A stretch of 64,000 bases of DNA from Glycomyces arizonensis DSM 44726 (GTDB lineage Bacteria > Actinomycetota > Actinomycetes > Mycobacteriales > Micromonosporaceae): contig NZ_AXWO01000020.1 of NCBI RefSeq assembly GCF_000482705.1, forward strand, positions 1-64,000, read 5' to 3'. This document shows positions 1-64,000 of this stretch, one piece after another. The notes beneath the pieces were generated by a model that saw nothing but the letters and a program-made list of their open reading frames with translations, was not told where the DNA came from and made no database searches. Position 1 is the stretch's first letter. Each line of letters starts with the position of its first letter. Position numbers and translations under genes: made by a program.

Positions 1-1433
1 TGGCTTTGACTGGTGGGCATGAGGGAAGGGGCTCTTGGTAGAACGGTTGTGTCGCAACACGTTCATCATTCCAAGGAGCCCCTTGTCCTCTCATACTGCC
101 ATAACCCGCATCATCGGTGCCGCTGGTGGCGCTTTCGCTCCGGGGCATCTGGGGGAGTTGACCCGGATCGTGCCCTTCGAGATGGTCGATGCCGTGCTCG
201 CCGAGTGCGGGAAGACCCAGCATCGGACGCGGCTGATCCCGGCTCGGGTGACCGTCTATCTGCTGCTGGCTGGCGGGCTGTTCGCGCATCTGGGATGGGG
301 CCTGGTGTGGGACAAGCTCACCGCGGGCCTGGGGCCGGGGCCGCGGCCGAGCGGATCGGCGCTGTATTACGCGCGCAAACGGCTCGGAACCGCGCCGCTG
401 CGGGCCCTGTTCGGCCATCTGGCCGGGCCGGGCGCGGCGGCCGCGCGGTGGCGGGGCCTGCTGGTGTGCGCGATCGACGGCACCGGGATCGATGTTCCCG
501 ACACCGATGCCAACCGCGAACGGTTCGGGCTGCATTCAGGCGGCCATGCCCGGGCCGGATACCCACAGATCCGCCTGGTCGCTTTGGTCGCGGCCGGGAC
601 CCGCGCCCTGCTCGGAGCGGTCTGGGGCGCCACAGCGGACACCGAACAGCACCTCGCCCGATCCCTGCTCGAACGATTGCGGGCGGGCTGTCTGCTCCTA
701 GCCGACCGCGGCTTCGCCTCGGCCGACTTCCTCGCTCGCGCCGCGGCCACCGAGGCCGACCTGCTGATACGCATCCCCGCCCACTGGCGACCCCGCACCT
801 TGCAACACCTTGGTGACGGCACCCGACTAGTCCGAATCGGCCGCCTCCGGCTACGCCTGATCGAAGCCGAGATCACCATCAACACCACCGGCGGGACCCG
901 AACCGGCGCCTATCGGCTGGCCACCACCCTGACCGACCCGACCGCGCACCCGGCCCTGGATCTGATCGAGCTCTACCACCAACGCTGGGAGATCGAAACG
1001 GTCTACGCCGAGCTCAAATCCAGCCTGCTGGGCCGCACCGTGCTCCGCGCCACCGACCCGGCCGGGCTCGACCAGGAACTGTGGTCGTTGCTGGTCCTCT
1101 ACCAGGTCCTGCGATGCGCCATCGATGACGCCTGCACCACCGCAGACCTCACCCCGCTCAGCGCCAGCTTCAAACTCGCCATCGAGTGCGCCCGCGACCA
1201 GCTCATCCAGGCCGCGGGCATCGTCGATGACGAACAGATCGACCTAGCCGGGCGCATCGGAACCGAGCTGATCGCCCGGCCCCTGCCGGCCCGACGCCTG
1301 CGCACCGCACCCCGAGCGATCAAACGAGCGATCTCCAAACACCGCGCCAAAGGCCAGATCAACCGCCGAACCTACAAAGCCACCCTCGAAATCGCCCTCA
1401 TCGACACCCGCTAACTGAACGGCATTGGCGCTA
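1..1433 (+). mobile_element. IS4-family insertion sequence, left end not identified
   Basis: The transposase gene at 83-1414 fills this stretch. The right end probably lies in the bases just after the transposase stop (about 1412-1433), where the sequence runs directly into the stop codon of the neighbouring minus-strand lyase gene. I could not find a matching inverted copy of this end in the first 80 bases, so the left terminus is either outside the window or too diverged to see by eye. No target-site duplication can be shown from one end only. Confidence 0.5.
83..1414 (+). CDS. IS4-family DDE transposase
   Basis: The protein is about 443 aa from the TTG at 83. An in-frame TTG at 35 also exists, but AAGGAG at 73-78 sits just before position 83, and from there the product starts like other actinobacterial IS4 transposases (SSHTAITRIIG, then GELTRIVPF). 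The N-terminal IS4 domain is followed by an RNase H-like DDE domain. First Asp lies in CAIDGTGID, second in LLADRGFASADF, and the Glu in the YHQRWEIE signature typical of IS4. The enzyme would cut and rejoin the element ends. No frameshift or internal stop is visible, so it may be intact. It lies tail to tail with the HMG-CoA lyase gene, whose stop codon is formed at the presumed right end of the element. Confidence 0.9.
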   Translation: MSSHTAITRIIGAAGGAFAPGHLGELTRIVPFEMVDAVLAECGKTQHRTRLIPARVTVYLLLAGGLFAHLGWGLVWDKLTAGLGPGPRPSGSALYYARKRLGTAPLRALFGHLAGPGAAAARWRGLLVCAIDGTGIDVPDTDANRERFGLHSGGHARAGYPQIRLVALVAAGTRALLGAVWGATADTEQHLARSLLERLRAGCLLLADRGFASADFLARAAATEADLLIRIPAHWRPRTLQHLGDGTRLVRIGRLRLRLIEAEITINTTGGTRTGAYRLATTLTDPTAHPALDLIELYHQRWEIETVYAELKSSLLGRTVLRATDPAGLDQELWSLLVLYQVLRCAIDDACTTADLTPLSASFKLAIECARDQLIQAAGIVDDEQIDLAGRIGTELIARPLPARRLRTAPRAIKRAISKHRAKGQINRRTYKATLEIALIDTR

Positions 1434-2339
1434 GGGCCGCTCGGTCAGGCGGGTGCGGGGGCCCGCGCGCAGGACGCCCGATTCGAGCTTGCGGCCCACG
1501 ATCTCCTGCGCGAGCGCGGCGGTGTCGATGAGCGCGTCGAGGTCGACGCCGGTCGCGACGCCCATGTCGTGCAGCATGTGCACCACTTCCTCAGTGGCGA
1601 CGTTGCCCGAGGCGCCCGGCGCGTAGGGGCATCCGCCGAGGCCGCCGACACTGGCGTCGAACTCGACGACGCCGCGGTCCATGGCCGTCAGGAGGTTCGC
1701 CAGGGCGGTGCCGCGCGTGTCATGGAAGTGCATGAGCACCGGCAGGTCGGTCTCGACGGCATCGAGGAGCTCGTTCACTCGCCTGGGCGTGCCCATGCCC
1801 GTGGTGTCGCCGAAGGCCACGCGGTCGACGCCGGCCTCGGCCACCGCGTCGACGATCCCGGCCACGCGGGCGGGGGCGACGTCGCCCTCGTAGGGACAGC
1901 CGAAGCTGGTGGCGATGATGGCCTCGACCTCGGCGAGCCGCTCGTGGGCGAGGTGGACGATGTCAGCGAACTCGGCGACCGACTCGGCCGTGGTGCGCCC
2001 GACGTTGGCGCGGTTGTGGGCGTCGGAGGCGGAGACGACGACCTCGATCGCGCTGAACCCGGCGTCGAGCGCGCGCTCGACGCCCTTCAGGTTGGGTGCG
2101 AGCGCGCTGTAGCGGATGCCGGGGTGCTTCTCGATCGCGCCCCACACCTCGGCGGCGTCGGCCATCTGCGGGACGGCCTTGGGGTGGACGAAGCTGACGG
2201 CCTCGATGCGGGACAGGCCGGTGCGCGAGAGCGCGTCGATAAGGCGGATCTTGTCCTCGGTAGGTACGGGCGGTTCGTTCTGGAGCCCGTCGCGGGGGGC
2301 GACCTCACGAAGTGAGATTCGTTCGGGTTGATGCATCAT
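1431..2339 (-). CDS. mvaB: hydroxymethylglutaryl-CoA lyase
   Basis: This 302-aa TIM-barrel protein matches the HMG-CoA lyase family, which cleaves HMG-CoA to acetoacetate and acetyl-CoA in leucine catabolism. Catalytic Arg16-Asp17 lie in APRDGLQNE, the metal-binding histidines are His204 and His206 in MHFHD, and the active-site Cys237 lies in the family signature GGLGGCPYAPGASGN. Length is normal. Two adjacent ATG codons (2339 and 2336) follow a GGAGG ribosome site. A TetR-type regulator lies directly upstream on the same strand, with an AT-rich TATANNN array between them, so the pair may form a small catabolic unit. The stop codon falls at the end of the neighbouring IS element, so the last residues may have been altered by the insertion. 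Confidence 0.9.
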   Translation of the reverse strand: MMHQPERISLREVAPRDGLQNEPPVPTEDKIRLIDALSRTGLSRIEAVSFVHPKAVPQMADAAEVWGAIEKHPGIRYSALAPNLKGVERALDAGFSAIEVVVSASDAHNRANVGRTTAESVAEFADIVHLAHERLAEVEAIIATSFGCPYEGDVAPARVAGIVDAVAEAGVDRVAFGDTTGMGTPRRVNELLDAVETDLPVLMHFHDTRGTALANLLTAMDRGVVEFDASVGGLGGCPYAPGASGNVATEEVVHMLHDMGVATGVDLDALIDTAALAQEIVGRKLESGVLRAGPRTRLTERP

Positions 2340-2360
2340 CGCGCCTCCGATCCTATTTTC

Positions 2361-2413
2361 TATAGGTTATAGCCTATAGATATCTTATAGTTTATATCTT
2401 ATAATCTATAAGA
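2361..2413. repeat. TATANNN heptad array, copy 1
   Basis: TATA tetrads start at 2361, 2368, 2375, 2386, 2393, 2400 and 2407. All steps are 7 bases except one of 11. The three bases between tetrads vary (GGT, GCC, GTT, TCT, ATC, AGA). The array lies between the TetR gene and the HMG-CoA lyase gene, both on the minus strand, and its last unit supplies the TAG stop and a TTA leucine codon of the TetR gene. Confidence 0.8.
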
Positions 2414-3023
2414 GGTTGTTGGTCGCGCCTCCCGGGTCGAGGGCCGCCAGGGCGGCTCCCCGGAGGAGATTCGCCGTCTCCTCGGCGCTGACCTCCTCGC
2501 CGAGCGCCAGGTACGGCGTGGAGTTCATCAGGCCGAACGCGCCGTGCGCGATCACGCGGGCCTGCTCGGGCTTGAGGCCCGGCCGCAGCGCGCACAGGAC
2601 CCGCACCCACTCCTCGACGTATACGCGCTGGAGCTTGCGCACCTCGCGGCGGGGCTCGGCGGGGAGCCGGTCGAGCTCGTGGAGGTGGAGGATGACGATC
2701 TCCGGCGAGTCGACGGTGACCGCGAGGTGGAAGTCGACGAGGGCCTCCAGGGCGGCGCGCGGGTCGTCGGAGTGCAGGGACGCGTAGTGCTTGCCGCCGA
2801 CCATGAGGCGCTCGGAGACGGGGATGAGCGCGTCGGCGAGCATCTGCTCCTTGCCGCCCTTGAAGTGGTGGTACAGCGCCGGTCCGGTGATGTTCGCGGC
2901 CGCCCCGATGTCGTCCATCGACACGCCGTGGTACCCGTGCTTGGCCAGGAGTTTCACGGCTACGTCGAGGATCTCTCGGCGGCGTTTGGAGCCGCCGCGC
3001 TTATCGGTCAGGTCAAGGCTCAC
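2406..3023 (-). CDS. TetR-family transcriptional regulator
   Basis: This 205-aa protein starts at the GTG at 3023, giving VSLDLTDKRGGSKRRREILD. The N-terminal helix-turn-helix reads LLAKHGYHGVSMDDIGAAANITGPALYHHFKGGKEQML, a canonical TetR DNA-binding domain, followed by a helical ligand-binding region. The start is favoured by a TAGCCT box seven bases upstream, fitting leaderless transcription; the longer upstream reading frame has no ribosome site. It precedes HMG-CoA lyase on the same strand and may sense an acyl-CoA or acid of that pathway, which is inference. The gene ends with a TTA leucine codon, rare in this DNA, donated by the AT-rich array. Confidence 0.85.
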   Translation of the reverse strand: MSLDLTDKRGGSKRRREILDVAVKLLAKHGYHGVSMDDIGAAANITGPALYHHFKGGKEQMLADALIPVSERLMVGGKHYASLHSDDPRAALEALVDFHLAVTVDSPEIVILHLHELDRLPAEPRREVRKLQRVYVEEWVRVLCALRPGLKPEQARVIAHGAFGLMNSTPYLALGEEVSAEETANLLRGAALAALDPGGATNNLL

Positions 3024-3336
3024 CAACGTTAGGCTACTCCAGCGTACGTCCGGGCGCAGGGAGCAAAAGCCCACTCTTTGCCCCGAACGGAGGCCGGATC
3101 CGCGCCCCGTGCGGGGACGGAGTTCGGGCCGCGGACAAGGCTACGACCTGCATGGCGAGCTCCGCTCGGCATGCGGCACGGACCTCCGGCGAACGGTCGC
3201 GCTCCAAGGCGAGGTCCGGCGGGTCCCGCCGCACGCCCGGCTTTCGGACGGGACTTCGGGGTCCCGCCCGGTGTGCGGTGCGCACCGGCCCCGCTCCGGC
3301 ACGAGGGTTCGGCGTGGACGGCGATGCCCACTCCCG
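3024..3336. other. intergenic region with TetR-gene promoter
   Basis: At its left edge lies the likely -10 box of the TetR gene (TAGCCT on the minus strand, 3031-3036). The remainder is GC-rich. A short CCCCG-TG-CGGGG hairpin near 3103-3115 is the only structure I see, and it could end transcription of the upstream channel gene's neighbours. No credible gene was found. Confidence 0.4.
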
Positions 3337-4506
3337 CTACGAGCCGGGGCTGGGCTTGCGCTGCTCTATCGGAACCTCGTTCAGCAGCGCCTGGATCTCC
3401 GTGGGGCCGATGTCCTCCTGGTGGCCCTCCAGACCGAAGGTCCCGGTCCTGACGTCCATCACCGACTGGTAGCTGTTGACGCGCATGCGCGGGATGCAGT
3501 GCGGGTGGTTGTCGACGATCCAGCGGATCATGTGCTCGCGCACCTCGCACCGCAGCGCCCACTGATGGGACGGGTTGCTCGCGGAGATCGTCATCCGCAG
3601 CCGCATATAGGGCCCGGTGGCGTCGTTGACCTCCATGCCGCAGCTCCGCCCGTCCCACAGCGGGTTCACCGTCAGGTACCGGCGCAATTCGGCGCGGGCC
3701 TCGTCCACCGGCAATCGCCAATCGGCGTCCAGCAGGATCGTGCCGAGCACCGCCGGATCGTTGCGGGTCCAGTTGACATAGGCGTGGGTCTTGAAATAGG
3801 AAGTGGGCAGCACCAGCCGCCGCTCGTCCCAAATCCGAACCACCACATAAGACAGTGTGATCTCCTCGATGCGCCCCCATTCGCCCTCGATGACGACGAC
3901 GTCCTCGAGCCGGAGGGCGTCCCCGAACGCCAGCTGCATGCCGGCGAAGAGATTCGAGAGCATCGTCTGGGCCGCCAGGGCCGCGACCACGCCCGCCAGG
4001 CCGGCCGCCCCCAGCAGGGACGTCCCGAGGACCTTGAGCGAGGGGATGTTGAACAGGATGATCCCGCCCGCGATCATCCACACCCCGGCCGAGATCAGCC
4101 GGTAGGTGACGATGGCCTGCGTGCGGCGGCGCCGACCGCCCACGTCCTCCTGTTCGAGCGAGCCCAGCTGCCCCTGGATCGGCTCTTTCGCCACACTGAG
4201 CAGATTGGAGATCAGCCACGCGCCGGAGATGACGGTGCCCCACAGGAGCGTCCGGCTCAGATTGATGTTCCACCCGTCGTCCCAGCCGTCGGTGGCGACA
4301 TCGCTCTGGACGTACAGCAGGATCTGCACCCCGCCGGTCGCCGCCATGAGCTGCGCGGGCCGGAGCGCCTTGCCGACGACGAGCGAGAGGCGCTCGGAGG
4401 CGTGCCGCAGCAGCAGCCACTTGATCAGCAGGCGGGCGAGGCTGACCGCCAGGGCGGACAGGATCGCCACCGCCACGATGACGACCCAGGGGTCGAGGTT
4501 CGACAT
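3337..4506 (-). CDS. MscS-family mechanosensitive ion channel
   Basis: The 389-aa protein is read from the ATG at 4506 (MSNLDPWVVIVAVAIL). The longer open frame upstream is charged and unlike the family. It has an N-terminal membrane helix, further membrane segments near residues 85-105 and 130-160, then the MscS pore helix and beta domain: LLGAAGLAGVVAALAAQ followed by FGDALRLEDVV and the SYVVVRIWDERRLVLPTS stretch. The channel would open on membrane tension and release solutes in hypo-osmotic shock. A second channel-like protein follows upstream on the same strand at 4713-5531, so the pair may be related in function. Confidence 0.88.
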   Translation of the reverse strand: MSNLDPWVVIVAVAILSALAVSLARLLIKWLLLRHASERLSLVVGKALRPAQLMAATGGVQILLYVQSDVATDGWDDGWNINLSRTLLWGTVISGAWLISNLLSVAKEPIQGQLGSLEQEDVGGRRRRTQAIVTYRLISAGVWMIAGGIILFNIPSLKVLGTSLLGAAGLAGVVAALAAQTMLSNLFAGMQLAFGDALRLEDVVVIEGEWGRIEEITLSYVVVRIWDERRLVLPTSYFKTHAYVNWTRNDPAVLGTILLDADWRLPVDEARAELRRYLTVNPLWDGRSCGMEVNDATGPYMRLRMTISASNPSHQWALRCEVREHMIRWIVDNHPHCIPRMRVNSYQSVMDVRTGTFGLEGHQEDIGPTEIQALLNEVPIEQRKPSPGS

Positions 4507-4712
4507 GGCTCTCAGGCTATCGGGAAAGGCGAGTGACCCGCGTGTCACGGGCCGTCGGCATGACGCCGGCCGCGCTCCGCAGAGCGGGAGCACGGCCGGT
4601 CGTCGAGCAGCGTTATTCGTCTATGTGTCGATTGGGCGGCGAAGGACGTTGCCGCGCAATGCGTTCACGCTCGCGCGGCGCGCCGCCCTCCGCGTTCACC
4701 GCCTCCTGGCGG

Positions 4713-5531
4713 TCACGGCTGGTCGCCCGGGCGGTCCAGTCGCGGCTCGGCCGTGTGCGGCACCTCCGTGGCGCGCGGCGCCTGGGTCCCGGTCTGGGCG
4801 TCGCTGCCCGCGCCGTACCGCTCCGAGGTGTAGGTGCGCCCCATCTGCTGGTCCGACTGCGACTGCCGATTGGACTTCATCCGCGAGGTCTCGCTCTCGG
4901 CGGAGTTCAGCATCCGCTCCCAGCGGGAGCGCATCGGCCCGATGAGACCGCCGCCGACGCCGACGATGACGACACCGGCGACCGCGACGAACACCGTCCA
5001 CATGAGCGGCTGCGTCACGCTGTCGGCGATGCCGGCCAGGCTGGTGGCGGCCACGATGCCGAAGAAGACGATCGCGACCTGCGCGATCCGCGCCATGGTC
5101 TTCCCGTAGCTGGTCTCCGAGAGCATCCCCTCGACCATGCCGTAGACGGCGTTGGCGATCGCGAAGGCGACCACGACGAGCAGGATCGCGACGAACAGCT
5201 TCGGCAGCCATCCGACGAGTGCGGTCAGCAGGTCGGAGACCGGGTTGGGTCCGAACGCGCCGAATGCCAGCTGCAGCGTGAACAGCATCAGCATGTAGTA
5301 GATGAGTTTCCCGAAGAGCTGGCTCAGCTCGAACCGGCCCGTGAACCGGCGGAGGCCGGATCGGTCGCCGACCCGGTCGAGGCCGGCCTTCCCGAGGAGT
5401 TTCCCGATCAGTTTGCCGACCCATTTGGAGACGAACCAACCGACGACGAGAATCAACAGGAAGGCGATCAGCTTCGGTATGAACTGTATGAGTGTATCGA
5501 AGCCGCTCTCAATGCTCTGCATGATGTCCAT
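4713..5531 (-). CDS. CmpX-like membrane protein with conserved TM-helix repeats
   Basis: This 272-aa protein has at least four hydrophobic helices: near residues 18-36 (LIAFLLILVVGWFVSKWVG), around the LIYYMLMLF stretch, VAILLVVVAFAIANAVYGM, and two helices near 150-200. The repeated pattern of a glycine-containing helix followed by a short amphipathic segment (VGKLIGKLLGKAGLD) is that of the conserved TM helix family of MscS relatives such as CmpX. The hydrophilic Ser/Gln-rich tail of about 70 residues is probably cytoplasmic and disordered. It lacks a clear MscS beta domain. A role in envelope tension or osmotic response is inferred from the neighbouring MscS channel. Confidence 0.7.
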   Translation of the reverse strand: MDIMQSIESGFDTLIQFIPKLIAFLLILVVGWFVSKWVGKLIGKLLGKAGLDRVGDRSGLRRFTGRFELSQLFGKLIYYMLMLFTLQLAFGAFGPNPVSDLLTALVGWLPKLFVAILLVVVAFAIANAVYGMVEGMLSETSYGKTMARIAQVAIVFFGIVAATSLAGIADSVTQPLMWTVFVAVAGVVIVGVGGGLIGPMRSRWERMLNSAESETSRMKSNRQSQSDQQMGRTYTSERYGAGSDAQTGTQAPRATEVPHTAEPRLDRPGDQP

Positions 5532-5705
5532 GCCCGCAGACTAAGACAGAAATCAGCGCCATTCCGGCTATTGGCGCAATAGAGCCGCATCGGGCCGGTG
5601 AAACACGCGCGCGAAAAATGACAAGGATGTAAGCATCGCCCTGAGCGCGTCCCGGCCGGGCGGGGACGGCTGGCGCTCCATCCGCGCATGGGCCGGCGCA
5701 TGACT

Positions 5706-6182
5706 TCAAAGCGCGATGGCGCGCCTGCGCACCAGAAGGTTCTGCGCGCTCAGGCCGATGGCCACATAGGCGTACAGGGACGCGGTGCCCAAGAGCCCGA
5801 CGCCGTCCGCATGGTCGATCCACAGTCCCAGGCCGAGGTGGGCGATGAACGACAGCAGCCACAGGGCGGTCGTCACCAAGGTCCCCTTGCGCAGCACGCG
5901 GCCCTCGGGGCCGCGCCACACCGCGACCGTCCGCGAGCGGGCGGCGCCGAGCGCGGCCGCGACCACCAGGCTCACCGCCAGCAGCAGGACAGGAAGCGCG
6001 GTGAGCGGGTGGTACTTCACGACGGAGGCGACACCGAACGCGAGCCCTGCCGCACCCAGGACGCCGAAGACCGCCGGAGCGACGAGCGAGCCGACGGGCC
6101 GCACCGGTCGGGCGCGCAACTGCCGGAACACCACTACCGCCACGACCAGCGCCGCGACGGCGTAAGCACTCATATCAGACAT
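5706..6182 (-). CDS. small polytopic membrane protein
   Basis: The protein is about 158 aa from the ATG at 6182 (MSDMSAYAVAALVVAVVVF); a second ATG lies three codons later. Five hydrophobic segments are visible, near residues 6-20, 34-54, 58-80, 100-120 and 125-148, joined by short Arg-rich loops. It ends in a positively charged LLVRRRAIAL. I do not recognise a catalytic motif; the overall pattern resembles DUF1453/CcdC-type proteins, but this is a weak impression. It is separated from its neighbours by more than 100 bases on each side and is probably transcribed alone. Confidence 0.6.
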   Translation of the reverse strand: MSDMSAYAVAALVVAVVVFRQLRARPVRPVGSLVAPAVFGVLGAAGLAFGVASVVKYHPLTALPVLLLAVSLVVAAALGAARSRTVAVWRGPEGRVLRKGTLVTTALWLLSFIAHLGLGLWIDHADGVGLLGTASLYAYVAIGLSAQNLLVRRRAIAL

Positions 6183-6292
6183 GACGATCGCCGTTCCGGG
6201 AGAAGAGGTGCTCGGGGGCCTTCGCGATCCTAAGACTCCGAACCGGGCACCGCCATGCGCTGTGGCACCTCTCACCGCTGATGCGGCAGGGC

Positions 6293-6874
6293 CTAAGTGG
6301 GCCAGGTGCGCCATTTCTGCCACGATTTCGACGGCGTCGGGCCCCGCTGGCCCTGGTAGCGCGAGGCGGTGACCTCCGAGCCGTACGGGTGCTCGGCGGG
6401 CGAGGACAGCTGGAAGACGCACAGCTGCCCGATCTTCATCCCCGGCCACAGCGTGATCGGCAGGTTCGCCACGTTCGACAGCTCCAGCGTCACGTGCCCG
6501 GAGAAGCCGGGGTCGATGAACCCGGCCGTCGAGTGCGTCAGCAGCCCCAGCCGCCCCAGGCTCGACTTGCCCTCCAGTCGCGCGGCCAGGTCGTCGGGCA
6601 GGGTGACGATCTCCAGCGTCGAGGCGAGCACGAACTCACCGGGGTGGAGCACGAACGGCTGGTCGCCCGCGACGTCGACCGGCGCGGTCAACTCGTCCTG
6701 GCGCTCGGAGGGGTCGATGTGGGTGTACTTCTGGTTGTTGAACACCCGGAAGCGCCGGTCCAGCCGCACGTCGACGCTGGAGGGCTGGACGAGCTCGGGC
6801 TCGAACGGGTCGAGGCCGAGCCGCCCGTTCTTGACGGCGTCGGCGATGTCCCGGTCGCTCAAAAGCATGGCCAC
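6293..6874 (-). CDS. dcd: dCTP deaminase
   Basis: The 193-aa protein matches the length and sequence of trimeric dCTP deaminases. It begins MLLSDRDI, carries the nucleotide-binding motif [10 protein letters not shown] at 101-110, then [11 protein letters not shown] and [10 protein letters not shown] with the catalytic Glu at residue 131. It converts dCTP to dUTP, or in many actinobacteria directly to dUMP, feeding thymidylate synthesis. The start could be the ATG at 6874 or the one two codons later. It stands alone on the minus strand. Confidence 0.93.
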
Positions 6875-6923
6875 AGGCTACCCGTCCCTCTCGATGCGGA
6901 CTTTGGCACCTGACCGAGACGGA

Positions 6924-9050
6924 CTAGCGCGTCCCGGGTGGGATCGCGTAGGCCACGGTCCCGAGTTCACGCAGCTCCCATCCATCGGGAGCGATGACGG
7001 CGCACTCCTTGAGGTCCTCGGCGCACACGATCGCGTCGACGTCCGCGACGTCGGCGGGCGGCTGCCCCGGCACGATCGACTGGAGCGCCACCAGCTCGGT
7101 GCCCTCGGGCAGCAGCACCCACCACGGGTACTCCCACGAGTCGTTGCCCTGCACGATCCCGACGGTCTCGGCGCCCGAATCGGCGACGGCCGCGGCGGCC
7201 TCCTCGTACTGCGGGAGCCAGTCGCGTCGGCGCACGAACCGCTCCTCGTGGTCGCTCAGCGTGAACGCGGACCACGTGCCGGTCAGGCGCCGCGGATAGC
7301 CGTACGCGACGGTCAGCAGCCCCGCCAAGGACGCGATGACGGCGAGGGTGCCGAGCAGCCCCCAGGCGACGGCCCTGCGCCGCCGCTCGACCAATCGGCG
7401 CGCCAGTGCCGCCACGAACACCCCGCCGATGGGCGCGCCGAGGACGACCAGGAAGAGCACGAGCCGGTTGATCCACGGCTGCCAGGCGACCGTGGCGCAC
7501 AGCAGCACGAACGCGGCGGCCACCGCCGCGACATAGGCGCGGCGCACGCCCGGCCCCCGCCGCAGGAACCAGACCGCGCCGAAGAGCGCGGCGAGGCCGG
7601 TGAGCGGGAACGCGGCCCGGTCCTCGTCGGGGTACCAGGCCGCGACGGGGAAGGTCGTGGTGCCGAAGGTGACGTCGCGGTCGTTGACGTCGACGCCGAC
7701 GAGACCGGCGAAGCCCTCGATCCCGGCGGCGAACGCGTCGGAGAGCGGGGCGATCGGCGTATCGAGCCCGGTGTGGGCGATGCGCAGGCCGTTGACGGCG
7801 ATGAGGCGCGGGTCAGCGGTCTGGACGCCGACGGACTCGCGCAGCATCGCCGGGCCGAGCGGCGAGCCGAACTCGGCGTGCATCCGCGCCAGGAAGGGCC
7901 CGACCAGGACCAGCCCGATCGCGAGGACGGCGAGGGAGGCGCCGACGGTGCGCGCCCGCGCCGCCAGCGGGCGGGAGCGGGCGGTGCGCGAGCAGTGCTC
8001 GGGGTCGTGCCCGCACATGCACGGGTGGGAGCGGCGCCCGTCGCGGACGAGGCGGCCGATGCCCCACAGCAGCAGGAGCGGGGCGGCGGCGAGCAGGCCG
8101 GTGGTCTTGGTGACCGCGACGAGACCGAGCGCGAGGCCGAGGAAGAGCGCATCGGCGCCCGGCGTGGGGACGGCCCACCGCGCGGTCCCGCGCCGCTCGC
8201 CCGGACGCGTGAATTCGTCGAGGACGACGGTGGCGAGGCAGGCGACCCAGGCGGCGGCCACGAGGTCGACCTGAGTACTGGAGGCCTGGAGGAGCACCTC
8301 GGGGGTGGTGGCGAGGATGAACACGGTGGCGAGCTGGGCCACGGGGGCGCCGCCGAGCTGGGCGGCGATGCGCGAGGCGGCCAGGGCGGCGCCTACCGCC
8401 GCAAGGAGCTGCACGAGGTTATAGGCTCCGTCGCCGCCGGTGAGCAGCCGCAGGTGCGTCAGCAGGTACTCCGCGCCGGGGCTGATGTCGACCTGGCGGT
8501 GGATGTCGGTGGCGTAGGCCTCGACCGAACCGTTCTGGACCCAGTGCTCGATGCGCGGCAGGTGGTAGGTCTGGGAGTCGAAGTTATTGGGGGCCGAGGC
8601 GACGGCGAGGACGGCGGCGCTGACGAAGAGGATCGCGATGACGCAGGCCAGCGCCCACTGCCAGGCAGGGGCGGCGGCCGCGGCGGACCTGGTGCGCCGC
8701 CAGGTGCGGCGGGTGGCGCCGCGCTTGCGCCTGATCCCGTCGCGGATCACCGATACGGCGCTGCCGGGACGGGCGGGAGCGACGTCCCGGGCGCACCGGA
8801 CGACGACCGCGGCGGCGACGGCGAGCGTGGCGGTGACCCAGGAGGCCGCCACGACGACCGCGGTGAGGGCGTGCACCGCGGAGGCGGCTTCGACGGTGGC
8901 GATCGCCCACGCGCCCAAGAGCAGCGCGGCGCGCACGACCGCGAGGCGCATCGGCGCGACGGCGGCGCCTTCGAAGGGGCGGAGCGCATAGGCGAGGGCG
9001 ATCAGGAGGACGAGGAGCCACAGCATGAGCAGCACGGCTCCATTGAACAC
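6924..9050 (-). CDS. large polytopic membrane protein, GT-C glycosyltransferase-like
   Basis: Read from the GTG at 9050 (VFNGAVLLMLWLLVLLIALAYAL) the protein has 708 aa; the open frame further upstream overlaps the divergent glycosyltransferase and is not protein-like. At least ten membrane helices are seen. After about 180 residues comes the luminal-type loop FDSQTYHLPRIEHWVQNGS, whose Asp and following aromatic-His pattern resembles the first acidic motif of GT-C (PMT/ArnT-like) enzymes that use polyprenyl-phosphate sugars. The soluble C-terminus (about 100 residues) ends YAIPPGTR. It is divergent from a GT2 glycosyltransferase, which supports a joint role in sugar transfer at the membrane. 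The exact reaction is unknown. Confidence 0.6.
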   Translation of the reverse strand: MFNGAVLLMLWLLVLLIALAYALRPFEGAAVAPMRLAVVRAALLLGAWAIATVEAASAVHALTAVVVAASWVTATLAVAAAVVVRCARDVAPARPGSAVSVIRDGIRRKRGATRRTWRRTRSAAAAAPAWQWALACVIAILFVSAAVLAVASAPNNFDSQTYHLPRIEHWVQNGSVEAYATDIHRQVDISPGAEYLLTHLRLLTGGDGAYNLVQLLAAVGAALAASRIAAQLGGAPVAQLATVFILATTPEVLLQASSTQVDLVAAAWVACLATVVLDEFTRPGERRGTARWAVPTPGADALFLGLALGLVAVTKTTGLLAAAPLLLLWGIGRLVRDGRRSHPCMCGHDPEHCSRTARSRPLAARARTVGASLAVLAIGLVLVGPFLARMHAEFGSPLGPAMLRESVGVQTADPRLIAVNGLRIAHTGLDTPIAPLSDAFAAGIEGFAGLVGVDVNDRDVTFGTTTFPVAAWYPDEDRAAFPLTGLAALFGAVWFLRRGPGVRRAYVAAVAAAFVLLCATVAWQPWINRLVLFLVVLGAPIGGVFVAALARRLVERRRRAVAWGLLGTLAVIASLAGLLTVAYGYPRRLTGTWSAFTLSDHEERFVRRRDWLPQYEEAAAAVADSGAETVGIVQGNDSWEYPWWVLLPEGTELVALQSIVPGQPPADVADVDAIVCAEDLKECAVIAPDGWELRELGTVAYAIPPGTR

Positions 9051-9129
9051 GACCGTCTGCTCTACCGCGCTTCGGCTCGTTCGCGTTATGGTTATGAAAT
9101 CGTGTTCGGACGCGCGGGATGGAGCAGCA

Positions 9130-9816
9130 ATGTTGTTGTCGGTTCTCGTCCCGGTATTCAATGAGGAGCGCCTCGCCGCCGGGACGCTGAAGGAGCTGCT
9201 CGCGGTCGACTTCCCGTGCGAGACCGAGATCGTCGCCGTCGACGACGGCTCGCGGGACCGGTCGTGGGAAGTGCTGCAATCCTTTGAGGACGACGCGCGC
9301 GTGCGATTGGTCCGCCACGACAGGAACCGCGGCAAGGGCGCGGCCATCCGGACCGCCGCGAAGGAGGCGTCGGGCGACTACGTGGTGGTGTTCGACGCGG
9401 ACGGCGAATACGAGGCGGAGGACCTGCCGAAGCTCCTGGCGCCGGTCCTCGACGGCAAGGCCGAGGTGGTGTACGGCTCGCGGACGTTCGGCTCGCACTC
9501 GGCGTACTCGTTCTGGTACGTGATGGGCAACAAGAGCATCACGCTCGCGGCCAACGTCCTGTTCAACTCCTACATCTCGGACCTGGAGACCTGCTACAAG
9601 CTGATGCCGCGGGATCTGTACCTGGACCTCCAGGTGCGCTCGGTGGGCTTCGGCATGGAGGCCGAGCTGACGGCGAAGCTGCTCAAGCGCGGCATCCGCC
9701 CCTTCGAGGTGCCGATCTCCTACACCGCGCGCAGCCGCGAGGACGGCAAGAAGATCACCTGGACCGACGGCGTCCAGGCCCTGTGGCTCCTGGGCAGGGA
9801 ACGCCTCCGTCGCTAG
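9130..9816 (+). CDS. GT2-family glycosyltransferase, dolichol-phosphate-sugar synthase-like
   Basis: Start is the ATG at 9130 with GGAG at 9121-9124, giving 228 aa. The GT-A fold begins LLSVLVPVFNEE; the nucleotide-binding DDGS is at 38-41 and the metal-binding DAD at 89-91 in VVVFDADGEYEAEDLP. The region after residue 120 (YVMGNKSITLAANVLFNSYISDLETCYKLMPRDL) is typical of polyprenyl-phosphate mannose or glucose synthases that load a lipid carrier on the cytoplasmic face. A partner GT-C-like membrane protein lies divergently at 6924-9050 and could use such a carrier-linked sugar outside. The pairing is inference. Confidence 0.82.
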   Translation: MLLSVLVPVFNEERLAAGTLKELLAVDFPCETEIVAVDDGSRDRSWEVLQSFEDDARVRLVRHDRNRGKGAAIRTAAKEASGDYVVVFDADGEYEAEDLPKLLAPVLDGKAEVVYGSRTFGSHSAYSFWYVMGNKSITLAANVLFNSYISDLETCYKLMPRDLYLDLQVRSVGFGMEAELTAKLLKRGIRPFEVPISYTARSREDGKKITWTDGVQALWLLGRERLRR

Positions 9817-9858
9817 GCGGCCATGGCCCGGGATGCCGATTCGAGGACGCCGCGAAGT

Positions 9859-10137
9859 TCACTTCCGGCCGCGCGCCCGCTCCCATGGGTCGTCATCGAT
9901 ACGATCATCACCGAAGAACGCTTCCCCCTCAGCGCGCATTTCCTCGTAATCGATGGGAGGAAGCTTCCGGACTGCCTCCACGAGCTCGGCGGCGGTCGTC
10001 TTCCGGCGTTCCCTGTAAGGACGCACTTCCCCGACCGGTACGCCGTTGCGAGTGAGCATGAAGCTCTCACCGCGTTCCAGCGAGTCCATGACTGCCTCAT
10101 AGCCGTCTCTCAACTCCTGGTAGCTGATGGTGTTCAC
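9859..10137 (-). CDS. Phd/YefM-type antitoxin without a visible toxin
   Basis: This 92-aa protein opens MNTISYQELRDGYEAVMDSLERGESFMLTRNGVPVGEVRPYRERR. That is the Phd/YefM fold: an N-terminal DNA-binding beta-alpha domain, then an acidic tail (EEMRAEGEAFFGDDRIDDDPW) of the kind that wraps a toxin. In most loci a PIN or Doc toxin follows at once, but here the next gene downstream ends convergently at 9816 and the next upstream is lutC. So it appears solitary. It may autoregulate or act in trans on a toxin elsewhere. Confidence 0.75.
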   Translation of the reverse strand: MNTISYQELRDGYEAVMDSLERGESFMLTRNGVPVGEVRPYRERRKTTAAELVEAVRKLPPIDYEEMRAEGEAFFGDDRIDDDPWERARGRK

Positions 10138-10194
10138 ACCGATACGGTATCTTCGTGCGCTACGCCAGTTTCCACGCCCGTACCGGACGGCCTG

Positions 10195-10788
10195 TCAGTC
10201 GGGAAGGATGACGACGTCGAGGCGGCGGGGGCCGTGGACGCCTTCCACGCGTTGGAGTTCGATGTCGCTCGTGGCTGAGGGGCCCGAGATCCAGGTCTGC
10301 GGGCTCGTCTGGTCCAGGCGCGGCAGCGCCTCGGCCAGGTGGCCGACGATCTGATCGTGCCGCACCACGACCACGTGGTGGTCCGGCACGAGGGTGATCG
10401 CCCTTCGCCCCTGGGCCGCACCGGCGTCGAGCATGATCGTGCCCGAGACCGCCACGGCCGCCGCGCAGCCGGTCAGGACCGCGTCCGCCGTGTCCAGCTC
10501 GGCGGTCGACAGGTCTTCGTCCTCGATGAACGCCGCGTCGCCGACGCGCCACTCGGCCGGGAGATCGGCGGGCACGATCACGCGCTTCGCCTCGCCGAGT
10601 GCCCCGGCGATCGACTCGATCCCGTGGTGGACATACGCCTTGTAGTCGACGAGGCGGTCGATGAGCAGCTCGACCACGTCGGTGTCCGCGTCCAGCGCAC
10701 GGCGGTATTCCCGCGGCGCCTCCGGCGCGGGGCCCGCGCCGTCCAGGGCTCGGCGCATCCGCGCCAGGATCTCCTCGCGCGCGCTCAC
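10195..10788 (-). CDS. lutC: LutC/YkgG-type L-lactate utilisation protein
   Basis: The 197-aa protein starts at the GTG at 10788 (SAREEILARMRRAL), whose GTGA overlaps the lutB stop by four bases. It carries the LUD domain: SATSDIELQRVEGVHGPRRLDVVIL near the C-terminus is the family signature, and GCAAAVAVSGTIMLDAG lies in the middle. LutC works with LutA and LutB as an iron-sulphur system that oxidises L-lactate to pyruvate. It is the last gene of the GntR-lutABC operon. Confidence 0.9.
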   Translation of the reverse strand: MSAREEILARMRRALDGAGPAPEAPREYRRALDADTDVVELLIDRLVDYKAYVHHGIESIAGALGEAKRVIVPADLPAEWRVGDAAFIEDEDLSTAELDTADAVLTGCAAAVAVSGTIMLDAGAAQGRRAITLVPDHHVVVVRHDQIVGHLAEALPRLDQTSPQTWISGPSATSDIELQRVEGVHGPRRLDVVILPD

Positions 10789-12167
10789 CGCTCCCGCTCC
10801 TTCCACCAGTCCCGGAAGCTCTCCTTCGGCGGCACCGGCATGTCCCGACTCATCGTCCACTTCGAACCCGGCCACGGGAGCCGCCGCACGAAGCCGCGCC
10901 CGCGCCACGGCCGCGAGAAGAACCTGGCCGCCCCGAGCGCGGCCCTCCAGAGCCGCGGCCGGGCCATCACGGCCTCCGCCGCGCCCATCGCGGCCTTCTC
11001 GCCCGCCTGGTGCGGTCCCTGCTGGCGCAGGTGCACCAGCACCTCGGGGATGTTGATCTTGACCGGGCACACCTCGTAGCACGCGCCGCACAGGCTCGAC
11101 GCGTACGGCAGGTCGTCATGGCGGCCCGGCTCCAGCTGCGGGGCCAGGATCGCGCCGATCGGCCCGGGGTAGACGTGCCCGTACGCGTGCCCGCCGGTCC
11201 GCTCGTAGACCGGGCACACGTTCAGACAGGCCGAGCAGCGGATGCACGAGAGCGCCTGGCGGCCCACCTCGTCGGCGAGCACCTCGGTGCGGCCGTTGTC
11301 GAGCAGGATGATGTGGACGTCCTTCGGGCCGTCGCCCGCGGCCCTGCCGGTCCAGACCGAGGTGTACGGGTTCATGCGCTCGCCGGTGGAGGACCTGGGC
11401 AGCAGCTGCATGAAGACCTCAAGGTCCGCGAAGCGCGGCAGCAGCTTCTCGACGCCGACGACGCTGATGAGCGTCTCGGGCATCGTCAGGCACATGCGCC
11501 CGTTGCCCTCCGACTCGACGACGACGAGCGAGCCGGTCTCGGCCACCGCGAAGTTCGCGCCGGAGACGGCGACCTTCGCCGACAGGAACCGGCGCCGCAG
11601 GTGCAGCCGCGCCGCCTCCGCCAGAGCGGCCGGGTCGTCCGTGAGTCCTTTCGGCGCGTCGGCCATCCGATTGCGGAAGATGTCGCGGATCTCGGTGCGG
11701 TTGTAGTGGATCGCGGGCACCAGGATGTGGCTCGGCTTGTCCTCGGCGAGCTGCACGATCAGCTCGGCGAGGTCGGTCTCCCACGCCGCCAGGCCCTCGG
11801 CCTCGAAGTGCTCGTTGAGCTCGATCTCCTGGGTGGCCATCGACTTGACCTTGACGACCTCGTCGGCGCCCGCCTCGCGGGTGATCCGCGCGGCGATCGC
11901 GTTGGCCTCGGCGGCGTCCCGCGCCCAGTGGACGGTGGCGCCCGCCTCGGTCGCGTTGCGCTCGAAGGCGACGGCGAGTTCGGGCATGCGGCGCTGGACG
12001 TCGGCCTTGATCGCGGCGGCGGCGCTGCGCAACTGCTCCCAGTCGTCGAGCTCCCCGGCGACCTTGGCGCGCTTGGCGCGGATGGTGCCGGTGGCGTGCG
12101 CGAGGTTGGACCGCAGCTGCGGCATGCCGAGCGCGACCTTGGCCGCTTGCGGGAATGCGGTGCTCAT
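10785..12167 (-). CDS. lutB: LutB-type iron-sulphur protein of L-lactate oxidation
   Basis: The protein has 460 aa from the ATG at 12167, which overlaps the lutA stop as ATGA. The N-terminal LUD domain is followed by two 4Fe-4S motifs, CIRCSACLNVCP and CGACYEVCP, and a C-terminal helical tail. The first long stretch includes VKVKSMATQEIELNEHF and VPAIHYNRTEIRDIF, typical of LutB. It is the electron-transfer core of the LutABC lactate dehydrogenase. Coupling to lutA and lutC by 4-base overlaps argues for one mRNA with balanced translation. Confidence 0.93.
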   Translation of the reverse strand: MSTAFPQAAKVALGMPQLRSNLAHATGTIRAKRAKVAGELDDWEQLRSAAAAIKADVQRRMPELAVAFERNATEAGATVHWARDAAEANAIAARITREAGADEVVKVKSMATQEIELNEHFEAEGLAAWETDLAELIVQLAEDKPSHILVPAIHYNRTEIRDIFRNRMADAPKGLTDDPAALAEAARLHLRRRFLSAKVAVSGANFAVAETGSLVVVESEGNGRMCLTMPETLISVVGVEKLLPRFADLEVFMQLLPRSSTGERMNPYTSVWTGRAAGDGPKDVHIILLDNGRTEVLADEVGRQALSCIRCSACLNVCPVYERTGGHAYGHVYPGPIGAILAPQLEPGRHDDLPYASSLCGACYEVCPVKINIPEVLVHLRQQGPHQAGEKAAMGAAEAVMARPRLWRAALGAARFFSRPWRGRGFVRRLPWPGSKWTMSRDMPVPPKESFRDWWKERER

Positions 12168-12859
12168 GCGGTGCTCGCGAGGATCTCGGCGTAGTGGATC
12201 GGCTTGGGGCCACCCGAGCGGGAGATGCCGCCGCCGATGTGGGTGAGGCAGGAGTTGTCCGCGGCGGCGAGGTACTCGGCACCGGTGCCCGCGGCGTTGC
12301 GGCACTTGTCCTCGAGCATCGCCGAGGAGACGTCGGCGTTCTTGAGCGCGAAGGTGCCGCCGAAGCCGCAGCACTGGTCGGCCTCGGGCAGCTCGACCAG
12401 CTCGATGCCGTCGACGGCGCGCAGGAGCCGCAGCGGCTTGTCGCCCAGGCCGAGGGCGCGGGTGCCGTGGCAGGTCGGGTGGTAGGTGACGGTGTGCGGG
12501 AAGCGCGCGCCGACGTCGTCGACGCCCGCGCGGTCGAGCAGGAACTCCGAGAGCTCGTAGACCCGCTCGCCGATGTCGCTGCCGATCAGACCGGGGTACT
12601 GGTCGCGGGCCATGGCCGCGCACGAGCCGGACGGCGTGACGACGGCGTCGTAGGAGCCGAAGACGCGCTCGAAGGACTCGGCGAGCCTGGTGGCGTCCCC
12701 GCGGTACCCGGAGTTGGCGTGCATCTGGCCGCAGCAGGTCTGGGCCCGCGGGAAGTCGACCTCGTAGCCGAGGCGCTCCAGGACGGCCACGACCGCCTTG
12801 GGCGTCTGCGGGTACAGGGCGTCGTTGACGCAGGTGATGAAGAGACCTATGCGGCTCAA
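12164..12859 (-). CDS. lutA: LutA-type iron-sulphur protein (CCG domain)
   Basis: This 231-aa protein starts at a TTG (12859) that overlaps the stop of the GntR gene as TTGA. It contains the two Cys-rich CCG domains of LutA: CVNDALYPQTPKA with QTCCGQMHANSGYRG near residues 40-53, and EADQCCGFGGTFALKN in the second half. LutA forms part of the membrane-associated L-lactate oxidation complex. The order GntR-lutA-lutB-lutC, all joined by 4-base overlaps, is conserved logic for lactate-inducible operons. Here the lactate may also come from the deoxysugar pathway divergently encoded at 13645-17169. Confidence 0.92.
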   Translation of the reverse strand: MSRIGLFITCVNDALYPQTPKAVVAVLERLGYEVDFPRAQTCCGQMHANSGYRGDATRLAESFERVFGSYDAVVTPSGSCAAMARDQYPGLIGSDIGERVYELSEFLLDRAGVDDVGARFPHTVTYHPTCHGTRALGLGDKPLRLLRAVDGIELVELPEADQCCGFGGTFALKNADVSSAMLEDKCRNAAGTGAEYLAAADNSCLTHIGGGISRSGGPKPIHYAEILASTA

Positions 12860-13575
12860 GGGGTCCGGTTCACCTCTTTTCTGGGGCCCACCACGGCTTC
12901 GGACCTGAGGAAGGCGGTTGCGTGCCTCGAGCGGGAGTTCTCGAGGTGGAGACTCATGGCCTCCGCGGCTGTAAGCGGTTGCCTCTCGATGATAGCCGCT
13001 GCGATCGCCAGGTGCTCGCGCTCGGTCTCGGCAATCGACTTCGGCTCGATGTACGAGCGGTGGAGGTGCAGGTGCGCGTCCAGGCGGTCGATCGCCTTCG
13101 CAAGCATCGGGCTGCCGCTGAGCTGACCGACGTAGTTGTGGAACCGCTTGTCGGCCTCGGTGAAGTCCAGCCGGCTCAGCGCGGCGTCGCTGTCGAAGTC
13201 CGGCGTGCGGGCCAGCATCCGCAGATTGTTCGCAACGTTGCCGTCGTGGAGGTTCTCGTCGAGGTCGGCGGCGCGCTTCGCGGCGAGCGGCTCGAGGAGC
13301 TGCCGCATGCCGAACAGGTCCTCGAACTCGTCCTCGGTGAGCAGCGGCGTCACCTTGTAGCCGCTGAGCGGCCGCCGCCGCACCAGCCCTTCGGCCTCCA
13401 GCCGCGCCAGGGCCTCCCTGATCGGCGTCTGCGAGATCTCCAGGCGCTTCGCCAAGCCGTCGATGCTGAGCTTCTCGCCGGGCGCGAGGGCACTCCGCAG
13501 GATCCGTGACTTCAGTTCCGTGTAGGCCTTGTCGGCCAAGATCGGCCGTTCGGGTCCCACCAGTGCTTCTCCCAT
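12856..13575 (-). CDS. GntR-family regulator, FCD (FadR) subgroup
   Basis: The 239-aa protein starts at the ATG at 13575. The winged helix (ADKAYTELKSRILRSALAPGEKLSIDGLAKRLEISQTPIREALARLEAEGLVRRRPLSGYKV) is classical GntR; the C-terminal helical FCD domain contains the metal-ligand pattern RLDFTEADKRFHNYV and later REHLAIAAAI. It is first in the lut operon and divergent from the deoxysugar operon. A perfect palindrome (ATATCCTATAGGATAT, 13581-13596) lies six bases upstream of its start and is the best operator candidate. It likely represses both operons until lactate, a sugar acid or an intermediate binds. The identity of the ligand is inference. Confidence 0.88.
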   Translation of the reverse strand: MGEALVGPERPILADKAYTELKSRILRSALAPGEKLSIDGLAKRLEISQTPIREALARLEAEGLVRRRPLSGYKVTPLLTEDEFEDLFGMRQLLEPLAAKRAADLDENLHDGNVANNLRMLARTPDFDSDAALSRLDFTEADKRFHNYVGQLSGSPMLAKAIDRLDAHLHLHRSYIEPKSIAETEREHLAIAAAIIERQPLTAAEAMSLHLENSRSRHATAFLRSEAVVGPRKEVNRTP

Positions 13576-13579
13576 GGGA

Positions 13580-13597
13580 TATATCCTATAGGATATT
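13580..13597. promoter_or_regulatory. palindromic operator candidate between lut and deoxysugar operons
   Basis: ATATCCTATAGGATAT at 13581-13596 is a perfect 16-base palindrome between the divergent GntR-lutABC and aldo/keto reductase operons. It is also three units of the TATANNN pattern (TATA at 13580 and 13587, TATT at 13594). Its AGGA, read on the minus strand, sits at ribosome-site distance from the GntR start, so binding here could also affect translation. FCD-type GntR proteins commonly bind AT-rich palindromes of this length. Confidence 0.6.
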
Positions 13598-13644
13598 GTC
13601 GACGTGGGCTCGACGCAGACCGGGCCTTTTTTGAAACACCCCAT

Positions 13645-14652
13645 ATGTCCGCATTGGAGACGCACGTGGCCACGAACCGCCCCGAGCTCGCGCGGCGCCG
13701 CCTCGGTGGCACCGACGTGTCCGTCACCGCCGTGGGGCTCGGTTGCGCCCCCATCGCCGGGCTGTTCACCCCCGTCGATCCCGCCGTCGCCGCCGCCACC
13801 GTCGCGGCCGCCTGGGACGGGGGCATCCGCCACTTCGACACCGCGCCCCACTACGGCGCCGGGCGCTCCGAAGAGCGCCTCGGGAGCGCTCTCGCCGGAC
13901 GCCCGCGCGAGGAGTTCACGCTCTCGACCAAGATGGGTCGCGTCCTGGTCGACCACGACGGGCCGTGGGACCTGTGGGCCGAGCCCAACGGCAAGGCCTC
14001 GGCGTTCGACTTCTCCTTCGAGGGCGCCTACGAGGCCCACCGCGGCTCGCTCGACCGGCTCGGCCTCGACCGCGTCGACGTCGGCCTCGTCCACGACGCC
14101 GACGACCACCTCGACGAGGCCGCCGCGGGCACCTACGCCGCGCTCGCCGAGCTCCGGTCCGAAGGCCGCATCGGCGCCATCGGCATCGGCATGAACTCCA
14201 CCGGCGCGGCCGCCGAGCTCCTCTCCCGCGGCGACTTCGACGTCGCCCTCGTCGCCGGGCGCTACACCCTGCTCGACCAGTCGGCGCTCGACGGGCTCTA
14301 TCCGCTGTGCCGCTCGCGGGGCGTCTCGGTCATCGCCGCCGGGGTCTTCAACTCCGGGATCCTCGCCGACCCGAAGCCCGGCGCCACGTTCAACTACACG
14401 GCCGCCGACGCCGCGCTCGTCGAAAAGGCCCTCGCGATCGCCGCAGTCTGCGCCCGGCACGACGTGCCGCTGCGCGCCGCCGCCCTCCAGTTCCCCCTCG
14501 CGCACCCCGCCGTGGCGTCGATCCTCGTCGGCGCCCGCACTCCGGCAGAGGTCGACGACGCCCTCGCGATGTTCGCCCACCCGATCCCCGAAGCGCTGTG
14601 GCATGACCTCAAGCGGACGGGACTCCTGCCCGAGGAGGCACCCACGCCATGA
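13645..14652 (+). CDS. aldo/keto reductase, probable L-fucose (aldose) 1-dehydrogenase
   Basis: The ATG at 13645 gives 335 aa. The GTG at 13666 is an attractive alternative because GGAG lies seven bases before it. The TIM-barrel protein has the aldo/keto reductase tetrad Asp65 and Tyr70 (HFDTAPHYGAGRSEERLG), Lys96 (STKMG) and His150 (VGLVHDADDH). The closest functional group I know is D-threo-aldose/L-fucose dehydrogenase, which oxidises the sugar to its lactone with NAD(P)+. The gene order lactonase, diketo-acid hydrolase, SDR supports that. Its stop overlaps the next start as ATGA. Confidence 0.85.
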   Translation: MSALETHVATNRPELARRRLGGTDVSVTAVGLGCAPIAGLFTPVDPAVAAATVAAAWDGGIRHFDTAPHYGAGRSEERLGSALAGRPREEFTLSTKMGRVLVDHDGPWDLWAEPNGKASAFDFSFEGAYEAHRGSLDRLGLDRVDVGLVHDADDHLDEAAAGTYAALAELRSEGRIGAIGIGMNSTGAAAELLSRGDFDVALVAGRYTLLDQSALDGLYPLCRSRGVSVIAAGVFNSGILADPKPGATFNYTAADAALVEKALAIAAVCARHDVPLRAAALQFPLAHPAVASILVGARTPAEVDDALAMFAHPIPEALWHDLKRTGLLPEEAPTP

Positions 14653-15500
14653 CGACCCGTCTCGTGATCGACGCGCACCACCACCTCTGGACCGCCGACT
14701 ACCCCTGGCTCGCGAGCCGGCCGGAGTTCGCCCCGATCAAGCGCGACTACGGCGTCGCCGATCTGCGGGCCAACCTCGCCGCCGCGGGCGTCGACCGCAC
14801 CGTCCTGGTCGAGGCCTCCTGGGGCCACCCGTCGGAGACCGTCGAGTTCCTGCACCTGGCCGGTGCCGTGAACGAGATCGCCGGCGTCGTCGGCCACATC
14901 GACCTGCTCGGCTCCGACCTGCACGCCGTCCTGGCCCGCTACCAGGGCCACCCGCGGGTCCGCTACCTCGTGGGGCTGCGGGACCAGATCCAGGCCCGGC
15001 CCGAGGCCGACTTCCTGGCCCGGCCCGACGTCATCGCCGCGCTGAAGACCATCGCGCAGACGGTCCCGACGTTCGACCTGGTCGTGCGCGTCGACCAGCT
15101 CCCCGCCGCCGCGAAGGCCGCCCAGGCCGTGCCGGAGCTGGAGTTCGTCCTCGACCACCTCGGCAAGCCGCAGGTCAAGGACGGCACCGAGGGCCTCGGG
15201 GCCTGGCGCGAGGCCGTCACCCCGCTCGCCAAGCAGCCCAACGTGACCGCGAAGCTCTCCGGGCTCGTCACCGAGGCCGACTGGAAGCGGTGGGGCCCTG
15301 AGGATCTGCGCCCGTTCGTCCAGGCCGCACTGGAGCTGTTCGGGCCCGACCGGCTCATGTTCGGATCCGACTGGCCCGTCTGCGAACTGGCCGCCACCTA
15401 CACCCGCGTCAAGGACGCCCTCACCGAGATCCTGGGCCGCGAGGACCCGGACGTCTTCTCCGGCACGGCGGCGAAGACCTACAAGCTAGGAGTGAAATGA
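14649..15500 (+). CDS. amidohydrolase-2 family lactonase, probable L-fuconolactonase
   Basis: The 283-aa protein begins TTRLVIDAHHHLWTADYPWL, with the HxH metal motif of amidohydrolase-2 enzymes, and ends with GPDRLMFGSDWPVCELAATY, where the Asp of SDWP is the conserved catalytic or metal ligand. This subgroup includes L-fuconolactonase and 2-pyrone-4,6-dicarboxylate hydrolase. With the upstream sugar dehydrogenase it would hydrolyse the sugar lactone to the aldonate. It overlaps both neighbours by ATGA, so it is part of one operon. Confidence 0.82.
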   Translation: MTTRLVIDAHHHLWTADYPWLASRPEFAPIKRDYGVADLRANLAAAGVDRTVLVEASWGHPSETVEFLHLAGAVNEIAGVVGHIDLLGSDLHAVLARYQGHPRVRYLVGLRDQIQARPEADFLARPDVIAALKTIAQTVPTFDLVVRVDQLPAAAKAAQAVPELEFVLDHLGKPQVKDGTEGLGAWREAVTPLAKQPNVTAKLSGLVTEADWKRWGPEDLRPFVQAALELFGPDRLMFGSDWPVCELAATYTRVKDALTEILGREDPDVFSGTAAKTYKLGVK

Positions 15501-16327
15501 GATACCTGCGCATAGGCGAAGCCGGACACGAGATCCCCGTGGTGGCCCACGGCGGCAAGCACTACGACCTCTCGGGGCGCTGCCGCGACATCGACGGCGA
15601 GTTCCTCGAAAGCGGCGGCGTATCCGGTGTGGATGGACTGCCGGAGATCGACGTCGACGGGCATCGCGTGGGCGCGCCGATCGCCAGGCCCGGTGCGGTG
15701 GTGTGCATCGGCATGAACTACGCCGCGCACTGCGCCGAGTCCGGCGCCGAGCCGCCCGCCGAACCGGTCGTGTTCTTCAAGCACCCCAACACCATCGTGG
15801 GGCCGAACGACGACATCGAGATCCCGCGCGGCTCGTCCAAGACCGACTGGGAGGTCGAGCTCGGCGTCGTCTTCGCGAAGCGCGCCTCCTATCTGGAGTC
15901 CGAGGCGGCGGCGCTGGAGTGCATCGCGGGCCTCGTCGTCGCCGACGACGTGAGCGAGCGCGAGTTCCAGATCGAGCGCTCCGGCGGCCAGTTCTCCAAG
16001 GGCAAGGCCTGCCCCACGTTCAGCCCGCTCGGCCCCTGCCTGGTGACGCCCGACGAGGTCGCCGACGTGCAAGGACTGCGCCTGTGGTCCAAGGTCAACG
16101 GCGAGGTCCGGCAGGACTCCAGCAGCGCCGACATGATCTTCTCGGTGGCGCACCTGGTCTTCCACATGTCGCAGTTCATGGCCTTCGATCCCGGCGACCT
16201 GCTCCTGACCGGCACGCCCGAGGGCGTGGCGCTGTCGGGCCGGTTCCCGTACCTGAAGGAGGGCGACGTCGTGGAGGTCGGCATCGACGGCCTCGGACAG
16301 ACGAGGAATCCCGTGGTGCAAGCGTGA
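15497..16327 (+). CDS. fumarylacetoacetase-family hydrolase, probable 2,4-diketo-3-deoxyfuconate hydrolase
   Basis: The 276-aa protein has the FAH fold: VCIGMNYAAHCAE, then VFFKHPNTIVGPNDDIEIP, DWEVELGVVF with the acidic metal ligands, VADDVSEREFQ, and the C-terminal DLLLTGTPEGVAL. In bacterial L-fucose oxidation such an enzyme cleaves 2,4-diketo-3-deoxy-L-fuconate to pyruvate and L-lactate. The L-lactate product would feed the divergent lutABC operon, a strong functional link. Other FAH members hydrolyse acylpyruvates, so the substrate is not certain. The start overlaps the previous gene as ATGA. Confidence 0.8.
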   Translation: MRYLRIGEAGHEIPVVAHGGKHYDLSGRCRDIDGEFLESGGVSGVDGLPEIDVDGHRVGAPIARPGAVVCIGMNYAAHCAESGAEPPAEPVVFFKHPNTIVGPNDDIEIPRGSSKTDWEVELGVVFAKRASYLESEAAALECIAGLVVADDVSEREFQIERSGGQFSKGKACPTFSPLGPCLVTPDEVADVQGLRLWSKVNGEVRQDSSSADMIFSVAHLVFHMSQFMAFDPGDLLLTGTPEGVALSGRFPYLKEGDVVEVGIDGLGQTRNPVVQA

Positions 16328-16431
16328 CGCCCCGCGCCCGTCACGCCCACCCGACATCGCGAGCGCTTCACGCTCACAGCGCCAAGCCGGCACCGCACCC
16401 ACCATACTGGTCCTGAATGGAGTAATAACCG

Positions 16432-17169
16432 ATGAACGGATTCGAGGGTCTCACCGTCGCCATCTCCGGAGGCGCCTCCGGGATCGGCGCGGCCTGCGCC
16501 GACGCCTTCGCCGCACGCGGCGCGAACGTGGCAGTGCTCGACCTCAACGCGAGCGACGAGCACTGGTCGACCGCCTGCGACGTCGCCGACGACCACCAGG
16601 TCCGCACCGCCGTCGCCGCCGTCGCCGAACACTTCGGCGGCATCGACGTGCTGGTGAACAACGCCGGGATCGGCGCGCAGGGCACCGTCGAGGAGAACTC
16701 CGACAAGCAGTGGATGCGCGTGCTGGACGTGAACGTGCTGGGCATGGTCCGCCTCGCGCGCGCCTGCCTGCCGCACCTGCGCGAATCGGCCGCGCCCGCG
16801 ATCGTGAACACCTCCTCGATCGTGGCGAGCACCGGCCTGGTCAAGCGCGCCCTCTACGGCGCGTCCAAGGGCGCGGTCCACTCGCTCACCCTCGCCATGG
16901 CAGCCGACCACGTCGCCGAGGGCATCCGCGTCAACTGCGTCGCGCCCGGGACCGCCGACACTCCGTGGGTGGCGCGGCTCCTGGAGCAGGCCGAGGACCC
17001 CGCGGAGGAACGCCGGAAGCTGGAGGCGCGCCAGCCCACCGGGCGGCTCGTGAGCGCCGAGGAGGTCGCCGCCGCCGTGCTCTATCTGGCCGACCCGGCC
17101 AACAAGGCGGTCACCGGCACGAGCCTCGCCGTCGACGGCGGCACCGCGGGACTGCGCATCGTCCGCTGA
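16432..17169 (+). CDS. short-chain dehydrogenase, probable 2-keto-3-deoxy-L-fuconate dehydrogenase
   Basis: This 245-aa classical SDR has the Rossmann glycine motif SGGASGIG near residues 12-19, NNAG at 76-79, catalytic Ser128/129, and Tyr142 with Lys146 in YGASK. The protein ends NKAVTGTSLAVDGGTAG, the usual SDR C-terminal signature. In context it would oxidise C4 of 2-keto-3-deoxyfuconate, the step before the FAH hydrolase. It follows that gene by about 105 bases rather than overlapping, so it may have an extra promoter. An L-fuconate dehydratase (enolase superfamily), needed between lactonase and this enzyme, is not encoded in the window. Confidence 0.82.
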   Translation: MNGFEGLTVAISGGASGIGAACADAFAARGANVAVLDLNASDEHWSTACDVADDHQVRTAVAAVAEHFGGIDVLVNNAGIGAQGTVEENSDKQWMRVLDVNVLGMVRLARACLPHLRESAAPAIVNTSSIVASTGLVKRALYGASKGAVHSLTLAMAADHVAEGIRVNCVAPGTADTPWVARLLEQAEDPAEERRKLEARQPTGRLVSAEEVAAAVLYLADPANKAVTGTSLAVDGGTAGLRIVR

Positions 17170-17176
17170 TCATATT

Positions 17177-17216
17177 ATTATCCTGGTGGGGATAATCCTT
17201 CACAGGATTATCCTGT
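17177..17216. promoter_or_regulatory. tandem palindromes before the DUF234 ATPase gene
   Basis: Two dyads share a GGATWATCC core. ATTATCC (17177-17183) pairs with GGATAAT (17190-17196), and ACAGGAT-T-ATCCTGT (17202-17216) is a perfect 7+1+7 palindrome. They lie immediately upstream of a TATGAT -10 box (17230-17235) and so are well placed as operators of the ATPase gene at 17242. Confidence 0.5.
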
Positions 17217-17241
17217 ATCGGACATCTTTTATGATGCGGTG

Positions 17242-18642
17242 ATGTCCTTCCTCAACCGCGCCTCTGAACTGGCACTGCTCCGCGAGCGCGCCGCCAGTGC
17301 GGAAGCGGAATTCCTGGTCGTCTACGGCAGGCGCCGGGTCGGCAAGACCGAGTTGCTGACGCAGCTGGCGCGCGACTGCCGCTCGGTCTACTTCGAGGCC
17401 ACTCCTTCCACCGCCATCGGCCAGCTCCGAGGCTTGAGCGAGCAGCTCGCCCGCGCCACCGGCGACCGCGGCTACGCCCGCCGTCCGCTGATCGACTGGG
17501 GCCAGGCCCTTGACGCGATAGCCGACTTCGCACGCGACGAGCCGTCCCTGGTGGTGCTCGACGAGTTCCAGTTCCTGGCCCGACAACACCAGGGGATGGA
17601 AGGCCAGATCAACGTGTGGTGGCGCGAGACGGGCCGGCATCTGCCGATCACGCTGGTGGTGGCCGGAAGCGAGGTCTCCTTCTTCGAGGACGAGGTACTG
17701 GCCGGGACCATGTACGGCAGGCGGACGGGCCAGTTGAAGGTCCTGCCGTTCCTGGCGAAGGACGCGGCGCTGTTCCACCCCGGCTACACGCCCGAAGACC
17801 GGATCAGGGCGTTCGCGGTGTGCGGCGGCATTCCCTACTACCTGGAGCGCTTCGATGACTCGCGGCCGCTCCGCACCCACCTGCTCCAGGAGATCATCAG
17901 TCCGACCGGGATTCTCCATTCCGAAGCGGAGCTGCTGCTTCGCCAGTCGATCACCAGCCCCGAGAACCACTTCGCGGTCTTGGGGGCGATCGCGCACGGG
18001 TACAACCGGAACTCCACGATCGCCGACCGCACCGGTCTGGCACCGGCCCAGGTACTGAAGACACTGCGAGTGCTGGAGCGGCTCGGACTGGTCGAACAGC
18101 TCCGTCCGATGACCGCCCCCGCGCGCAGCAAGAAGACGGCCTACCGCATCGCCGATCAGTTCCTCAGATTCCACTGCCGTTTCATCGAATCCGACCGGTC
18201 GCTCACGCGCACCGCCGAACTGGCCGAGTCGTACCTGGCGGGTTCAGTCCTGCCGAAGTTCGACCATTTCGTCTCCGAGGCATGGGAAGAGGTATGCCAG
18301 GAGTATGTGCTCCTCAATGCCCCCGAGGTGGCCAAGGTCGGACGCTGGTGGGGCAACGTCCCCACCGGACGGGAACGTCGAGTGGAGATGCGCGAGATCG
18401 ATGTCGTCGGGATCGATCACGACCAGCGCGCCACCGCGATCGGGATGTGCAAGTGGACCTCCACCGAGGTCGACTTCGACGAGTTGAACCTGCTCGACCG
18501 GCTCATCCCGCATATCGAGCGGACAGTCGAGCACCCGATGCGGTATCTGTTCTCCCGCAGCGGCTTCAGTGAACGGCTGCAACGCCATGCGGTCGACGAC
18601 CCTTACCTGACTCTGATCGAACCGATCGACATCTACCGATAG
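17242..18642 (+). CDS. ATP-binding protein of the archaeal-type ATPase/DUF234 family
   Basis: The ATG at 17242 (466 aa; a GTG lies one codon earlier) follows a TATGAT box by six bases, fitting a leaderless mRNA. The N-terminal AAA-like domain has Walker A GRRRVGKTELL near residues 27-37 and the acidic Walker B VVLDEFQFL. A winged-helix region (STIADRTGLAPAQVLKTLRVLERLGLVEQ) follows. The DUF234 C-terminus carries the pattern EIDVVGIDHDQRATAIGMCKW, which resembles a PD-(D/E)XK nuclease-like core. Family members are poorly understood and are often stand-alone. The tandem palindromes upstream suggest its own regulation. It could act in DNA-related stress or defence, but that is conjecture. Confidence 0.85.
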   Translation: MSFLNRASELALLRERAASAEAEFLVVYGRRRVGKTELLTQLARDCRSVYFEATPSTAIGQLRGLSEQLARATGDRGYARRPLIDWGQALDAIADFARDEPSLVVLDEFQFLARQHQGMEGQINVWWRETGRHLPITLVVAGSEVSFFEDEVLAGTMYGRRTGQLKVLPFLAKDAALFHPGYTPEDRIRAFAVCGGIPYYLERFDDSRPLRTHLLQEIISPTGILHSEAELLLRQSITSPENHFAVLGAIAHGYNRNSTIADRTGLAPAQVLKTLRVLERLGLVEQLRPMTAPARSKKTAYRIADQFLRFHCRFIESDRSLTRTAELAESYLAGSVLPKFDHFVSEAWEEVCQEYVLLNAPEVAKVGRWWGNVPTGRERRVEMREIDVVGIDHDQRATAIGMCKWTSTEVDFDELNLLDRLIPHIERTVEHPMRYLFSRSGFSERLQRHAVDDPYLTLIEPIDIYR

Positions 18643-18656
18643 CATCTGAAGCGGCC

Positions 18657-19646
18657 ATGTTCACGGGATTCACCGAGTGGGACATCGAGACCGGGCCGGG
18701 CGTCACGCTGCACGGCCGGTCCGGCGGCTCCGGGCCGCCCGTCGTGCTGCTGCACGGGCATCCACGGACGCACACCACCTGGTATCGCGTCGCGCCGGTC
18801 CTCGCGTCGAGGGGCTTCACCGTGGTCTGCCCCGACCTGCGCGGCTACGGCCGCTCCACGAAGCCCGATCCGGACCCGGAGCATCTGACCTACTGCGACC
18901 GCGCCATGGCGGGGGACGTCGTCGCGCTGATGTCCGCGCTCGGCCACGAGACCTTCGCGATCGCCGGTCACGACCGGGGCAGTTATGTGGCCTACCGGAC
19001 CGCCCTGGACTTCCCGCAGCGGGTGTCCGCGCTGGCCGTGTGCGACAGCGTTCCCATCATCGAGGCGCTGGAACGGGCCGACCGCCGTTTCGCCGCGAAG
19101 TGGTGGCACTGGTTCTTCTTCGGCGCCTCCCCGCACGCCGAACGAGTGATCACCGCGGACCCGCTGGCGTGGTATCGGCCCGACGAATCGAGCATGGGCG
19201 GCGACAACTACCGCGACATGGTGGCGGCCGTGTCCGATCCCCGGACCGTGCGGGCCATGCTGGAGGACTACCGGGCCGGGCTGTCCGTGGACGCCGAGCA
19301 CGACGCGGCCGACCGCCGGGCCGGGCGACGCATCACGGCCCCCACGCTGGTCATGTGGTCGCGGTACGACGACATGGAAGCGCTGTACGGCGATCCGGCC
19401 GCGATCTGGGAGCCGTGGTGCCGGCAAGCGGTGCGCACCGCGGTGGTCGAATCGGGCCACCACATGGCCGAAGAAGCACCTGCCCAGGTGGCCGACGCCC
19501 TCGGCGCGTTCCTCTCCGACGCCGTCGGCGGGCCTTTATGTGCCGAGTGGGTTGAAACGCAACCGAAGACGACTCGAACGCCACGGACTCGCCCCGGTCC
19601 ATGTTCCACGGCAATGCGATCGGGCAACTGTGACCGCGGTCTCTAG
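18657..19646 (+). CDS. alpha/beta hydrolase, haloacetate dehalogenase-like
   Basis: The 329-aa protein resembles fluoroacetate/haloacetate dehalogenases: the oxyanion motif LLHGHPRTHTTWYRVAP, the nucleophile Asp in GHDRGSYVAYRTAL, the FAAKWWHWFFFGASPHAERVI segment, and the catalytic His in VVESGHHMAEEAPAQVADAL. An Asp nucleophile rather than Ser argues for dehalogenase or epoxide-hydrolase chemistry. The family is about 295 aa long and normally ends near LGAFLS; the last 40 residues here are basic and low in order, so the true end may have been lost by a frameshift or extended into the spacer. It starts 14 bases after the ATPase gene. Confidence 0.78.
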   Translation: MFTGFTEWDIETGPGVTLHGRSGGSGPPVVLLHGHPRTHTTWYRVAPVLASRGFTVVCPDLRGYGRSTKPDPDPEHLTYCDRAMAGDVVALMSALGHETFAIAGHDRGSYVAYRTALDFPQRVSALAVCDSVPIIEALERADRRFAAKWWHWFFFGASPHAERVITADPLAWYRPDESSMGGDNYRDMVAAVSDPRTVRAMLEDYRAGLSVDAEHDAADRRAGRRITAPTLVMWSRYDDMEALYGDPAAIWEPWCRQAVRTAVVESGHHMAEEAPAQVADALGAFLSDAVGGPLCAEWVETQPKTTRTPRTRPGPCSTAMRSGNCDRGL

Positions 19647-19682
19647 ACGCTTTTGGACCGTTAGCGTGTCATAAGTTGCGGG

Positions 19683-19696
19683 ACACCAATTGGTGT
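19683..19696. promoter_or_regulatory. perfect 14-base palindrome
   Basis: ACACCAATTGGTGT is a perfect palindrome upstream of the small-gene operon that starts at 19818. It is a plausible operator for that operon; the binding protein is unknown. Confidence 0.45.
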
Positions 19697-19750
19697 GCAA
19701 GAGTTTCAGCACGCGTGTATCCAACACGCACCAACCGAATACCGAAACGC

Positions 19751-19794
19751 GGCGGGCCGCCGCCCTAACTACCACGAAAGATCGGCGGCCCGCC
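19751..19794 (+). terminator. strong stem-loop in the leader of the small-gene operon
   Basis: GGCGGGCCGCCG (19751-19762) is the exact reverse complement of CGGCGGCCCGCC (19783-19794), with a 20-base loop. No T-run follows. It could end transcription of the hydrolase gene or attenuate the operon starting 24 bases further on. Confidence 0.5.
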
Positions 19795-19817
19795 CCTAGC
19801 CAGAGAGGAAACCTCCC

Positions 19818-20069
19818 ATGGTTGGCTTCAGCCTACCCCAAGACCCGGTTCCGGCCTCGGTCAAAATCGACCTGGAACTCCACCAGCCCTACCGAACGTG
19901 GTTCGGTCTCGGACGCCTGCGGTGCGAGTGGTGCCACCACAAATGGGGCGCCCACGGCTGCCCGCAGCGCCGCTCGGCCGTGAAGCTGCTCGCCTCCTGC
20001 GTCGGCTCTCCTTCGCTTCGCGGCGTCCTCGCCAACCTCATCGGCTTCACCTGGGGCGGTGCCGCATGA
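19818..20069 (+). CDS. small Cys/His-rich protein, possible zinc ribbon
   Basis: The 83-aa protein starts at ATG 19818 preceded by AGAGAGGAAA. The middle part LRCEWCHHKWGAHGCPQRR has three Cys and three His in metal-site spacing and suggests a small zinc-binding module. I do not recognise the family. It is the first of three genes joined by ATGA overlaps, so all three products are probably made together. Confidence 0.55.
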   Translation: MVGFSLPQDPVPASVKIDLELHQPYRTWFGLGRLRCEWCHHKWGAHGCPQRRSAVKLLASCVGSPSLRGVLANLIGFTWGGAA

Positions 20070-20347
20070 CCAACCCTGAACGCATCGTTCTCGGGCGGTT
20101 CACGCTTGAGCACCGGCGGATCGAGGTCTACCAGATTGTCGGGAGGTCTGCCACTTCGGTGCGGCTGCGGCGCATCGCTCCTGAGCCGGTGGTCGATCTG
20201 GGGTACATCAACCGGATCGGGTCGCCGTTCTCACGACTGCACCTGTACCGCGCCGAATGGTCACCTGCGTTGCGGCGGGTCGCCAAAGAGCACGCGGCGG
20301 GGATCTGGTTGCACGCCGCGCAACATGAGGCGGAGGTCGACGGATGA
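20066..20347 (+). CDS. hypothetical small protein, second gene of a coupled trio
   Basis: Starting at the ATG at 20066, which overlaps the previous stop as ATGA, the product has 93 aa (TNPERIVLGRFTLEHRRIEVYQIVG). It is rich in beta-strand-like, Arg-containing segments and ends in a helix (ALRRVAKEHAAGIWLHAAQHEAEVDG). No known motif is evident. Confidence 0.5.
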   Translation: MTNPERIVLGRFTLEHRRIEVYQIVGRSATSVRLRRIAPEPVVDLGYINRIGSPFSRLHLYRAEWSPALRRVAKEHAAGIWLHAAQHEAEVDG

Positions 20348-20640
20348 GCCTGCACTTCGTCGACAAGCTCCCGGTGTTCGGCTACCGCGAGATCGACGGC
20401 CTTGATCTGGCCTTCGCCTGGATCTGGGGCCAGTCCTCCCTGCGCGTGACCTTCGTCGATGTCGATCCTGCCCTGATCGGCCGTGTCACCCATCTTGACG
20501 GCCTCCCGCGCCTGGTCGCCGCACCCGACAACCTCGCCTGGCTCCACCAGGACGACCCGGCCCGCACTCTCGCCGTCCTCGACTTCGCCACCGACCTCTG
20601 GAGACGAAAGGATTCCATCATCCGCACCTGCGACGGCTGA
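20344..20640 (+). CDS. hypothetical small protein, third gene of a coupled trio
   Basis: The 98-aa acidic protein (MSLHFVDKLPVFGYREIDGLDLAFAWIWGQ) starts at the ATG at 20344 overlapping the previous stop. The pattern of hydrophobic strands (LRVTFVDVD) and a C-terminal helix is protein-like, and the reading frame keeps actinomycete codon bias, but I cannot assign a family. The operon ends eleven bases before a TATANNN array. Confidence 0.5.
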   Translation: MSLHFVDKLPVFGYREIDGLDLAFAWIWGQSSLRVTFVDVDPALIGRVTHLDGLPRLVAAPDNLAWLHQDDPARTLAVLDFATDLWRRKDSIIRTCDG

Positions 20641-20650
20641 ATCGAAACCC

Positions 20651-20713
20651 TATACCCTATACCCTATATCTTATATCTTATATCTTATATCTTATATCTT
20701 ATAGAGTATAGGA
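20651..20713. repeat. TATANNN heptad array, copy 3 (most regular)
   Basis: Nine TATA tetrads start exactly every 7 bases, at 20651, 20658, 20665, 20672, 20679, 20686, 20693, 20700 and 20707. The spacer triplets are CCC, CCC, then TCT five times, GAG and GGA. Five near-identical units in the middle make it a true short tandem repeat. It lies downstream of the small-gene trio and about 200 bases before the Hsp70-PASTA gene. Confidence 0.9.
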
Positions 20714-20908
20714 TGACCCGTTCCTTCGACAGGTAAAGCCTCAAGAAGCCGGGCGAGGCGCGTCTTGTTCGCTGATCCTTTTGGGAGGCAACACTTTCGG
20801 GTGTAACCTTACGGCTACTTTCAGGCACGAACCGGTTGATTTCAACATGTCCTGATAAGACATGATGAAAACACGCAAGGCGGACCGAAATCGCGCGAGA
20901 AGAGTTCA

Positions 20909-20914
20909 TAGACT
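20909..20914 (+). promoter_or_regulatory. -10 box of the Hsp70-PASTA gene
   Basis: TAGACT lies six bases before the ATG at 20921, and no ribosome site precedes that ATG. This is the usual layout of a leaderless actinobacterial transcript. Confidence 0.5.
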
Positions 20915-20920
20915 CAGCTC

Positions 20921-22429
20921 ATGCAACATCGCTCCCCCCGAGCAGCCGCAGTCGGCGTCGACCTGGGCACCGTGAACACCACGGTGTCGATCCGCGGCCG
21001 CGGCGAGCGTCCCGACGTCCGCGTCCTCGACGGCGTTCCGGTCGGCGACCGCGATGCGGCCGCGGACGCGCTCGCCGCCGTGTTCGCGCGCGTCCGCGTC
21101 TTCCGCGACGACACCGCCGGAGGCTCGGCGCCCCTCGCCGTCACCGCCCCCGTCTCGTGGGAGCGCGACCGGTACCGCGAGGTCGCCGATGCCGCCGAGG
21201 CGGCCGGTCTCGGGCGGCCCTCCTTCGTCCCGGTGGCCGAGGCCGCCGCCGTGTACGTCGAGGCCCGCGGCCACGAACTGGAGCCCGGCGCCGCGCTCGT
21301 CGTCTACGGGCTCGGCGCCACCGGCTGCGAGGTCGGCGTCGTCCGCCGCGACGAGGACGGCCACACCGTCCTGGCCGCGCACGGCGCGGGCGAGGTCGGC
21401 GGCGACGAGTTCGACCACCTCGTCCTCGCCTACCTCTCCGGCAGGCACGGCGACGACGACCGCGGGTTCTGGGACCGGGTCGACGGTCCGGACGAGGCGG
21501 CGCTGCGGCCCGCGCTGCTCGCGGAGATCCGGCGCGCCCGCGAGCGGCTCTCCGAGCACGCCTCGGCCGACATCACGCTCCCCGAGGCCGGGCTCGAACT
21601 CCAGCTCACCCAGCAGGAGCTGGAGTCGTGCATCGCCGAGCCCGTCGAGCAGACCTGCGACCTGGCCGCCGCGGTGATGGAGGCCGCCGGAGTCGGCGCC
21701 GAGGAGGCCGGCGGGCTCCTGATGATCGGCGGCGCGAGCCGCACCCCGCTGGTCGTGGCGCGGCTCGCCGAGCGGACCGGCCTCAAGCCGGTCCTGCCCG
21801 ACCGGCCCGAACGGGTCGCCGCCGAAGGCGCCGCGCTCACCGCGCTCCCCGCCGCGCCCGTCGAGGCGGGCCGTCCGCGGCTGCGCCGCACCGCCGCGCG
21901 GGTGAGCGTCCTGGCGGTGCTGCTCGCGGTGCTGGTCGGCGGCACCGCGATCTTCGGATCCGAGCTGAGCACGGGCGAGAGCCAGGAGCCCCGCGGCGCG
22001 GACTCGACCCCGGCCACCGGCGAGACGGCCTCCCCCGCCGACGGCGAGGCCGGCTCGGGCGGCGCGGGCGGCGTTCCCGAGGGCGACCCGCAGACCCAGT
22101 CACCCGACGCCGAGGAGGCCGACGAGACGGAGTCCGCGGACGGCGGCGGCGAGGCGCCCTCGCCGACCGAGGACGGCCGCGAGGAGAGCGCCACCGCCGG
22201 ACCGGTGCCGGACGTCACGACCATGTCGTCGCAGGAGGCGGAGCAGACCCTCACCGACGCTGGATTCACCAATGTGGACTTCAATGGCGAGCCGGATCCG
22301 CTGTTCGGCCCCTGGTACGAGGACTGCGAGGTCAAGGAGCAGGACCCGGCGCCCGACACGCAGCTGGCCTTCGACGAGCTCGTCACGGTCACCTACTCCG
22401 GCACCGAAGCCGACGGCTGCGAGGAGTGA
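20921..22429 (+). CDS. Hsp70-like ATPase domain fused to a membrane anchor and PASTA domain
   Basis: The 502-aa protein opens with an actin-fold ATPase of Hsp70 type (GVDLGTVNTTVSIRG near 12-26, VPVAEAAAVY, and GGLLMIGGASRTPLV). One membrane helix lies at about 328-346 (VSVLAVLLAVLVGGTAIFG), followed by a Glu/Asp/Ser/Pro-rich extracellular linker of about 80 residues. A C-terminal PASTA domain occupies about 429-500 (VPDVTTMSSQEAEQTLTDAGF). The ATPase would be cytoplasmic and the PASTA domain outside, able to bind peptidoglycan fragments as in PknB. The Hsp70 substrate-binding domain is absent. A role in sensing or organising cell-wall growth is inference. Confidence 0.85.
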   Translation: MQHRSPRAAAVGVDLGTVNTTVSIRGRGERPDVRVLDGVPVGDRDAAADALAAVFARVRVFRDDTAGGSAPLAVTAPVSWERDRYREVADAAEAAGLGRPSFVPVAEAAAVYVEARGHELEPGAALVVYGLGATGCEVGVVRRDEDGHTVLAAHGAGEVGGDEFDHLVLAYLSGRHGDDDRGFWDRVDGPDEAALRPALLAEIRRARERLSEHASADITLPEAGLELQLTQQELESCIAEPVEQTCDLAAAVMEAAGVGAEEAGGLLMIGGASRTPLVVARLAERTGLKPVLPDRPERVAAEGAALTALPAAPVEAGRPRLRRTAARVSVLAVLLAVLVGGTAIFGSELSTGESQEPRGADSTPATGETASPADGEAGSGGAGGVPEGDPQTQSPDAEEADETESADGGGEAPSPTEDGREESATAGPVPDVTTMSSQEAEQTLTDAGFTNVDFNGEPDPLFGPWYEDCEVKEQDPAPDTQLAFDELVTVTYSGTEADGCEE

Positions 22430-22712
22430 CCCGGACGCCGTTACCGAACAGCGTTACCAAACCCTATGTGACCATTGAGGCCGGTGGGGCCGGTGTGTGA
22501 CATGCGCCAGTGGCCCATGTCGCCTCATGACAGCGCAACAGATCTCGTCTGCGTCGCAAACCACACCATATATACCGACCTGATAACAAATTCAGTCCAT
22601 TTCGGGAGTGGCGGCATCAGAATTCACTTTCACAAGCGAACATCCAGGTATGCCATCCGATTCGAACCGGTCTACGACCGCGCGCCGGAGCGCGAACATA
22701 CGGGACCGAGGT

Positions 22713-23696
22713 GTGACCGTCAGCGACGACGCCGTCGTCAAACAGCTCATCACGCCGCTGCGCCGCTACATCCCAGTCAACTGGTTCGATTGGGAGCCAT
22801 TCGGAAAGCGGCCCAAGAGCTGGTGGCCCGACCTGGTGCTGATCCTCGCGTTCATCGCCATCGCCGCCCTGCTGACGTTCCCGTCGCCGCTGGTCCACAT
22901 GGACTGGGAGATCCGCGAATGGGTGTGGCGCCACAAGGTCGAATGGGTCAGGGACGTCTCGCGCCTGGCGACCGAGCTCGGTCAGGCGCGCACCGTCGCC
23001 ACGATCACCCTGGCCCTGGCCGTCTGGTCCGCACTGCGCTTCCGCAGCATCCGGCCGCTGCTGATGTACGTGCTGTCGTTCATCACCCTGGTGGTGATCC
23101 TGGTCGTCAAGCACATCCTGGGCCGTCCCCTGTCGCAGCACCTGTGGCAGCTGCACGAGGTCTCCCCGGACGGGGCCATGCTCTTCACCTACTTCGAGCA
23201 GGGCGGCGGCGGCAACATCGAGGGCGCGACCGCCTTCCCCTCGGGGCACGCGGTCAACACCGCGCTGCTGTTCGGCCTGATCGTGATGCTCGTCGGCGGC
23301 CTGCTGCCGGTGTGGGCGCGCTGGACGCTGCTTCTGGCCCCGCCGGTCCTGGTCTTCGCCTCGCAGGTGTACATCGGCCAGCACTGGTTCTGGGACGAGC
23401 CGGCCGGTCTCCTGCTCGGCCTGTTCATCATCCGCAGCGCCAAGCGCGTGCCATGGGCGACGATCCCACTGGGGCCGCTGGAAGTCTTCGAACCGGCGAC
23501 GCGCAAGACCATCCTGATCGCGACGCTGCTCATCCTGGGCGTCATGGTCACGCCCGCGATGCCGCTGGTCCCGGCGCTGGCGTCCGCCGTGCTCCTGGCG
23601 GGCCTCTCCCTGCTCTGGCTGTGGCTGAAGCTGCGCGAGGCGAAGCGGAGCGAGACCGCGCAGGTGCCTAGCCAGCCGTCCGATAGCTCCCAGTGA
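22713..23696 (+). CDS. PAP2-family membrane phosphatase
   Basis: The GTG at 22713 with GAGG at 22708-22711 gives 327 aa; upstream residues in the open frame look random. Six membrane helices are visible. The three PAP2 motifs are KHILGRP, PSGH in TAFPSGHAVN, and GQHWFWDE, where the usual SR before the His-Asp pair reads SQ. Members dephosphorylate lipid pyrophosphates such as undecaprenyl or phosphatidate lipids on the outer face. An extra C-terminal membrane helix pair and basic tail follow the catalytic core. The last 29 bases overlap purM tail to tail. Confidence 0.82.
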   Translation: MTVSDDAVVKQLITPLRRYIPVNWFDWEPFGKRPKSWWPDLVLILAFIAIAALLTFPSPLVHMDWEIREWVWRHKVEWVRDVSRLATELGQARTVATITLALAVWSALRFRSIRPLLMYVLSFITLVVILVVKHILGRPLSQHLWQLHEVSPDGAMLFTYFEQGGGGNIEGATAFPSGHAVNTALLFGLIVMLVGGLLPVWARWTLLLAPPVLVFASQVYIGQHWFWDEPAGLLLGLFIIRSAKRVPWATIPLGPLEVFEPATRKTILIATLLILGVMVTPAMPLVPALASAVLLAGLSLLWLWLKLREAKRSETAQVPSQPSDSSQ

Positions 23697-24747
23697 GCTT
23701 GACGCCGTCACCGCCGTCGGCGACCTCGCCGATCGTCCACGCCTCGACGTGGCGGGCGGTCAGGACCGCGAGCGAGCGGTCGACCTGATCGGGGGCGACG
23801 ATGGCGACCATGCCGACCCCCATGTTGAAGGTCCGCTCCATCTCCTCGTCGCCGATCCCGCCGGTGCGCTGCACGACGTCGAACACCGGGTTCGGCGTCC
23901 ACGTCGAGCGGTCGACGGCGACGCTCACGCCGTCGGGCAGCGCCCGCACCAGGTTCCCGGCGATGCCGCCGCCGGTGATGTGCGCGAAGGCGTGCACGTC
24001 GCACTCCTTGGCCAGCTCCAGGCAGTCCTTGGCATAGATGTGCGTGGGGGTCAGCAGCTCCTCGCCGAGGGTCCGCTGGCGGCCGAACTCGGGCACCTCG
24101 GTGGCCAGGTCCATCTTCCCGACGCCGAACAGGGCCTCGCGCACCAGCGAGAAGCCGTTCGAGTGGACGCCCGAGGCCCGCAGGGCGATCGCGACGTCGC
24201 CGGGCTTGACCCGGTCGGGGCCCAGCAGCGCGTCGGCCTCGACGACGCCGACGCCGGTGGCCGAGATGTCGTAGTCGTCCGGCTTCATCACGCCGGGGTG
24301 CTCGGCGATCTCGCCGCCGATGAGCGAGCAGCCCGCGTAGCGGCAGCCGTCGGCGATCCCGGCGCCGATGTCGGCGATCCGCTCGGGCACGACCTGGCCG
24401 GTGGCGATGTAGTCGAGCAGGAACAACGGCTCGGCGCCGCACACGACGAGGTCGTCCACGACCATCGCGACCAGGTCGATCCCGACCGTGTCGTGGATGT
24501 CGAGCTTCTGCGCGATGACGAGCTTGGTGCCCACGCCGTCGGTGGAGGAGGCGAGCAGCGGCTGTTTGTACTTCTCGGTGTCGAGCGCGAACAGCCCGGC
24601 GAAGCCGCCGATGCCGCCGACGACCTCCGGCCTGGCGGTCTTGCGGATCGAGGGCTTGAGGGCCTCCACGGCCCGGTCGCCGGCGTCGATGTCGACGCCC
24701 GACGAGGCGTAGGAGATGGTCTTCCGAGTGGTGGTGCCGCGGCTCAC
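23668..24747 (-). CDS. purM: phosphoribosylformylglycinamidine cyclo-ligase
   Basis: The 359-aa protein from the GTG at 24747 (overlapping the purF stop as GTGA) is a full-length PurM. It has [18 protein letters not shown] at the start, the STDGVGTK motif, and [25 protein letters not shown]-type ATP-site residues with LLDYIATG, then [11 protein letters not shown] and the C-terminal FNMGVGM. It closes the imidazole ring to make AIR in purine synthesis. It is co-transcribed with purF. Confidence 0.96.
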   Translation of the reverse strand: [359 protein letters not shown]

Positions 24748-26246
24748 GCTGTGGTCCCTTCCCGCACTGACGTGCTCGCTGAGTCGACTGTTCGGGGTGC
24801 TGAAGGTTCGAGGAGGTGCTTGCCGATGAGGTCGGCGGCGGGGAGTTCGATCGGGTACTCGCCGGTGAAGCAGGCGCTGCAGAGCCTGGAGGCGGGCTGC
24901 TCGGTGGCCCGCACGAGCCCGTCGAGGGAGACGTAGCCGAGGCTGTCGGCGCCGATCTGGGAGCGGATGCCGTCGACGTCGAGGCTTCCGGCGATGAGCT
25001 CGGCGCGGGTGGCGAAGTCGATGCCGTAGAAGCACGGCCACTTGACCGGCGGCGCGGAGATCCGGATGTGGACCTCGACGGCCCCGGCCTCGCGCAGCAT
25101 CCGCACCAGCGCCTTCTGGGTGTTGCCGCGCACGATCGTGTCGTCGACGACGACCAGGCGCTTGCCCTTGATCTGGTCGACCAGCGGGTTGAGCTTGAGG
25201 CGGATGCCGAGCTGGCGCAGCGACTGGGACGGCTGGATGAAGGTGCGGCCCACGTACGAGTTCTTGGTGAAGCCCTGCCCGTAGGGGATGCCGGACTCCT
25301 CGGCGTAGCCGATGGCCGCCGAGATCCCCGACTCGGGGACGCCGATGACCAGGTCGGCGTCGACGGGCGCCTCGCGGGCGAGGGTGCGGCCGACCTCGAC
25401 GCGGGTGGCGTAGACGCCCCGCCCGGCGAGCTTCGTGTCGGGGCGGGCGAGGTAGACGTACTCGAACAGGCAGTTCTTCGGCTCGGGGGCGGCGAAGCGC
25501 ACCGAGCGCAGCCCGTACTCGTCGATGGCGAGCATCTCGCCGGGCTCGACCTCGCGCACGAACGTGGCGCCGATGGTGTCGAGGGCGGCGGTCTCGGAGG
25601 CGACGGCCCAGCCGCTCGCGAGGCGGCCGAGGACCAGCGGGTGCACGCCCTGGGGGTCGCGGGCGGCGTACAGCGCGTTGTCGTCCATGAACACCAGGCA
25701 GAACGCGCCGCGCAGCTGCGGCAGGACCCGCTCGGCCGCGGCGGCCACCGACTCGTCGGGGTGGGCCGCGAGCAGCGCGGTGATCAGGTGCGTGTCCGAG
25801 GTGGTGCCGCCCATGTCGATGCCGAGCCGGTCGACCTCCTTGAGGAGGTCCGCGGTGTTGACGAGGTTCCCGTTGTGGGCCAAGGCGATCGCTGTGCCCG
25901 TGGAGGTGGACCTGATGGTGGGCTGGGAGTTCTCCCAGGTGGAGGCGCCGGTGGTGGAGTAGCGGGCGTGGCCGATCGCCAAGTGCCCCTGGAGCGGCGC
26001 GAGCGTGGACTCGTCGAAGACCTGCGCCACGAGGCCGAGGTCCTTGTAGACGACGGTGCGGGAGCCGTCCGAGACGGCGATCCCCGCGGCCTCCTGACCG
26101 CGGTGCTGCAGCGCGTACAGCCCGAAGTAGGTGAGCTTCGAGACCTCTTCCCCGGGGGCCCAGACGCCCATGACGCCGCAGGCGTCGCGAGGACCTGGCT
26201 GTTCGGGATCGAGTTCCGTGGTGAGTCGACCGTCACCTCGGGTCAC
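24744..26246 (-). CDS. purF: amidophosphoribosyltransferase
   Basis: Start is the GTG at 26246 with GAGGAG six bases upstream, giving 500 aa. The N-terminal nucleophile is Cys23 (DACGVMGVW), so a 22-residue propeptide must be removed to expose it. The glutaminase domain includes LYALQHRGQEAAGIAV and ARYSTTGAS; the phosphoribosyltransferase motif is VVVDDTIVRGNT. Cysteines near the C-terminus (CFYGIDF and CSACFTGEYP) match the oxygen-sensitive 4Fe-4S type known from Bacillus. It makes phosphoribosylamine, the first committed purine step. Confidence 0.96.
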   Translation of the reverse strand: MTRGDGRLTTELDPEQPGPRDACGVMGVWAPGEEVSKLTYFGLYALQHRGQEAAGIAVSDGSRTVVYKDLGLVAQVFDESTLAPLQGHLAIGHARYSTTGASTWENSQPTIRSTSTGTAIALAHNGNLVNTADLLKEVDRLGIDMGGTTSDTHLITALLAAHPDESVAAAAERVLPQLRGAFCLVFMDDNALYAARDPQGVHPLVLGRLASGWAVASETAALDTIGATFVREVEPGEMLAIDEYGLRSVRFAAPEPKNCLFEYVYLARPDTKLAGRGVYATRVEVGRTLAREAPVDADLVIGVPESGISAAIGYAEESGIPYGQGFTKNSYVGRTFIQPSQSLRQLGIRLKLNPLVDQIKGKRLVVVDDTIVRGNTQKALVRMLREAGAVEVHIRISAPPVKWPCFYGIDFATRAELIAGSLDVDGIRSQIGADSLGYVSLDGLVRATEQPASRLCSACFTGEYPIELPAADLIGKHLLEPSAPRTVDSASTSVREGTTA

Positions 26247-26448
26247 TGCAACTCCTCGGTTCGCTGAGGCGGATGGATGGCTCGCGGGCCTCACCATGGC
26301 TGGGCCGATAGAGAACTCGCAGGTCTATGACTCGCAGGCTTCGCCATGCTGTGGGCTCGGCAGGGACTGCCTTGTCACAGTCTATCCGACCTGGCGCCGA
26401 ACTCCACCCTCCCGATCGGGCGAGTATGCGCCGCCGTCGAGTCCTTCG

Positions 26449-28407
26449 TCACCACGAGCGGGGACGGTCGTCCCACTCGCCCCAGCCGCGGCGCTCCTCG
26501 TCATCGCGGCGGCGCGAGTTCGGGGCGCCCTCGTCCTCCGGCCGGTCGGCGGCGTACGGGGAGGGCGACGGGCTCGGCGACGAGTGCGAGCCGTACGGCG
26601 CCTCGCCGGGGCCGCCCTGCGGCATGGCCTGAGTGGGCGCCGGCGCGTACGGGTCGGCGGCGGGCGGCGCGCTCGCGGGCGGCTGCGGCGGCTGGGAAGG
26701 CTGCGGCGCGTACGGGTCGCGGCTCATGCCGCGGCTCGGGTACGGGTCGGCCGACGGCTGCGGCGGCTGCGACTGGTGCAGCTGCTGCGAGGGCGGCTGC
26801 GACGGGGCCGGGGAGGGCGGCGGCGCGTACGGGTCGCGCGAGACCGGCGGCTGCGAGCCCGAAGGCGGCTGCTGCGGCGGATCGAACATCGAGGCGCCCG
26901 GGCCCGGGCTCGGCCTCCTGCCCGGCGGCGTCGGGGACGGCGTCGGCGAGGGGTACGGCTGAGTGGCGCCGGGATCGGAGAACGAGCTCTGCGGCGGACG
27001 CGAGGACATGTTCGCCTGCGGCATCACCTGGGTGGCGTCCCCCGGGGCGGGCGGGACGGGGCCGGACGCCTGGACCCTCGGGAGGAGCTGGGTGCCGTCG
27101 GGACCCATGGCGGGCGGCGGCACGGGCGGGGCGGCCGGGGGCGGCGGGGCGGAAGGCGTCCCGGCCTGCGGCATCACCTGCGTGGCGTCGCTGCCGGGCC
27201 CGTACGCGGGGCCGAACCCGGAGGTGGGGGCGCCGTACGCGCCGACTTCCCGGTCCTGGACGAGCGGCCCCTGGTGGATCATGGTGGGCGCGTCCTGGCC
27301 GGGCGCCGGTCCGGACTGGTAGACGCCGGGGCTGCCGACCTGGGCCGCGGTGGGCTGGTGCTCGGGCGGGGCGTCGGGGGCGAAGCTCTCGCCGTCGTCC
27401 TTGTCGTCGTCCTTGCCGCCGCGCAGCAGGAAGATGATGCCGATGATGCCGCCGACGACGAGCAGGCCGCCGATGATGATGAGGACGATCAGGGTGCCCG
27501 AGAGGCCGCCCTCGTCGGGCTCCTCGCTGGGCTCGGCCGACGCCTCGGTGGGTGCGGCGCTGGTGGGCGCGGCGGTGGTCTCCGTCGGCTCGGTCTCCAC
27601 GGGGGTCATGGTGAAGTTCTGCGTGAAACTCGAGCCCGCGTTGACGGTGATGGGCTCGTCGAGGTCCTCGAAGCCCTCCCTGGTGGCCTTCAGGTTCATC
27701 TCGCCGGGCGCGATCGGGTCCTGGCCGCTGCCCTGGAAGGCGAACTCGCCCTTGTCGTTCGTGGTGGTCTCGTGCTCGTGGCCCTCGCCGTCGGTGAGGA
27801 CGACCTCCGCGTCGGTGACCGGCTCGGCGTTCGAGGTGATGGTGCCCTTGACCTCGGTGACCGTCTCGGGGCCGCCGTGACCGGCGACCGTGACGCCGGT
27901 CTTCTGCTCGCCGGAGCTCTGGCCGCCGCCGTTGATCTTCAGCTCGCCGCTCTTGCTCTGCCCCTCGGGCAGCTCGGACTCGGGGGCCGGGGCGACGAGG
28001 AACTGGATCTGGACGGGCTGGACCACAGCGTCGCACTGAGCGACACCGACACCTATGCGGTGACAGACGCCATCCTGCACATCGACGCTGGCGTACCCGT
28101 CAAGCCCCGACAGGCTCGCGGTCACAGTGATCGGTTGACCAGCCGGGTTGTTGTGCTGGGGTATGACGTTGACAGTGACGGTGGCGGGCGCGCCACCGAT
28201 GTCGATATAGGGGTTCTGGCCGGAGATGATCTCGTGCCGGAAGCTGTTGGGCTGGGCGGAGGCCGGTGTGGCGAGGAGGAGCGCGCCGAGCAGGACGCCA
28301 AGGGCCGCGGCGAGGCCGGTGAGGCGCGCACGCAGGCGACCCCGTGCCCCCCGCCGGGACCGCGAGACGTTAGTCTTGGTCCGGCTCGGTTCGGCCGCTA
28401 CGGTCAT
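26449..28407 (-). CDS. secreted-type membrane protein with carboxypeptidase-regulatory-like domain and Pro-rich cytoplasmic tail
   Basis: The 652-aa protein has an Arg-rich N-terminus, a signal sequence ending ATPASA at residue 51, then extracellular beta domains. One contains the pattern VKGTITSNAEPVTDAEVVLTDGEGHEHETTTNDKGEFAF, typical of carboxypeptidase-regulatory-like folds. A Thr/Ala/Pro linker, a strong membrane helix near 303-329 (LIVLIIIGGLLVVGGIIGIIF) and a long Pro/Gln/Ser-rich C-terminal tail follow. The tail repeats Thr-Gln motifs: DATQVMPQA twice, with GTQLLPR and PTQAMPQ variants, plus several DPYAP boxes. Such TQ motifs could be Ser/Thr-kinase targets. It follows purF divergently from an SCP-like gene. 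Confidence 0.72.
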   Translation of the reverse strand: MTVAAEPSRTKTNVSRSRRGARGRLRARLTGLAAALGVLLGALLLATPASAQPNSFRHEIISGQNPYIDIGGAPATVTVNVIPQHNNPAGQPITVTASLSGLDGYASVDVQDGVCHRIGVGVAQCDAVVQPVQIQFLVAPAPESELPEGQSKSGELKINGGGQSSGEQKTGVTVAGHGGPETVTEVKGTITSNAEPVTDAEVVLTDGEGHEHETTTNDKGEFAFQGSGQDPIAPGEMNLKATREGFEDLDEPITVNAGSSFTQNFTMTPVETEPTETTAAPTSAAPTEASAEPSEEPDEGGLSGTLIVLIIIGGLLVVGGIIGIIFLLRGGKDDDKDDGESFAPDAPPEHQPTAAQVGSPGVYQSGPAPGQDAPTMIHQGPLVQDREVGAYGAPTSGFGPAYGPGSDATQVMPQAGTPSAPPPPAAPPVPPPAMGPDGTQLLPRVQASGPVPPAPGDATQVMPQANMSSRPPQSSFSDPGATQPYPSPTPSPTPPGRRPSPGPGASMFDPPQQPPSGSQPPVSRDPYAPPPSPAPSQPPSQQLHQSQPPQPSADPYPSRGMSRDPYAPQPSQPPQPPASAPPAADPYAPAPTQAMPQGGPGEAPYGSHSSPSPSPSPYAADRPEDEGAPNSRRRDDEERRGWGEWDDRPRSW

Positions 28408-28629
28408 CTACATCCCCTCCTGGGCATGCCATCGGGCACAACTGTACGGCTCGCGAGCCACCCCGCCGACGCTCGCTGGGCCGTGCGCCGGTCGAGCCGC
28501 GGGCGCGCACGACTCACCTACGGCCACGGGCCGTCGACGCCACTATGCCTGGTCTCGTTTCGGTCACGGGATCCAGGGGGTGGGAGCACAGCGGTGCGCG
28601 CCGAATCGCACGGAGCCATCTGGCGAAGT

Positions 28630-29817
28630 CTAACCGGTTCTGGAGGAGATGTTATGGACGCTGTGGTCGACGCCATCGCCGCGCTCGACAATGGCGAGGA
28701 GCCGGACAGGCCGACGCTCAAGGCCGCGGTGCGCGAGCTGCTCCAGGCGCTGGCCGAGAAGGCGCCCGGTCACACGGTGGAGGTGCGGGTGCCGCCGTAC
28801 GGCGCGGTCCAGTGCGTGGAGGGCCCGAGGCACCGCCGCGGGACGCCGCCGAACGTCGTCGAATGCCGTCCGATCGTGTTCGTGGAACTGGCCACAGGCC
28901 GCCTCGACTTCGCCGAGGCGGTGGCGACCGGAAAGGTCATGGCCTCGGGCCAGCGGGCCGACCTCTCCGACTTCCTGCCGCTGATCGACGGCGCCTGAAC
29001 ATAACGCCGCGGCGACGTCTTCACCGCCTCGGGAACGCGCCGAGATCGCTCCGCTGAGGATCACGGTGCGCCTGCGGGTGAGGAACCGGGGCAGCAGCGA
29101 GGCGAACCGGTTCAGCCGCCCCGACTGCACGCTCGGCGATCGGCCGCGGTCCAGTGCGCGCATGGCGGTCCGGACCACCTGCTCAGGAGTCTGGTAATTG
29201 CCGCTGTAGGCGCCTGTGGCAAGTTCGTCGAAGAACTCGGTCCTGGTGAGCCCCGGCGAGAGAGCCAGCACCCGCATCCCCGTGCCCCGGGACTCCAACC
29301 ACAGCGCCTCGGTGAAGTTGAGCACGAACGCCTTCGCCGCGGAGTAGACCGCCATGCCCGGGAACGGGGTGTAGGCCGCCATGCTCGCGACGTTGACGAG
29401 GACGCCGGAGCCGGAGCGGCGCAGCGGCTCGATGAACGCGCGGGTGAGGTCGACGAGGTTCGCGATGTCGACGTTGATCTCCTTGAGGAGGCGCTCGGGG
29501 TCCTCGCGGTGAAAGGGGTCGTCGGTGGCGAAGCCGGCATTGTTCACCAGGCCCGTGACCTCGATCCCCCTCTCGGCGAGCTCGGCGGCGAGGGCGCGGC
29601 CCGCCCTGGGCGCGCTGAGGTCGAGGGCGATCGGGATGGCCGCGATGCCGTGGTCCGTCTCGAGTCCGGCGGCGAGCTCCTCAAGGCGGTCGAGCCGACG
29701 GGCGACGAGCACGAGGTCGGAGCCGCGGCGCGCGAGTTCGCGGGCGAAGGCCGCGCCGATGCCGGAGCTGGCGCCGGTGACGACGGTGGTCTGGTCCGAG
29801 TAGTCTACGGTTCTCAT
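28630..29817 (-). CDS. short-chain dehydrogenase/reductase with an abnormal C-terminal read-through
   Basis: From the ATG at 29817 the frame runs 395 codons. The first 260 or so form a classical SDR: TGASSGIGAAFAREL, NNAGF, VNVASMAAYTPFPGMAVYSAAKAF with the Ser-Tyr-Lys triad, and SPGLTRTEFFDEL. The domain should end near RFLTRRRTVILSG (about 29040). Beyond that the frame reads antisense through the whole SCP-like gene, giving Arg/His-rich nonsense. A single-base shift near 29030 would bring a TGA after FPRR, so a lost stop is likely. It is divergent from a TetR gene with tandem dyads between them, a common regulator-target layout. The substrate is unknown. Confidence 0.65.
   Translation of the reverse strand: MRTVDYSDQTTVVTGASSGIGAAFARELARRGSDLVLVARRLDRLEELAAGLETDHGIAAIPIALDLSAPRAGRALAAELAERGIEVTGLVNNAGFATDDPFHREDPERLLKEINVDIANLVDLTRAFIEPLRRSGSGVLVNVASMAAYTPFPGMAVYSAAKAFVLNFTEALWLESRGTGMRVLALSPGLTRTEFFDELATGAYSGNYQTPEQVVRTAMRALDRGRSPSVQSGRLNRFASLLPRFLTRRRTVILSGAISARSRGGEDVAAALCSGAVDQRQEVGEVGPLARGHDLSGRHRLGEVEAACGQFHEHDRTAFDDVRRRPAAVPRALHALDRAVRRHPHLHRVTGRLLGQRLEQLAHRGLERRPVRLLAIVERGDGVDHSVHNISSRTG
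28654..28998 (+). CDS. sterol-carrier-like (SCP) family protein
   Basis: This 114-aa protein has an excellent ribosome site (GGAGGAG at 28642-28648) before the ATG at 28654. The sequence AALDNGEEPDRPTLKAAVRELLQALAEKAPGHTVEVRVPPYGAVQCVEGPRHRRGTPPNVVECRP is the bacterial SCP-type domain that is commonly encoded beside pur genes in actinobacteria; its function is not established. It ends DLSDFLPLIDGA. The convergent SDR frame reads through it in antisense. Confidence 0.8.
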   Translation: MDAVVDAIAALDNGEEPDRPTLKAAVRELLQALAEKAPGHTVEVRVPPYGAVQCVEGPRHRRGTPPNVVECRPIVFVELATGRLDFAEAVATGKVMASGQRADLSDFLPLIDGA

Positions 29818-29820
29818 ATC

Positions 29821-29852
29821 TGCACTATACGCAGAATTATGCACTCGGTGCA
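29821..29852. promoter_or_regulatory. tandem operator candidate for the TetR/SDR divergon
   Basis: Two 13-base boxes, TGCACTATACGCA (29821-29833) and TGCACTCGGTGCA (29840-29852), share TGCACTNNNNGCA. The second is a perfect TGCAC-N3-GTGCA dyad. They are 19 bases apart, between the divergent SDR and TetR starts. Confidence 0.55.
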
Positions 29853-29891
29853 AATCAATGCGCGATGAACGCCCGGACGTAGACTGAGGGC

Positions 29892-30476
29892 ATGGCCTCC
29901 GCACCGAACCTCCGTGAACGCACCCGCCGCGCGGTACGCGCCGAGATCGCGGCGACGGCGATGCGGCTGTTCGAGGAGCAGGGCTTCGACGCGACCACCG
30001 TCGACCAGATCGCCGCCGCCGCGAGCATCTCGCGCCGCTCGTTCTTCCACTACTTCGGCACCAAGGAAGACCTCGTGCTCGGCGACACCGAAGCCCTCGG
30101 CGAGTCGGTCCGCGCCGCGCTGGAGGCGCGCCCGGCCGAGGAGTCGGCGTGGACCGCGATCCGGGCGGCGTTCATGACACTGCGGTCGACCGAGGACTCG
30201 GCCGACGACCTCCTCCTCGCCCGACTGCACCACGACGCCCCCTCACTGCGTGCGAAGCACCTGGAGAAGCACCTGCGCTGGCAGGAGCTCTTGGCCCCCG
30301 ACATCCAGCGCCGCCTCGGCCTGCCTGAGACCGAGACGCCCGACCCGCGGGCCCGCGCGTTCGTGGCCGCCGCCCTGGCCTGCCTCGACGCCGCCCTCAA
30401 CGCGTGGTGCGAATCCGGCGGCGAGCTCGACCCGGTGCGGTTGTTCGACGACGCGATCGAGGCCATCAGAGCCTGA
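29892..30476 (+). CDS. TetR-family transcriptional regulator
   Basis: The 194-aa protein has a standard N-terminal TetR DNA-binding domain (RAEIAATAMRLFEEQGFDATTVDQIAAAASISRRSFFHYFGTKEDLVLG), preceded by RERTRRAV as in the SACE_7040/MftR-like group. The C-terminal helices probably bind a small hydrophobic ligand. It faces the SDR gene across tandem TGCACTNNNNGCA boxes and probably controls it and itself. Downstream lies a TATANNN array, then the convergent purL end. Confidence 0.85.
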   Translation: MASAPNLRERTRRAVRAEIAATAMRLFEEQGFDATTVDQIAAAASISRRSFFHYFGTKEDLVLGDTEALGESVRAALEARPAEESAWTAIRAAFMTLRSTEDSADDLLLARLHHDAPSLRAKHLEKHLRWQELLAPDIQRRLGLPETETPDPRARAFVAAALACLDAALNAWCESGGELDPVRLFDDAIEAIRA

Positions 30477-30527
30477 CAGGACACGGCACCGCCCCGGCAC
30501 TGAGCGCCGGGACGGTGACATGCTTCC

Positions 30528-30596
30528 TATATTTTATATCCTATAACTTATATAGTACATCTATATCTTATACCTTATATATTATAGGATATAAGT
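30528..30596. repeat. TATANNN heptad array, copy 4
   Basis: TATA (once TACA) tetrads start at 30528, 30535, 30542, 30549, 30556, 30562, 30569, 30576, 30583 and 30590. All steps are 7 except one of 6. The spacers differ from unit to unit (TTT, TCC, ACT, TCT, CCT, TAT, GGA). It lies between the convergent ends of a TetR gene and purL, so it cannot be a promoter operator for either. Confidence 0.88.
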
Positions 30597-30600
30597 TGCT

Positions 30601-32871
30601 TCATTCGCCGAGTTGGGCGGCGATGCGGCCCTTCCAGGCCGCTTCGAGTTCGGCCCTGGGGATGTCGAAGTGGTCCCTCAGGTGCAGGCCGTCGGTGTTC
30701 GCGTCCACCACGCCCAGCGGCGTGATCGGCAGACCGCGCTGCTCGCACGCCGAGCGCACCGCCAGCTCCTGGCCGCGCGGAATGACGATCAGCACCCGCC
30801 CGGTCGACTCGCTGAACAGGTACGTGAACGGGTCCGCCCCCTCCGGAAGCAGGATGTTCGCGCCCGTGCCCGCGTTGCAGATCGCCTCCACCAGCGCCTG
30901 CGCCAGACCGCCCTCGGACAGGTCGTGCGCCGCGGCCAGCTGCTCGTTGCCCGCCAGCCGCGCGAGCAGCTCGGCCAGCTTCATCTCGTGATCGAGGTCC
31001 ACCTTCGGCGGGACCCCGCCGAGGTGGCGGTGCGTCGCCCACGCCCACTCCGAGCCGGACAGCTCCTCGCCGGTGGTGCCGATGAGCGCGATCGTGTCGC
31101 CGCTCTGGCCCAGCCCCAACGGGATCCGCCGGGACACGTCGTCGATGACACCCAGGACGCCGATGACCGGCGTCGGGTGGATCGCCTCGCTGCCGGTCTG
31201 GTTGTAGAACGACACGTTGCCGCCCGTGACCGGGATGCCCAGCTTCTGGCAGCCGTCGGCGATGCCGGTGACGGCCCGCTCGAACTGCCACATCACGTGC
31301 GGGTCCTCCGGAGAGCCGAAGTTGAGGCAGTCGGTGACGGCGATCGGCGTGGCGCCGGTGACCGCGACGTTCCGGTAGGCCTCGGCGAGCGCGAGCTGCG
31401 ATCCGGTGTACGGGTCGAGCCGCGCGTAGCGGCCGTTGCCGTCCAGGGCGATCGCGATGCCGACGCCGGTGCGCTCGTCGAGGCGCACCATCCCCGCGTC
31501 GTGCGGGGTGCCGAGCACCGTGTTGCCGAACACCGAGGAGTCGTACTGCTCGGTGATCCAGCTCTTGTCGCACAGGTTCGGACTGGCGGCCATGTCGAGG
31601 ACGGTCCTGCGGATCTCCTCGTCGGTGGACGGGCGCGGCAGCGTCTCGGCGCGGTCGACGGCGATGAGCCCCAGGTCGTTCGGCTCGGCGATCGGCCGGT
31701 GGTAGACCGGGCCCTCGTCGGCCAGGCTCGCGGGCGGGACGTCGACGACGGCCTGCCCGTGGTAGTCGATGACGAGGCGGCCGGAGTCGGTGACCTCGCC
31801 GATCGCGGTGGCCAGCAGGCCCCAGCGGCGGGCCCGCGCCAGCACCTGCTCGACGTTCGCCGGGGCGACGATGGCGAGCATCCGCTCCTGCGACTCCGAG
31901 GCGAGGATGTCGTGCGGCTCCATGCCGGTGGCGCGCAGCGGGACCCGTTCGAGATCGACGTGCATGCCGCCGTCGCCGGCGGCCGCGGTCTCGGACAGGG
32001 CGCAGGTGAGCCCGGCGCCGCCGAGGTCCTGGATGCCCTCGACGAGCCCGGAGTCGAACAGCTCCAGGCACGCCTCGATGAGCAGCTTCTCGGTGAACGG
32101 GTCGCCGACCTGGACGCTGGGCCGCGAGTCGGAGTCGTCCTCATCGGAGAAGGTGGCGCTGGCGAGCACGGAGACGCCGCCGATGCCGTCGCGGCCGGTC
32201 TTGGCGCCCAACAGGATCACGACGTTGCCGACGCCGCTGGCCTGCATGGACTGGAGGCGCTCGCGCGGCAGGACGCCGACGCTGAGCGCGTTGACCAAAG
32301 GGTTCCCCTGGTAGCAGGGGTCGAAGAACGTCTCGCCGCCGATGTTGGGCAGCCCGACGCAGTTGCCGTAGTGGCCCACGCCCTCGACGACGCCGGGCAG
32401 GACGCGGGCGGTGTCGGGGTGGGAGAGCTCGCCGAACCGCAGGGAGTCCATGACGGCGATCGGGCGGGCGCCCATCGCGATGATGTCGCGGATGATGCCG
32501 CCGACGCCGGTGGCGGCGCCCTGCTTGGGCTCCACGAACGACGGGTGGTTGTGGGACTCGACCTTGAACGTCACCGCGAGGTGCTCGTCGATGGCGACCA
32601 CGCCGGCGTTCTCGCCGATGCCGGCGAGCAGACGAGGCGTCTTCGGGTTCTTCTCCCCGAACTGCCGCAGGTGCACCCTGCTGGACTTGTACGAGCAGTG
32701 CTCGGACCACATGATCGAGTACATGGCCAGCTCGGACTGGGTGGGACGGCGGCCCAGGATCTGGCGGATCCGGGCGTACTCGTCCTCGGCCAGGCCGAGT
32801 TCGGCGTAGGGCTGCTTCTCGTCGGGGGTGGCCTCGGCCACCCCGACCGTGTCGAGCATCTGTCTCGTCAT
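30601..32871 (-). CDS. purL: phosphoribosylformylglycinamidine synthase, large subunit PurL
   Basis: The 756-aa protein from the ATG at 32871 (ATGA overlap with the purQ stop) is a small-type PurL that works with separate PurQ and PurS. Visible motifs include [16 protein letters not shown], the ATP and metal site [36 protein letters not shown]-like [14 protein letters not shown], and [12 protein letters not shown]. It uses glutamine-derived ammonia to turn FGAR into FGAM. The operon order is purS-purQ-purL with 4-base overlaps, probably downstream of purB. It ends five bases from a TATANNN array. Confidence 0.96.
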
Positions 32872-33551
32872 CGCGCGGCTCCCTCGTTCAGATAGGCCGT
32901 AATGGAGGCGACCACGCCGAGCCCGTCGGTGGACGGGCCGGTGAGCGCCTCGACGGCGTGCTCGGGGTGCGGCATGAGCCCCACGACGTTCCCCGCCTCG
33001 TTGGACACCCCGGCGATGTCGCGCATCGCGCCGTTGGGGTTGTCGAGATAGCGGAAGACGACCTGGCCGTTCGCCTCGAGCCGGTCCAGCGTCGCCTCGT
33101 CGGCGACGTAGCGGCCCTCGCCGTGCTTGGCGGGGAAGACGACCTCCGCGCCGGACGCGTAGGCGTTCGTCCAGGCGGTGGCGGCGGTCTCGACGCGCAG
33201 GCGCGCGGGGCGGTTGCGGTAGCGCAGGTGGGCGTTGCGCACCAGCGCACCGGGAAGCAGGTGCGATTCGCACAGCACCTGGAAGCCGTTGCAGACGCCG
33301 AGGACGGGCATGCCCCGTCCGGCGGCGTCGCGGACCAGGCCCATGACCTCCGAGAAGCGCGCGATTGCGCCGCAGCGGAGGTAGTCGCCGTAGGAGAACC
33401 CGCCGGGCAGGAAGACGGCGTCGACGCTGCGGAGCATCGCGTCGTCGTGCCACAGCGCCACCGGCTCGGCCCCGCCGAGGCGCACGGCGCGGGCCGCGTC
33501 GCGGTCGTCGAGCGAGCCGGGGAAGGTGACGATGCCGATGCGGGCACTCAT
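32868..33551 (-). CDS. purQ: phosphoribosylformylglycinamidine synthase, glutaminase subunit PurQ
   Basis: The 227-aa class I glutamine amidotransferase starts at the ATG at 33551, overlapping purS. The nucleophilic Cys lies in [15 protein letters not shown], the oxyanion region in [18 protein letters not shown], and the His-Glu pair in [11 protein letters not shown]. It supplies ammonia to PurL. Confidence 0.96.
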
Positions 33552-33802
33552 ACGGCGTCCTCGCTGAGCACCGAGACGGTGAAGTTCTCGATGACGGGGT
33601 TCGCCAGGAGCTGGTCGGCGATGATCTGCGACTGCTCCTCGGCATTGGTCACGGATGGGTCGAACTCGATCTCGACGCGCTTGCCGATCCGCACGGACTT
33701 CACATCGTTGACGCCTAGGCGGGGCAGCGCCCCGAGCACGGCCTCGCCCTGCGGGTCGAGGATCTCGGACTTCAGCATCACGTCGACCACTACACGGGCC
33801 AC
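33548..33802 (-). CDS. purS: phosphoribosylformylglycinamidine synthase subunit PurS
   Basis: Starting at the GTG at 33802, which has AGGAG seven bases upstream, the protein has 84 aa: [21 protein letters not shown] then [14 protein letters not shown]. This is the normal length and sequence of PurS, the bridging subunit of the PurLQS complex. The reading frame extends 13 codons further up, but that would add an atypical tail. It is translationally coupled to purQ by ATGA. Confidence 0.94.
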
Positions 33803-33907
33803 GGTCGCACTCCTGTCGGTCACTTGGACGGGACAGGCCAAGCATATTCAGCGGGTCTGACCAGGGCCAGCGACGCGCTCAGGGTGTCGGTGCCACGTCA
33901 CACGAAC

Positions 33908-35326
33908 TCAGAGGATGCCTCCGGGCCCGTAGGCGGCGGCCTCAGGGTGCGTTTTCGCGACCGCGGCCACCCTTTCGGCGACGCGGTCGACCTGATCGCC
34001 TGCCGCGCCAACGAATTCACCCGTATCGGCTACGAGCCGGCCCAGCTCAGACCGGTTCATCGGCAGGCGCTCGTCGGCGGCGAGCCGGTCGAACAGGTCG
34101 TTGCCGCGCTGCCCGGATTCGCGCATGGCGCGCGCCACGGCGACGGCGTGCTCCTTGATCGCCTCGTGCGCGTCCTCGCGTCCGGCGCCGCGCCTGACGG
34201 CCTCCATCAGGACTTTCGTCGAGGTCAGGAACGGCAGGTACCGGTCGAGCTCGGCGCCGACGACCGCCGGGTAGGCCCCGAAATTGTCCAGGACCGTGAG
34301 AAAGGTCTCATAAAGCCCGTCGACGGCGAAGCACAGGTCCGGCAGCGCGACGCGGCGCACCACCGAGCACGACACGTCGCCCTCGTTCCACTGGTCCCCG
34401 GCGAGCTCGCCGAGCATCGCCGCGTAGCCGCGGGCGACCACGGCCAGGCCGTTGATGCGCTCGGAGGAGCGGGTGTTCATCTTGTGCGGCATGGCGGAGG
34501 AGCCCACCTGGCCCTCCATGAAGCCCTCGGTGGCCAGCTCGGCGCCCGCCATGAGCCGGATCGTCAGCGCGGCCGACGAAGGCGCGGCCACCGACTGCAC
34601 GAGAGCCGAGCCCGCCTCGTAATCCAGCGAGCGCGGGTAGACCTGCCCGACCGAGTCCATGACGCGCTCGAAGCCGAGGTGGGCGGCGACGCGGCGCTCC
34701 AGCTCGGCGAGCTTCGCGCCGTCGCCGCCGAACAGGTCGAGCATGTCCTGGGCGGTCCCGACCGGGCCCTTGATCCCGCGCAGCGGGTAGCGGCGCAGCA
34801 GCTCCTCGATCCGCTCGTAAGCGCCCAGCAGTTCCTCGGCCCACGTCGCGAAGCGCTTCCCGAGCGTCGTGGCCTGCGCGGGCACGTTGTGGCTGCGCCC
34901 GGCCATGACGAGGTCCCGGTACTGCTCGGCGCGGGCGGCCAGGCGCACCGCGGCGGCGACGAGCCGGTCGCGGACGAGTTCGAGCGACTGCCTGACCTGC
35001 ATCTGCTCGACGTTCTCGGTCAGGTCGCGGCTGGTCATGCCCTTGTGGATGTGCTGGTGGCCCGCGAGGTCGGAGAACTCCTCGATGCGGGCCTTGACGT
35101 CGTGCTTGGTGACGCGCTCGCGCTCGGTGATCGAGGCGAGGTCGACGGTGTCGAGCACGCGCTCGTAGTCGGCGATCACGCCCTCGGGCACGGTCACGCC
35201 CAGCTCGTGCTGGGCCTTGAGCACCGCCAGCCACAACCGCCGCTCGGCCTTGATCTTGCCGACGGGGTCCCAGATGTCGCGCATCTGCTGGGAGGCGTAC
35301 CGCTCGGCGAGCACATTCGGAGTCAC
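33908..35326 (-). CDS. purB: adenylosuccinate lyase
   Basis: Read from the GTG at 35326 (TPNVLAERYASQQMRDIW) the protein has 472 aa, normal for PurB. The fumarase/aspartase superfamily signature SSAMPHKMNTR is present, as are HKGMTSRDLTEN and the catalytic-loop residues. It acts twice in purine synthesis, cleaving SAICAR and adenylosuccinate. It is upstream of purSQL on the same strand with about 105 bases between, so it may be transcribed with them. It is divergent from purD. Confidence 0.95.
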   Translation of the reverse strand: MTPNVLAERYASQQMRDIWDPVGKIKAERRLWLAVLKAQHELGVTVPEGVIADYERVLDTVDLASITERERVTKHDVKARIEEFSDLAGHQHIHKGMTSRDLTENVEQMQVRQSLELVRDRLVAAAVRLAARAEQYRDLVMAGRSHNVPAQATTLGKRFATWAEELLGAYERIEELLRRYPLRGIKGPVGTAQDMLDLFGGDGAKLAELERRVAAHLGFERVMDSVGQVYPRSLDYEAGSALVQSVAAPSSAALTIRLMAGAELATEGFMEGQVGSSAMPHKMNTRSSERINGLAVVARGYAAMLGELAGDQWNEGDVSCSVVRRVALPDLCFAVDGLYETFLTVLDNFGAYPAVVGAELDRYLPFLTSTKVLMEAVRRGAGREDAHEAIKEHAVAVARAMRESGQRGNDLFDRLAADERLPMNRSELGRLVADTGEFVGAAGDQVDRVAERVAAVAKTHPEAAAYGPGGIL

Positions 35327-35414
35327 GCGGCAATCATGACATCGCGCACGCATGCGTGCGCGATGTCTCGGCGCGCCTGTTAACCAGCGCCTATTCACCC
35401 CGTAAACTGGCCGG

Positions 35415-36635
35415 GTGCGAGTACTCCTGATCGGCACCGGCGGCCGCGAGCACGCCATCGCCGCGGCCCTGGCCGCCGACGAATCCGTTGACGCGCTCAT
35501 CTGCGCCCCGGGCAGCCCCGGCATGGGCGAGCTGGGCCGGTGCGTCCCGGTGAACGCGAACGACCCGGCCGCGGTCGCGTCGCTGGCGGTCACCTCCGCC
35601 GCCGACCTGGTCATCGTCGGCCCCGAGGCACCGCTGGTGGCGGGTGTGGCCGACGCGGTGCGCGCCAAGGGCATCCCGGTGTACGGGCCGAGCCGCGAGG
35701 CCGCCCGCATCGAGGGCTCGAAGGCCTTCGCGAAGGAGGTCATGGCCGCCGCGAACGTGCCGACCGCCGCCGCGCGCGCCTGCCGGACCCCCGAGGAGGT
35801 CGCGGCCGCGCTCGACGAGTTCGGCGCGCCGTACGTCGTCAAGGACGACGGCCTCGCCGCGGGCAAGGGCGTCATCGTCACCGACGACCGCGAGGCGGCC
35901 CTGGCGCACGCGATCGAATGCGAGCGGGTCGTCGTCGAGGAGTACCTCGACGGCCCCGAGGTCTCGCTGTTCGTCGTCACCGACGGCGAGACGGCCCGCC
36001 CGATGCTCCCCGCGCAGGACTTCAAGCGCGTCGGCGACGGCGGCACGGGCCCGAACACCGGCGGCATGGGCGCCTACACGCCGCTGCCGTGGGCCCCCGA
36101 CGACCTGGTGTCCGAGATCATGACCCGTGTGGCCGAGCCGACGCTGGCCGAGCTGGCCGGGCGCGGCACCCCGTTCGTCGGCACCCTGTACTGCGGGCTG
36201 GCGCTGACGGCGAAGGGCCTCAAGGTCGTCGAGTTCAACGCCCGGTTCGGCGACCCGGAGATCCAGCCGATCCTCTCGCTCCTGGAGTCCCCGCTGGGCG
36301 AGCTGCTGTACGCCGCCGCCACCGGCAAGCTCGCCGGCTTCGGGCCGCTGTGGTGGCGCGAGGGCGCGGCGGTCTGCGTCGTGGTCGCGAACGAGGGCTA
36401 CCCGGAGGCGACGGTCACCGGGCGGCCGATCTACGGCGCCGAGCAGGAGGGCGTGCTCCATGCGGGCACCGCGCTGGACGCGACGGGGCAGCTGATCGCC
36501 ACCGGCGGTCGCGTCCTCAACTGCGTGGGGACGGGCGCCTCCGTGGCCGAGGCCCGGCAGGAGGCCTACACGCTGGCCGAGGGCGTCAAGCTCGAAGGCG
36601 CGCACTTCCGCGGCGACATCGCCGCGAACATCTGA
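35415..36635 (+). CDS. purD: phosphoribosylamine-glycine ligase
   Basis: The 406-aa ATP-grasp enzyme begins at the GTG at 35415 (RVLLIGTGGREHAIA). A TAAACT box at 35403-35408 ends six bases before the start, fitting leaderless transcription. Motifs include GPEAPLVAGVADA, the ATP-grasp lid PYVVKDDGLAAGKGVIV, and the metal-binding VEFNARFGDPE. It joins glycine to phosphoribosylamine, the second purine step. It is divergent from purB. Confidence 0.96.
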   Translation: MRVLLIGTGGREHAIAAALAADESVDALICAPGSPGMGELGRCVPVNANDPAAVASLAVTSAADLVIVGPEAPLVAGVADAVRAKGIPVYGPSREAARIEGSKAFAKEVMAAANVPTAAARACRTPEEVAAALDEFGAPYVVKDDGLAAGKGVIVTDDREAALAHAIECERVVVEEYLDGPEVSLFVVTDGETARPMLPAQDFKRVGDGGTGPNTGGMGAYTPLPWAPDDLVSEIMTRVAEPTLAELAGRGTPFVGTLYCGLALTAKGLKVVEFNARFGDPEIQPILSLLESPLGELLYAAATGKLAGFGPLWWREGAAVCVVVANEGYPEATVTGRPIYGAEQEGVLHAGTALDATGQLIATGGRVLNCVGTGASVAEARQEAYTLAEGVKLEGAHFRGDIAANI

Positions 36636-36736
36636 CCGCCCCGCCCGCGCGGCGGAATCGCATATATGAGCCCTTCTCGGCCCGATGCCGGAGACACTGG
36701 AGGCGAACCAGTGGCGCACCGGCAGAAGGGACGGAC

Positions 36737-37174
36737 ATGGCGCACGAAGAACGAGGACGCATCGTGGTCGGCGTCGACGGCTCCCCGTCGTCGACGCAGG
36801 CGCTCACGTGGGCGCTGCGGCAGGCGGAGATCACCGGCGCGTCCATCGAGGCGGTCCACGCCTGGCAGATCCCCATGACGTACGGGGCGCCGGTGGCGGT
36901 CCTCCCCGGCGAGGACTTCGCCGAGTCGGCCGAGCGGGCACTGGCCGAGTCCGTCGACGAGGTGCTGGGCGGCCGCGAGGACCTCCCGGTGAGGCGCATC
37001 GCCGAGCACGGCCTGCCCGCCAAGGTGCTCCTGGAGCACTCGCAGGACGCCGAGCTGCTGGTGGTCGGCAGCCGCGGGCGCGGCGGCTTCAAGGGCCTGC
37101 TGCTCGGCTCGGTGAGCCTGCACTGCGTCACGCACGCGCACTGCCCGGTCGTGGTGCTCCGGCACGAGGACTGA
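36737..37174 (+). CDS. universal stress protein (UspA family)
   Basis: The 145-aa protein starts at ATG 36737 with GAAGGG upstream. It has the UspA fold: GRIVVGVDGSPSSTQALTWA, the His-Ala stretch AVHAWQ, and the ATP-binding motif VGSRGRGGFKGLLLGSVSLHCVTHAHCPVVVL. It probably binds ATP and helps survival under starvation or redox stress. It ends four bases before the convergent arginine deiminase gene. Confidence 0.92.
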   Translation: MAHEERGRIVVGVDGSPSSTQALTWALRQAEITGASIEAVHAWQIPMTYGAPVAVLPGEDFAESAERALAESVDEVLGGREDLPVRRIAEHGLPAKVLLEHSQDAELLVVGSRGRGGFKGLLLGSVSLHCVTHAHCPVVVLRHED

Positions 37175-37178
37175 GGCC

Positions 37179-38399
37179 TCAGGCGGCCTCTGGGAGACCG
37201 TCGCGGGAGACCGGGCAGGACATGCACCTGGGGCCGCCGCGGCCCGAGCCCAGTTCCGAGCCGGGGATGGTCATGGTCTTGACCCCGGCGCGCTCCAGGC
37301 GGGCGTTGGTGACCGTGTTGCGCTCGTAGGCGACCGCGACGCCGGGGGCGAGGGCGAGCGTGTTGTTCCCGTCGTCCCACTGCTCCCGCTCGGCGGTGAC
37401 CACGTCCCGCTCGCCGGTGTGGATGATCTCGATGCCGTCCACGCCGATCGCCTCGGCGGCCGCGGCCAGGAACGGCCGGGGGCCCTCGATGTCGAGTTCG
37501 GACTCCTCGCCCGGCCTGACGGTGTAGGCCTCCAGGCGGTGCTCGGCGGGCGCGTACATGACCATGCGGTGCGCGTCGACCATGGTGCACAGCGTGTCGA
37601 GGTGCATGGTGGCGCGGCGCTGCGCGATCGGGACGACGAGGACGGTGTGGACGGATCCGCGCTCGAAGGCCCGGCGCGCGAGCCGCTCGGCTCCGGCCGG
37701 GGTGGTGCGCTCGCCGACGCCGACGGCGAGGACGCCGGGGGCGAGCGCCAGGACGTCGCCGCCTTCGAGGTGCTCCAGCGACGGGTCGTAGAGCTTCGGC
37801 ACCGCGGCGAAGCGCGGATGGTGGCGGTAGATGATGCCGGTCAGGGTCGTCTCGCGGCGCCGGGCGGGCATCGCGAGGCTGGTGACGGCGACGGCGTCGC
37901 CGATCCACACCGACGAGTCGCGGGTGAACATCATGTTCGGCAGGGGGTCGATGACGAAGTCGGTGCCGCGCATGAGCTTGTGGCGCAGGCTGTGGGAAGA
38001 GCCGAACTCCTCTTTGGTGGCGCCTTCGATGAGGACCGCGGTGAGCCGCTCCGGTTCGAGGTCGGCCAGGTAGGCCGCGAGCTCGACGCCGAGGGTGTGG
38101 CCGAGCCGCACGTCCGCGGCCACTGAGGCGATGACCTCCTCGCGGGCGGCGGGCAGGTAGAGGCATTCGGTGAGCAGTGCGCCGACGTAGAGGACTTCGA
38201 CCTCGTGTTCGATGAGGGTGCGGGCGAACCGGTCGTGCTCGGCCTGGGCCCGCTCGACCCACGGGATGCCGTCGAACAGCAGCGCACCGGTGTTGCGCGG
38301 GGTCAGGCGGCGCAGTTCGCCGCCGGGGCGGTGCAGCATGACGCTGCGCAGGCGGCCCACTTCGGAATCGACACCGTAGGAGTGCATCGTCGAACTCAT
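37179..38399 (-). CDS. arcA: arginine deiminase
   Basis: The 406-aa protein from the ATG at 38399 is a full arginine deiminase. It has [26 protein letters not shown] with active-site acid residues, LEGGDVLAL, the catalytic His in [11 protein letters not shown], and the nucleophile Cys392 in [14 protein letters not shown] near the C-terminus. It converts arginine to citrulline and ammonia. No arcB, arcC or arcD is nearby, so it acts alone in acid or nitrogen metabolism, or its partners lie elsewhere. The start overlaps no other gene. Confidence 0.94.
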
Positions 38400-38490
38400 G
38401 ATCCAGACAATAGAGGCACTGCCACCGAAGATCAACTTTTCTCTGTTAACGTGGATCGACTGAGCGTGACGACTACCCCCGGGACGCCCA

Positions 38491-38952
38491 TTGACACAGT
38501 TGGAACTCGTTATCCCACTCCGGAGGAGGGCTCTGGGAGCCGACGACGGCCACCTTCACCCAGGGCTGGTGCCGTGGCGCGCCGCGGTGTGCGCGAGCAC
38601 CGACGCGTGCCTGCTGCTGTCCGAGGACAGCCGGATCGTCGCGGTCGCGCCGGTGGCCAGGGAGATGCTCGACCTGCCCGTGGAGGTCGAGTCCACGAGG
38701 CCGCGGTTCCTCCACTGCGGCCTGAGCTTCCTGGACTTCACCGCGGGGGCGCAGCCGCTGCAGGACGCCGAGCTGGCGCGGCTGGCGCCGGTGCAGTCGC
38801 TCCAGACGGACGCGTTGGAGCGGAGCCTGATCCGCATCGACCGCCGCGGCGTGCACCGGACGTTCGACGTGGTGGCCTCGCCGCTGCACTCGCCGCCGCG
38901 GCTCGACGCAATAGGAGCCCTCGCGTTCTTCACGCCGGTGGGGCCGGGCTAG
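38491..38952 (+). CDS. small PAS-like sensor domain protein
   Basis: The frame opens with TTG codons at 38491 and 38500; neither has a good ribosome site, so the start is uncertain. The 153-aa product ([29 protein letters not shown], then [26 protein letters not shown]) has the alternating pattern of a PAS fold. No output domain is attached, so it might work with a partner. Codon bias is good. A hairpin terminator follows at 39091-39117. Confidence 0.55.
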
Positions 38953-39045
38953 GGCCTGTGCGAGGGCTCGGGGCGAGGCGGTATCCGATTCCGTTCGCCC
39001 CGCTCGCAGTACCGACTTATAGCCTGCAAGCACCGTTGGTTGTTT

Positions 39046-39066
39046 TATAGCCTATAAGATATAAAA
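39046..39066. repeat. TATANNN heptad array, copy 5 (three units)
   Basis: TATA starts at 39046, 39053 and 39060, exactly 7 apart, with spacers GCC, AGA and AAA. A decayed echo lies 28 bases upstream (TTATAGCCTGCAAG at 39017 against TTATAGCCTATAAG at 39045). It lies between the convergent ends of the PAS-like gene and the mycodextranase gene. Confidence 0.7.
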
Positions 39067-39090
39067 TTACTGCGCCAAGTGGGGAAGGCT

Positions 39091-39117
39091 CTCCAGGCAC
39101 CGGTGTCGTGCCTGGAG
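39091..39117 (+). terminator. hairpin after the PAS-like gene
   Basis: CTCCAGGCAC (39091-39100) pairs perfectly with GTGCCTGGAG (39108-39117) across a 7-base loop. It is well placed to end transcription from the left, though no T-run follows. Confidence 0.6.
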
Positions 39118-39153
39118 GGCTGCACGACGCCCCCTCGGGGTTCTCAACTCATT

Positions 39154-39205
39154 GAGTGATGAGTGCGTCCGGGCGGCGGTCGCCGCCCGGACGCACTCAT
39201 CACTC
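39154..39205. terminator. 25-base-pair perfect stem, bidirectional terminator
   Basis: Positions 39154-39178 are the exact reverse complement of 39181-39205, with only GT between them. The stem is GC-rich at the tip and lies 15 bases beyond the stop of the minus-strand mycodextranase gene. It would be a very stable terminator for transcripts from both sides. Confidence 0.75.
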
Positions 39206-39220
39206 GTCATTCATCACTTG

Positions 39221-42200
39221 TCACTCGATGATGAGCTCGAAGGTGCTGGTGGTGTTCTTGATGTCCTGGTGGTTGCCGCTCATCTCCAGGTTGTGGAAGA
39301 CCGCCGAGCCGACCGCCGGTCCCTGCCCCGCTTCGGGCATCTCGTTGACCCAGATGCCGAAACCGGACTTGTCCTGGAACTCGTCGCCGCTGAGCCGCGC
39401 GCCGGTGATCGTGACGTCGGTGAACACGGTGTCGGTGACCGAGTGCTCCGGCTGGCCGCCGGTGTACTTGGTCTGGAACATGATCCCCGAGTAGGTCGGA
39501 TCCACGATGTCCACATTGCTGACCCGGATGCCCTCGAACGCCTTGTCCGCCGAGAAGACCCAGATGCCGGGGAAGGTCTGCGCTCCCCAGAAATGGCCTC
39601 CCGCCCGCACGACCGAGATGTTCTCGAACCGGGTGGGCGAGGCGGAGCTGAAGCCGTCCATCGGATAGCCGAAGTCGAGCGAGCTGATGGTGATGCCCGA
39701 GTAGACCAGCGTGTCGGCGATGTGGATGTTCCGGAACGTGTTCCCGAACCCGCCGTAGACCGCCAGTCCGGCGGCCCGCCAGGTCAGCATCGAGGTCAGG
39801 TTCTCGTACACGTTGCCGGTCTGGTCGCCGCCGCCCGCGTCGGTGGCGGCGAACAGCGCGAAGCTGTCGTCACCCGAGGCGCGGGACTCGACGTTCCGCA
39901 CCACGTTGCCCGTGCTGCCGTTGGTCATGTTCAGCGTGTCCGCGAACAGGTTGCGGACTCGCGAGTTCTGGATCACGGTGTCGCTGATGTTCGAGCCCCA
40001 GAACATGCAGACCTGGTGCTCGACCCACATGTCGTCGATGGTCATGTCCGAGACGTTCTGCCAGTCGAAGACCTTGCCGGGGCCGTCGATGCGCGTGATG
40101 TAGTTGCCGAAGTAGGCAAAGCCGGAGAAGGTGGACCCGTTCGCCGTCGCATCGGCCCGGAAGCCGACGTCGGTGTTGCTCTGGCCCTGCGGCGCGTAGA
40201 ACCGGGTGTACCACGGGCCAGCGCCGATCACCTCGGTCGCCTTGCCGTAGACCTGGAACTTCTGCGCGGTCTGGTAGTCGCCCGGCGGCAGGTACACGCC
40301 GAGCAGGTCGCCCGAGGTGTCCATTCGGAACTCGTTCAAGGCGGCTTGCACGTCCTGGTGGGTGAAGCCGTCCGGTTCGATGTACCGGGCCGGGTCCGGG
40401 TTCGGCTCCGGCGCGACCTGCTCCAGGCTGATGAAGTCGATCGAGTAGAAGGCCGCGCTGTTCGCCGCGTCCTTCTGGAGCCGTATGGTGCTGCCGGCCG
40501 GGATCGTCCGGTCGAGCAGCACGTTGGCCTCGTCGTAGATGTGCCGCGGCGCCCCGGAGCCCGGCGAGTTGTTCGGGCTCGCCTCGGCGCCGTAGAGCCA
40601 CGCGTAGCGCGAGGTGAGCTCGATCGGCTGGAGGAATTCGCCGTCGACGTAGACGTTCAGGGTCGCGTCGATGCCTCCGCCGCCGGGCGCGTCCGGAATG
40701 GAGAACCGGGTGACCAGCGTGTTGGTGTCGGTCGTGGTGGTGAACTCGACGAACTCGCCGGTGGCGTCGAGCACCGCGGCCTGGCGTCCGGAGGCCTCGC
40801 CGGCGAGGTCGCCGATGGTCCGGTTGGGGGCGAGCACCTCGGCGCCGCCGCCGACCTGGGCGTCCTCGGCCTCGTCGAGGGTATAGGGCATGTTGGCGCC
40901 ACGGCCGATGTAGAGCTCGCGGGCGGTGGTGTTGTTGTCCCGCTTGGACTCGTGCTCGTTGGCGTCGGGCGCGACCTCGGCGGTGACGGTGTAGCCGCCG
41001 TCGGCGGCGGTCCAGGTGCCGAGCGCGATCGGGTCGGTCGAGCCGCCCGCGGCGACGACGCCGCTGTGCGAACCGGAGAGCGTCGCCACCGTCTCGCCGG
41101 TGTCGTCGTCGGTCACGGTCACGGTGATGCCGTGGTCGCCGCCCGATGAGTCGACGCTGCCCTGGTTCTCGATCGAGACCGAGAAGGCGACCTCGTCGCC
41201 CGCCGCGGGGTTGCCGGGCGACCAGGTCACCGCCGAGGCGACGAGGTCGGAGGTCGGGATGGCCTCCACGAGCAGCGGTTCGGGGTGGGCGTGGGCGTTG
41301 TTGTCCTCGTTCTGCTCGATGACCTCGCCGTTCGGGTCGGCTACGGCACTGAGCAGGTGCTCGCCTGCGTCCAGCGGTTCGATCACGGCGGCGACGGTCG
41401 CGTCGGCGCCGGGGTCCAGCGCGCCCACGGGGGCGGTGCCCGCCGGCTCGCCGTCCACGAAGAGGCCGACTTCGGCCTCCGGGGACGCGAGGTCGCCGGT
41501 GTTCTCCACGGTGGCCGAGAGCGTCAGCTCGTCGGTCTCCACCGGTGAGGCGGGGCTCCACGACAGGTCCGTGACGACCAGGTCGGGGTTCGGCGCGGGG
41601 GTGCCGCGCACCTCGAACTCGGCCACCTGGGCGCCGGGCGCTCCGGTGTTGGCGCTGAACCGCAGCCGGACGTCGGCGGCGGTCGCCGAGACCGGGATGG
41701 TCACCGTGTTGCCGGTGGCCGGGTCGAAGGCGTAGTCGGCCTCGGCCTCGATGGTGGTGAACTCGCCGCCGCTCTGGTCGCGGCCCAGGACGGCGAACGT
41801 CTGCGTGCGCGGTCCCCAGATCGGGTCGGGGTTGAGCCGCACCACGATCTGCTCGATGTCGGCGTTCGCGCCGAGCGCGACCGTCAGCGTGCTGGGGAAC
41901 GATCCGGACGCGCTCTCCCAGTACGTCGTGGCATCGCCGTCGTTGGCCTGCGCGGGAACGAATTCGAACGCGTGGGAGGAGGCGCTGATCGCCTTGCCGG
42001 GCGACAGGTTCCCTCCGGTCGGCTCTTCTGGCGGGTCGCTCTCGCCGTAGACCGCGAGCTCGGCGATCTGGGCGGCGGGCCAGCCGGTGTTGGCGGTGAT
42101 GTGCAGGCGCACGTATCGGGTGTCCACGGTGTCGAAATCGACGGTGACCGCGTTGCCGGTGGCCGGGTCGAAGGTGTAGTCGGCGGCGTCGACGATCGTG

Positions 42201-42559
42201 GTGAACGACGAGCCGTCCGTGCTGGTGCGCACCTCGATGGTCTGGGTGCGGGTCTGCCAGGCCGAGTCCGCCGGGAGCTGGACGACCAGCTCGTTCACCG
42301 CGAGCGCGGACCCCAGATCGACCTGGAGCCATTGCGGGAACGTGTAGTTGGCGCTCTCCCAGTAGGTGGCCCGGGCGCCATCGGCGGCGTTGCCCGCCGC
42401 GTACGCCTGGGTGTGGCTGCTGGCGCTCATCGTCTTGCCCGCCGCCAGGTTGGGGCCTTGGGCGGCGGCCGGTGAGACCGGCACGAGCGCCAGCACGGCC
42501 GCCACCACGGCTGCGGCGAGGACGGCCGCCGCCGTGATGCGGGTGCGTGAGGGTTTCAT
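39221..42559 (-). CDS. secreted multidomain mycodextranase / alpha-1,3-glucanase (GH87)
   Basis: The 1112-aa protein starts at ATG 42559 with AGGAG upstream and has a Sec signal ending near AAAQG (residue 35). Order of domains: two discoidin (F5/8 type C) domains at about 36-180 and 185-325, two CARDB-like Ig domains (PDLVVTDLSWSPASPVETDELTL and TSDLVASAVTWSPGNPAAGDEV), a carbohydrate-binding beta domain (YTLDEAEDAQVGGGAEV), then a GH87 parallel beta-helix from about residue 740. Asp874, Asp897 and Asp898 (FADTLNMTNGS and ASGDDSFALF) have the same 23/24 spacing as the catalytic aspartates known for GH87 enzymes. It would degrade alpha-1,3-glucan, for example of fungal walls. Confidence 0.9.
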   Translation of the reverse strand: MKPSRTRITAAAVLAAAVVAAVLALVPVSPAAAQGPNLAAGKTMSASSHTQAYAAGNAADGARATYWESANYTFPQWLQVDLGSALAVNELVVQLPADSAWQTRTQTIEVRTSTDGSSFTTIVDAADYTFDPATGNAVTVDFDTVDTRYVRLHITANTGWPAAQIAELAVYGESDPPEEPTGGNLSPGKAISASSHAFEFVPAQANDGDATTYWESASGSFPSTLTVALGANADIEQIVVRLNPDPIWGPRTQTFAVLGRDQSGGEFTTIEAEADYAFDPATGNTVTIPVSATAADVRLRFSANTGAPGAQVAEFEVRGTPAPNPDLVVTDLSWSPASPVETDELTLSATVENTGDLASPEAEVGLFVDGEPAGTAPVGALDPGADATVAAVIEPLDAGEHLLSAVADPNGEVIEQNEDNNAHAHPEPLLVEAIPTSDLVASAVTWSPGNPAAGDEVAFSVSIENQGSVDSSGGDHGITVTVTDDDTGETVATLSGSHSGVVAAGGSTDPIALGTWTAADGGYTVTAEVAPDANEHESKRDNNTTARELYIGRGANMPYTLDEAEDAQVGGGAEVLAPNRTIGDLAGEASGRQAAVLDATGEFVEFTTTTDTNTLVTRFSIPDAPGGGGIDATLNVYVDGEFLQPIELTSRYAWLYGAEASPNNSPGSGAPRHIYDEANVLLDRTIPAGSTIRLQKDAANSAAFYSIDFISLEQVAPEPNPDPARYIEPDGFTHQDVQAALNEFRMDTSGDLLGVYLPPGDYQTAQKFQVYGKATEVIGAGPWYTRFYAPQGQSNTDVGFRADATANGSTFSGFAYFGNYITRIDGPGKVFDWQNVSDMTIDDMWVEHQVCMFWGSNISDTVIQNSRVRNLFADTLNMTNGSTGNVVRNVESRASGDDSFALFAATDAGGGDQTGNVYENLTSMLTWRAAGLAVYGGFGNTFRNIHIADTLVYSGITISSLDFGYPMDGFSSASPTRFENISVVRAGGHFWGAQTFPGIWVFSADKAFEGIRVSNVDIVDPTYSGIMFQTKYTGGQPEHSVTDTVFTDVTITGARLSGDEFQDKSGFGIWVNEMPEAGQGPAVGSAVFHNLEMSGNHQDIKNTTSTFELIIE

Positions 42560-42996
42560 GTTCTGCTCCTTGTTCGGATAGGTGCGGCATCGATCCGCCG
42601 CCGGGTCCGCGGCCGTGCTGCCGGTGGCGGCCGATGTGGACCCGGCGTCGGTGAGCAGCGGCTCGGCGCGTCCGGGCGGGGCGGTCCGGTGGACCGCCGC
42701 CCTTCGGTCGGGCGTCGCCGGTGGTGACCCGATGCCGAAGGCACGCTCAATACATCGACGTGTGTCGATGGAAAATGGAAAAAACAGGAGTGAAGTTGCT
42801 GGCTATTTGAGGTTTAGCGCTATACCTTTAAGGGAAGTTTAACCCTTCGAAGTCATACTTGTCAATGCTTCGTTTTCGACGGCGTCCGCGCCGCGCAACG
42901 CACGTGCGGGCGAACGCGCGATCGCCGAAATCCCGGCCGGAGGCCGGTTCGACCGCAGGATCGGTAACACCGCCCGCGACATCGCCTCTGGCGCGG
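42560..42996. other. intergenic region upstream of the mycodextranase gene
   Basis: This stretch holds the promoter region of the minus-strand GH87 gene. An inverted repeat CATCGAC-GTGT-GTCGATG lies at 42753-42770 in an AT-richer patch, and a second AAGGG...CCCTT dyad is near 42830-42847. Both could be regulator or terminator elements. I see no gene. Confidence 0.5.
42753..42770. promoter_or_regulatory. dyad, possible operator of the GH87 gene
   Basis: CATCGAC and GTCGATG form a 7-base inverted repeat with a 4-base spacer, about 195 bases upstream of the mycodextranase start. Sugar-responsive regulators such as LacI-type proteins use sites of this size; no such regulator gene is in the window. 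Confidence 0.4.
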
Positions 42997-44991
42997 TCAG
43001 TCGTCGCCGAGGTGGTAGACCACCGCGTCGTCGGTGCGGTCCACCTCGATCCCGAGCGGGTCGGTCTCGTAGTCCAGGCCGGCCCAGTCGCTGCCGGGCA
43101 GCCACGACGGGATCACCACCACCGTCTCGATCCCCGCGTCCCGCAGCCCGTCGATCGCGTCCTGGGCCGGGAACGAGTCCGAGATCTGCCGGATCCCGGC
43201 CTGCTCGTCGGGCGTGAACGCGGCGCTGCCGTTGGCCATGTCCACGAAGCCGTCGATGCTCCAGAACTGCAGGCGCGTGTCGCGCCCGTCCGAGGGCAGG
43301 AACAGGACCGGCCCCTCCAGCTCGGACATGTCCAGCGGCGGCTCGGGCGGCTCGGGGTTGTCGACCACCGGCACGCCCTCCAGCAGGACCAGCACGATCG
43401 GCAGGAACAGCAGCGCGTGGACGCGCCGGGGCGCGCGCACCGTCAACCGCTTGTCCACTCGCGACTCGTGCGCCACCGCGTCGGCGTCGTCGGCGATCCG
43501 CGTCAGTGTCCCCGCTGCCAAGACTGCCAAGAGCAGCGTCATGTAGAGGACCAGCCTGCCGGGCGTGCGGATCGCGTCGAACCCGGGCGCGTACTCGTAC
43601 AGCAGCCCCCACGCCCACGAGCCGTCGTCGAGGAAGTTGGGCCCCATCGCGAGCGCCATGAACACGGCGGTGCCGAACGCGAGCCAGAACCGCTTCCACG
43701 GGCTCCACGCCGACCAGATCAGGCCCATCAGCGCCAACGCCAGCAGCGTGAAGCCGACCAGCAGCGTCTGCTCGGGCGGCCAGGTCAAATCGGCCCGGGC
43801 CGCCTCGTGCGCCCCGCCCCACAGCCGCGACTCCTCGGGCGAGATGACGAAGCTCTGCCAGGTGGGGCTGAACCAGGCCACGTAGTCGTAGTCCCGCACC
43901 GTCTCGGGGAAGGCGCGCGCCACCATCGCGTGCTTGTCGGCGATCCACAGCACCCCGAGGCTGAACAGCGAGCCGCCCAGGCCGTCGGCGACCAATGTCG
44001 TCCACCGCAGCTTCGGCCGCTTGACCAGCCAGAAGCACCCGACCACCAGGCCGATGAACAGCATGATGTAGACGAACGTGAGGCCGAGCGCGACGCCGAT
44101 GGCGAACTGCCACAGCGCGCACGCCCACCCGGCGACGATCCAGCCGGTGCGCTGGCGCTCGGGCCTGAAGCCGTGGCGCAATGACCAGCCGTGGCCGCGC
44201 GCCAGCATGGCCAGCGCCAAGGCGATCCCGCCCGCCGAGAGCACGTTCAGGTGTCCGAAGTGGGCGAGCTTCCACGGGGCGTACGCGAACGCGGCCGCGC
44301 CCACCGCCGAGGCGGCGATCCTGGCCCCGAGCTGGCGCAGCAGGGCGTAGGCGCCGAGGAACGCCAGCGCGAAGGTGCCGATGAACAGGATGTTGTAGAC
44401 GACGAGGGCGCTGGTGGTGTCGGTGATGAACAGCGCGGCGGGAGCGTAGCCGAGGAGCGTGTCGGTGAACAGGAACGAGTCCAGCGCCGGCCAGAAGCTG
44501 TTGGTGCCCCAGATCCCGGCCGGGTCGGTCCGCAGCGCGTCCGAGAGCCAGCCGAGGGTGTAGGCCTGGAGGAGGGGATCGCCGAGGTCGTGGGGGATGA
44601 CGTGGTCGGCGTCGCGGGCCAGCGGCCACGTCATGGCGACCGACAGGATCGCGCTGAAGAGCCCGGCGAGGGTCCATTCGCTGGTGGCGGCGCGGCGCGC
44701 GAGGCGGCCGAGGCGGTGCATGGGCGGGAGGCGGTGCCTGCCGGTGCCGTCGTCATCGTCGTCGACGGCCTCGCCGTCGCCTCGGGCGAACCGCCGCCAG
44801 CGGTCGCCCTCGGACGCGGCGTCCTCGTCGGCGTCGTGATCGGCTGCCGGACGGGCGTCGTCGGTCGGCGCATCGGTCTCGGACTCGTCGGGCCGCGCCG
44901 CGGACTCCGCCTGGGGCTCGGGTCCGTCCTCTGCTTCAGGTGCGTTGTCGGTGATCGCCATGGAGCTCGCCGTCTCGAGTAGTCGTGTCAC
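42997..44991 (-). CDS. polytopic membrane protein, GT-C/YfhO-like
   Basis: The 664-aa protein is read from the GTG at 44991, because a TAGGAT box (minus strand, 44997-45002) ends five bases before it. The ATG at 44961 is the alternative. A 100-residue acidic, disordered N-terminus (APEAEDGPEPQAESAARPDESE) precedes about a dozen membrane helices starting at TLAGLFSAILSVAMTWPLARD. A periplasmic loop has HDLGDPLLQAYTLGWLSDAL, and a C-terminal soluble domain ends VVYHLGDD. The layout is that of GT-C-fold or YfhO-like membrane glycosyltransferases, but no diagnostic catalytic site can be shown. Confidence 0.6.
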   Translation of the reverse strand: MTRLLETASSMAITDNAPEAEDGPEPQAESAARPDESETDAPTDDARPAADHDADEDAASEGDRWRRFARGDGEAVDDDDDGTGRHRLPPMHRLGRLARRAATSEWTLAGLFSAILSVAMTWPLARDADHVIPHDLGDPLLQAYTLGWLSDALRTDPAGIWGTNSFWPALDSFLFTDTLLGYAPAALFITDTTSALVVYNILFIGTFALAFLGAYALLRQLGARIAASAVGAAAFAYAPWKLAHFGHLNVLSAGGIALALAMLARGHGWSLRHGFRPERQRTGWIVAGWACALWQFAIGVALGLTFVYIMLFIGLVVGCFWLVKRPKLRWTTLVADGLGGSLFSLGVLWIADKHAMVARAFPETVRDYDYVAWFSPTWQSFVISPEESRLWGGAHEAARADLTWPPEQTLLVGFTLLALALMGLIWSAWSPWKRFWLAFGTAVFMALAMGPNFLDDGSWAWGLLYEYAPGFDAIRTPGRLVLYMTLLLAVLAAGTLTRIADDADAVAHESRVDKRLTVRAPRRVHALLFLPIVLVLLEGVPVVDNPEPPEPPLDMSELEGPVLFLPSDGRDTRLQFWSIDGFVDMANGSAAFTPDEQAGIRQISDSFPAQDAIDGLRDAGIETVVVIPSWLPGSDWAGLDYETDPLGIEVDRTDDAVVYHLGDD

Positions 44992-45236
44992 GGCACATCC
45001 TACGGAGTGGCACACACGCGGCCGCGAGCGTCCAAGAGCGCCACGGCCGAACAGCCGCGCCCGACAGTGCCCCGCTCGCGGCCGCGAGCGCCGTCCCTTC
45101 GGGATACCTGGCCCGCGAAATCGGCGGTGATCAGGCCGTCACTTATCCGCCGCCCGCTCGTTGAACGGGGTTGAGACCTGATTCCCCTTGAGGACCAGAC
45201 CGTTAGCCCCGAGACCGCAGTTGGAGAACCGCAGGC

Positions 45237-46214
45237 ATGGGAAGACACACCACGAAGCTCGGTGAGGCCTCACGAGCCGAGACGCGTCCGCCGCTGCCCT
45301 ACCCGGTGCGCGACGGGCGCATCTCGCCGCCGAGGCAGGAGGCGATGGACCGGCGCTCGCAGCGCCGCAAGTCGCGCCTGGCGGCGCTCTCGGCCGCCTC
45401 GATGCTCGCGATCGGGGGCGCGGCGGGCATGAGCATGGCGATGGCCGACGAGCCGGAGTCCTCGGGCGGCGGCGAGATCGTCTTCAGCGGCGACTGCGGC
45501 GCGCTGCACGTGGTCTCTCCGACCTCGAAGCCGAGCGCCTCCCAGATCACGGTGACCGAGGGCTCGGAGGTCGAGTACACGAACGACCTCGGCGTCCCGG
45601 CCGAGCTCTACGTCGGCAACGAGACCTATGACATCGGCTCGGGTTCGACGCAGGTGTTCATCATGAACCAGTCGGCCGAGATCGCGATGGTCCCGGACTG
45701 CCGCGGCCTGTTCGCGCAGTACGAGTCCGCGCAGGTGAACGTGGTCGACGCGCCGAAGGCCGAGGAGCAGGACACCTCGGACGGCCAGGACGACTCGGGG
45801 CCGTCCACGGCCGAGCTGCCGAGCAGGGGCTCGGGCGGCGACTCGGACGACCGGTCGGACGACGCGGACGGCGGCACCTCCCAGCAGGGCGGCGACTCCA
45901 GTGCGCCGCAGGACGCGAACGGCACCGAAGCGAACGGCACCGAAGCGGAGGCGAGTGCCGAGGAGCAGGCCGACGACAAGGCCGGCGAGACCGACGACGA
46001 GGAAGTGAACTCGTTCGGTCCGGCCGCCGGCACCGACGAGGACTCGGGCGACCCCGAGTTCAGCCCGGCCAGCAGCGACGAGGTCGTCGCGGTGGACCCG
46101 AAGGCGGTCTCGGACGGCGCCAGCGGGCTGCTCGCGCTGGTCGCGATCGTCTGCCTGGTCGGCGTGAGCGCCGCGGTCATGCGCACCATGCTGAAGCAAC
46201 GGGCGACGGCTTGA
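45237..46214 (+). CDS. membrane-anchored extracellular protein, cupredoxin-like fold
   Basis: This 325-aa protein starts at ATG 45237 with GGAGA upstream. An Arg-rich stretch leads into a signal-type segment (LAALSAASMLAIGGAAGMSMAMA). One compact beta domain of about 95 residues follows (EIVFSGDCGALHVVSPTSKPSASQITVTEG to SAQVNVV), with two Cys placed to form a disulphide. It resembles a cupredoxin-like sandwich but lacks copper ligands. Next is an acidic Ser/Asp/Glu linker of about 110 residues with the repeat NGTEANGTEAE. A membrane helix (GLLALVAIVCLVGVSAAVM) closes the C-terminus. Function unknown; wall-spanning display is likely. Confidence 0.6.
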   Translation: MGRHTTKLGEASRAETRPPLPYPVRDGRISPPRQEAMDRRSQRRKSRLAALSAASMLAIGGAAGMSMAMADEPESSGGGEIVFSGDCGALHVVSPTSKPSASQITVTEGSEVEYTNDLGVPAELYVGNETYDIGSGSTQVFIMNQSAEIAMVPDCRGLFAQYESAQVNVVDAPKAEEQDTSDGQDDSGPSTAELPSRGSGGDSDDRSDDADGGTSQQGGDSSAPQDANGTEANGTEAEASAEEQADDKAGETDDEEVNSFGPAAGTDEDSGDPEFSPASSDEVVAVDPKAVSDGASGLLALVAIVCLVGVSAAVMRTMLKQRATA

Positions 46215-46236
46215 TCGCCCCGCATGCGGCCCGCAG

Positions 46237-46262
46237 CGCCGCCGGACGCGCGTCCGGCGGCG
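46237..46262 (+). terminator. 26-base perfect GC palindrome
   Basis: Every base from 46237 to 46249 pairs with 46250 to 46262 (CGCCGCCGGACGC and its complement). It lies 23 bases after the stop at 46214, a typical place for a factor-independent or helper terminator in GC-rich actinomycetes. Confidence 0.6.
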
Positions 46263-46327
46263 TCGAGGCGGGCCACCGGTCCGGGCCCGGCCGCGCCGGG
46301 CCCGAGACGTCACACGGTGGAGTCTCC

Positions 46328-46405
46328 GTGAGGCACTGAAACCGGGCACTCGTTGGTGGTCTTTCCTCCCCAGGTCCCACACCGACGCCCGGGTCAGTGC
46401 CTCAC
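46328..46405 (+). ncRNA. long hairpin, possible structured RNA element
   Basis: GTGAGGCACTGA (46328-46339) pairs with TCAGTGCCTCAC (46394-46405). After a small 2/1 internal loop, CCGGGC (46342-46347) pairs with GCCCGG (46387-46392). The 39-base loop is pyrimidine-rich in the middle. This is far longer than a simple terminator and sits 183 bases before the next start, so it may be a leader RNA structure or a small RNA. No known riboswitch consensus was recognised. Confidence 0.4.
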
Positions 46406-46588
46406 GGCCTGCTCTGCGCCGATTCGCTCCCACGGCGGCGCCCGCGACCGTAGATTGGCACGCATGGTGACGTTCGCGCGCAGCGCGTTGGGAAGGCACC
46501 CGGCTTGCCGCCGCCCGGGCGATTGCTTTAGCGTGGGCCGGAGTCCTTTGTCAGTGCTACCCCAGCCCTAGAGTCAGGTACCCCAGCT

Positions 46589-47557
46589 GTGACCACCTCG
46601 AAGCCGAAAACCTCGCGGAGACTCTGGCCCTACCTCGCCGTCCCGGCCCTCGCGGTGCTCGTCGCCGCGGTCGTCTACGTGAGCGACTTCAGCGCCGAGG
46701 ACGTCGGCCTCGGCAAGTCCTCCGGCGATGATCTCCCCGGGTCGCAGGTCGAGGAGTCCGAGCTGGCCGACTCCGAGATCCAGCCCGACCCCGCCGAGCA
46801 GCACGAGGCCGCGCAGGAGAAGCTCCAGGGGATGCTCGACGACGCCGTCGAGGACTACCTCGCCGACATCGACGACGAGAACCTCTACGTGTCGATCGCG
46901 GTGAACGACAGCGAGTTCGAGCTCGCCTACAACGGCGACGAGCAGCACGACACCGCCTCCATCGTCAAGGTCGAGATCCTCGGGATGCTCCTGCTCAACT
47001 ACGACACGGTCGCGGACATCCCCGACTGGGTCATGGCCGACGCGGAGAAGATGATCAAGGAGTCGGACAACAACGCCACCAACGACCTCCTCTTCGGGGT
47101 CCTCGACGGGCACCAGACGATGCGCGACGCGCACGAGATCTTCGGCCTGACCGGCACCGAGCCCGGCGAGGGGGAGCGGTGGGGCCTGACGCAGACCACC
47201 GCCGTCGACCAGCTGACCATGCTCAAGGGCGCGCTGTACGAGGGCATCCTGACCGAGGAGCAGGCCCAGTTGTCGCGCGACCTCATGGGCGATCTGGCCG
47301 ACTTCCAGGACTGGGGCGTGGTGGCCGGGGCCGAGGACGGCGAGTCCGTCTGGATGAAGAACGGCTGGGACACCCGCGACGCCCTCGGCGGCGAGTGGGC
47401 CGTCAACTCGATCGGCGTCATCGCGGGCGACACCGAGGAGCCGATCATGCTCTCGATCCTCACCGGCGGCTCGGCCTCCGAGGAGGAGGGCATCGCCCTG
47501 GTCGAGGACCTGGCCGAGATCACGCGCGAGATCGTCGACACCGACCCGCTCGCCTAG
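46589..47557 (+). CDS. membrane-anchored serine hydrolase, class A beta-lactamase fold
   Basis: The 322-aa protein starts at GTG 46589. An N-terminal membrane helix (LWPYLAVPALAVLVAAVVYV) anchors it outside, followed by an acidic linker of about 45 residues. The catalytic domain keeps the three beta-lactamase motifs: Ser124-x-x-Lys127 (SIVK), Ser159-Asp160-Asn161 (SDN), and Lys257-Asn258-Gly259 in WMKNGWD, where KNG replaces the usual KTG. The omega-loop Glu of class A enzymes is not obvious. It may be a beta-lactamase-like or peptidoglycan-active enzyme rather than a resistance enzyme. Confidence 0.75.
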   Translation: MTTSKPKTSRRLWPYLAVPALAVLVAAVVYVSDFSAEDVGLGKSSGDDLPGSQVEESELADSEIQPDPAEQHEAAQEKLQGMLDDAVEDYLADIDDENLYVSIAVNDSEFELAYNGDEQHDTASIVKVEILGMLLLNYDTVADIPDWVMADAEKMIKESDNNATNDLLFGVLDGHQTMRDAHEIFGLTGTEPGEGERWGLTQTTAVDQLTMLKGALYEGILTEEQAQLSRDLMGDLADFQDWGVVAGAEDGESVWMKNGWDTRDALGGEWAVNSIGVIAGDTEEPIMLSILTGGSASEEEGIALVEDLAEITREIVDTDPLA

Positions 47558-47605
47558 CCTTGACCCCGTCCCTTGAAAAAGGCACACTGAACAGACCGCA
47601 AAGCT

Positions 47606-47667
47606 TATACCTATACTCTATAATCTATATTATATAAATTATATTTTATATCCTATAAGATATAGGA
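47606..47667. repeat. TATANNN heptad array, copy 6, reaching the glcD ribosome site
   Basis: TATA tetrads start at 47606, 47612, 47619, 47626, 47633, 47640, 47647, 47654 and 47661. All steps are 7 except the first, which is 6. The last units form a perfect stem ATCCTATA-AGA-TATAGGAT whose right arm contains the AGGA that precedes the glcD ATG. The array lies between two genes on the plus strand. Confidence 0.88.
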
Positions 47668-47673
47668 TGGCCT

Positions 47674-49035
47674 ATGACTGATCTCCACTCCGCGCTGTCC
47701 GAGGCGGGCCTCACCGCCGTCGTCGACGGCGACATCCTGGCCGCACACTCGGTCGACCAAGCGCAACTCGTCGCACCCGGACGGGCCGCGGCACTGGTCA
47801 GGGCCCGCTCCACCGCGGAGGTCTCCGCGGTCCTGCGGATCGCGAGCGACCTCGGCGCACCGGTGGTGCCCCAAGGCGCGCGCACCGGCCTGGCCGGCTC
47901 GGCCACCGCCGTCGACGGCGCGATCCTGCTCGACGTCTCGCCGATGGACGCGATCGTCTCGCTCGACCCGGTCAACCGGACCGCCGTGTGCCAGCCGGGC
48001 GTGCGCAACGCGGCCATCTCCCGCGCCGCCGCCGAGCACGGCCTGCGCTACGCGCCCGACCCCGGCTCCTGGGAGACCTCCACCATCGGCGGCAACATCG
48101 CCACCGCCGCCGGAGGCATGTGCTGCGTCAAGTACGGCGTCACCGCCGAATACGTCCTCGGCCTCGAAGTGGTCATGGCCTCCGGCGAGGTCATGCGATG
48201 CGGGCGGCAGACCGCGAAGGGCGTGGCCGGCTACGACCTGGTCCGCCTGTTCTGCGGCTCCGAAGGCACCCTCGGGGTGATCACCGAGGCGACGGTCAAG
48301 CTCAGCCCGATCCCGCGCGAGCGCCTGACGCTGGCCGCGGTCTTCGACACGACCGCGGACGCCGGGCGCGCCGTCACCGCGATCATGGCCTCCGGCGCGC
48401 AGCCGAGCCTGCTCGAACTCATCGACAACGTCCACCTGCGGGCCCTCGAAGACCTGCGGCCCATGGGGCTGCCCACCGACGCCGCGGCGCTGCTGCTCGT
48501 CGCCGCCGACAACGACCCCGACGCCGAGCTGATCGCGATCGAGCGGCTCTGCGAGGAAGCGGGCGCCGCCGAGGTCTACCGCGCCACCGACGCGACCGAG
48601 GCCGACGCGCTGCTGGAGTCGCGTCGCATGGCCTACCACGCGATGGAGCCGCTGGGCACGGTCCTGGTCGACGACGTGGCCGTGCCGCGCTCGCGGCTCG
48701 CCGAGGCGCTCGACGGCGTGCAGGCCGCGGCCGAGCGGCACGGCGTCGTCATCGGCGTGATCGCCCATGCCGGGGACGGCAACCTGCACCCGAACATCGT
48801 CGTCCACCCCGAGGACGAGAACTCGGTGGCGGCCGGGAAGGCCGCGTTCGACGAGATCCTGGAGATGACCCTCGCGATGGGCGGGACCATCACCGGCGAG
48901 CACGGCGTGGGCATGCTCAAGCGCGACTGGCTCGCAAGGGAAGTGGACCCGGTGAACCTGGCCGTGCAGCGGCGCATCAAGGAGGCGCTCGACCCGCTGG
49001 GGATCCTCAACCCCGGGAAGGTCCTGGCCGGTTGA
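47674..49035 (+). CDS. FAD-linked oxidase, GlcD / D-lactate dehydrogenase type
   Basis: The 453-aa protein has the VAO-type FAD domain: LVRARSTAEVSAVLRIASDLGAPVVPQGARTGLAGSA at the start, the GSWETSTIGGNIATAAGGMCCVKYGVT flavin motif, and the C-terminal cap with VIAHAGDGNLHPNI and the ending TGEHGVGMLKRDWL...LDPLGILNPGKVL. Family members oxidise glycolate, D-lactate or other 2-hydroxy acids. No GlcE/GlcF partner follows, so it probably passes electrons alone or to a separate carrier. Its ribosome site (AGGATGG, 47664-47670) overlaps the end of a TATANNN array. Confidence 0.87.
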   Translation: MTDLHSALSEAGLTAVVDGDILAAHSVDQAQLVAPGRAAALVRARSTAEVSAVLRIASDLGAPVVPQGARTGLAGSATAVDGAILLDVSPMDAIVSLDPVNRTAVCQPGVRNAAISRAAAEHGLRYAPDPGSWETSTIGGNIATAAGGMCCVKYGVTAEYVLGLEVVMASGEVMRCGRQTAKGVAGYDLVRLFCGSEGTLGVITEATVKLSPIPRERLTLAAVFDTTADAGRAVTAIMASGAQPSLLELIDNVHLRALEDLRPMGLPTDAAALLLVAADNDPDAELIAIERLCEEAGAAEVYRATDATEADALLESRRMAYHAMEPLGTVLVDDVAVPRSRLAEALDGVQAAAERHGVVIGVIAHAGDGNLHPNIVVHPEDENSVAAGKAAFDEILEMTLAMGGTITGEHGVGMLKRDWLAREVDPVNLAVQRRIKEALDPLGILNPGKVLAG

Positions 49036-49119
49036 GGCGGTGCGGCTTCCGGCCGGTTGACGCACCCGGCGTCTGAATCGTCCCGATACATGGTTGTGTC
49101 GGAGCTGTGACACAGTAAT

Positions 49120-49153
49120 GGGGCCGCAGCGCTTGCCCATTCGCTGCGGCCCC
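49120..49153 (+). terminator. 12-base-pair GC stem terminator
   Basis: GGGGCCGCAGCG (49120-49131) pairs perfectly with CGCTGCGGCCCC (49142-49153) across a 10-base loop, 85 bases after the glcD-like gene. Confidence 0.7.
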
Positions 49154-49156
49154 GAT

Positions 49157-49177
49157 AAAGTGGAGGAGCTCCACTTT
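49157..49177. terminator. second hairpin with T-run
   Basis: AAAGTGGAG (49157-49165) pairs with CTCCACTTT (49169-49177) around a GAG loop and runs into TTTT. The leading AAA makes it usable in both directions, fitting its place between convergent genes. Confidence 0.7.
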
Positions 49178-49373
49178 TCATTGGCACCGGTCGAGCTGTG
49201 CCCGATTGCCCTGACCGGTTATGTGCCCCCGGATGTTCCGTGCCTCCCAGAAGACTGCCCATGTCACTCTGTTCGGCGTGTCGGCGTGACCGGAACACTC
49301 ATTACTATGAGGACCATCTCTGAGCGTGGCCTGTGGCGAGGCTGAAAAAACCCTGGGAATCGATGCCGAACCG

Positions 49374-50228
49374 TTACGAAGGCACGTCGAATCCGGCGAG
49401 TTTATCCAGCTCAGCGGTCACATCGGGACGCTGATCGACGCTCTCGCCGTCAATAGAAGTGATAAAGGCCACACCACGAACGGACGAGGTCAGCCAGGCC
49501 GCCTCCGCCTCCCGCAGCTCCTCCACCGGAATCAGCCGCTCCGCCGTCTTCAGCCCCGCCTTCGGGGCGTTCTCCAGCAGGAACGCGCTCGTCGTCCCCG
49601 GCAGGATCCCCGCCGACACCGGCGTGGTGCACAGCGTCTCGCCCTCCAGCCACAGGAGCGACGACGTCGGCCCCTCCAGCGCGAAGCCGTCGGCCGAGAC
49701 CCACAGCGCGTCGTCCGCGCCCTGCGACTTCGCCCAGCGCATGACCGCCATCGTCGTCGCGTACGACAAGGCCTTCACCCCGCCTAGAAGCCACGGGGCT
49801 CTCCCCCGCGCATCGGCATCCACCCCCAATGTCGCCGTCGCGATCCGCAGACCGTCCCTCCTGGGCAGGATCCGCTCCCTGGAAACCGGATCGACCGTCG
49901 CGAACACCGTCGGCGGCCCGCCGTGCTCCCGCCCGCGCGTCGCCACCAGACGCAGCGCCCCCTCGCCGCCCGCGGACTCGCGCCAGGCCGCCAAGGCCTG
50001 CTCGGCCAGCGCGGCCAAAGCCGCCTCGTCGGGCAGCTCGAACTCCATGCGCTCGGCCGAGGCCGCCATGCGCGCCAGGTGCCGATCGAGCAGGAACGCC
50101 CGCCCCTCGCGCACGTTGATCGTCTCGAACACGCCGTCGCCCCGGAGCACGCCCAGGTCGTCGGCGCACAGGATCGGCTCGTCGGAATCGACGACGCCTC
50201 GGTGCAGTACCGCTGTCACTGTTGCCAT
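49374..50228 (-). CDS. pabC: class IV aminotransferase, aminodeoxychorismate lyase-like
   Basis: The 284-aa PLP enzyme of fold type IV starts at ATG 50228. It begins with the signature CADDLGVLRGDGVFETINVREGRAFLLDRHLARMAAS. The catalytic Lys lies in GGVKALSYATTM and the cofactor-phosphate loop in GILPGTTSAFLLE. Length and the start segment favour aminodeoxychorismate lyase, which makes p-aminobenzoate for folate, over branched-chain or D-amino-acid aminotransferases. The folate-binding YgfZ-like protein close by on the other strand fits such a role. Confidence 0.8.
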   Translation of the reverse strand: MATVTAVLHRGVVDSDEPILCADDLGVLRGDGVFETINVREGRAFLLDRHLARMAASAERMEFELPDEAALAALAEQALAAWRESAGGEGALRLVATRGREHGGPPTVFATVDPVSRERILPRRDGLRIATATLGVDADARGRAPWLLGGVKALSYATTMAVMRWAKSQGADDALWVSADGFALEGPTSSLLWLEGETLCTTPVSAGILPGTTSAFLLENAPKAGLKTAERLIPVEELREAEAAWLTSSVRGVAFITSIDGESVDQRPDVTAELDKLAGFDVPS

Positions 50229-50318
50229 GGGTCCATTCTGCGACGTGCGCCACGCCCCGGCTCCCCGCCCACCCCGACGATTCGACACCGACCACGTGGT
50301 GGGAAGTACGATGCAGAC

Positions 50319-50759
50319 ATGCCCACCGAAGCCGAGTCAGACACGGAACTGGCGGCGGTACTGCGCGCGAAAGGCATGCGCATGACCGCCCAGCGCCAGC
50401 TCGTGCTCGAAGCGGTGCGCGAGCTCGGGCACGCGACGCCGGAGCAGATCCACGAACGCATCCGAGACCAGGTCGAAGGTGTGAACATCACCACCGTCTA
50501 CCGCACGCTGGACCTGCTCGAACAGCTCCAGCTCGTCTCCCACACCCACCTCTCCCACGGCGCCCCCACCTACCACCCCGCCGGCGACCGCGGGCACGCC
50601 CACCTGGTGTGCCACCGGTGCGGGCGGATCACCGAAGTCGAACCAGCGGTGTTCGCGAACGCGCGCCAGGAGGTGGCCGACAAGACCGGGTTCGTCCTCG
50701 ACGTCGGCCACGTCGCCGTGTTCGGGACCTGCGCCGAATGCTTGGAGAAGGCACGATGA
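50319..50759 (+). CDS. Fur-family metal-dependent regulator
   Basis: The 146-aa protein starts at ATG 50319, six bases after a TACGAT box, so the mRNA is probably leaderless. The winged helix is LRAKGMRMTAQRQLVLEAVRELGHATPEQIHERI...GVNITTVYRTLDLLEQLQLV. The dimer domain has His-rich SHGAPTYHPAGDRGHAHLVCHRCGRITEV and a second CAEC pair, giving a structural zinc site. It could be a Zur, Fur or PerR type; the metal cannot be read from sequence alone. Its stop overlaps the YgfZ-like start as ATGA. Confidence 0.9.
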   Translation: MPTEAESDTELAAVLRAKGMRMTAQRQLVLEAVRELGHATPEQIHERIRDQVEGVNITTVYRTLDLLEQLQLVSHTHLSHGAPTYHPAGDRGHAHLVCHRCGRITEVEPAVFANARQEVADKTGFVLDVGHVAVFGTCAECLEKAR

Positions 50760-51814
50760 CCGAGACAGCCCCGTCCCCGCTGCTGGAGATGCCCGGCGCG
50801 GTCGCGAACGACGGCGGGCGCGTCGCCCGGCACTACGGCCAGCCACTGACCGAACAGCGCAAGGCGATCGAGAGCGGCGCCGTCTTCGACAGGAGCGACC
50901 GCGACATCATCACGATCACCGGCGCGCCTCGCCTCGAATGGATCCACTCCCTCTCCACCCAGCACCTCACGAGCCTCAAACCCCACCAGGGCACCGAGAC
51001 GCTGTTCCTGTCGCCCACCGGCCGCGTCGAGCACCACGCCAACGTCTACGACGACGGCGAGACCCTCTGGCTCGACACCGAGCCCGGCGACGGCGAGGGA
51101 CTGCTGAAGTTCCTCGAGATGATGAAGTTCCGCACCGAAGTCGACATCAAGGACGTCTCCGGTGAGTGGGCGCTGTTCACCTACATCTTCGAAGACGACA
51201 ACGGCGAGGCCGAGCCCGTGCGCCAGCCCGTGCCGGTCGCGAAGTTCGCCGCCAAAGACCTCCAAGCCGTGCCGACCGCCGTCTACCCCGGTGCCCCTCT
51301 CGACCACACCGACGGTTGGACGCGCCGCACCGACAGCCTCGCCGAGCACACTTACGACCTGATGATCCGGCGCGAGGACATCGCGGGCAACGTCGGGAGT
51401 TCCGACGCCGCGCACGCCGGCTCGTGGGCCTTCGACGCCCTGCGCGTCGCCGCCGGATGGCCGCGCTTCGGCGTCGACACCGACGAGCGCACCGTCCCGC
51501 ACGAGGTGCCGCACTGGCTCGCCGCCGCCGTGCACCTGGACAAGGGCTGCTACCGCGGCCAGGAGACCGTCGCGAAGGTCCACCACCTCGGCCAGCCGCC
51601 GCGGCGCCTGGTGCGCCTGCACCTCGACGGCACCGACGAGCACCCGCCCGCCCACGGCACGCCGGTCACCTTGGACGGCAAGGAGGTCGGCTTCGTCGGC
51701 ACCGCCGTCCAGCACTACGAGGACGGCCAGATCGCCCTGGCGATGCTCAAGCGGAACACAGCCGCCCAGGTGGACGCACGTCTCATCGTGGGCGATCAGG
51801 CCGCGCACCAGTGA
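50756..51814 (+). CDS. ygfZ: YgfZ/GcvT-like folate-binding protein
   Basis: The 352-aa protein carries the family signature KGCYRGQETVAKVHHLGQPPRRLVRL and the upstream GcvT-like stretch SGAVFDRSDRDIITITGAPRLEWIHSLSTQHL. YgfZ proteins bind tetrahydrofolate and help repair or assemble certain iron-sulphur enzymes. Coupling to a Fur-family regulator by a 4-base overlap links it to metal or redox status. Iron-sulphur clients in this window could include LutAB and PurF, which is inference. Confidence 0.9.
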   Translation: MTETAPSPLLEMPGAVANDGGRVARHYGQPLTEQRKAIESGAVFDRSDRDIITITGAPRLEWIHSLSTQHLTSLKPHQGTETLFLSPTGRVEHHANVYDDGETLWLDTEPGDGEGLLKFLEMMKFRTEVDIKDVSGEWALFTYIFEDDNGEAEPVRQPVPVAKFAAKDLQAVPTAVYPGAPLDHTDGWTRRTDSLAEHTYDLMIRREDIAGNVGSSDAAHAGSWAFDALRVAAGWPRFGVDTDERTVPHEVPHWLAAAVHLDKGCYRGQETVAKVHHLGQPPRRLVRLHLDGTDEHPPAHGTPVTLDGKEVGFVGTAVQHYEDGQIALAMLKRNTAAQVDARLIVGDQAAHQ

Positions 51815-51836
51815 CCGCGGCGTTAGTCTCCGCTGT

Positions 51837-52844
51837 ATGGACTCCGATCATCGCGGCGGCCACCCCGCCGCAACCGCATACCACGGCGGCGACTTCGTCG
51901 CCGAAGTGGTCCGATCCGGCTTCGCCGAGAGCTTCCACCGAGGCAGCGTGGCCGTCACCGACCCCGAAGGCCGACTCCTCGCCTCGATCGGCGACGTCAC
52001 CGGCCCCGTCTTCCCCCGCTCCTCGGCGAAGCCGCTCCAGTCCCTCGCGATGCTCCGCGCCGGATGGAAACCCGACAGCGACGCCGACCTCGCGATCGCC
52101 TCGGCCAGCCACAAGGGCGAGCCGATGCACGTGGCGCAGGTCGACTCGGTGCTCTCGCACGCCGGGCTCGGCGAGGACCAGCTCCAGTGCCCGCCGGACC
52201 TGCCCGGCGACCCGGCGTCGAGGCGCGCGGTCATCGCCGTCGGCGGCGGCGCGCGGCGCGTCTACATGAACTGCTCGGGCAAGCACGCGGGCATGCTGGC
52301 GACGTGCGCGGCGGGCGGCTGGGACCTGTCGACGTACCGCGAGCCGCTGCACCCGCTCCAGGAGCAGATCACCGACACCGTCGAGGAGCTGTGCGGCGAA
52401 CCGGTCGCCGCCACGGGCGTCGACGGCTGCGGCGCGCCGGTGCTGGCGGTGGGCCTGCACGGCCTGGCCCGCGCCTACGCGCGACTGGTCGAGGCCGACG
52501 AGGGCACGCCCGAGCGGACGGTGGCCGACGCGATGCGGGCGAACCCGCAGCTGATCGCCGGCACCGAGACCGCCGACTCGCGTTCGATGGAGTCCCTCCC
52601 GGGGCTGCTGGCCAAGGGCGGCGCCGAGGGCGTCCACGCCTTGGCGGTGCCGGGCGTTGGCGCGGTGGCGGTGAAGATCGACGACGGCGCGGGCCGCGCG
52701 TCGATGCCGGTGGCGCTGCGCGCGCTCCAGACCATGGCCGGGTACGCCTTCCCCGCCGAGTCGAAGCGGGCGGTGGAGGACCTGATGTGGCCCGAGGTCT
52801 ACGGCGGAGGCCAACCGGTCGGCAGGCTCCGCACCCTGCTGTAG
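51837..52844 (+). CDS. asparaginase, type II thermolabile family (AsnA/AnsB-like, PF06089)
   Basis: The 335-aa protein starts at ATG 51837, seven bases after TAGTCT. It shows the family features VAEVVRSGFAESFHRGSVAVTDPEG, the FPRSSAKPLQSLAMLRAG block with the likely catalytic Ser-Lys, SASHKGEPMHV, and MNCSGKHAGMLATC. The group hydrolyses L-asparagine and is distinct from the common bacterial L-asparaginases. It is 22 bases after the YgfZ-like gene but seems to have its own promoter. Confidence 0.85.
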   Translation: MDSDHRGGHPAATAYHGGDFVAEVVRSGFAESFHRGSVAVTDPEGRLLASIGDVTGPVFPRSSAKPLQSLAMLRAGWKPDSDADLAIASASHKGEPMHVAQVDSVLSHAGLGEDQLQCPPDLPGDPASRRAVIAVGGGARRVYMNCSGKHAGMLATCAAGGWDLSTYREPLHPLQEQITDTVEELCGEPVAATGVDGCGAPVLAVGLHGLARAYARLVEADEGTPERTVADAMRANPQLIAGTETADSRSMESLPGLLAKGGAEGVHALAVPGVGAVAVKIDDGAGRASMPVALRALQTMAGYAFPAESKRAVEDLMWPEVYGGGQPVGRLRTLL

Positions 52845-52899
52845 TGGCGCAGCACTCATAGGAGCCAATACCCACTCGCCACCTGAGCAAGGCACAAGG

Positions 52900-52905
52900 T
52901 AGTAT
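52900..52905 (+). promoter_or_regulatory. -10 box candidate of tRNA-Leu
   Basis: TAGTAT lies 26 bases before the mature tRNA 5' end. A convincing -35 hexamer is not seen at the usual spacing. Confidence 0.35.
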
Positions 52906-52931
52906 CGTCGCGTTGCCAATTGACAGCACTC

Positions 52932-53014
52932 GCGCGAGTGGCGGAATGGCAGACGCGCTGGCTTCAGGTGCCAGTGTCCGCAAGGACGTGTGGGTTCAAC
53001 TCCCACCTCGCGCA
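52932..53014 (+). tRNA. tRNA-Leu(CAG)
   Basis: The cloverleaf is complete. Acceptor strands GCGCGAG (52932-52938) and CTCGCGC (53007-53013) pair, with discriminator A53014. The anticodon stem CTGGC/GCCAG encloses the loop TTCAGGT, giving anticodon CAG for CUG codons, the main leucine codon in this DNA. A long variable arm (class II tRNA) and the T-loop GGTTCAACTCC are present. CCA is not encoded. A hairpin follows at once, and the antisense strand carries the open end of a serine integrase. Confidence 0.97.
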
Positions 53015-53016
53015 CG

Positions 53017-53039
53017 CAGGGTTCGCTATTTGAACCCTG
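53017..53039 (+). terminator. hairpin directly after tRNA-Leu
   Basis: CAGGGTTC (53017-53024) pairs perfectly with GAACCCTG (53032-53039) across a 7-base loop. It would end tRNA transcription. A further small palindrome GAAAAC-C-GTTTTC lies at 53048-53060 and might mark the attachment site. Confidence 0.6.
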
Positions 53040-54671
53040 AGATTTGTGAAAACCGTTTTCAGTGGCGGCGTCGTTCTCCGGAACGGCGCCGCTGCTGGCT
53101 TTCCGGGGCCTGGCCAGCTTCAGCAGCGGTTCGACGACGGAGCCGTGCTCGCTCCGTTCGATGCGCGGACCGTGGTCGCCGCGGTCGAGATAGAGCCCGC
53201 CGAAGCAGATCTGGTTGAGGACCTTCCGGTCCGCGTCGGCCACGCGCCGGTAGACCGCCTTCGGGTCGGCGAGGAACTCCAGGAGCGTCTCGATCGTCTC
53301 GCGGGCCTGCATCAGTTCGGTGGCGTCGGATCGGTCGAGTTGTTCGTCGATGGCGGCCTTCTTGAGTCGCAGGTCGCGGATCTTGGCGGTGAGTTTGTCG
53401 GCGGGCCAGTCCGGGTGTCCGACCAGTTCCACGTACTGGTCTTCCTGTGCTTCGAGGCGGCCTCGCTCGCGTGTCAGCTGGTCGCGCATGGCCTTGGAGG
53501 TGCGTTCCTCGGCTTCGAGCACGGCGGCCAGATGGGACCGGACCTCATCAGCCTCGGTCGAAGTGAGGGCGATGGTCGCCCAGTGGACCGCGACGTGGTC
53601 TTCGACGGCGGTCACCGGGAGCCTAGGCAGGTCGCATTCGCCGTGGGCGCGACCCAGGCACAGGTAGTAGAAGTAGAACCGCCCGGTCTTAGACTTGCCG
53701 CGCTCGATGGTCAGGCGCTGCTTGCAGCGAGCGCAGCGGACCAGACCTTTGAGGAAGTGGTCCCATTTGCGCTCGCGCACCCCCGCCTGGCGCTGCTGGT
53801 AGAGCACCTCTTGGACCCGTTTCAACAGCTCGGCGGTCACCAGCGGCTCGTGCCGCCCGTCGTACTCGCGTCCTTTGTAGGGAACCTTGCCGAGGTAGTA
53901 GCGGTCCCGCAGGATCCGGCCCAAGGTGTGCATCGAGACGGGTGTCCCGGCCGGATAACGCTTGGTCGGTCGGGTGCGCAGCCCGGCGGTGGTGGCGGCC
54001 TCGCGGAGCTGCGCGAAGGTGTATTGCCCCGTCGCGTACCGCTCGAACAGCATCCGCACCAGCGGCGCTCGCTCCGGATCGGGCACGACGGTGCGCCCGG
54101 ACCGTCCTTCGACGGTCTCGACCGAGTTGAGGTAGCCCAGTCTGGTGCGGTTCGGCGTCCCGCCGCGTTGGGCCTTGGCCTCCATCTTGTAGGCGATGTC
54201 GTCTCCGGCGGCCTTTGACTGGTACTCGTTGACCACGTCGAGGATGCCGGCGAGCATCTCCCCGGAGATGGTCTCGGCGGTCGGGTCCTTGACCGACAGG
54301 AGCGACACCCCCAGCCCTTTCAACTCCCGACGGGTCAGCGCGGCGTCGGCGGCGTTGCGGAAGATCCGGCTGCGCATGTAGATGAGGATGACGTTGACGT
54401 CGCCGCGGGTGCGGACGCGTTCCATCATCGCGCCGAAGGCCGGTCGGCGGTCGATGGTCTTGGCCTAGCGGCCCGGCTCGACGTACTCGTCGACCACCGT
54501 CAGCCCCAGATCGGCCGCCAGGGCAGCGCAGGCCTTGCGCTGGGCGGGGATCGAGTTGTCCTCGGGGTCGTAGTCGGTGTTGACCTGTTTGGGGTCGGAG
54601 ACCCGCAGATACAGCACCGCCCTCCCCGCGTGCCGAGCGCCGCTGCTCTCCTTGCTGTTCGGTCCTCTCAT
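53040..54671 (-). pseudogene. large serine recombinase (phage/ICE integrase) with in-frame amber codon
   Basis: From the ATG at 54671 the product begins [28 protein letters not shown], the resolvase domain with the catalytic Ser in YLRVSD, and runs to DEYVEPGR. Then a TAG (54465-54467) interrupts it. The same frame continues at once with AKTIDRRPAFGAMMERVRTRGDVNVILIYMRSRIFRNAAD, the rest of the resolvase domain. The recombinase domain (AGDDIAYKMEAKAQRGGTPNRTRLGY), the Cys4 zinc ribbon (VRCARCKQRLTIERG...FYYLCLG) and a coiled coil follow. Relatives have a Ser here, so a TCG to TAG change is likely. The frame stays open past the end given, antisense through tRNA-Leu to 51783, so the natural C-terminus is not defined. 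Confidence 0.85.
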
Positions 54672-54850
54672 CGCTGTCCCTCCGTACCTGGTTCACTGTC
54701 GCGGTCGATCACGCCCTGCGGCTCGCGCCCGTGGTCTTCGGGTTCGCGGTCGCGGATGGCGATGCGCACCAGCGCTTCGGCCAGGCGGCGGGTGTCGATG
54801 CGCCGCCTCCGTTCCCCGGTGACCCGGATCGAGTGGTCCCGGCCAGTCAT
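54668..54850 (-). CDS. small protein coupled to the serine integrase
   Basis: The 60-aa product ([32 protein letters not shown]...) ends with TGA overlapping the integrase ATG as ATGA. An upstream GTG at 54859 is an alternative start. Its basic, helical character and position before the integrase match small accessory genes often found beside actinobacterial serine integrases; a role in recombination direction is only a guess. Confidence 0.55.
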
Positions 54851-55152
54851 CGCGACCACCGGCCCGTACGGGCGCGGCCGAGCACGTGGCGTGTGACGGT
54901 AGCTCCGCTCCGGCGCGCCATCAAGCCATGCGAAGTGGGCCGCGAGCGCGGCGGTTGAGCAGCTGCGGCAGCCTCAGAAGAGGAACCCAGGGCAGGCAGC
55001 GCAGCGTCGGGTGATGAGCAGACGTAGGGCAAGGTGGGCGTCCCACCGAGCATCGAGCGATCCAGGCGGCCATAAATTTTACTCGCAATATCACCGTTAG
55101 TCAATACCCAGATACATTTTTTCGCTCAGCTCGACTGGGTGAACGCACCCTC

Positions 55153-55201
55153 CCGGTTGCCCGCACCCACCCTCAGCGCAGTAACCAGGGTGGGTAACCG
55201 G
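55153..55201. other. nested inverted repeat
   Basis: CCGGTT (55153-55158) pairs with AACCGG (55196-55201), and inside it ACCCACCCT (55165-55173) pairs with AGGGTGGGT (55187-55195). A 6-base internal loop lies on one side only. Confidence 0.55.
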
Positions 55202-55546
55202 CTGGAGATCAGGAGTTATATCACTGTTCATGCCTGTTCGTGAGGGTAACCTGGGTCCAGAGCAGCTGCGTGTCCGCAGGCTGGGCCCACCCTTGCCTCA
55301 GTAGCCGACTACCCGGTGTGCTTTCCGAATGAAGGCGATCTCGTCTCCTGATTTCGACGGCTATAACCGACTTCCTTCTTCCGCCGTGCGGCGCGTCTGC
55401 TCTGCGGGGCCCGCGCTGGCCATCCAGGAGGTCGGCTCGTTGACCGTCTCCTTTCCCGCCCCGCTCCACAGCTCGTCAACGGCCGTGTACGGCCGCCCAC
55501 CGCCGCACGGGCCCATGAAACCGCTAACGAGGCCACCAGGGTTAGG

Positions 55547-55589
55547 AGTCGGCCACGACAAGCCCGCACCAGGGCTGTCGTGGCCGACT
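55547..55589. other. 18-base-pair stem with one bulge
   Basis: AGTCGGCCACGACA plus GCCC on the left (55547-55565, one extra A) pairs with GGGC plus TGTCGTGGCCGACT on the right (55572-55589). The loop is GCACCA. There is no T-run. Confidence 0.6.
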
Positions 55590-55632
55590 GCCGCGCCTGC
55601 GGAAAATATCGCCTCGCGGGGAAAGAAGAAGA

Positions 55633-55660
55633 GACCTCTATGCACGAATACATAGAGGTC
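55633..55660. other. 10-base-pair perfect stem
   Basis: GACCTCTATG (55633-55642) pairs with CATAGAGGTC (55651-55660) around an 8-base loop CACGAATA. It contains an ATG preceded by a purine-rich AAAGAAGAAGAG, so it might mask a start codon if the short frame is real. Confidence 0.55.
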
Positions 55661-55809
55661 GGACTGGTGAGTGGCCGGCCATTCCGGTCCCTTCCCGCGG
55701 ATACACCGACCACCTTGGGTGCCAGAGGACTCGGGGCCAGCAGCGGGCTGCGACTCGGGATCAGCATCGGAAGCAGCATCAGCGCGGAGCCGGGGTCACC
55801 CTCCGCCGG

Positions 55810-56727
55810 CTAACGGCGACTTCTGGGAATGAACGGCAACTGGGCGAGCGTCAGGAAGTGCCCCAGTGGCTTGCCGACGAGCTGCCAGATCGCATCGAGC
55901 GGATCAGCACTGCGACCGGTCGTGACCATGGCGATGGTGAACTTGAACCCGCTCTGGGCGAGCGCGGCATGCAGGTTGGCTTCGCGCCCGGGTTTGGTCA
56001 GCTCGAGCAGCAGCGCCTGCCTCCAGTCGACGCGACCGATCACCTTGTTCCAACTGGTTGCCCCGTTGTACCAACTGGCCTTCTGCACCAATGCGGCAAG
56101 GGTCTCGGTGCCGGTGTCGTGCTCGAACCAGAAGACCCGCTCCTCATCGGAGACGTCAACAAGAGCACCGCCGTCGGGACGCAGGACTGAGGCGTCCATG
56201 AGCTCGGTGGCCTCAGCCTCCCCATACCAGCGGAGCAACTCGATCTCAGGGTGAGCCTTGACGGAGGCGGCGAGACGGGAATAGAAGTCGTTGACCGCCT
56301 CCAAGTGGGTGCGCCTCGGGTTGGCGATCAAGCGGGCGATCAGCGCCTCGGCAGCCGGACGACTCGGCTGCGGCCGGGGCTTGGCCCCGCCACCTCGGAG
56401 ATATTCGGGCAGGGCAAGGCGGACCTCTTCAACGGCGGCGTGATGGAGCCGAAGCCCGTTCCACGCCAGCACGTATCGATAAGCGGACCGATTCGAAGGC
56501 CGAAACCGGTCGACCACCCCCAGCTCATACAGGGTGGTAAGCCGGTCACGAGCCGAGGACAGCGACGTGAAATGCACCCGAGCGATCTGCTCCAGCGTCA
56601 GCACCCGCAGATGCCCCAGATCCCCGATGATCGCCCGGTCCCGATCGGTCAGCCGGTAAGCCAGCTCGGGCAAACTGACCGCCTTCGCAGCCGGTGTCCG
56701 CCACGAACCCAATCGGCACACCCCCAT
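55810..56727 (-). CDS. replication-relaxation family protein
   Basis: About 305 aa from the ATG at 56727; the start is uncertain because no clear ribosome site is seen and the frame opens earlier with TTG at 56751. The N-terminal winged helix (LAYRLTDRDRAIIGDLGHLRVLTLEQIARVHFTSLSSARDRLTTLYELGVVDRF) is the hallmark of the replication-relaxation family common on actinobacterial plasmids and integrative elements. The C-terminal domain (FWFEHDTGTETLAALVQKASWYNG) has a nuclease-like Asp-Glu pattern shared by the family. Its presence supports a mobile-element origin of this region. Confidence 0.8.
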   Translation of the reverse strand: MGVCRLGSWRTPAAKAVSLPELAYRLTDRDRAIIGDLGHLRVLTLEQIARVHFTSLSSARDRLTTLYELGVVDRFRPSNRSAYRYVLAWNGLRLHHAAVEEVRLALPEYLRGGGAKPRPQPSRPAAEALIARLIANPRRTHLEAVNDFYSRLAASVKAHPEIELLRWYGEAEATELMDASVLRPDGGALVDVSDEERVFWFEHDTGTETLAALVQKASWYNGATSWNKVIGRVDWRQALLLELTKPGREANLHAALAQSGFKFTIAMVTTGRSADPLDAIWQLVGKPLGHFLTLAQLPFIPRSRR

Positions 56728-57002
56728 CCCATTGCGAGGAGACTCGGGCAAGCATTATCGCCCCGTATCGTTCGGTTCATGGCTGATTCAGCGGCATTCA
56801 ATACAGAAACCCACTGGTCACGCTCGCTTTCAGGGGTGCCTCCGATGTGGGCACCGGAGCCGTGCCTTCGAGCCGCGAGAGCGTGAAGTAGCCCATCTGG
56901 CTTCCGCGTTTGTCGGATTCAAGACAGTTACTGAAGGTATCCGATGATGCGCAGGCTGCTCTTTCTCGAACGAGTCCTCTTGGCTGAGAAGGAGAATGAT
57001 AA

Positions 57003-59555
57003 GTGTCGATACCCGAGCACCTCGGCCAGTTCCACTCCGAAAACCCGCGTGAGGAGATGGAACAGGGACACCAGACCGCACCCGAGCCGCCAGCGGCACA
57101 GCAATCGACGGTCACGCAGGAGGCCAGCCAGGAGGTTCCCGCACCGCCTCCGGCTGACAAAACCGGAATGGAAGCGCCCGTTGACGGGTCCGATCCAGTG
57201 GGCGAGTCCGCGCTGTCGCCGAACGGCGGGCCTGCGTCCCCCGGTCCGACTCCAATCGCCACAACCGAGGCTTCCGAAGCGATTCCTCCGTCCGTCGGCC
57301 AAGGTGACGTGGAACCGCTAGAGAAGGCCGGGTACGAAGGCACTCCTCAAACGGTCTACAACTCGTCGTTCCATGACGTCGACAAGGTGGTCATGGCTGC
57401 TTATATCGGTAAGCTGCATGTCGACCATCGTGGTGAACTTCTTCGCGTCACCGAGATTTCGGTCGACGACCTCGCGGAAGAGGCCAGAGAGCGGTTCACG
57501 CTCCCGAAGGGCATCGATGCCATCGAGGAAGACCTGTTCGTGGGCGAACGCCGGGTCGCGCTGCTCACGATCGAGGAAGGCGGCCGAGACCTCACCGCTC
57601 GCTATCTGGTGAGCGCCGACTCGGAGCGGAAACCTCGGCGGATCCATCCTCCGGTGAACCTGACGATCGAGCCTTGGCAGCTCAACGAGTATCCGAAAAG
57701 CGCCTTCCTGCTCGATCTGGCGGATGTCGAGATCGAGAAACCCAAACATGTGCTCCAGAACCTGCTCGGGCTGCAAGGGGCGCTCGCCGAGCAGGGATCG
57801 TTCCTGATCGTCCTGGTCGGCGACGACCACCTGGATGAAACACAGCGGGAAGAACTCGGCGTCAGCGAACTGAAGCGGCCGGACCCCTATGCCGTTCTGT
57901 ACAGCCGCTTGGACGCCGCCATCACTACTGCGGGAACCGGCGGTGACGCTCGGCTCACGGATTCGGAGACCGCGAAGCACGATGACGGCGCGGGCACCGG
58001 TTCCGACGCCGCCTTTGCCGGTTCGCCCGACCTGTGGGCTGCGTTTGCGCGGGCCCGGCGGCTGCTCCACGGGAAACCGCCGGCCGAAGCGCTGCGGTTG
58101 TGCAAGGCGATCGTAGAGGCGACTGAGCACTGGAACAGTCTGGCTCCCACCGAGCAGGAGTCGCTGAAGGAGCAGTTCAACGAACGTTACCGCTTCGTTC
58201 AAGTCAACGAGGTGCGCCTGTACGTCGAGCAACTCGCGCTTGACCGCTTTCAGGCGTGGGAAACCGAGCTGGATGCGTGGAACAGGAAGTATCAGGATCA
58301 GCCGCGACTGCGGGCCTTCCAACTGGCGATCGCGGTCGTACCGTCGGGCGACCCGATCCAGATCCGCAGCCAAGCGACCGCACTGCTCCAGCGCATCGGC
58401 AGGCAACAGCTCGAAGCGGAAGGACTCGACGATGCCGGAGCCGGCACCCAGGCATCGCGTGAGCCTGCGCTCAGTGGTCTGGGAACACGGCTCCTCGCCC
58501 ACGAGTCCCTGGCAGAACTGCAGGACGGCAAAGTCGTCTTCACCAAACCCGGCTTCGACGAAGCGGTCGTCCGCTACTTCTGGAACGACTGGCCCGAATA
58601 CCGGGACGTCCTGCTCGACTGGCTGATGAAACTCGCCACCGACGACAACTTCAAACCCGAGGTCAGGGCCAAGTTGAAAGAGCGCATCGGCGATTTCGCC
58701 ATCCACCACGCCCAAGAACGCGGCGAGCTCAGCTTCCTTTACGACGTCGTCTCGAAATGGGCCGACGACCCGGGCACACTCGGTGACGCCGCGCGGCTGC
58801 TGGAAGAAGCCGCCACAAAGTCCGGCATCGCCGGATCGGTGCGAAAGCGCACCCGCGAATGGACGACGCAGCAATCCCAGAATCTCAAACGCGCCGTCGC
58901 CGAACTGTGTGCGAGGGCCACCTTCACCCGCGAGTTCCCCGGGCTGGTCGCCACCAGACTCGCACACCTCTTGGAGAGTCAAGAAGACGGCGAAAAAGAT
59001 CCTGTCTTGGACTCCGCCCTCCAGCGGGCGAGCCAACTCCTGGTCACAGCGGCCGATCAGAGTCACTTCGTCTTGACCAAGCTCAGCACCGATGCGAAGG
59101 CGGAGGCGCCTGAAAAGCGGAAACGCGCGGCAGGGCTGTTCCTCCCGATCGCACAGGCGCGGATGGAAGGGGCAGCGGCTCCGGCGCTGATCGCCCAGGC
59201 AAAGGAAACCACACCTGGTCGAGGCGCGCTGGTCACTGTCTGGGGTACCGCGCTCCGGCTTCTCGACGAACCAGCGATCCAACCCGCCTTCAACGCCTGG
59301 ATGGACGCCTGCACCGTGCCTGAGACCGCATCGCAGGTGATCCGCGTATTCGGCGACGCCATCGCCACTGAATGGGACGGATCCGGAGCGGCCAATCACG
59401 CCTTGGCTCGGCTCTCCGGTGTATGGAAGGCGACCACCGACCTGCCGCCTGAGCATGCGAACGACCTCGACCGGCGTCTGTTGACCGCCGCTCGCGACGC
59501 GATGACCGAAGTCGAACACCGGGCCTTCAACGATCGTGGTCAGGGGCGCGAATGA
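57003..59555 (+). CDS. large protein of unknown function, STAND-like NTPase region with degenerate P-loop
   Basis: The GTG at 57003 has AGGAG eight bases upstream; the protein has 850 aa. Residues 1-110 are Pro/Gln/Glu-rich and disordered. From about 115 a domain begins YNSSFHDVDKVVMAAYIGKLHV. Its stretch RFTLPKGIDAIEEDLFVGERRVALLTI looks like the lead-in and P-loop of STAND-type NTPases, but the GxxxxGK[ST] is lost (FVGERRVALL at 179). Walker-B-like AFLLDLADVE lies at 234 and a sensor-like strand FLIVLVGDD at 267. Residues 350-850 are almost wholly helical. The next gene overlaps by ATGA. It may belong to a conflict or signalling system with an inactive NTPase scaffold; this is inference. 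Confidence 0.6.
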   Translation: MSIPEHLGQFHSENPREEMEQGHQTAPEPPAAQQSTVTQEASQEVPAPPPADKTGMEAPVDGSDPVGESALSPNGGPASPGPTPIATTEASEAIPPSVGQGDVEPLEKAGYEGTPQTVYNSSFHDVDKVVMAAYIGKLHVDHRGELLRVTEISVDDLAEEARERFTLPKGIDAIEEDLFVGERRVALLTIEEGGRDLTARYLVSADSERKPRRIHPPVNLTIEPWQLNEYPKSAFLLDLADVEIEKPKHVLQNLLGLQGALAEQGSFLIVLVGDDHLDETQREELGVSELKRPDPYAVLYSRLDAAITTAGTGGDARLTDSETAKHDDGAGTGSDAAFAGSPDLWAAFARARRLLHGKPPAEALRLCKAIVEATEHWNSLAPTEQESLKEQFNERYRFVQVNEVRLYVEQLALDRFQAWETELDAWNRKYQDQPRLRAFQLAIAVVPSGDPIQIRSQATALLQRIGRQQLEAEGLDDAGAGTQASREPALSGLGTRLLAHESLAELQDGKVVFTKPGFDEAVVRYFWNDWPEYRDVLLDWLMKLATDDNFKPEVRAKLKERIGDFAIHHAQERGELSFLYDVVSKWADDPGTLGDAARLLEEAATKSGIAGSVRKRTREWTTQQSQNLKRAVAELCARATFTREFPGLVATRLAHLLESQEDGEKDPVLDSALQRASQLLVTAADQSHFVLTKLSTDAKAEAPEKRKRAAGLFLPIAQARMEGAAAPALIAQAKETTPGRGALVTVWGTALRLLDEPAIQPAFNAWMDACTVPETASQVIRVFGDAIATEWDGSGAANHALARLSGVWKATTDLPPEHANDLDRRLLTAARDAMTEVEHRAFNDRGQGRE

Positions 59556-60319
59556 ACAAGCGCCGCAATGATGCACGGCGCGAATCCTGGAAGGAGGATG
59601 TCGAGTTCCACGTACCATGCGCGGAACCCGGCATCACCTTCAAGGTTGTTCTCCACCTGGAGGGAACACGCCCGCGACGAATGCCCGCGCCTCGGGCGAT
59701 CGCGATCGCCCGAGGCGCAGCGGTGGAAGCGATCGCCGAAACCGCGAAACGTTACTCAGTAGCCGCTGACAAGGCCGCCACCGACGCGGCCGAGGCCGCG
59801 TGCCTCAATCTCAAACGCTCCAGGCGCAAACCGCACATCGACACGGTACGTGTCCGATTGCACGGCGACCGGGATGCAAAGGTCGAACTACGGCACCTGC
59901 AGACCCTCAAACGCGTCGCCGAGGTCGCCGGAGCCGAGGCTGTGACAGAGGCGGCCAGGGCCGTGGCCATACGGCACACCGTGCTGGACGACCATGGCAC
60001 CACCGTCGCACGACTGCTCCTCGAACCTCCAGCGAAAACTGAGTTCGGCAGCCTGCCGAAGACCGCGGCCGATCTCCGCACCGGCATCGACGACTACCGC
60101 CCCGATGAGCGCTGGATCCGCGTCGCCGAGACGTTGAAGGCGTTCGCCGACAAACGGGCCACAGAGGAGGTCAAGCAGGTCTTGCGGGATCTGTCCGTCT
60201 GGATCGCCTCGCACAGCCCCGAACTGTCCGAGCGAATCGATGAAGCGAGACGCGAGGCGCCTCTCGACGGCGACGTCCCCCGCCAGGATCCGGATCTTCA
60301 ATCCGCTGAGAACGGATGA
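59552..60319 (+). CDS. unknown partner protein of the 850-aa gene, possible SPFH-like domain
   Basis: This 255-aa protein starts at ATG 59552 overlapping the previous stop. After a charged start (NKRRNDARRESWKEDVEFHV) it has strand-rich PGITFKVVLHLEGTRPRR, an Ala-rich helix (ARGAAVEAIAETAKRYSVAADKAATDAAEAACLNL), another strand (IDTVRVRLHG) and a helical part ending in strands TTVARLLLEPP. The order of strands and Ala-rich helices resembles bacterial SPFH/band-7-type proteins, but weakly. The C-terminal third is charged and helical. Tight coupling suggests a complex with the large protein. Confidence 0.5.
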   Translation: MNKRRNDARRESWKEDVEFHVPCAEPGITFKVVLHLEGTRPRRMPAPRAIAIARGAAVEAIAETAKRYSVAADKAATDAAEAACLNLKRSRRKPHIDTVRVRLHGDRDAKVELRHLQTLKRVAEVAGAEAVTEAARAVAIRHTVLDDHGTTVARLLLEPPAKTEFGSLPKTAADLRTGIDDYRPDERWIRVAETLKAFADKRATEEVKQVLRDLSVWIASHSPELSERIDEARREAPLDGDVPRQDPDLQSAENG

Positions 60320-60425
60320 AGACGGCAACGATCGATCCTACACGGAGACAACGGCTGTCCAACGAATTTGTCCCATCGAAGGCTTCGGACCGCTTGCCTG
60401 GCAACCAAAACTCCTGGACAGTGGC

Positions 60426-60455
60426 TTGTAATCGACTTATCACGGAACCTACAAT
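60426..60455 (+). promoter_or_regulatory. promoter of the HTH/DUF397 operon
   Basis: TTGTAA (60426-60431) and TACAAT (60450-60455) are 18 bases apart. The ATG at 60464 lies eight bases after the -10 box, so the transcript is probably leaderless. Confidence 0.6.
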
Positions 60456-60463
60456 CCATGGAC

Positions 60464-61312
60464 ATGACCGACATAGAGGACCCGACGCTGGCGCCGCCCC
60501 CGCTGCTGGAATTGGGACGGCAGTTGGAAGCCGAGCGGATCCGGCCGCGCTCCAGGCTTCCCAGGGGCTACACCAAGACCGATATCCCGAGTGACATCTG
60601 TTCGACGAAGACGCTGGGCCGCTTGGAATCCGGACGGTATCGGGGCGTGAACCTCGGGACCGTGCTCAAGCTGCTGCGGTTCTACCAGACCCCGTACGAC
60701 CATGCCGACCACATCGCGCGCCTGGCCGAGGCGTCCAAGGCCCGCGACTGGTGCGCCGTCTACGGCAACGTCGTCGAGGATCGCGGCTGGTTCCTCCAGC
60801 AATGCGAGGACAGCGCCAGCTTCCTCTGCTACCACGCTTCACTCGCGATCCCTTCGCTGATCCACAGCAAGGCGTACTACAAGATGATCGAGCACACCAC
60901 TCAGGTGTCCTTCGCCGGTGACTTCTCTTGGGAAGAGAGCTGGCGATTCCGCCAGGAGCGGCGCCAGCGCTGGATCGACTCTGAGCGCCCTGCGGTCTTT
61001 CTGATTGGTGAGGGCGCGCTGAGGATGGATCTTGGTCCTGAACGAGACGCGATCCTGGACGACCTCCGGGAAGTCGCGGCGCTGCCGTTCGCCGACGTGC
61101 GCATCATCCCGTTCTCGGCGGGCCGCTACGACCTCCAGCCGTGGTCACTGAACCTGTTCGAGTACGACGGCGACGAGCAGCCGGTGATCAACGTCGAATC
61201 CCCACGGGGGCAGGGATTCATAGCCGCCGATACACAGCGGGGTAAGGTTTTCAGAGACGCCTTCAAACTGGCGTCGGCCGAGTCGATCCCCGCGGAGGAC
61301 TTCCTGACATGA
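60464..61312 (+). CDS. XRE-like regulator with DUF5753 domain
   Basis: The ATG at 60464 gives 282 aa; ATG 60458 is only two bases after the -10 box and less likely. The N-terminal 85 residues form a divergent helix-turn-helix (LLELGRQLEAERIR...ICSTKTLGRLESGRYRGVNLGTVLKLLRFY). The rest is DUF5753: ASKARDWCAVYGNVVEDRGWFLQQCEDSASFLCYHASLAIPSLIHSKAYYKMI through RIIPFSAGRYDLQPWSLNLFEY. This class is abundant in filamentous actinobacteria and nearly always paired with DUF397 proteins; such pairs influence development or antibiotic production. It overlaps the next gene by ATGA. Confidence 0.85.
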   Translation: MTDIEDPTLAPPPLLELGRQLEAERIRPRSRLPRGYTKTDIPSDICSTKTLGRLESGRYRGVNLGTVLKLLRFYQTPYDHADHIARLAEASKARDWCAVYGNVVEDRGWFLQQCEDSASFLCYHASLAIPSLIHSKAYYKMIEHTTQVSFAGDFSWEESWRFRQERRQRWIDSERPAVFLIGEGALRMDLGPERDAILDDLREVAALPFADVRIIPFSAGRYDLQPWSLNLFEYDGDEQPVINVESPRGQGFIAADTQRGKVFRDAFKLASAESIPAEDFLT

Positions 61313-61509
61313 AGAAGATCGGTCCCTGGCGCAAGTCGAGCCGCAGCGGAGGCGGCAACCAGGACAACAGCTGCGTCGAGGTTCGCCTGCACGGCGAGGT
61401 CCCGCAGGTGTCGGACTCGAAACTCGCCGATGACCGTCCGATTCTTACCGTCACCCCCGCCACCTACAACGGCCTACTGGCCTGGGTGAAGGACCACGGC
61501 GAAGCCTGA
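61309..61509 (+). CDS. DUF397 protein, first copy
   Basis: The 66-aa product has the DUF397 hallmark WRKSSRSGGGNQDNSCVEVRLHG followed by VSDSKLADDRPILTVTPATYNGLLAWVK. DUF397 proteins partner with the upstream HTH/DUF5753 regulators and probably modulate their DNA binding. Overlaps on both sides mean it is translated with its neighbours. Confidence 0.88.
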   Translation: MKKIGPWRKSSRSGGGNQDNSCVEVRLHGEVPQVSDSKLADDRPILTVTPATYNGLLAWVKDHGEA

Positions 61510-61790
61510 TGGCCGGCCCGGTCAGGCACCACCCGCTCAAGGGCCGGTTCGACTCCGCAGCCGCCCAGTGGGTCCGCCCCGACGGTGACGACGGCAGACC
61601 TGGCGAACTGGAGATCGGCTTCGCTGAGAACGGCCTGGTCGCCATGCGCCGTGTCGACGACCCTGACGGCACCGCCCTGATCTACACGCCCGAGGAGTGG
61701 ACGGCCTTCGTCGAAGGCGTCAAGGACGGCGAACTCGATTTCGCGATCCTCATGGAAGACGCCAGGCGGGCGAGCCTGCCCAGCGAATAG
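61509..61790 (+). CDS. DUF397-like protein, second copy
   Basis: The 93-aa product starts at an ATG that shares its A with the previous TGA. The segment ELEIGFAENGLVAMRRVDDPDGTALIYTPEEWTAFVEGVKDGELDF matches the second half of DUF397, while the first 30 residues differ from the usual WRKSS start. The pair in tandem may have diverged functions. The operon ends at a clear intrinsic terminator. Confidence 0.8.
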   Translation: MAGPVRHHPLKGRFDSAAAQWVRPDGDDGRPGELEIGFAENGLVAMRRVDDPDGTALIYTPEEWTAFVEGVKDGELDFAILMEDARRASLPSE

Positions 61791-61802
61791 GTTCAAGCAT
61801 CC

Positions 61803-61838
61803 AGACGCGCCGACGGGACACCGTGGCGCGTCTTTTTG
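61803..61838 (+). terminator. intrinsic terminator of the HTH/DUF397 operon
   Basis: AGACGCGCC (61803-61811) pairs with GGCGCGTCT (61825-61833) across 13 bases and runs into TTTTT. This is the clearest classical terminator in the window. Confidence 0.88.
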
Positions 61839-61946
61839 TCCAATCCTGAGGAACGGGCTTCCCGACAAGCCAGCACGGTCCGGATGAGCGCGCCCGTCAG
61901 AATTGATCATTGCCTGAACGTTTCACCAGTTCATAGGCTTGTATTC

Positions 61947-62264
61947 ATGAGCAAGCAGGGAAATGCGACCCCCAGCGGCCTCGCATTGCAACGAGGACGG
62001 TTCAGCGACGGTGGCGGGTCCTTCACGGTCCGCGCCTCCAGCGACCAGGCTCCGGACTCGTTCCAGGTGTACACGAACACGAACCCGGCCGACATCGTCC
62101 TCATCGTCTCGGGCCTGAACTCCGGGAACCTCCGGGCGACCTGGGGCGACGACTGGCGTTCACTCAGCGAGGAGTGGAAGGGCTGGTTCAAGAACCAGGC
62201 GTTCCTGGTCTTCTACAACGGCCCGGCACCCGCTCTCGGGAAGGTCCGGTTCTGCGATGGCTGA
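61947..62264 (+). CDS. small hypothetical protein
   Basis: The ATG at 61947 follows a TAGGCT box by seven bases (leaderless). The 105-aa product (GRFSDGGGSFTVRASSDQAPDSFQVYTNTNPADIVLIVSGLNSGNLRATWGDDW) is strand-rich with a Trp-rich C-terminus (SEEWKGWFKNQAFLVFYNG). I do not recognise it. It overlaps the next gene by eight bases. Confidence 0.5.
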   Translation: MSKQGNATPSGLALQRGRFSDGGGSFTVRASSDQAPDSFQVYTNTNPADIVLIVSGLNSGNLRATWGDDWRSLSEEWKGWFKNQAFLVFYNGPAPALGKVRFCDG

Positions 62265-62487
62265 CCAGTTCCTCGGCGAGTTCAAGCGCAGCCCGGCCAC
62301 CTTCTTCGTCCACCAAACCGCGCCGGGGGCCTACCGAATCGACTTCCGCGACAACGGCGGCGGTCCCAGCGAAGTCTGCGCCTTCACCACCGAGGCCGCC
62401 CCGCGATGGCGCGGCGCGTGGAACGGCGACCAGTGGTGCGCCTGGATCGAGGCCGAGGCCCGCAGCATCATCGGCCGCACCGGGTGA
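62257..62487 (+). CDS. small hypothetical protein
   Basis: The 76-aa product (ADQFLGEFKRSPATFFVHQTAPGAYRIDFRDNGGG...WRGAWNGDQWCAWIEAEARSIIGRTG) has good codon bias and overlaps its upstream neighbour, so the two probably act together. Family not recognised. Confidence 0.5.
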   Translation: MADQFLGEFKRSPATFFVHQTAPGAYRIDFRDNGGGPSEVCAFTTEAAPRWRGAWNGDQWCAWIEAEARSIIGRTG

Positions 62488-62697
62488 GAAGCCGCTCCTC
62501 GGCCAGGCGACTGAACCACGGAGCTGAGCCGGGAGCATTCGATGGGGTCGGCCGGCCGGTGGGGACCAGCCGGCCCCGCTTCAGAACCCCAGCGCAGCCT
62601 CCGTGAACGCGTCCACAGCATCGACCGGGTCGGCGTCGTAAGCACCGAACGACCTGGGCCTGCATATCGATACCGGTTCGACGCGTCTCAGCACGAC

Positions 62698-63150
62698 TCA
62701 AGATGGATTCTCCGGGACACGGGGTGCGGCCAGAAGACTGAAGAGGAAGAGGGCGAGTCCGAAGTTCGTCAAGCCGAAGGTCCATCCCCAGAAGGTCTGC
62801 ATCGCCGTGCTGATCGGGGCGGTGCTGATCGCAGGGCCGAGTTGACACACGACCAGTATTTGGAACACCGCGCCTGTGACCAGCGCAGCGGTTTTTCTGA
62901 ACCACACCCCGACGGCCACGACCAGGGCGATGATGGCGAGAACCGTGCCGCCACCATAGATCGTTTCCGGTATGCCGTCGAACTTCCCGCACTCAGGCGC
63001 GCTGTCGGGGCCGCACTCGCTCACGCTGCCCGCCAGCCAGCGCTGGTTGAGGACCAGGAACAACAACCACTCGGCAGCCATCACCCCAGCGGTGATCCGA
63101 TAGGACCACTTCGACGGGATCACGGACATCGGCGACTTCGGCATACTCAT
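62698..63150 (-). CDS. small four-helix membrane protein
   Basis: The 150-aa protein starts at ATG 63150, overlapping the upstream stop as ATGA. Four hydrophobic segments are visible (AGVMAAEWLLFLVL, GGGTVLAIIALVVAVGVWF, AALVTGAVFQILVVC, FGLALFLFSLLAA), with an extracellular-type loop holding two Cys (SECGPDSAPECGKF). No known function. Confidence 0.6.
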   Translation of the reverse strand: MSMPKSPMSVIPSKWSYRITAGVMAAEWLLFLVLNQRWLAGSVSECGPDSAPECGKFDGIPETIYGGGTVLAIIALVVAVGVWFRKTAALVTGAVFQILVVCQLGPAISTAPISTAMQTFWGWTFGLTNFGLALFLFSLLAAPRVPENPS

Positions 63151-63812
63151 GCACCGGGGAACAGGACGAGCAACCAGATGAGCATCAAAGCCGCTCCAAC
63201 CGCAACAACGACACCGACCGCGACCGCAAGATCAATCGCGTTGGCACGCAGCAGACCTCCGCCTCTCCGCGGCGGAGTGTCAAAGTACCTGTCCAGCCGC
63301 AACGCCTTCTGTGTCCCCGCGATCACCAGCCACAGCAGCAGTGCCACGAAGATGAGAAGGAACCAGCCCCCTGCGGCAGTGAGGGCCAATGCGACCAGGG
63401 CCCCCGCGACGACTTGCAGCCAAGCGAGGATCCCGACCAGATTCAGATACATCCCGGCCCGCCGCGGCCGCCGAATGAGGTTCACCGCAGCCAGCGCGTT
63501 CAGCAGCGGAGTCGGACCTACCAGCACTGCGAAGACCACAGTCCCAGCAGTGACATCGGCGCCGGCGATGGCACTCAACGCCAGGAACAGCAGCCACAGA
63601 GGGAACCCGAGCACCATCACCGCAATGGCGTGCACGACCAGCATGGCCCGCAGCGGGCCTACGCCCTCGGGGATCGGAGTCTCCAGCCTGGCGAAAGGTA
63701 TCGGGTTCGCACCCCTTTTCGAGGATTCGGGTCGCGGGTCAGTAACGTTCAGTTCACCATCCGAACCGGCTCTGTCCGCCGACTCGGACACAGGTTCGAG
63801 CGGTTCAGTCAT
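63147..63812 (-). CDS. membrane protein, partner of the next gene
   Basis: The 221-aa protein is read from ATG 63812 (TEPLEPVSESADRAGSDGELN), which has no ribosome site of its own but lies inside the end of a tiny upstream frame. A 50-residue soluble N-terminus precedes about five membrane helices (MLVVHAIAVMVLGFPLWLLFLAL, VVFAVLVGPTPLLNALAAV, VGILAWLQVVAGALVALAL, FLLIFVALLLWLVIAG, VAVGVVVAVGAALMLIWLLVL). It is coupled to the next membrane protein. Function unknown. Confidence 0.6.
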   Translation of the reverse strand: MTEPLEPVSESADRAGSDGELNVTDPRPESSKRGANPIPFARLETPIPEGVGPLRAMLVVHAIAVMVLGFPLWLLFLALSAIAGADVTAGTVVFAVLVGPTPLLNALAAVNLIRRPRRAGMYLNLVGILAWLQVVAGALVALALTAAGGWFLLIFVALLLWLVIAGTQKALRLDRYFDTPPRRGGGLLRANAIDLAVAVGVVVAVGAALMLIWLLVLFPGA

Positions 63813-63855
63813 CGTCGTTCGCTTTCCGAAAATCCGGCCCGTTCCGCCGAGGCAT
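63805..63855 (-). CDS. 16-codon leader-type frame with strong ribosome site
   Basis: MPRRNGPDFRKANDDD is preceded by a near-ideal AAGGAGGA (minus strand, 63858-63867), and its TGA overlaps the following ATG at 63812 by eight bases. The downstream gene lacks its own site, so this short frame probably drives its translation by coupling. Whether the peptide itself has a role is unknown. Confidence 0.45.
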   Translation of the reverse strand: MPRRNGPDFRKANDDD

Positions 63856-64000
63856 GTGGTCCTCCTTCGCAGAAGGTTCGATCGGGATCGTTTCCCTGCC
63901 TTCAAGGGCTGTCGAGCCGAACCGGTAGCCCCAGCCCGATGAGGGCCTGCACCAATGAATCACGCTCGGCAAGCACAGGAATACGACCACAACCAGGTTG

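What the first reader, a model, noticed from the sequence alone, without database searches (positions are those of the whole stretch)
57003..60319. Uncharacterised two-gene system in the accessory region
An 850-aa protein (disordered head, STAND-like NTPase region with the P-loop lost, long helical body) is translationally coupled to a 255-aa possible SPFH-like protein. It lies between mobile-element genes and an HTH/DUF397 operon. Tight coupling, unusual architecture and location in a mobile region are typical of defence or signalling systems that have not been described. It is the best candidate for a new system here.
Basis: inference. Interest (0 to 1): 0.75.

Follow-up and report, generated by a model that had tools for sequence, protein, structure and literature searches.

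The report
Mobile STAND-like/SPFH gene pair, probably defence
Two coupled bacterial genes, a sensor-like protein with a degenerate ATP-binding loop and a membrane-scaffold-type (SPFH) partner, sit in a mobile island that carries restriction enzymes in two sister species, and they belong to an apparently undescribed actinobacterial family whose fuller versions add a signalling enzyme.

Summary
A (57003-59555, 850 aa) and B (59552-60319, 255 aa) overlap by ATGA, are intact and constrained, and match no Pfam or PADLOC family. Models give A a STAND/AAA+-like core without a canonical Walker A, plus a HEAT-like solenoid; B has an SPFH domain. The pair lies in a ~19-kb island inserted after tRNA-Leu. 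That site is empty in 17 of 21 congeners; two others carry recombinase islands there with a type I or type IIG restriction system as cargo. A/B is therefore probably defence cargo. A (with B in most) is the core of a wider actinobacterial family: of 37 loci compared, 22 have a class III-type cyclase gene upstream (Crp gene too in 20), 9 a TIR gene, 3 a small protein C, 3 none of these (window included). In the 31 enzyme loci the enzyme's C-terminal tail resembles its own A's N-terminal head far more than other A heads (0 of 10,000 permutations reach it), as in amyloid-motif NLR pairs. The window lineage has no enzyme gene and no detectable matched motif. Best reading: stripped branch of an undescribed STAND-SPFH conflict system. 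Defence is inferred from context, not shown; nine Glycomyces cyclase-type copies sit in an ordinary chromosomal neighbourhood.

The parts
52932..53015 (+). tRNA-Leu (CAG), left edge of the island; site empty in 17 of 21 congeners
   Evidence: ARAGORN; congeners
53016..64000 (.). Island inserted after tRNA-Leu; runs past the window to about 72,100 of the contig (about 19 kb)
   Evidence: In 17 of 21 congeners the tRNA end is followed within 195 bp by the counterpart of contig position 72,091-72,229
53060..54671 (-). Large serine recombinase, read in two frames in the window (looks broken)
   Evidence: Resolvase, Recombinase, Zn_ribbon_recom; frames; edges approximate
55810..56751 (-). Replic_Relax protein (conjugative-element type)
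   Evidence: PF13814 5.9e-30
56988..56993 (+). AAGGAG, likely ribosome-binding site of A
   Evidence: read
57003..59555 (+). Gene A, 850 aa, STAND/AAA+-like core without canonical Walker A plus HEAT-like solenoid
57003..57431 (+). Head of A (residues 1-143), apparently disordered; the counterpart region in enzyme-bearing relatives carries the motif matched to the enzyme tail
   Evidence: no matched partner found for the window head
57444..57938 (+). P-loop-fold domain of A (residues 148-312)
   Evidence: model residues 46-210
57567..57599 (+). Degenerate Walker A (TIEEGGRDLTA, residues 189-199)
   Evidence: alignments
57699..57722 (+). Walker B-like strand (FLLDLAD, residues 233-240; D238 nearly invariant)
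58254..59534 (+). HEAT/ARM-like helical solenoid of A (residues 418-844)
59552..60319 (+). Gene B, 255 aa, SPFH domain plus helical C-terminal half; no transmembrane helix
59579..59869 (+). SPFH domain of B (residues 10-106)
60458..61790 (+). HTH_31/DUF5753 gene and two following small genes (second scanned one DUF397); neighbours, not shown to belong to the system

Best explanation
A/B is a two-gene branch of an actinobacterial conflict (immunity-type) system. A is a STAND-like hub: a P-loop-fold domain that has lost the canonical Walker A, so it probably does not work as an ordinary ATPase switch, joined to a HEAT-like solenoid that would bind the trigger. B is an SPFH protein that would build a ring or cage with A; in many relatives a transmembrane helix ties it to the membrane. 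In fuller relatives A, once triggered, would recruit or switch on an enzyme (cyclase feeding a Crp regulator, or a TIR) by like-to-like contact between the enzyme's tail and A's head. In the window lineage enzyme and matched motif are absent, so output would have to come from A and B themselves or from a partner elsewhere. The pair travels as cargo of a tRNA-Leu island, most likely for defence against phages or other elements. Shown by sequence, model or comparison: genes, folds (predicted), family, gene swaps, tail-head match in relatives, island and its restriction cargo elsewhere. Inferred: trigger, assembly, activation, defence.
For: Island site empty in 17 of 21 congeners; G001 and G010 carry recombinase islands there with type I RM (HsdM 5.9e-131, HsdR E=0; an HsdS-like ORF between them by eye) and type IIG RM (E=0). 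In G001 the 86%-identical left arm stops at window 56,762, just before A, and similarity resumes at 60,883, just after B. Other A loci lie near PADLOC hits among the neighbours that I chose to scan: G010 CD-NTase 1.9e-141, capP 3.1e-17, JetA 2.2e-142, JetB 1.9e-145, JetC 1.1e-248; G076 DruE 5.4e-176; G148 DpdE 6.4e-194. Folds: SPFH; AAA+ plus solenoid, with Avs5 (SIR2-STAND) as best Foldseek hit (E 2.1e-4) and SAMD9 among long VIA matches. Upstream genes: cyclase 22, TIR 9, C 3, none 3 of 37 loci; TIR by Pfam in 6 of 6 scanned, 5 above cut-off; cyclase profile to 3mr7 8.8e-6. Tail-head match: 31 loci, own mean 67.5 against 34.6 (sd 2.0), 0 of 10,000; two controls flat. A C homologue in G391 lies just upstream of a NACHT protein.
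Against: No defence test. No PADLOC match for A, B, C or the cyclase. Nine Glycomyces cyclase-type operons lie in a recurring chromosomal neighbourhood, which suits housekeeping signalling. The window genome has no C and no second A, and C tails do not match A heads above shuffles, so the motif mechanism does not carry over. AAA+ is weak by sequence (best 0.027); TM-scores are low (0.17), and VIA Z near 8 for a helical model is not decisive. Defence neighbours were picked, not sampled.
Confidence: 0.55

Rival explanations
1. A/B serves the island itself: stability, entry exclusion or control of its transfer, not host defence.
For: In the window and in G. albidus the pair lies beside Replic_Relax, and in G. 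albidus beside a coupling-type ATPase; both are recombinase-bearing regions.
Against: Relatives G001 and G010 carry island genes at this site without A/B; A/B relatives L017 and L082 have no conjugation genes in the stretch seen.
Confidence: 0.15
2. A general signalling or stress module (cyclase-Crp-A-B) that has been picked up by islands; no immunity role.
For: Crp gene in 20 of 22 cyclase loci; recurring chromosomal neighbourhood in nine Glycomyces, one clade at 100/99 with a tenth copy; 10 of 22 Glycomyces genomes lack the family altogether, or nearly so, so it is not essential either way.
Against: TIR in place of the cyclase in 9 loci; patchy spread, 20 of 197 class genomes; placement with RM cargo and near CBASS, Wadjet, Druantia and Dpd-type genes.
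Confidence: 0.2
3. A decayed remnant: the effector is gone and A/B is on its way out.
For: No enzyme or C gene beside A in the window and in L002; recombinase of the window island looks broken.
Against: Both genes intact in two species at 53% and 56% aa identity, with changes concentrated at third codon positions; same two-gene content in both.
Confidence: 0.1

Closest known systems
Amyloid-motif NLR signalosomes with BASS motifs (Bell, CHAT or TIR effector plus NLR; PMC7889193 and PMC9815663, passages read)
   Same: Adjacent, overlapping genes; motif at the effector's C-terminus and the NLR-like protein's N-terminus, alike within a pair; filamentous actinobacteria; TIR among the effectors
   Different: A lacks a canonical P-loop; SPFH partner; cyclase+Crp as main upstream module; BASS identity and amyloid formation not tested; the window lineage shows no matched motif
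iSTAND and iSTAND2 ternary systems (Kaur et al. 2020, 2021; PMC7159879 and PMC8195603, passages read)
   Same: Eroded STAND NTPase; cyclase, TIR or peptidase signalling domains linked through shared N-terminal domains
   Different: Those are MoxR-vWA systems and iSTAND is said to be almost absent from actinobacteria; no MoxR gene was noticed beside A; B is SPFH
Pycsar (class III-type cyclase plus cyclic-nucleotide-gated effector)
   Same: Class III-type cyclase beside a cNMP-binding protein (Crp)
   Different: cNMP protein is a Crp regulator, not a TM/TIR effector; cyclase has no PADLOC hit at 0.01; extra A and B genes
Avs STAND proteins (EfAvs5)
   Same: Best Foldseek hit for A; STAND-type core plus helical repeats
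   Different: Avs5 has its SIR2 effector on the same chain; TM-score 0.17, no sequence family match
SPFH family (stomatin, prohibitin, HflK/C, vault shoulder)
   Same: Predicted fold of B residues 10-106
   Different: No sequence match; no transmembrane helix in the window B; partner is a STAND-like protein

Membership tests
SPFH domain proteins (B) | SPFH fold | tested here: met
   VIA: vault shoulder Z 10.1 over 95 aa, stomatin 9.7, prohibitin 9.3, HflK/C 9.1; first clearly unrelated rows at Z 7.8. Predicted model only
SPFH domain proteins (B) | Sequence recognised as Band_7/SPFH | tested here: not met
   No Pfam family for B or for five relatives scanned that carry it; profile A4 finds no SPFH chain in PDB sequences
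SPFH domain proteins (B) | Ring or cage assembly | not testable with these tools
   no complex prediction available
STAND NTPases (A) | P-loop/AAA+ core followed by helical parts and repeat sensor | tested here: inconclusive
   Model: AAA+ rows Z 8.1-8.8 over about 200-220 aa for residues 46-315, solenoid rows for 316-740; Avs5 421 aa Z 8.4; SAMD9 301 aa Z 8.2; all near the level the tool calls middling for helical models
STAND NTPases (A) | Walker A GxxxxGK[ST] | tested here: not met
   0 of 29
iSTAND ternary systems | MoxR and vWA genes as partners | tested here: not met
   none seen by eye beside A in the stretches; L086 has a vWA-like gene downstream but no MoxR was noticed; no profile search for MoxR was made
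BASS/NLR signalosomes | Same motif in effector C-terminus and NLR N-terminus of adjacent genes | tested here: met
   For the enzyme-bearing relatives: 31 loci, 0 of 10,000 permutations; own head best in 18 of 31
BASS/NLR signalosomes | The same in the window lineage | tested here: not met
   no enzyme gene; head search of own genome finds only itself; C tails no better than shuffles for own heads
BASS/NLR signalosomes | Motif forms amyloid; belongs to BASS1-10 | not tested
   -
Pycsar | Pyrimidine cyclase with a cyclic-nucleotide-gated effector | tested here: not met
   No cyclase gene at the window locus; the relatives' cyclase has no PycC hit at 0.01
Any defence system in PADLOC 2.0.0 | HMM match of A or B | tested here: not met
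   0 families at E<=1

The most novel reading that the evidence does not exclude
A/B is the invariant core of a so far undescribed family of actinobacterial immune signalosomes in which a STAND-like hub without a working ATP switch and an SPFH membrane scaffold are combined with interchangeable signal enzymes (cyclase with its own Crp receptor, TIR, or a small C protein) through pair-specific tail-head motifs, and whose stripped, soluble branch works as a two-gene defence carried by islands.
Probability: 0.3. Interest if true: 0.8.

Novelty: new variant of a known kind. Interest (0 to 1): 0.6.

Why it matters
If true, it ties SPFH membrane scaffolds, known so far mostly for membrane organisation and protease control, to STAND-type immune sensing in bacteria, and offers natural swaps (cyclase, TIR, C, none) around one core, so the question what the scaffold and a degenerate P-loop do in an immune complex can be tested by exchange. 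It also gives a defined tRNA-Leu island in Glycomyces that carries different defence cargo in different species.

Tried and rejected
Membership in a described family: rejected for lack of matches (Pfam, PADLOC, NCBIfam; TIGR00789 at 0.11 for B taken as chance). iSTAND ternary system: rejected on context. Pycsar: rejected. C tail matched to A head: tried, no match above shuffles for the three own pairs. A partner in the window genome by head similarity: none. Sequence proof of SPFH or AAA+: tried with profiles, none or weak. Phage records: no A; plasmid records: one distant Streptomyces match to window A, none at 1e-10 for the L078 A. An att repeat: no 18-base word of window 52932-53100 recurs in the contig, so the edges rest on the empty sites. 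GC3 (A and B 0.75 against a median of 0.947 for 31 genes) points to foreign origin, but the 31 genes were picked by a GC3-based caller, so it is weak.

Rows dropped: tree rows 33 of 37 A loci (L075, L079, L100, L102 not in the tree). Of the class-survey matches, those to G138, G149, G096, G191 and the second one in G189 were not fetched; likewise fragments in G012 and G010:C64.

No literature description found: searches in a library of open-licence papers; subscription papers and preprints not held.
Full report
Observation. Gene A (57003-59555, 850 aa) and gene B (59552-60319, 255 aa) overlap by ATGA, with a good ribosome-binding site before A. Neither matches Pfam or PADLOC at E<=1; NCBIfam gives only TIGR00789 at 0.11 for B. 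The codon-position pattern against the G. albidus pair shows constraint. The window genome (G000, 49 contigs) has A once.

Where it lies. The stretch left of and including tRNA-Leu is found in all 22 genomes of the genus. Of the 21 relatives, 17 continue from the tRNA end, within 195 bp, into the counterpart of contig position 72,091-72,229: the site is empty. One (G017) has about 1.5 kb there, one (G020) ends at a contig edge, and two (G001, G010) carry a recombinase island. The window island is thus about 19 kb (53,016 to about 72,100), with A/B inside. In G001 similarity to the window runs at 86% up to 56,762 and resumes at 60,883; between these its cargo is HsdM (L126:1893-3506), a 410-aa ORF that looks like HsdS by eye, and HsdR (5528-8638). 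In G010 a related island carries a 1619-aa type IIG restriction-methylation enzyme. Three occupied sites, two with restriction cargo, one with A/B. In the window the recombinase is read in two frames; an unbroken relative of 575 aa exists in G001.

What A is. A model of residues 103-850 from 29 sequences has mean pLDDT 81, pTM 0.73. Model residues 46-315 align to AAA+ proteins (Rpt subunits, p97, FtsH; Z 8.1-8.8, roughly 200-220 aa), 316-740 to HEAT/ARM solenoids (Z up to 10.6); EfAvs5 (SIR2-STAND) aligns over 421 and SAMD9 over 301 residues. Foldseek's best hit is EfAvs5 (E 2.1e-4, TM-score 0.17). By sequence the AAA+ link is weak. No member of 29 has a canonical Walker A; most read GxGR or GTGL there, while the Walker B-like Asp is kept in over 90% of rows.

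What B is. The model (13 sequences, mean pLDDT 69; about 94 for residues 10-80) matches SPFH domains over residues 10-106: vault shoulder 10.1, stomatin 9.7, prohibitin 9.3, HflK/C 9.1, erlin 8.9; the first clearly unrelated rows (a ribosomal protein, dihydroneopterin aldolase) score 7.8. The C-terminal half is helical and poorly predicted. Of 25 B proteins tested, 16 have a transmembrane-like stretch near the N-terminus and 9, the window's included, do not.

The family. A-family matches: 12 of 22 genomes of the genus, 20 of 197 sampled genomes of the class, 9 of 91 genera. I compared 37 loci: 22 have a cyclase-like gene just upstream of A, with a Crp-type gene in 20 (the other two lie at contig ends); 9 have a TIR gene; 3 (L017, L082, L099) a small protein C; 3 (window, L002, L077) none of these. 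The cyclase-like genes carry no Pfam hit, but their profile finds class III cyclases in the PDB (3mr7 8.8e-6; Ma1120 8.4e-5), with both metal Asp positions invariant in 19 of 19 (D23, D70; role by recall). TIR: PF13676 in 6 of 6 scanned, 5 above the cut-off. In the A tree (33 rows) window, L002, L017, L082 and L099 form one group (86/93); the window joins L002 (100/100), then L017 (100/99); all 7 TIR rows lie in a group of 9 with two cyclase rows (100/99); the ten Glycomyces cyclase rows form one group (100/99). A profile of tail-less B proteins finds 7 of 394 class genomes, four of them weakly. C is found in 5 of 394 class genomes (two weakly, in long ORFs) and 2 of 22 of the genus (one weakly), not in the window genome nor in G006. 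In G391 a C homologue lies just upstream of a NACHT protein (PF05729 8.4e-10) with an intact P-loop by eye.

Tail and head. In L022 the cyclase ends with GNVFSGDVTTGEGGTVNAFGGDQHNN and A begins with GNVFHGEVSTGEGGTVNAFGGDQHNN. Over 31 enzyme loci the mean local-alignment score of a tail with its own A head is 67.5, with permuted heads 34.6 (sd 2.0), reached in 0 of 10,000; within Glycomyces (10), other cyclase loci (12) and TIR loci (9) also 0 of 10,000 each. The own head is the best in 18 of 31; L019, L025, L026, L071 and L102 rank 10th or worse. Controls (enzyme N-terminal part against A head; enzyme tail against A residues 300-430) give no excess. This is the arrangement described for BASS motifs in NLR/effector pairs (PMC7889193, PMC9815663; passages). 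I did not test amyloid formation or BASS membership. The three C loci and the window show no such match.

Context elsewhere. Among neighbours that I chose to scan, A loci lie near a CD-NTase, a capP-like gene and JetA, JetB, JetC (L017), a DruE-type helicase (L077) and a DpdE-type helicase (L073); weak caspase and subtilase hits near L100 and L002; other scanned neighbours had none. This is not a sampled count. Against it, nine Glycomyces cyclase operons share a chromosomal neighbourhood with SurA-like and mazG-like genes (named by eye).

Mechanism. Most likely a sensor-hub (A) with an SPFH scaffold (B); fuller relatives add an enzyme recruited through the tail-head motif; the window branch has shed the enzyme and moves as island cargo. 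Folds, family, swaps and island are supported here; trigger, assembly, output and defence are inference. Rivals: island-maintenance function, general cNMP-type signalling, decay.

Novelty. Eight searches of an open-licence library gave no paper describing the combination; the nearest are Kaur et al. 2020 and 2021 (iSTAND) and the BASS papers. New variant of a known kind.

Noticed in passing
window 53060-54671: The island's serine recombinase is read in two frames and looks broken; a 575-aa unbroken relative exists in G001 (L126).
   Followed up: partly
L126 (G001) 1893-8638 and L131 (G010) 4083-8942: The same tRNA-Leu site in two other Glycomyces carries islands with type I and type IIG restriction cargo: a defence-cargo site.
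   Followed up: yes
L131 1-3893 against window contig 67,706-71,493: In G010 this part of the island is in the opposite orientation relative to the recombinase.
   Followed up: no
window 61836-62487 and L027 11437-12040: Two small genes of unknown function occur both beside the window pair and beside the G. albidus cyclase-type operon, with DUF397 genes near both.
   Followed up: no
L002 17210-21303: Another possible NLR-type set near the G. albidus pair: a P-loop/TPR STAND-like protein, a subtilase-like protein and a 117-aa protein that resembles Bell-type effectors by eye.
   Followed up: partly
L110 7039-10199 (G391): C homologue just upstream of a NACHT protein: C may be an effector or adaptor shared by several STAND systems.
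   Followed up: partly
L086, L089: The gene after A is a longer protein, SPFH-like by eye, which the window B profile does not reach.
   Followed up: no
L077, L100: In two genomes of one genus the A locus borders a DruE-like 1.56-kaa helicase (the L077 copy was scanned; the L100 copy named by its similar sequence).
   Followed up: partly
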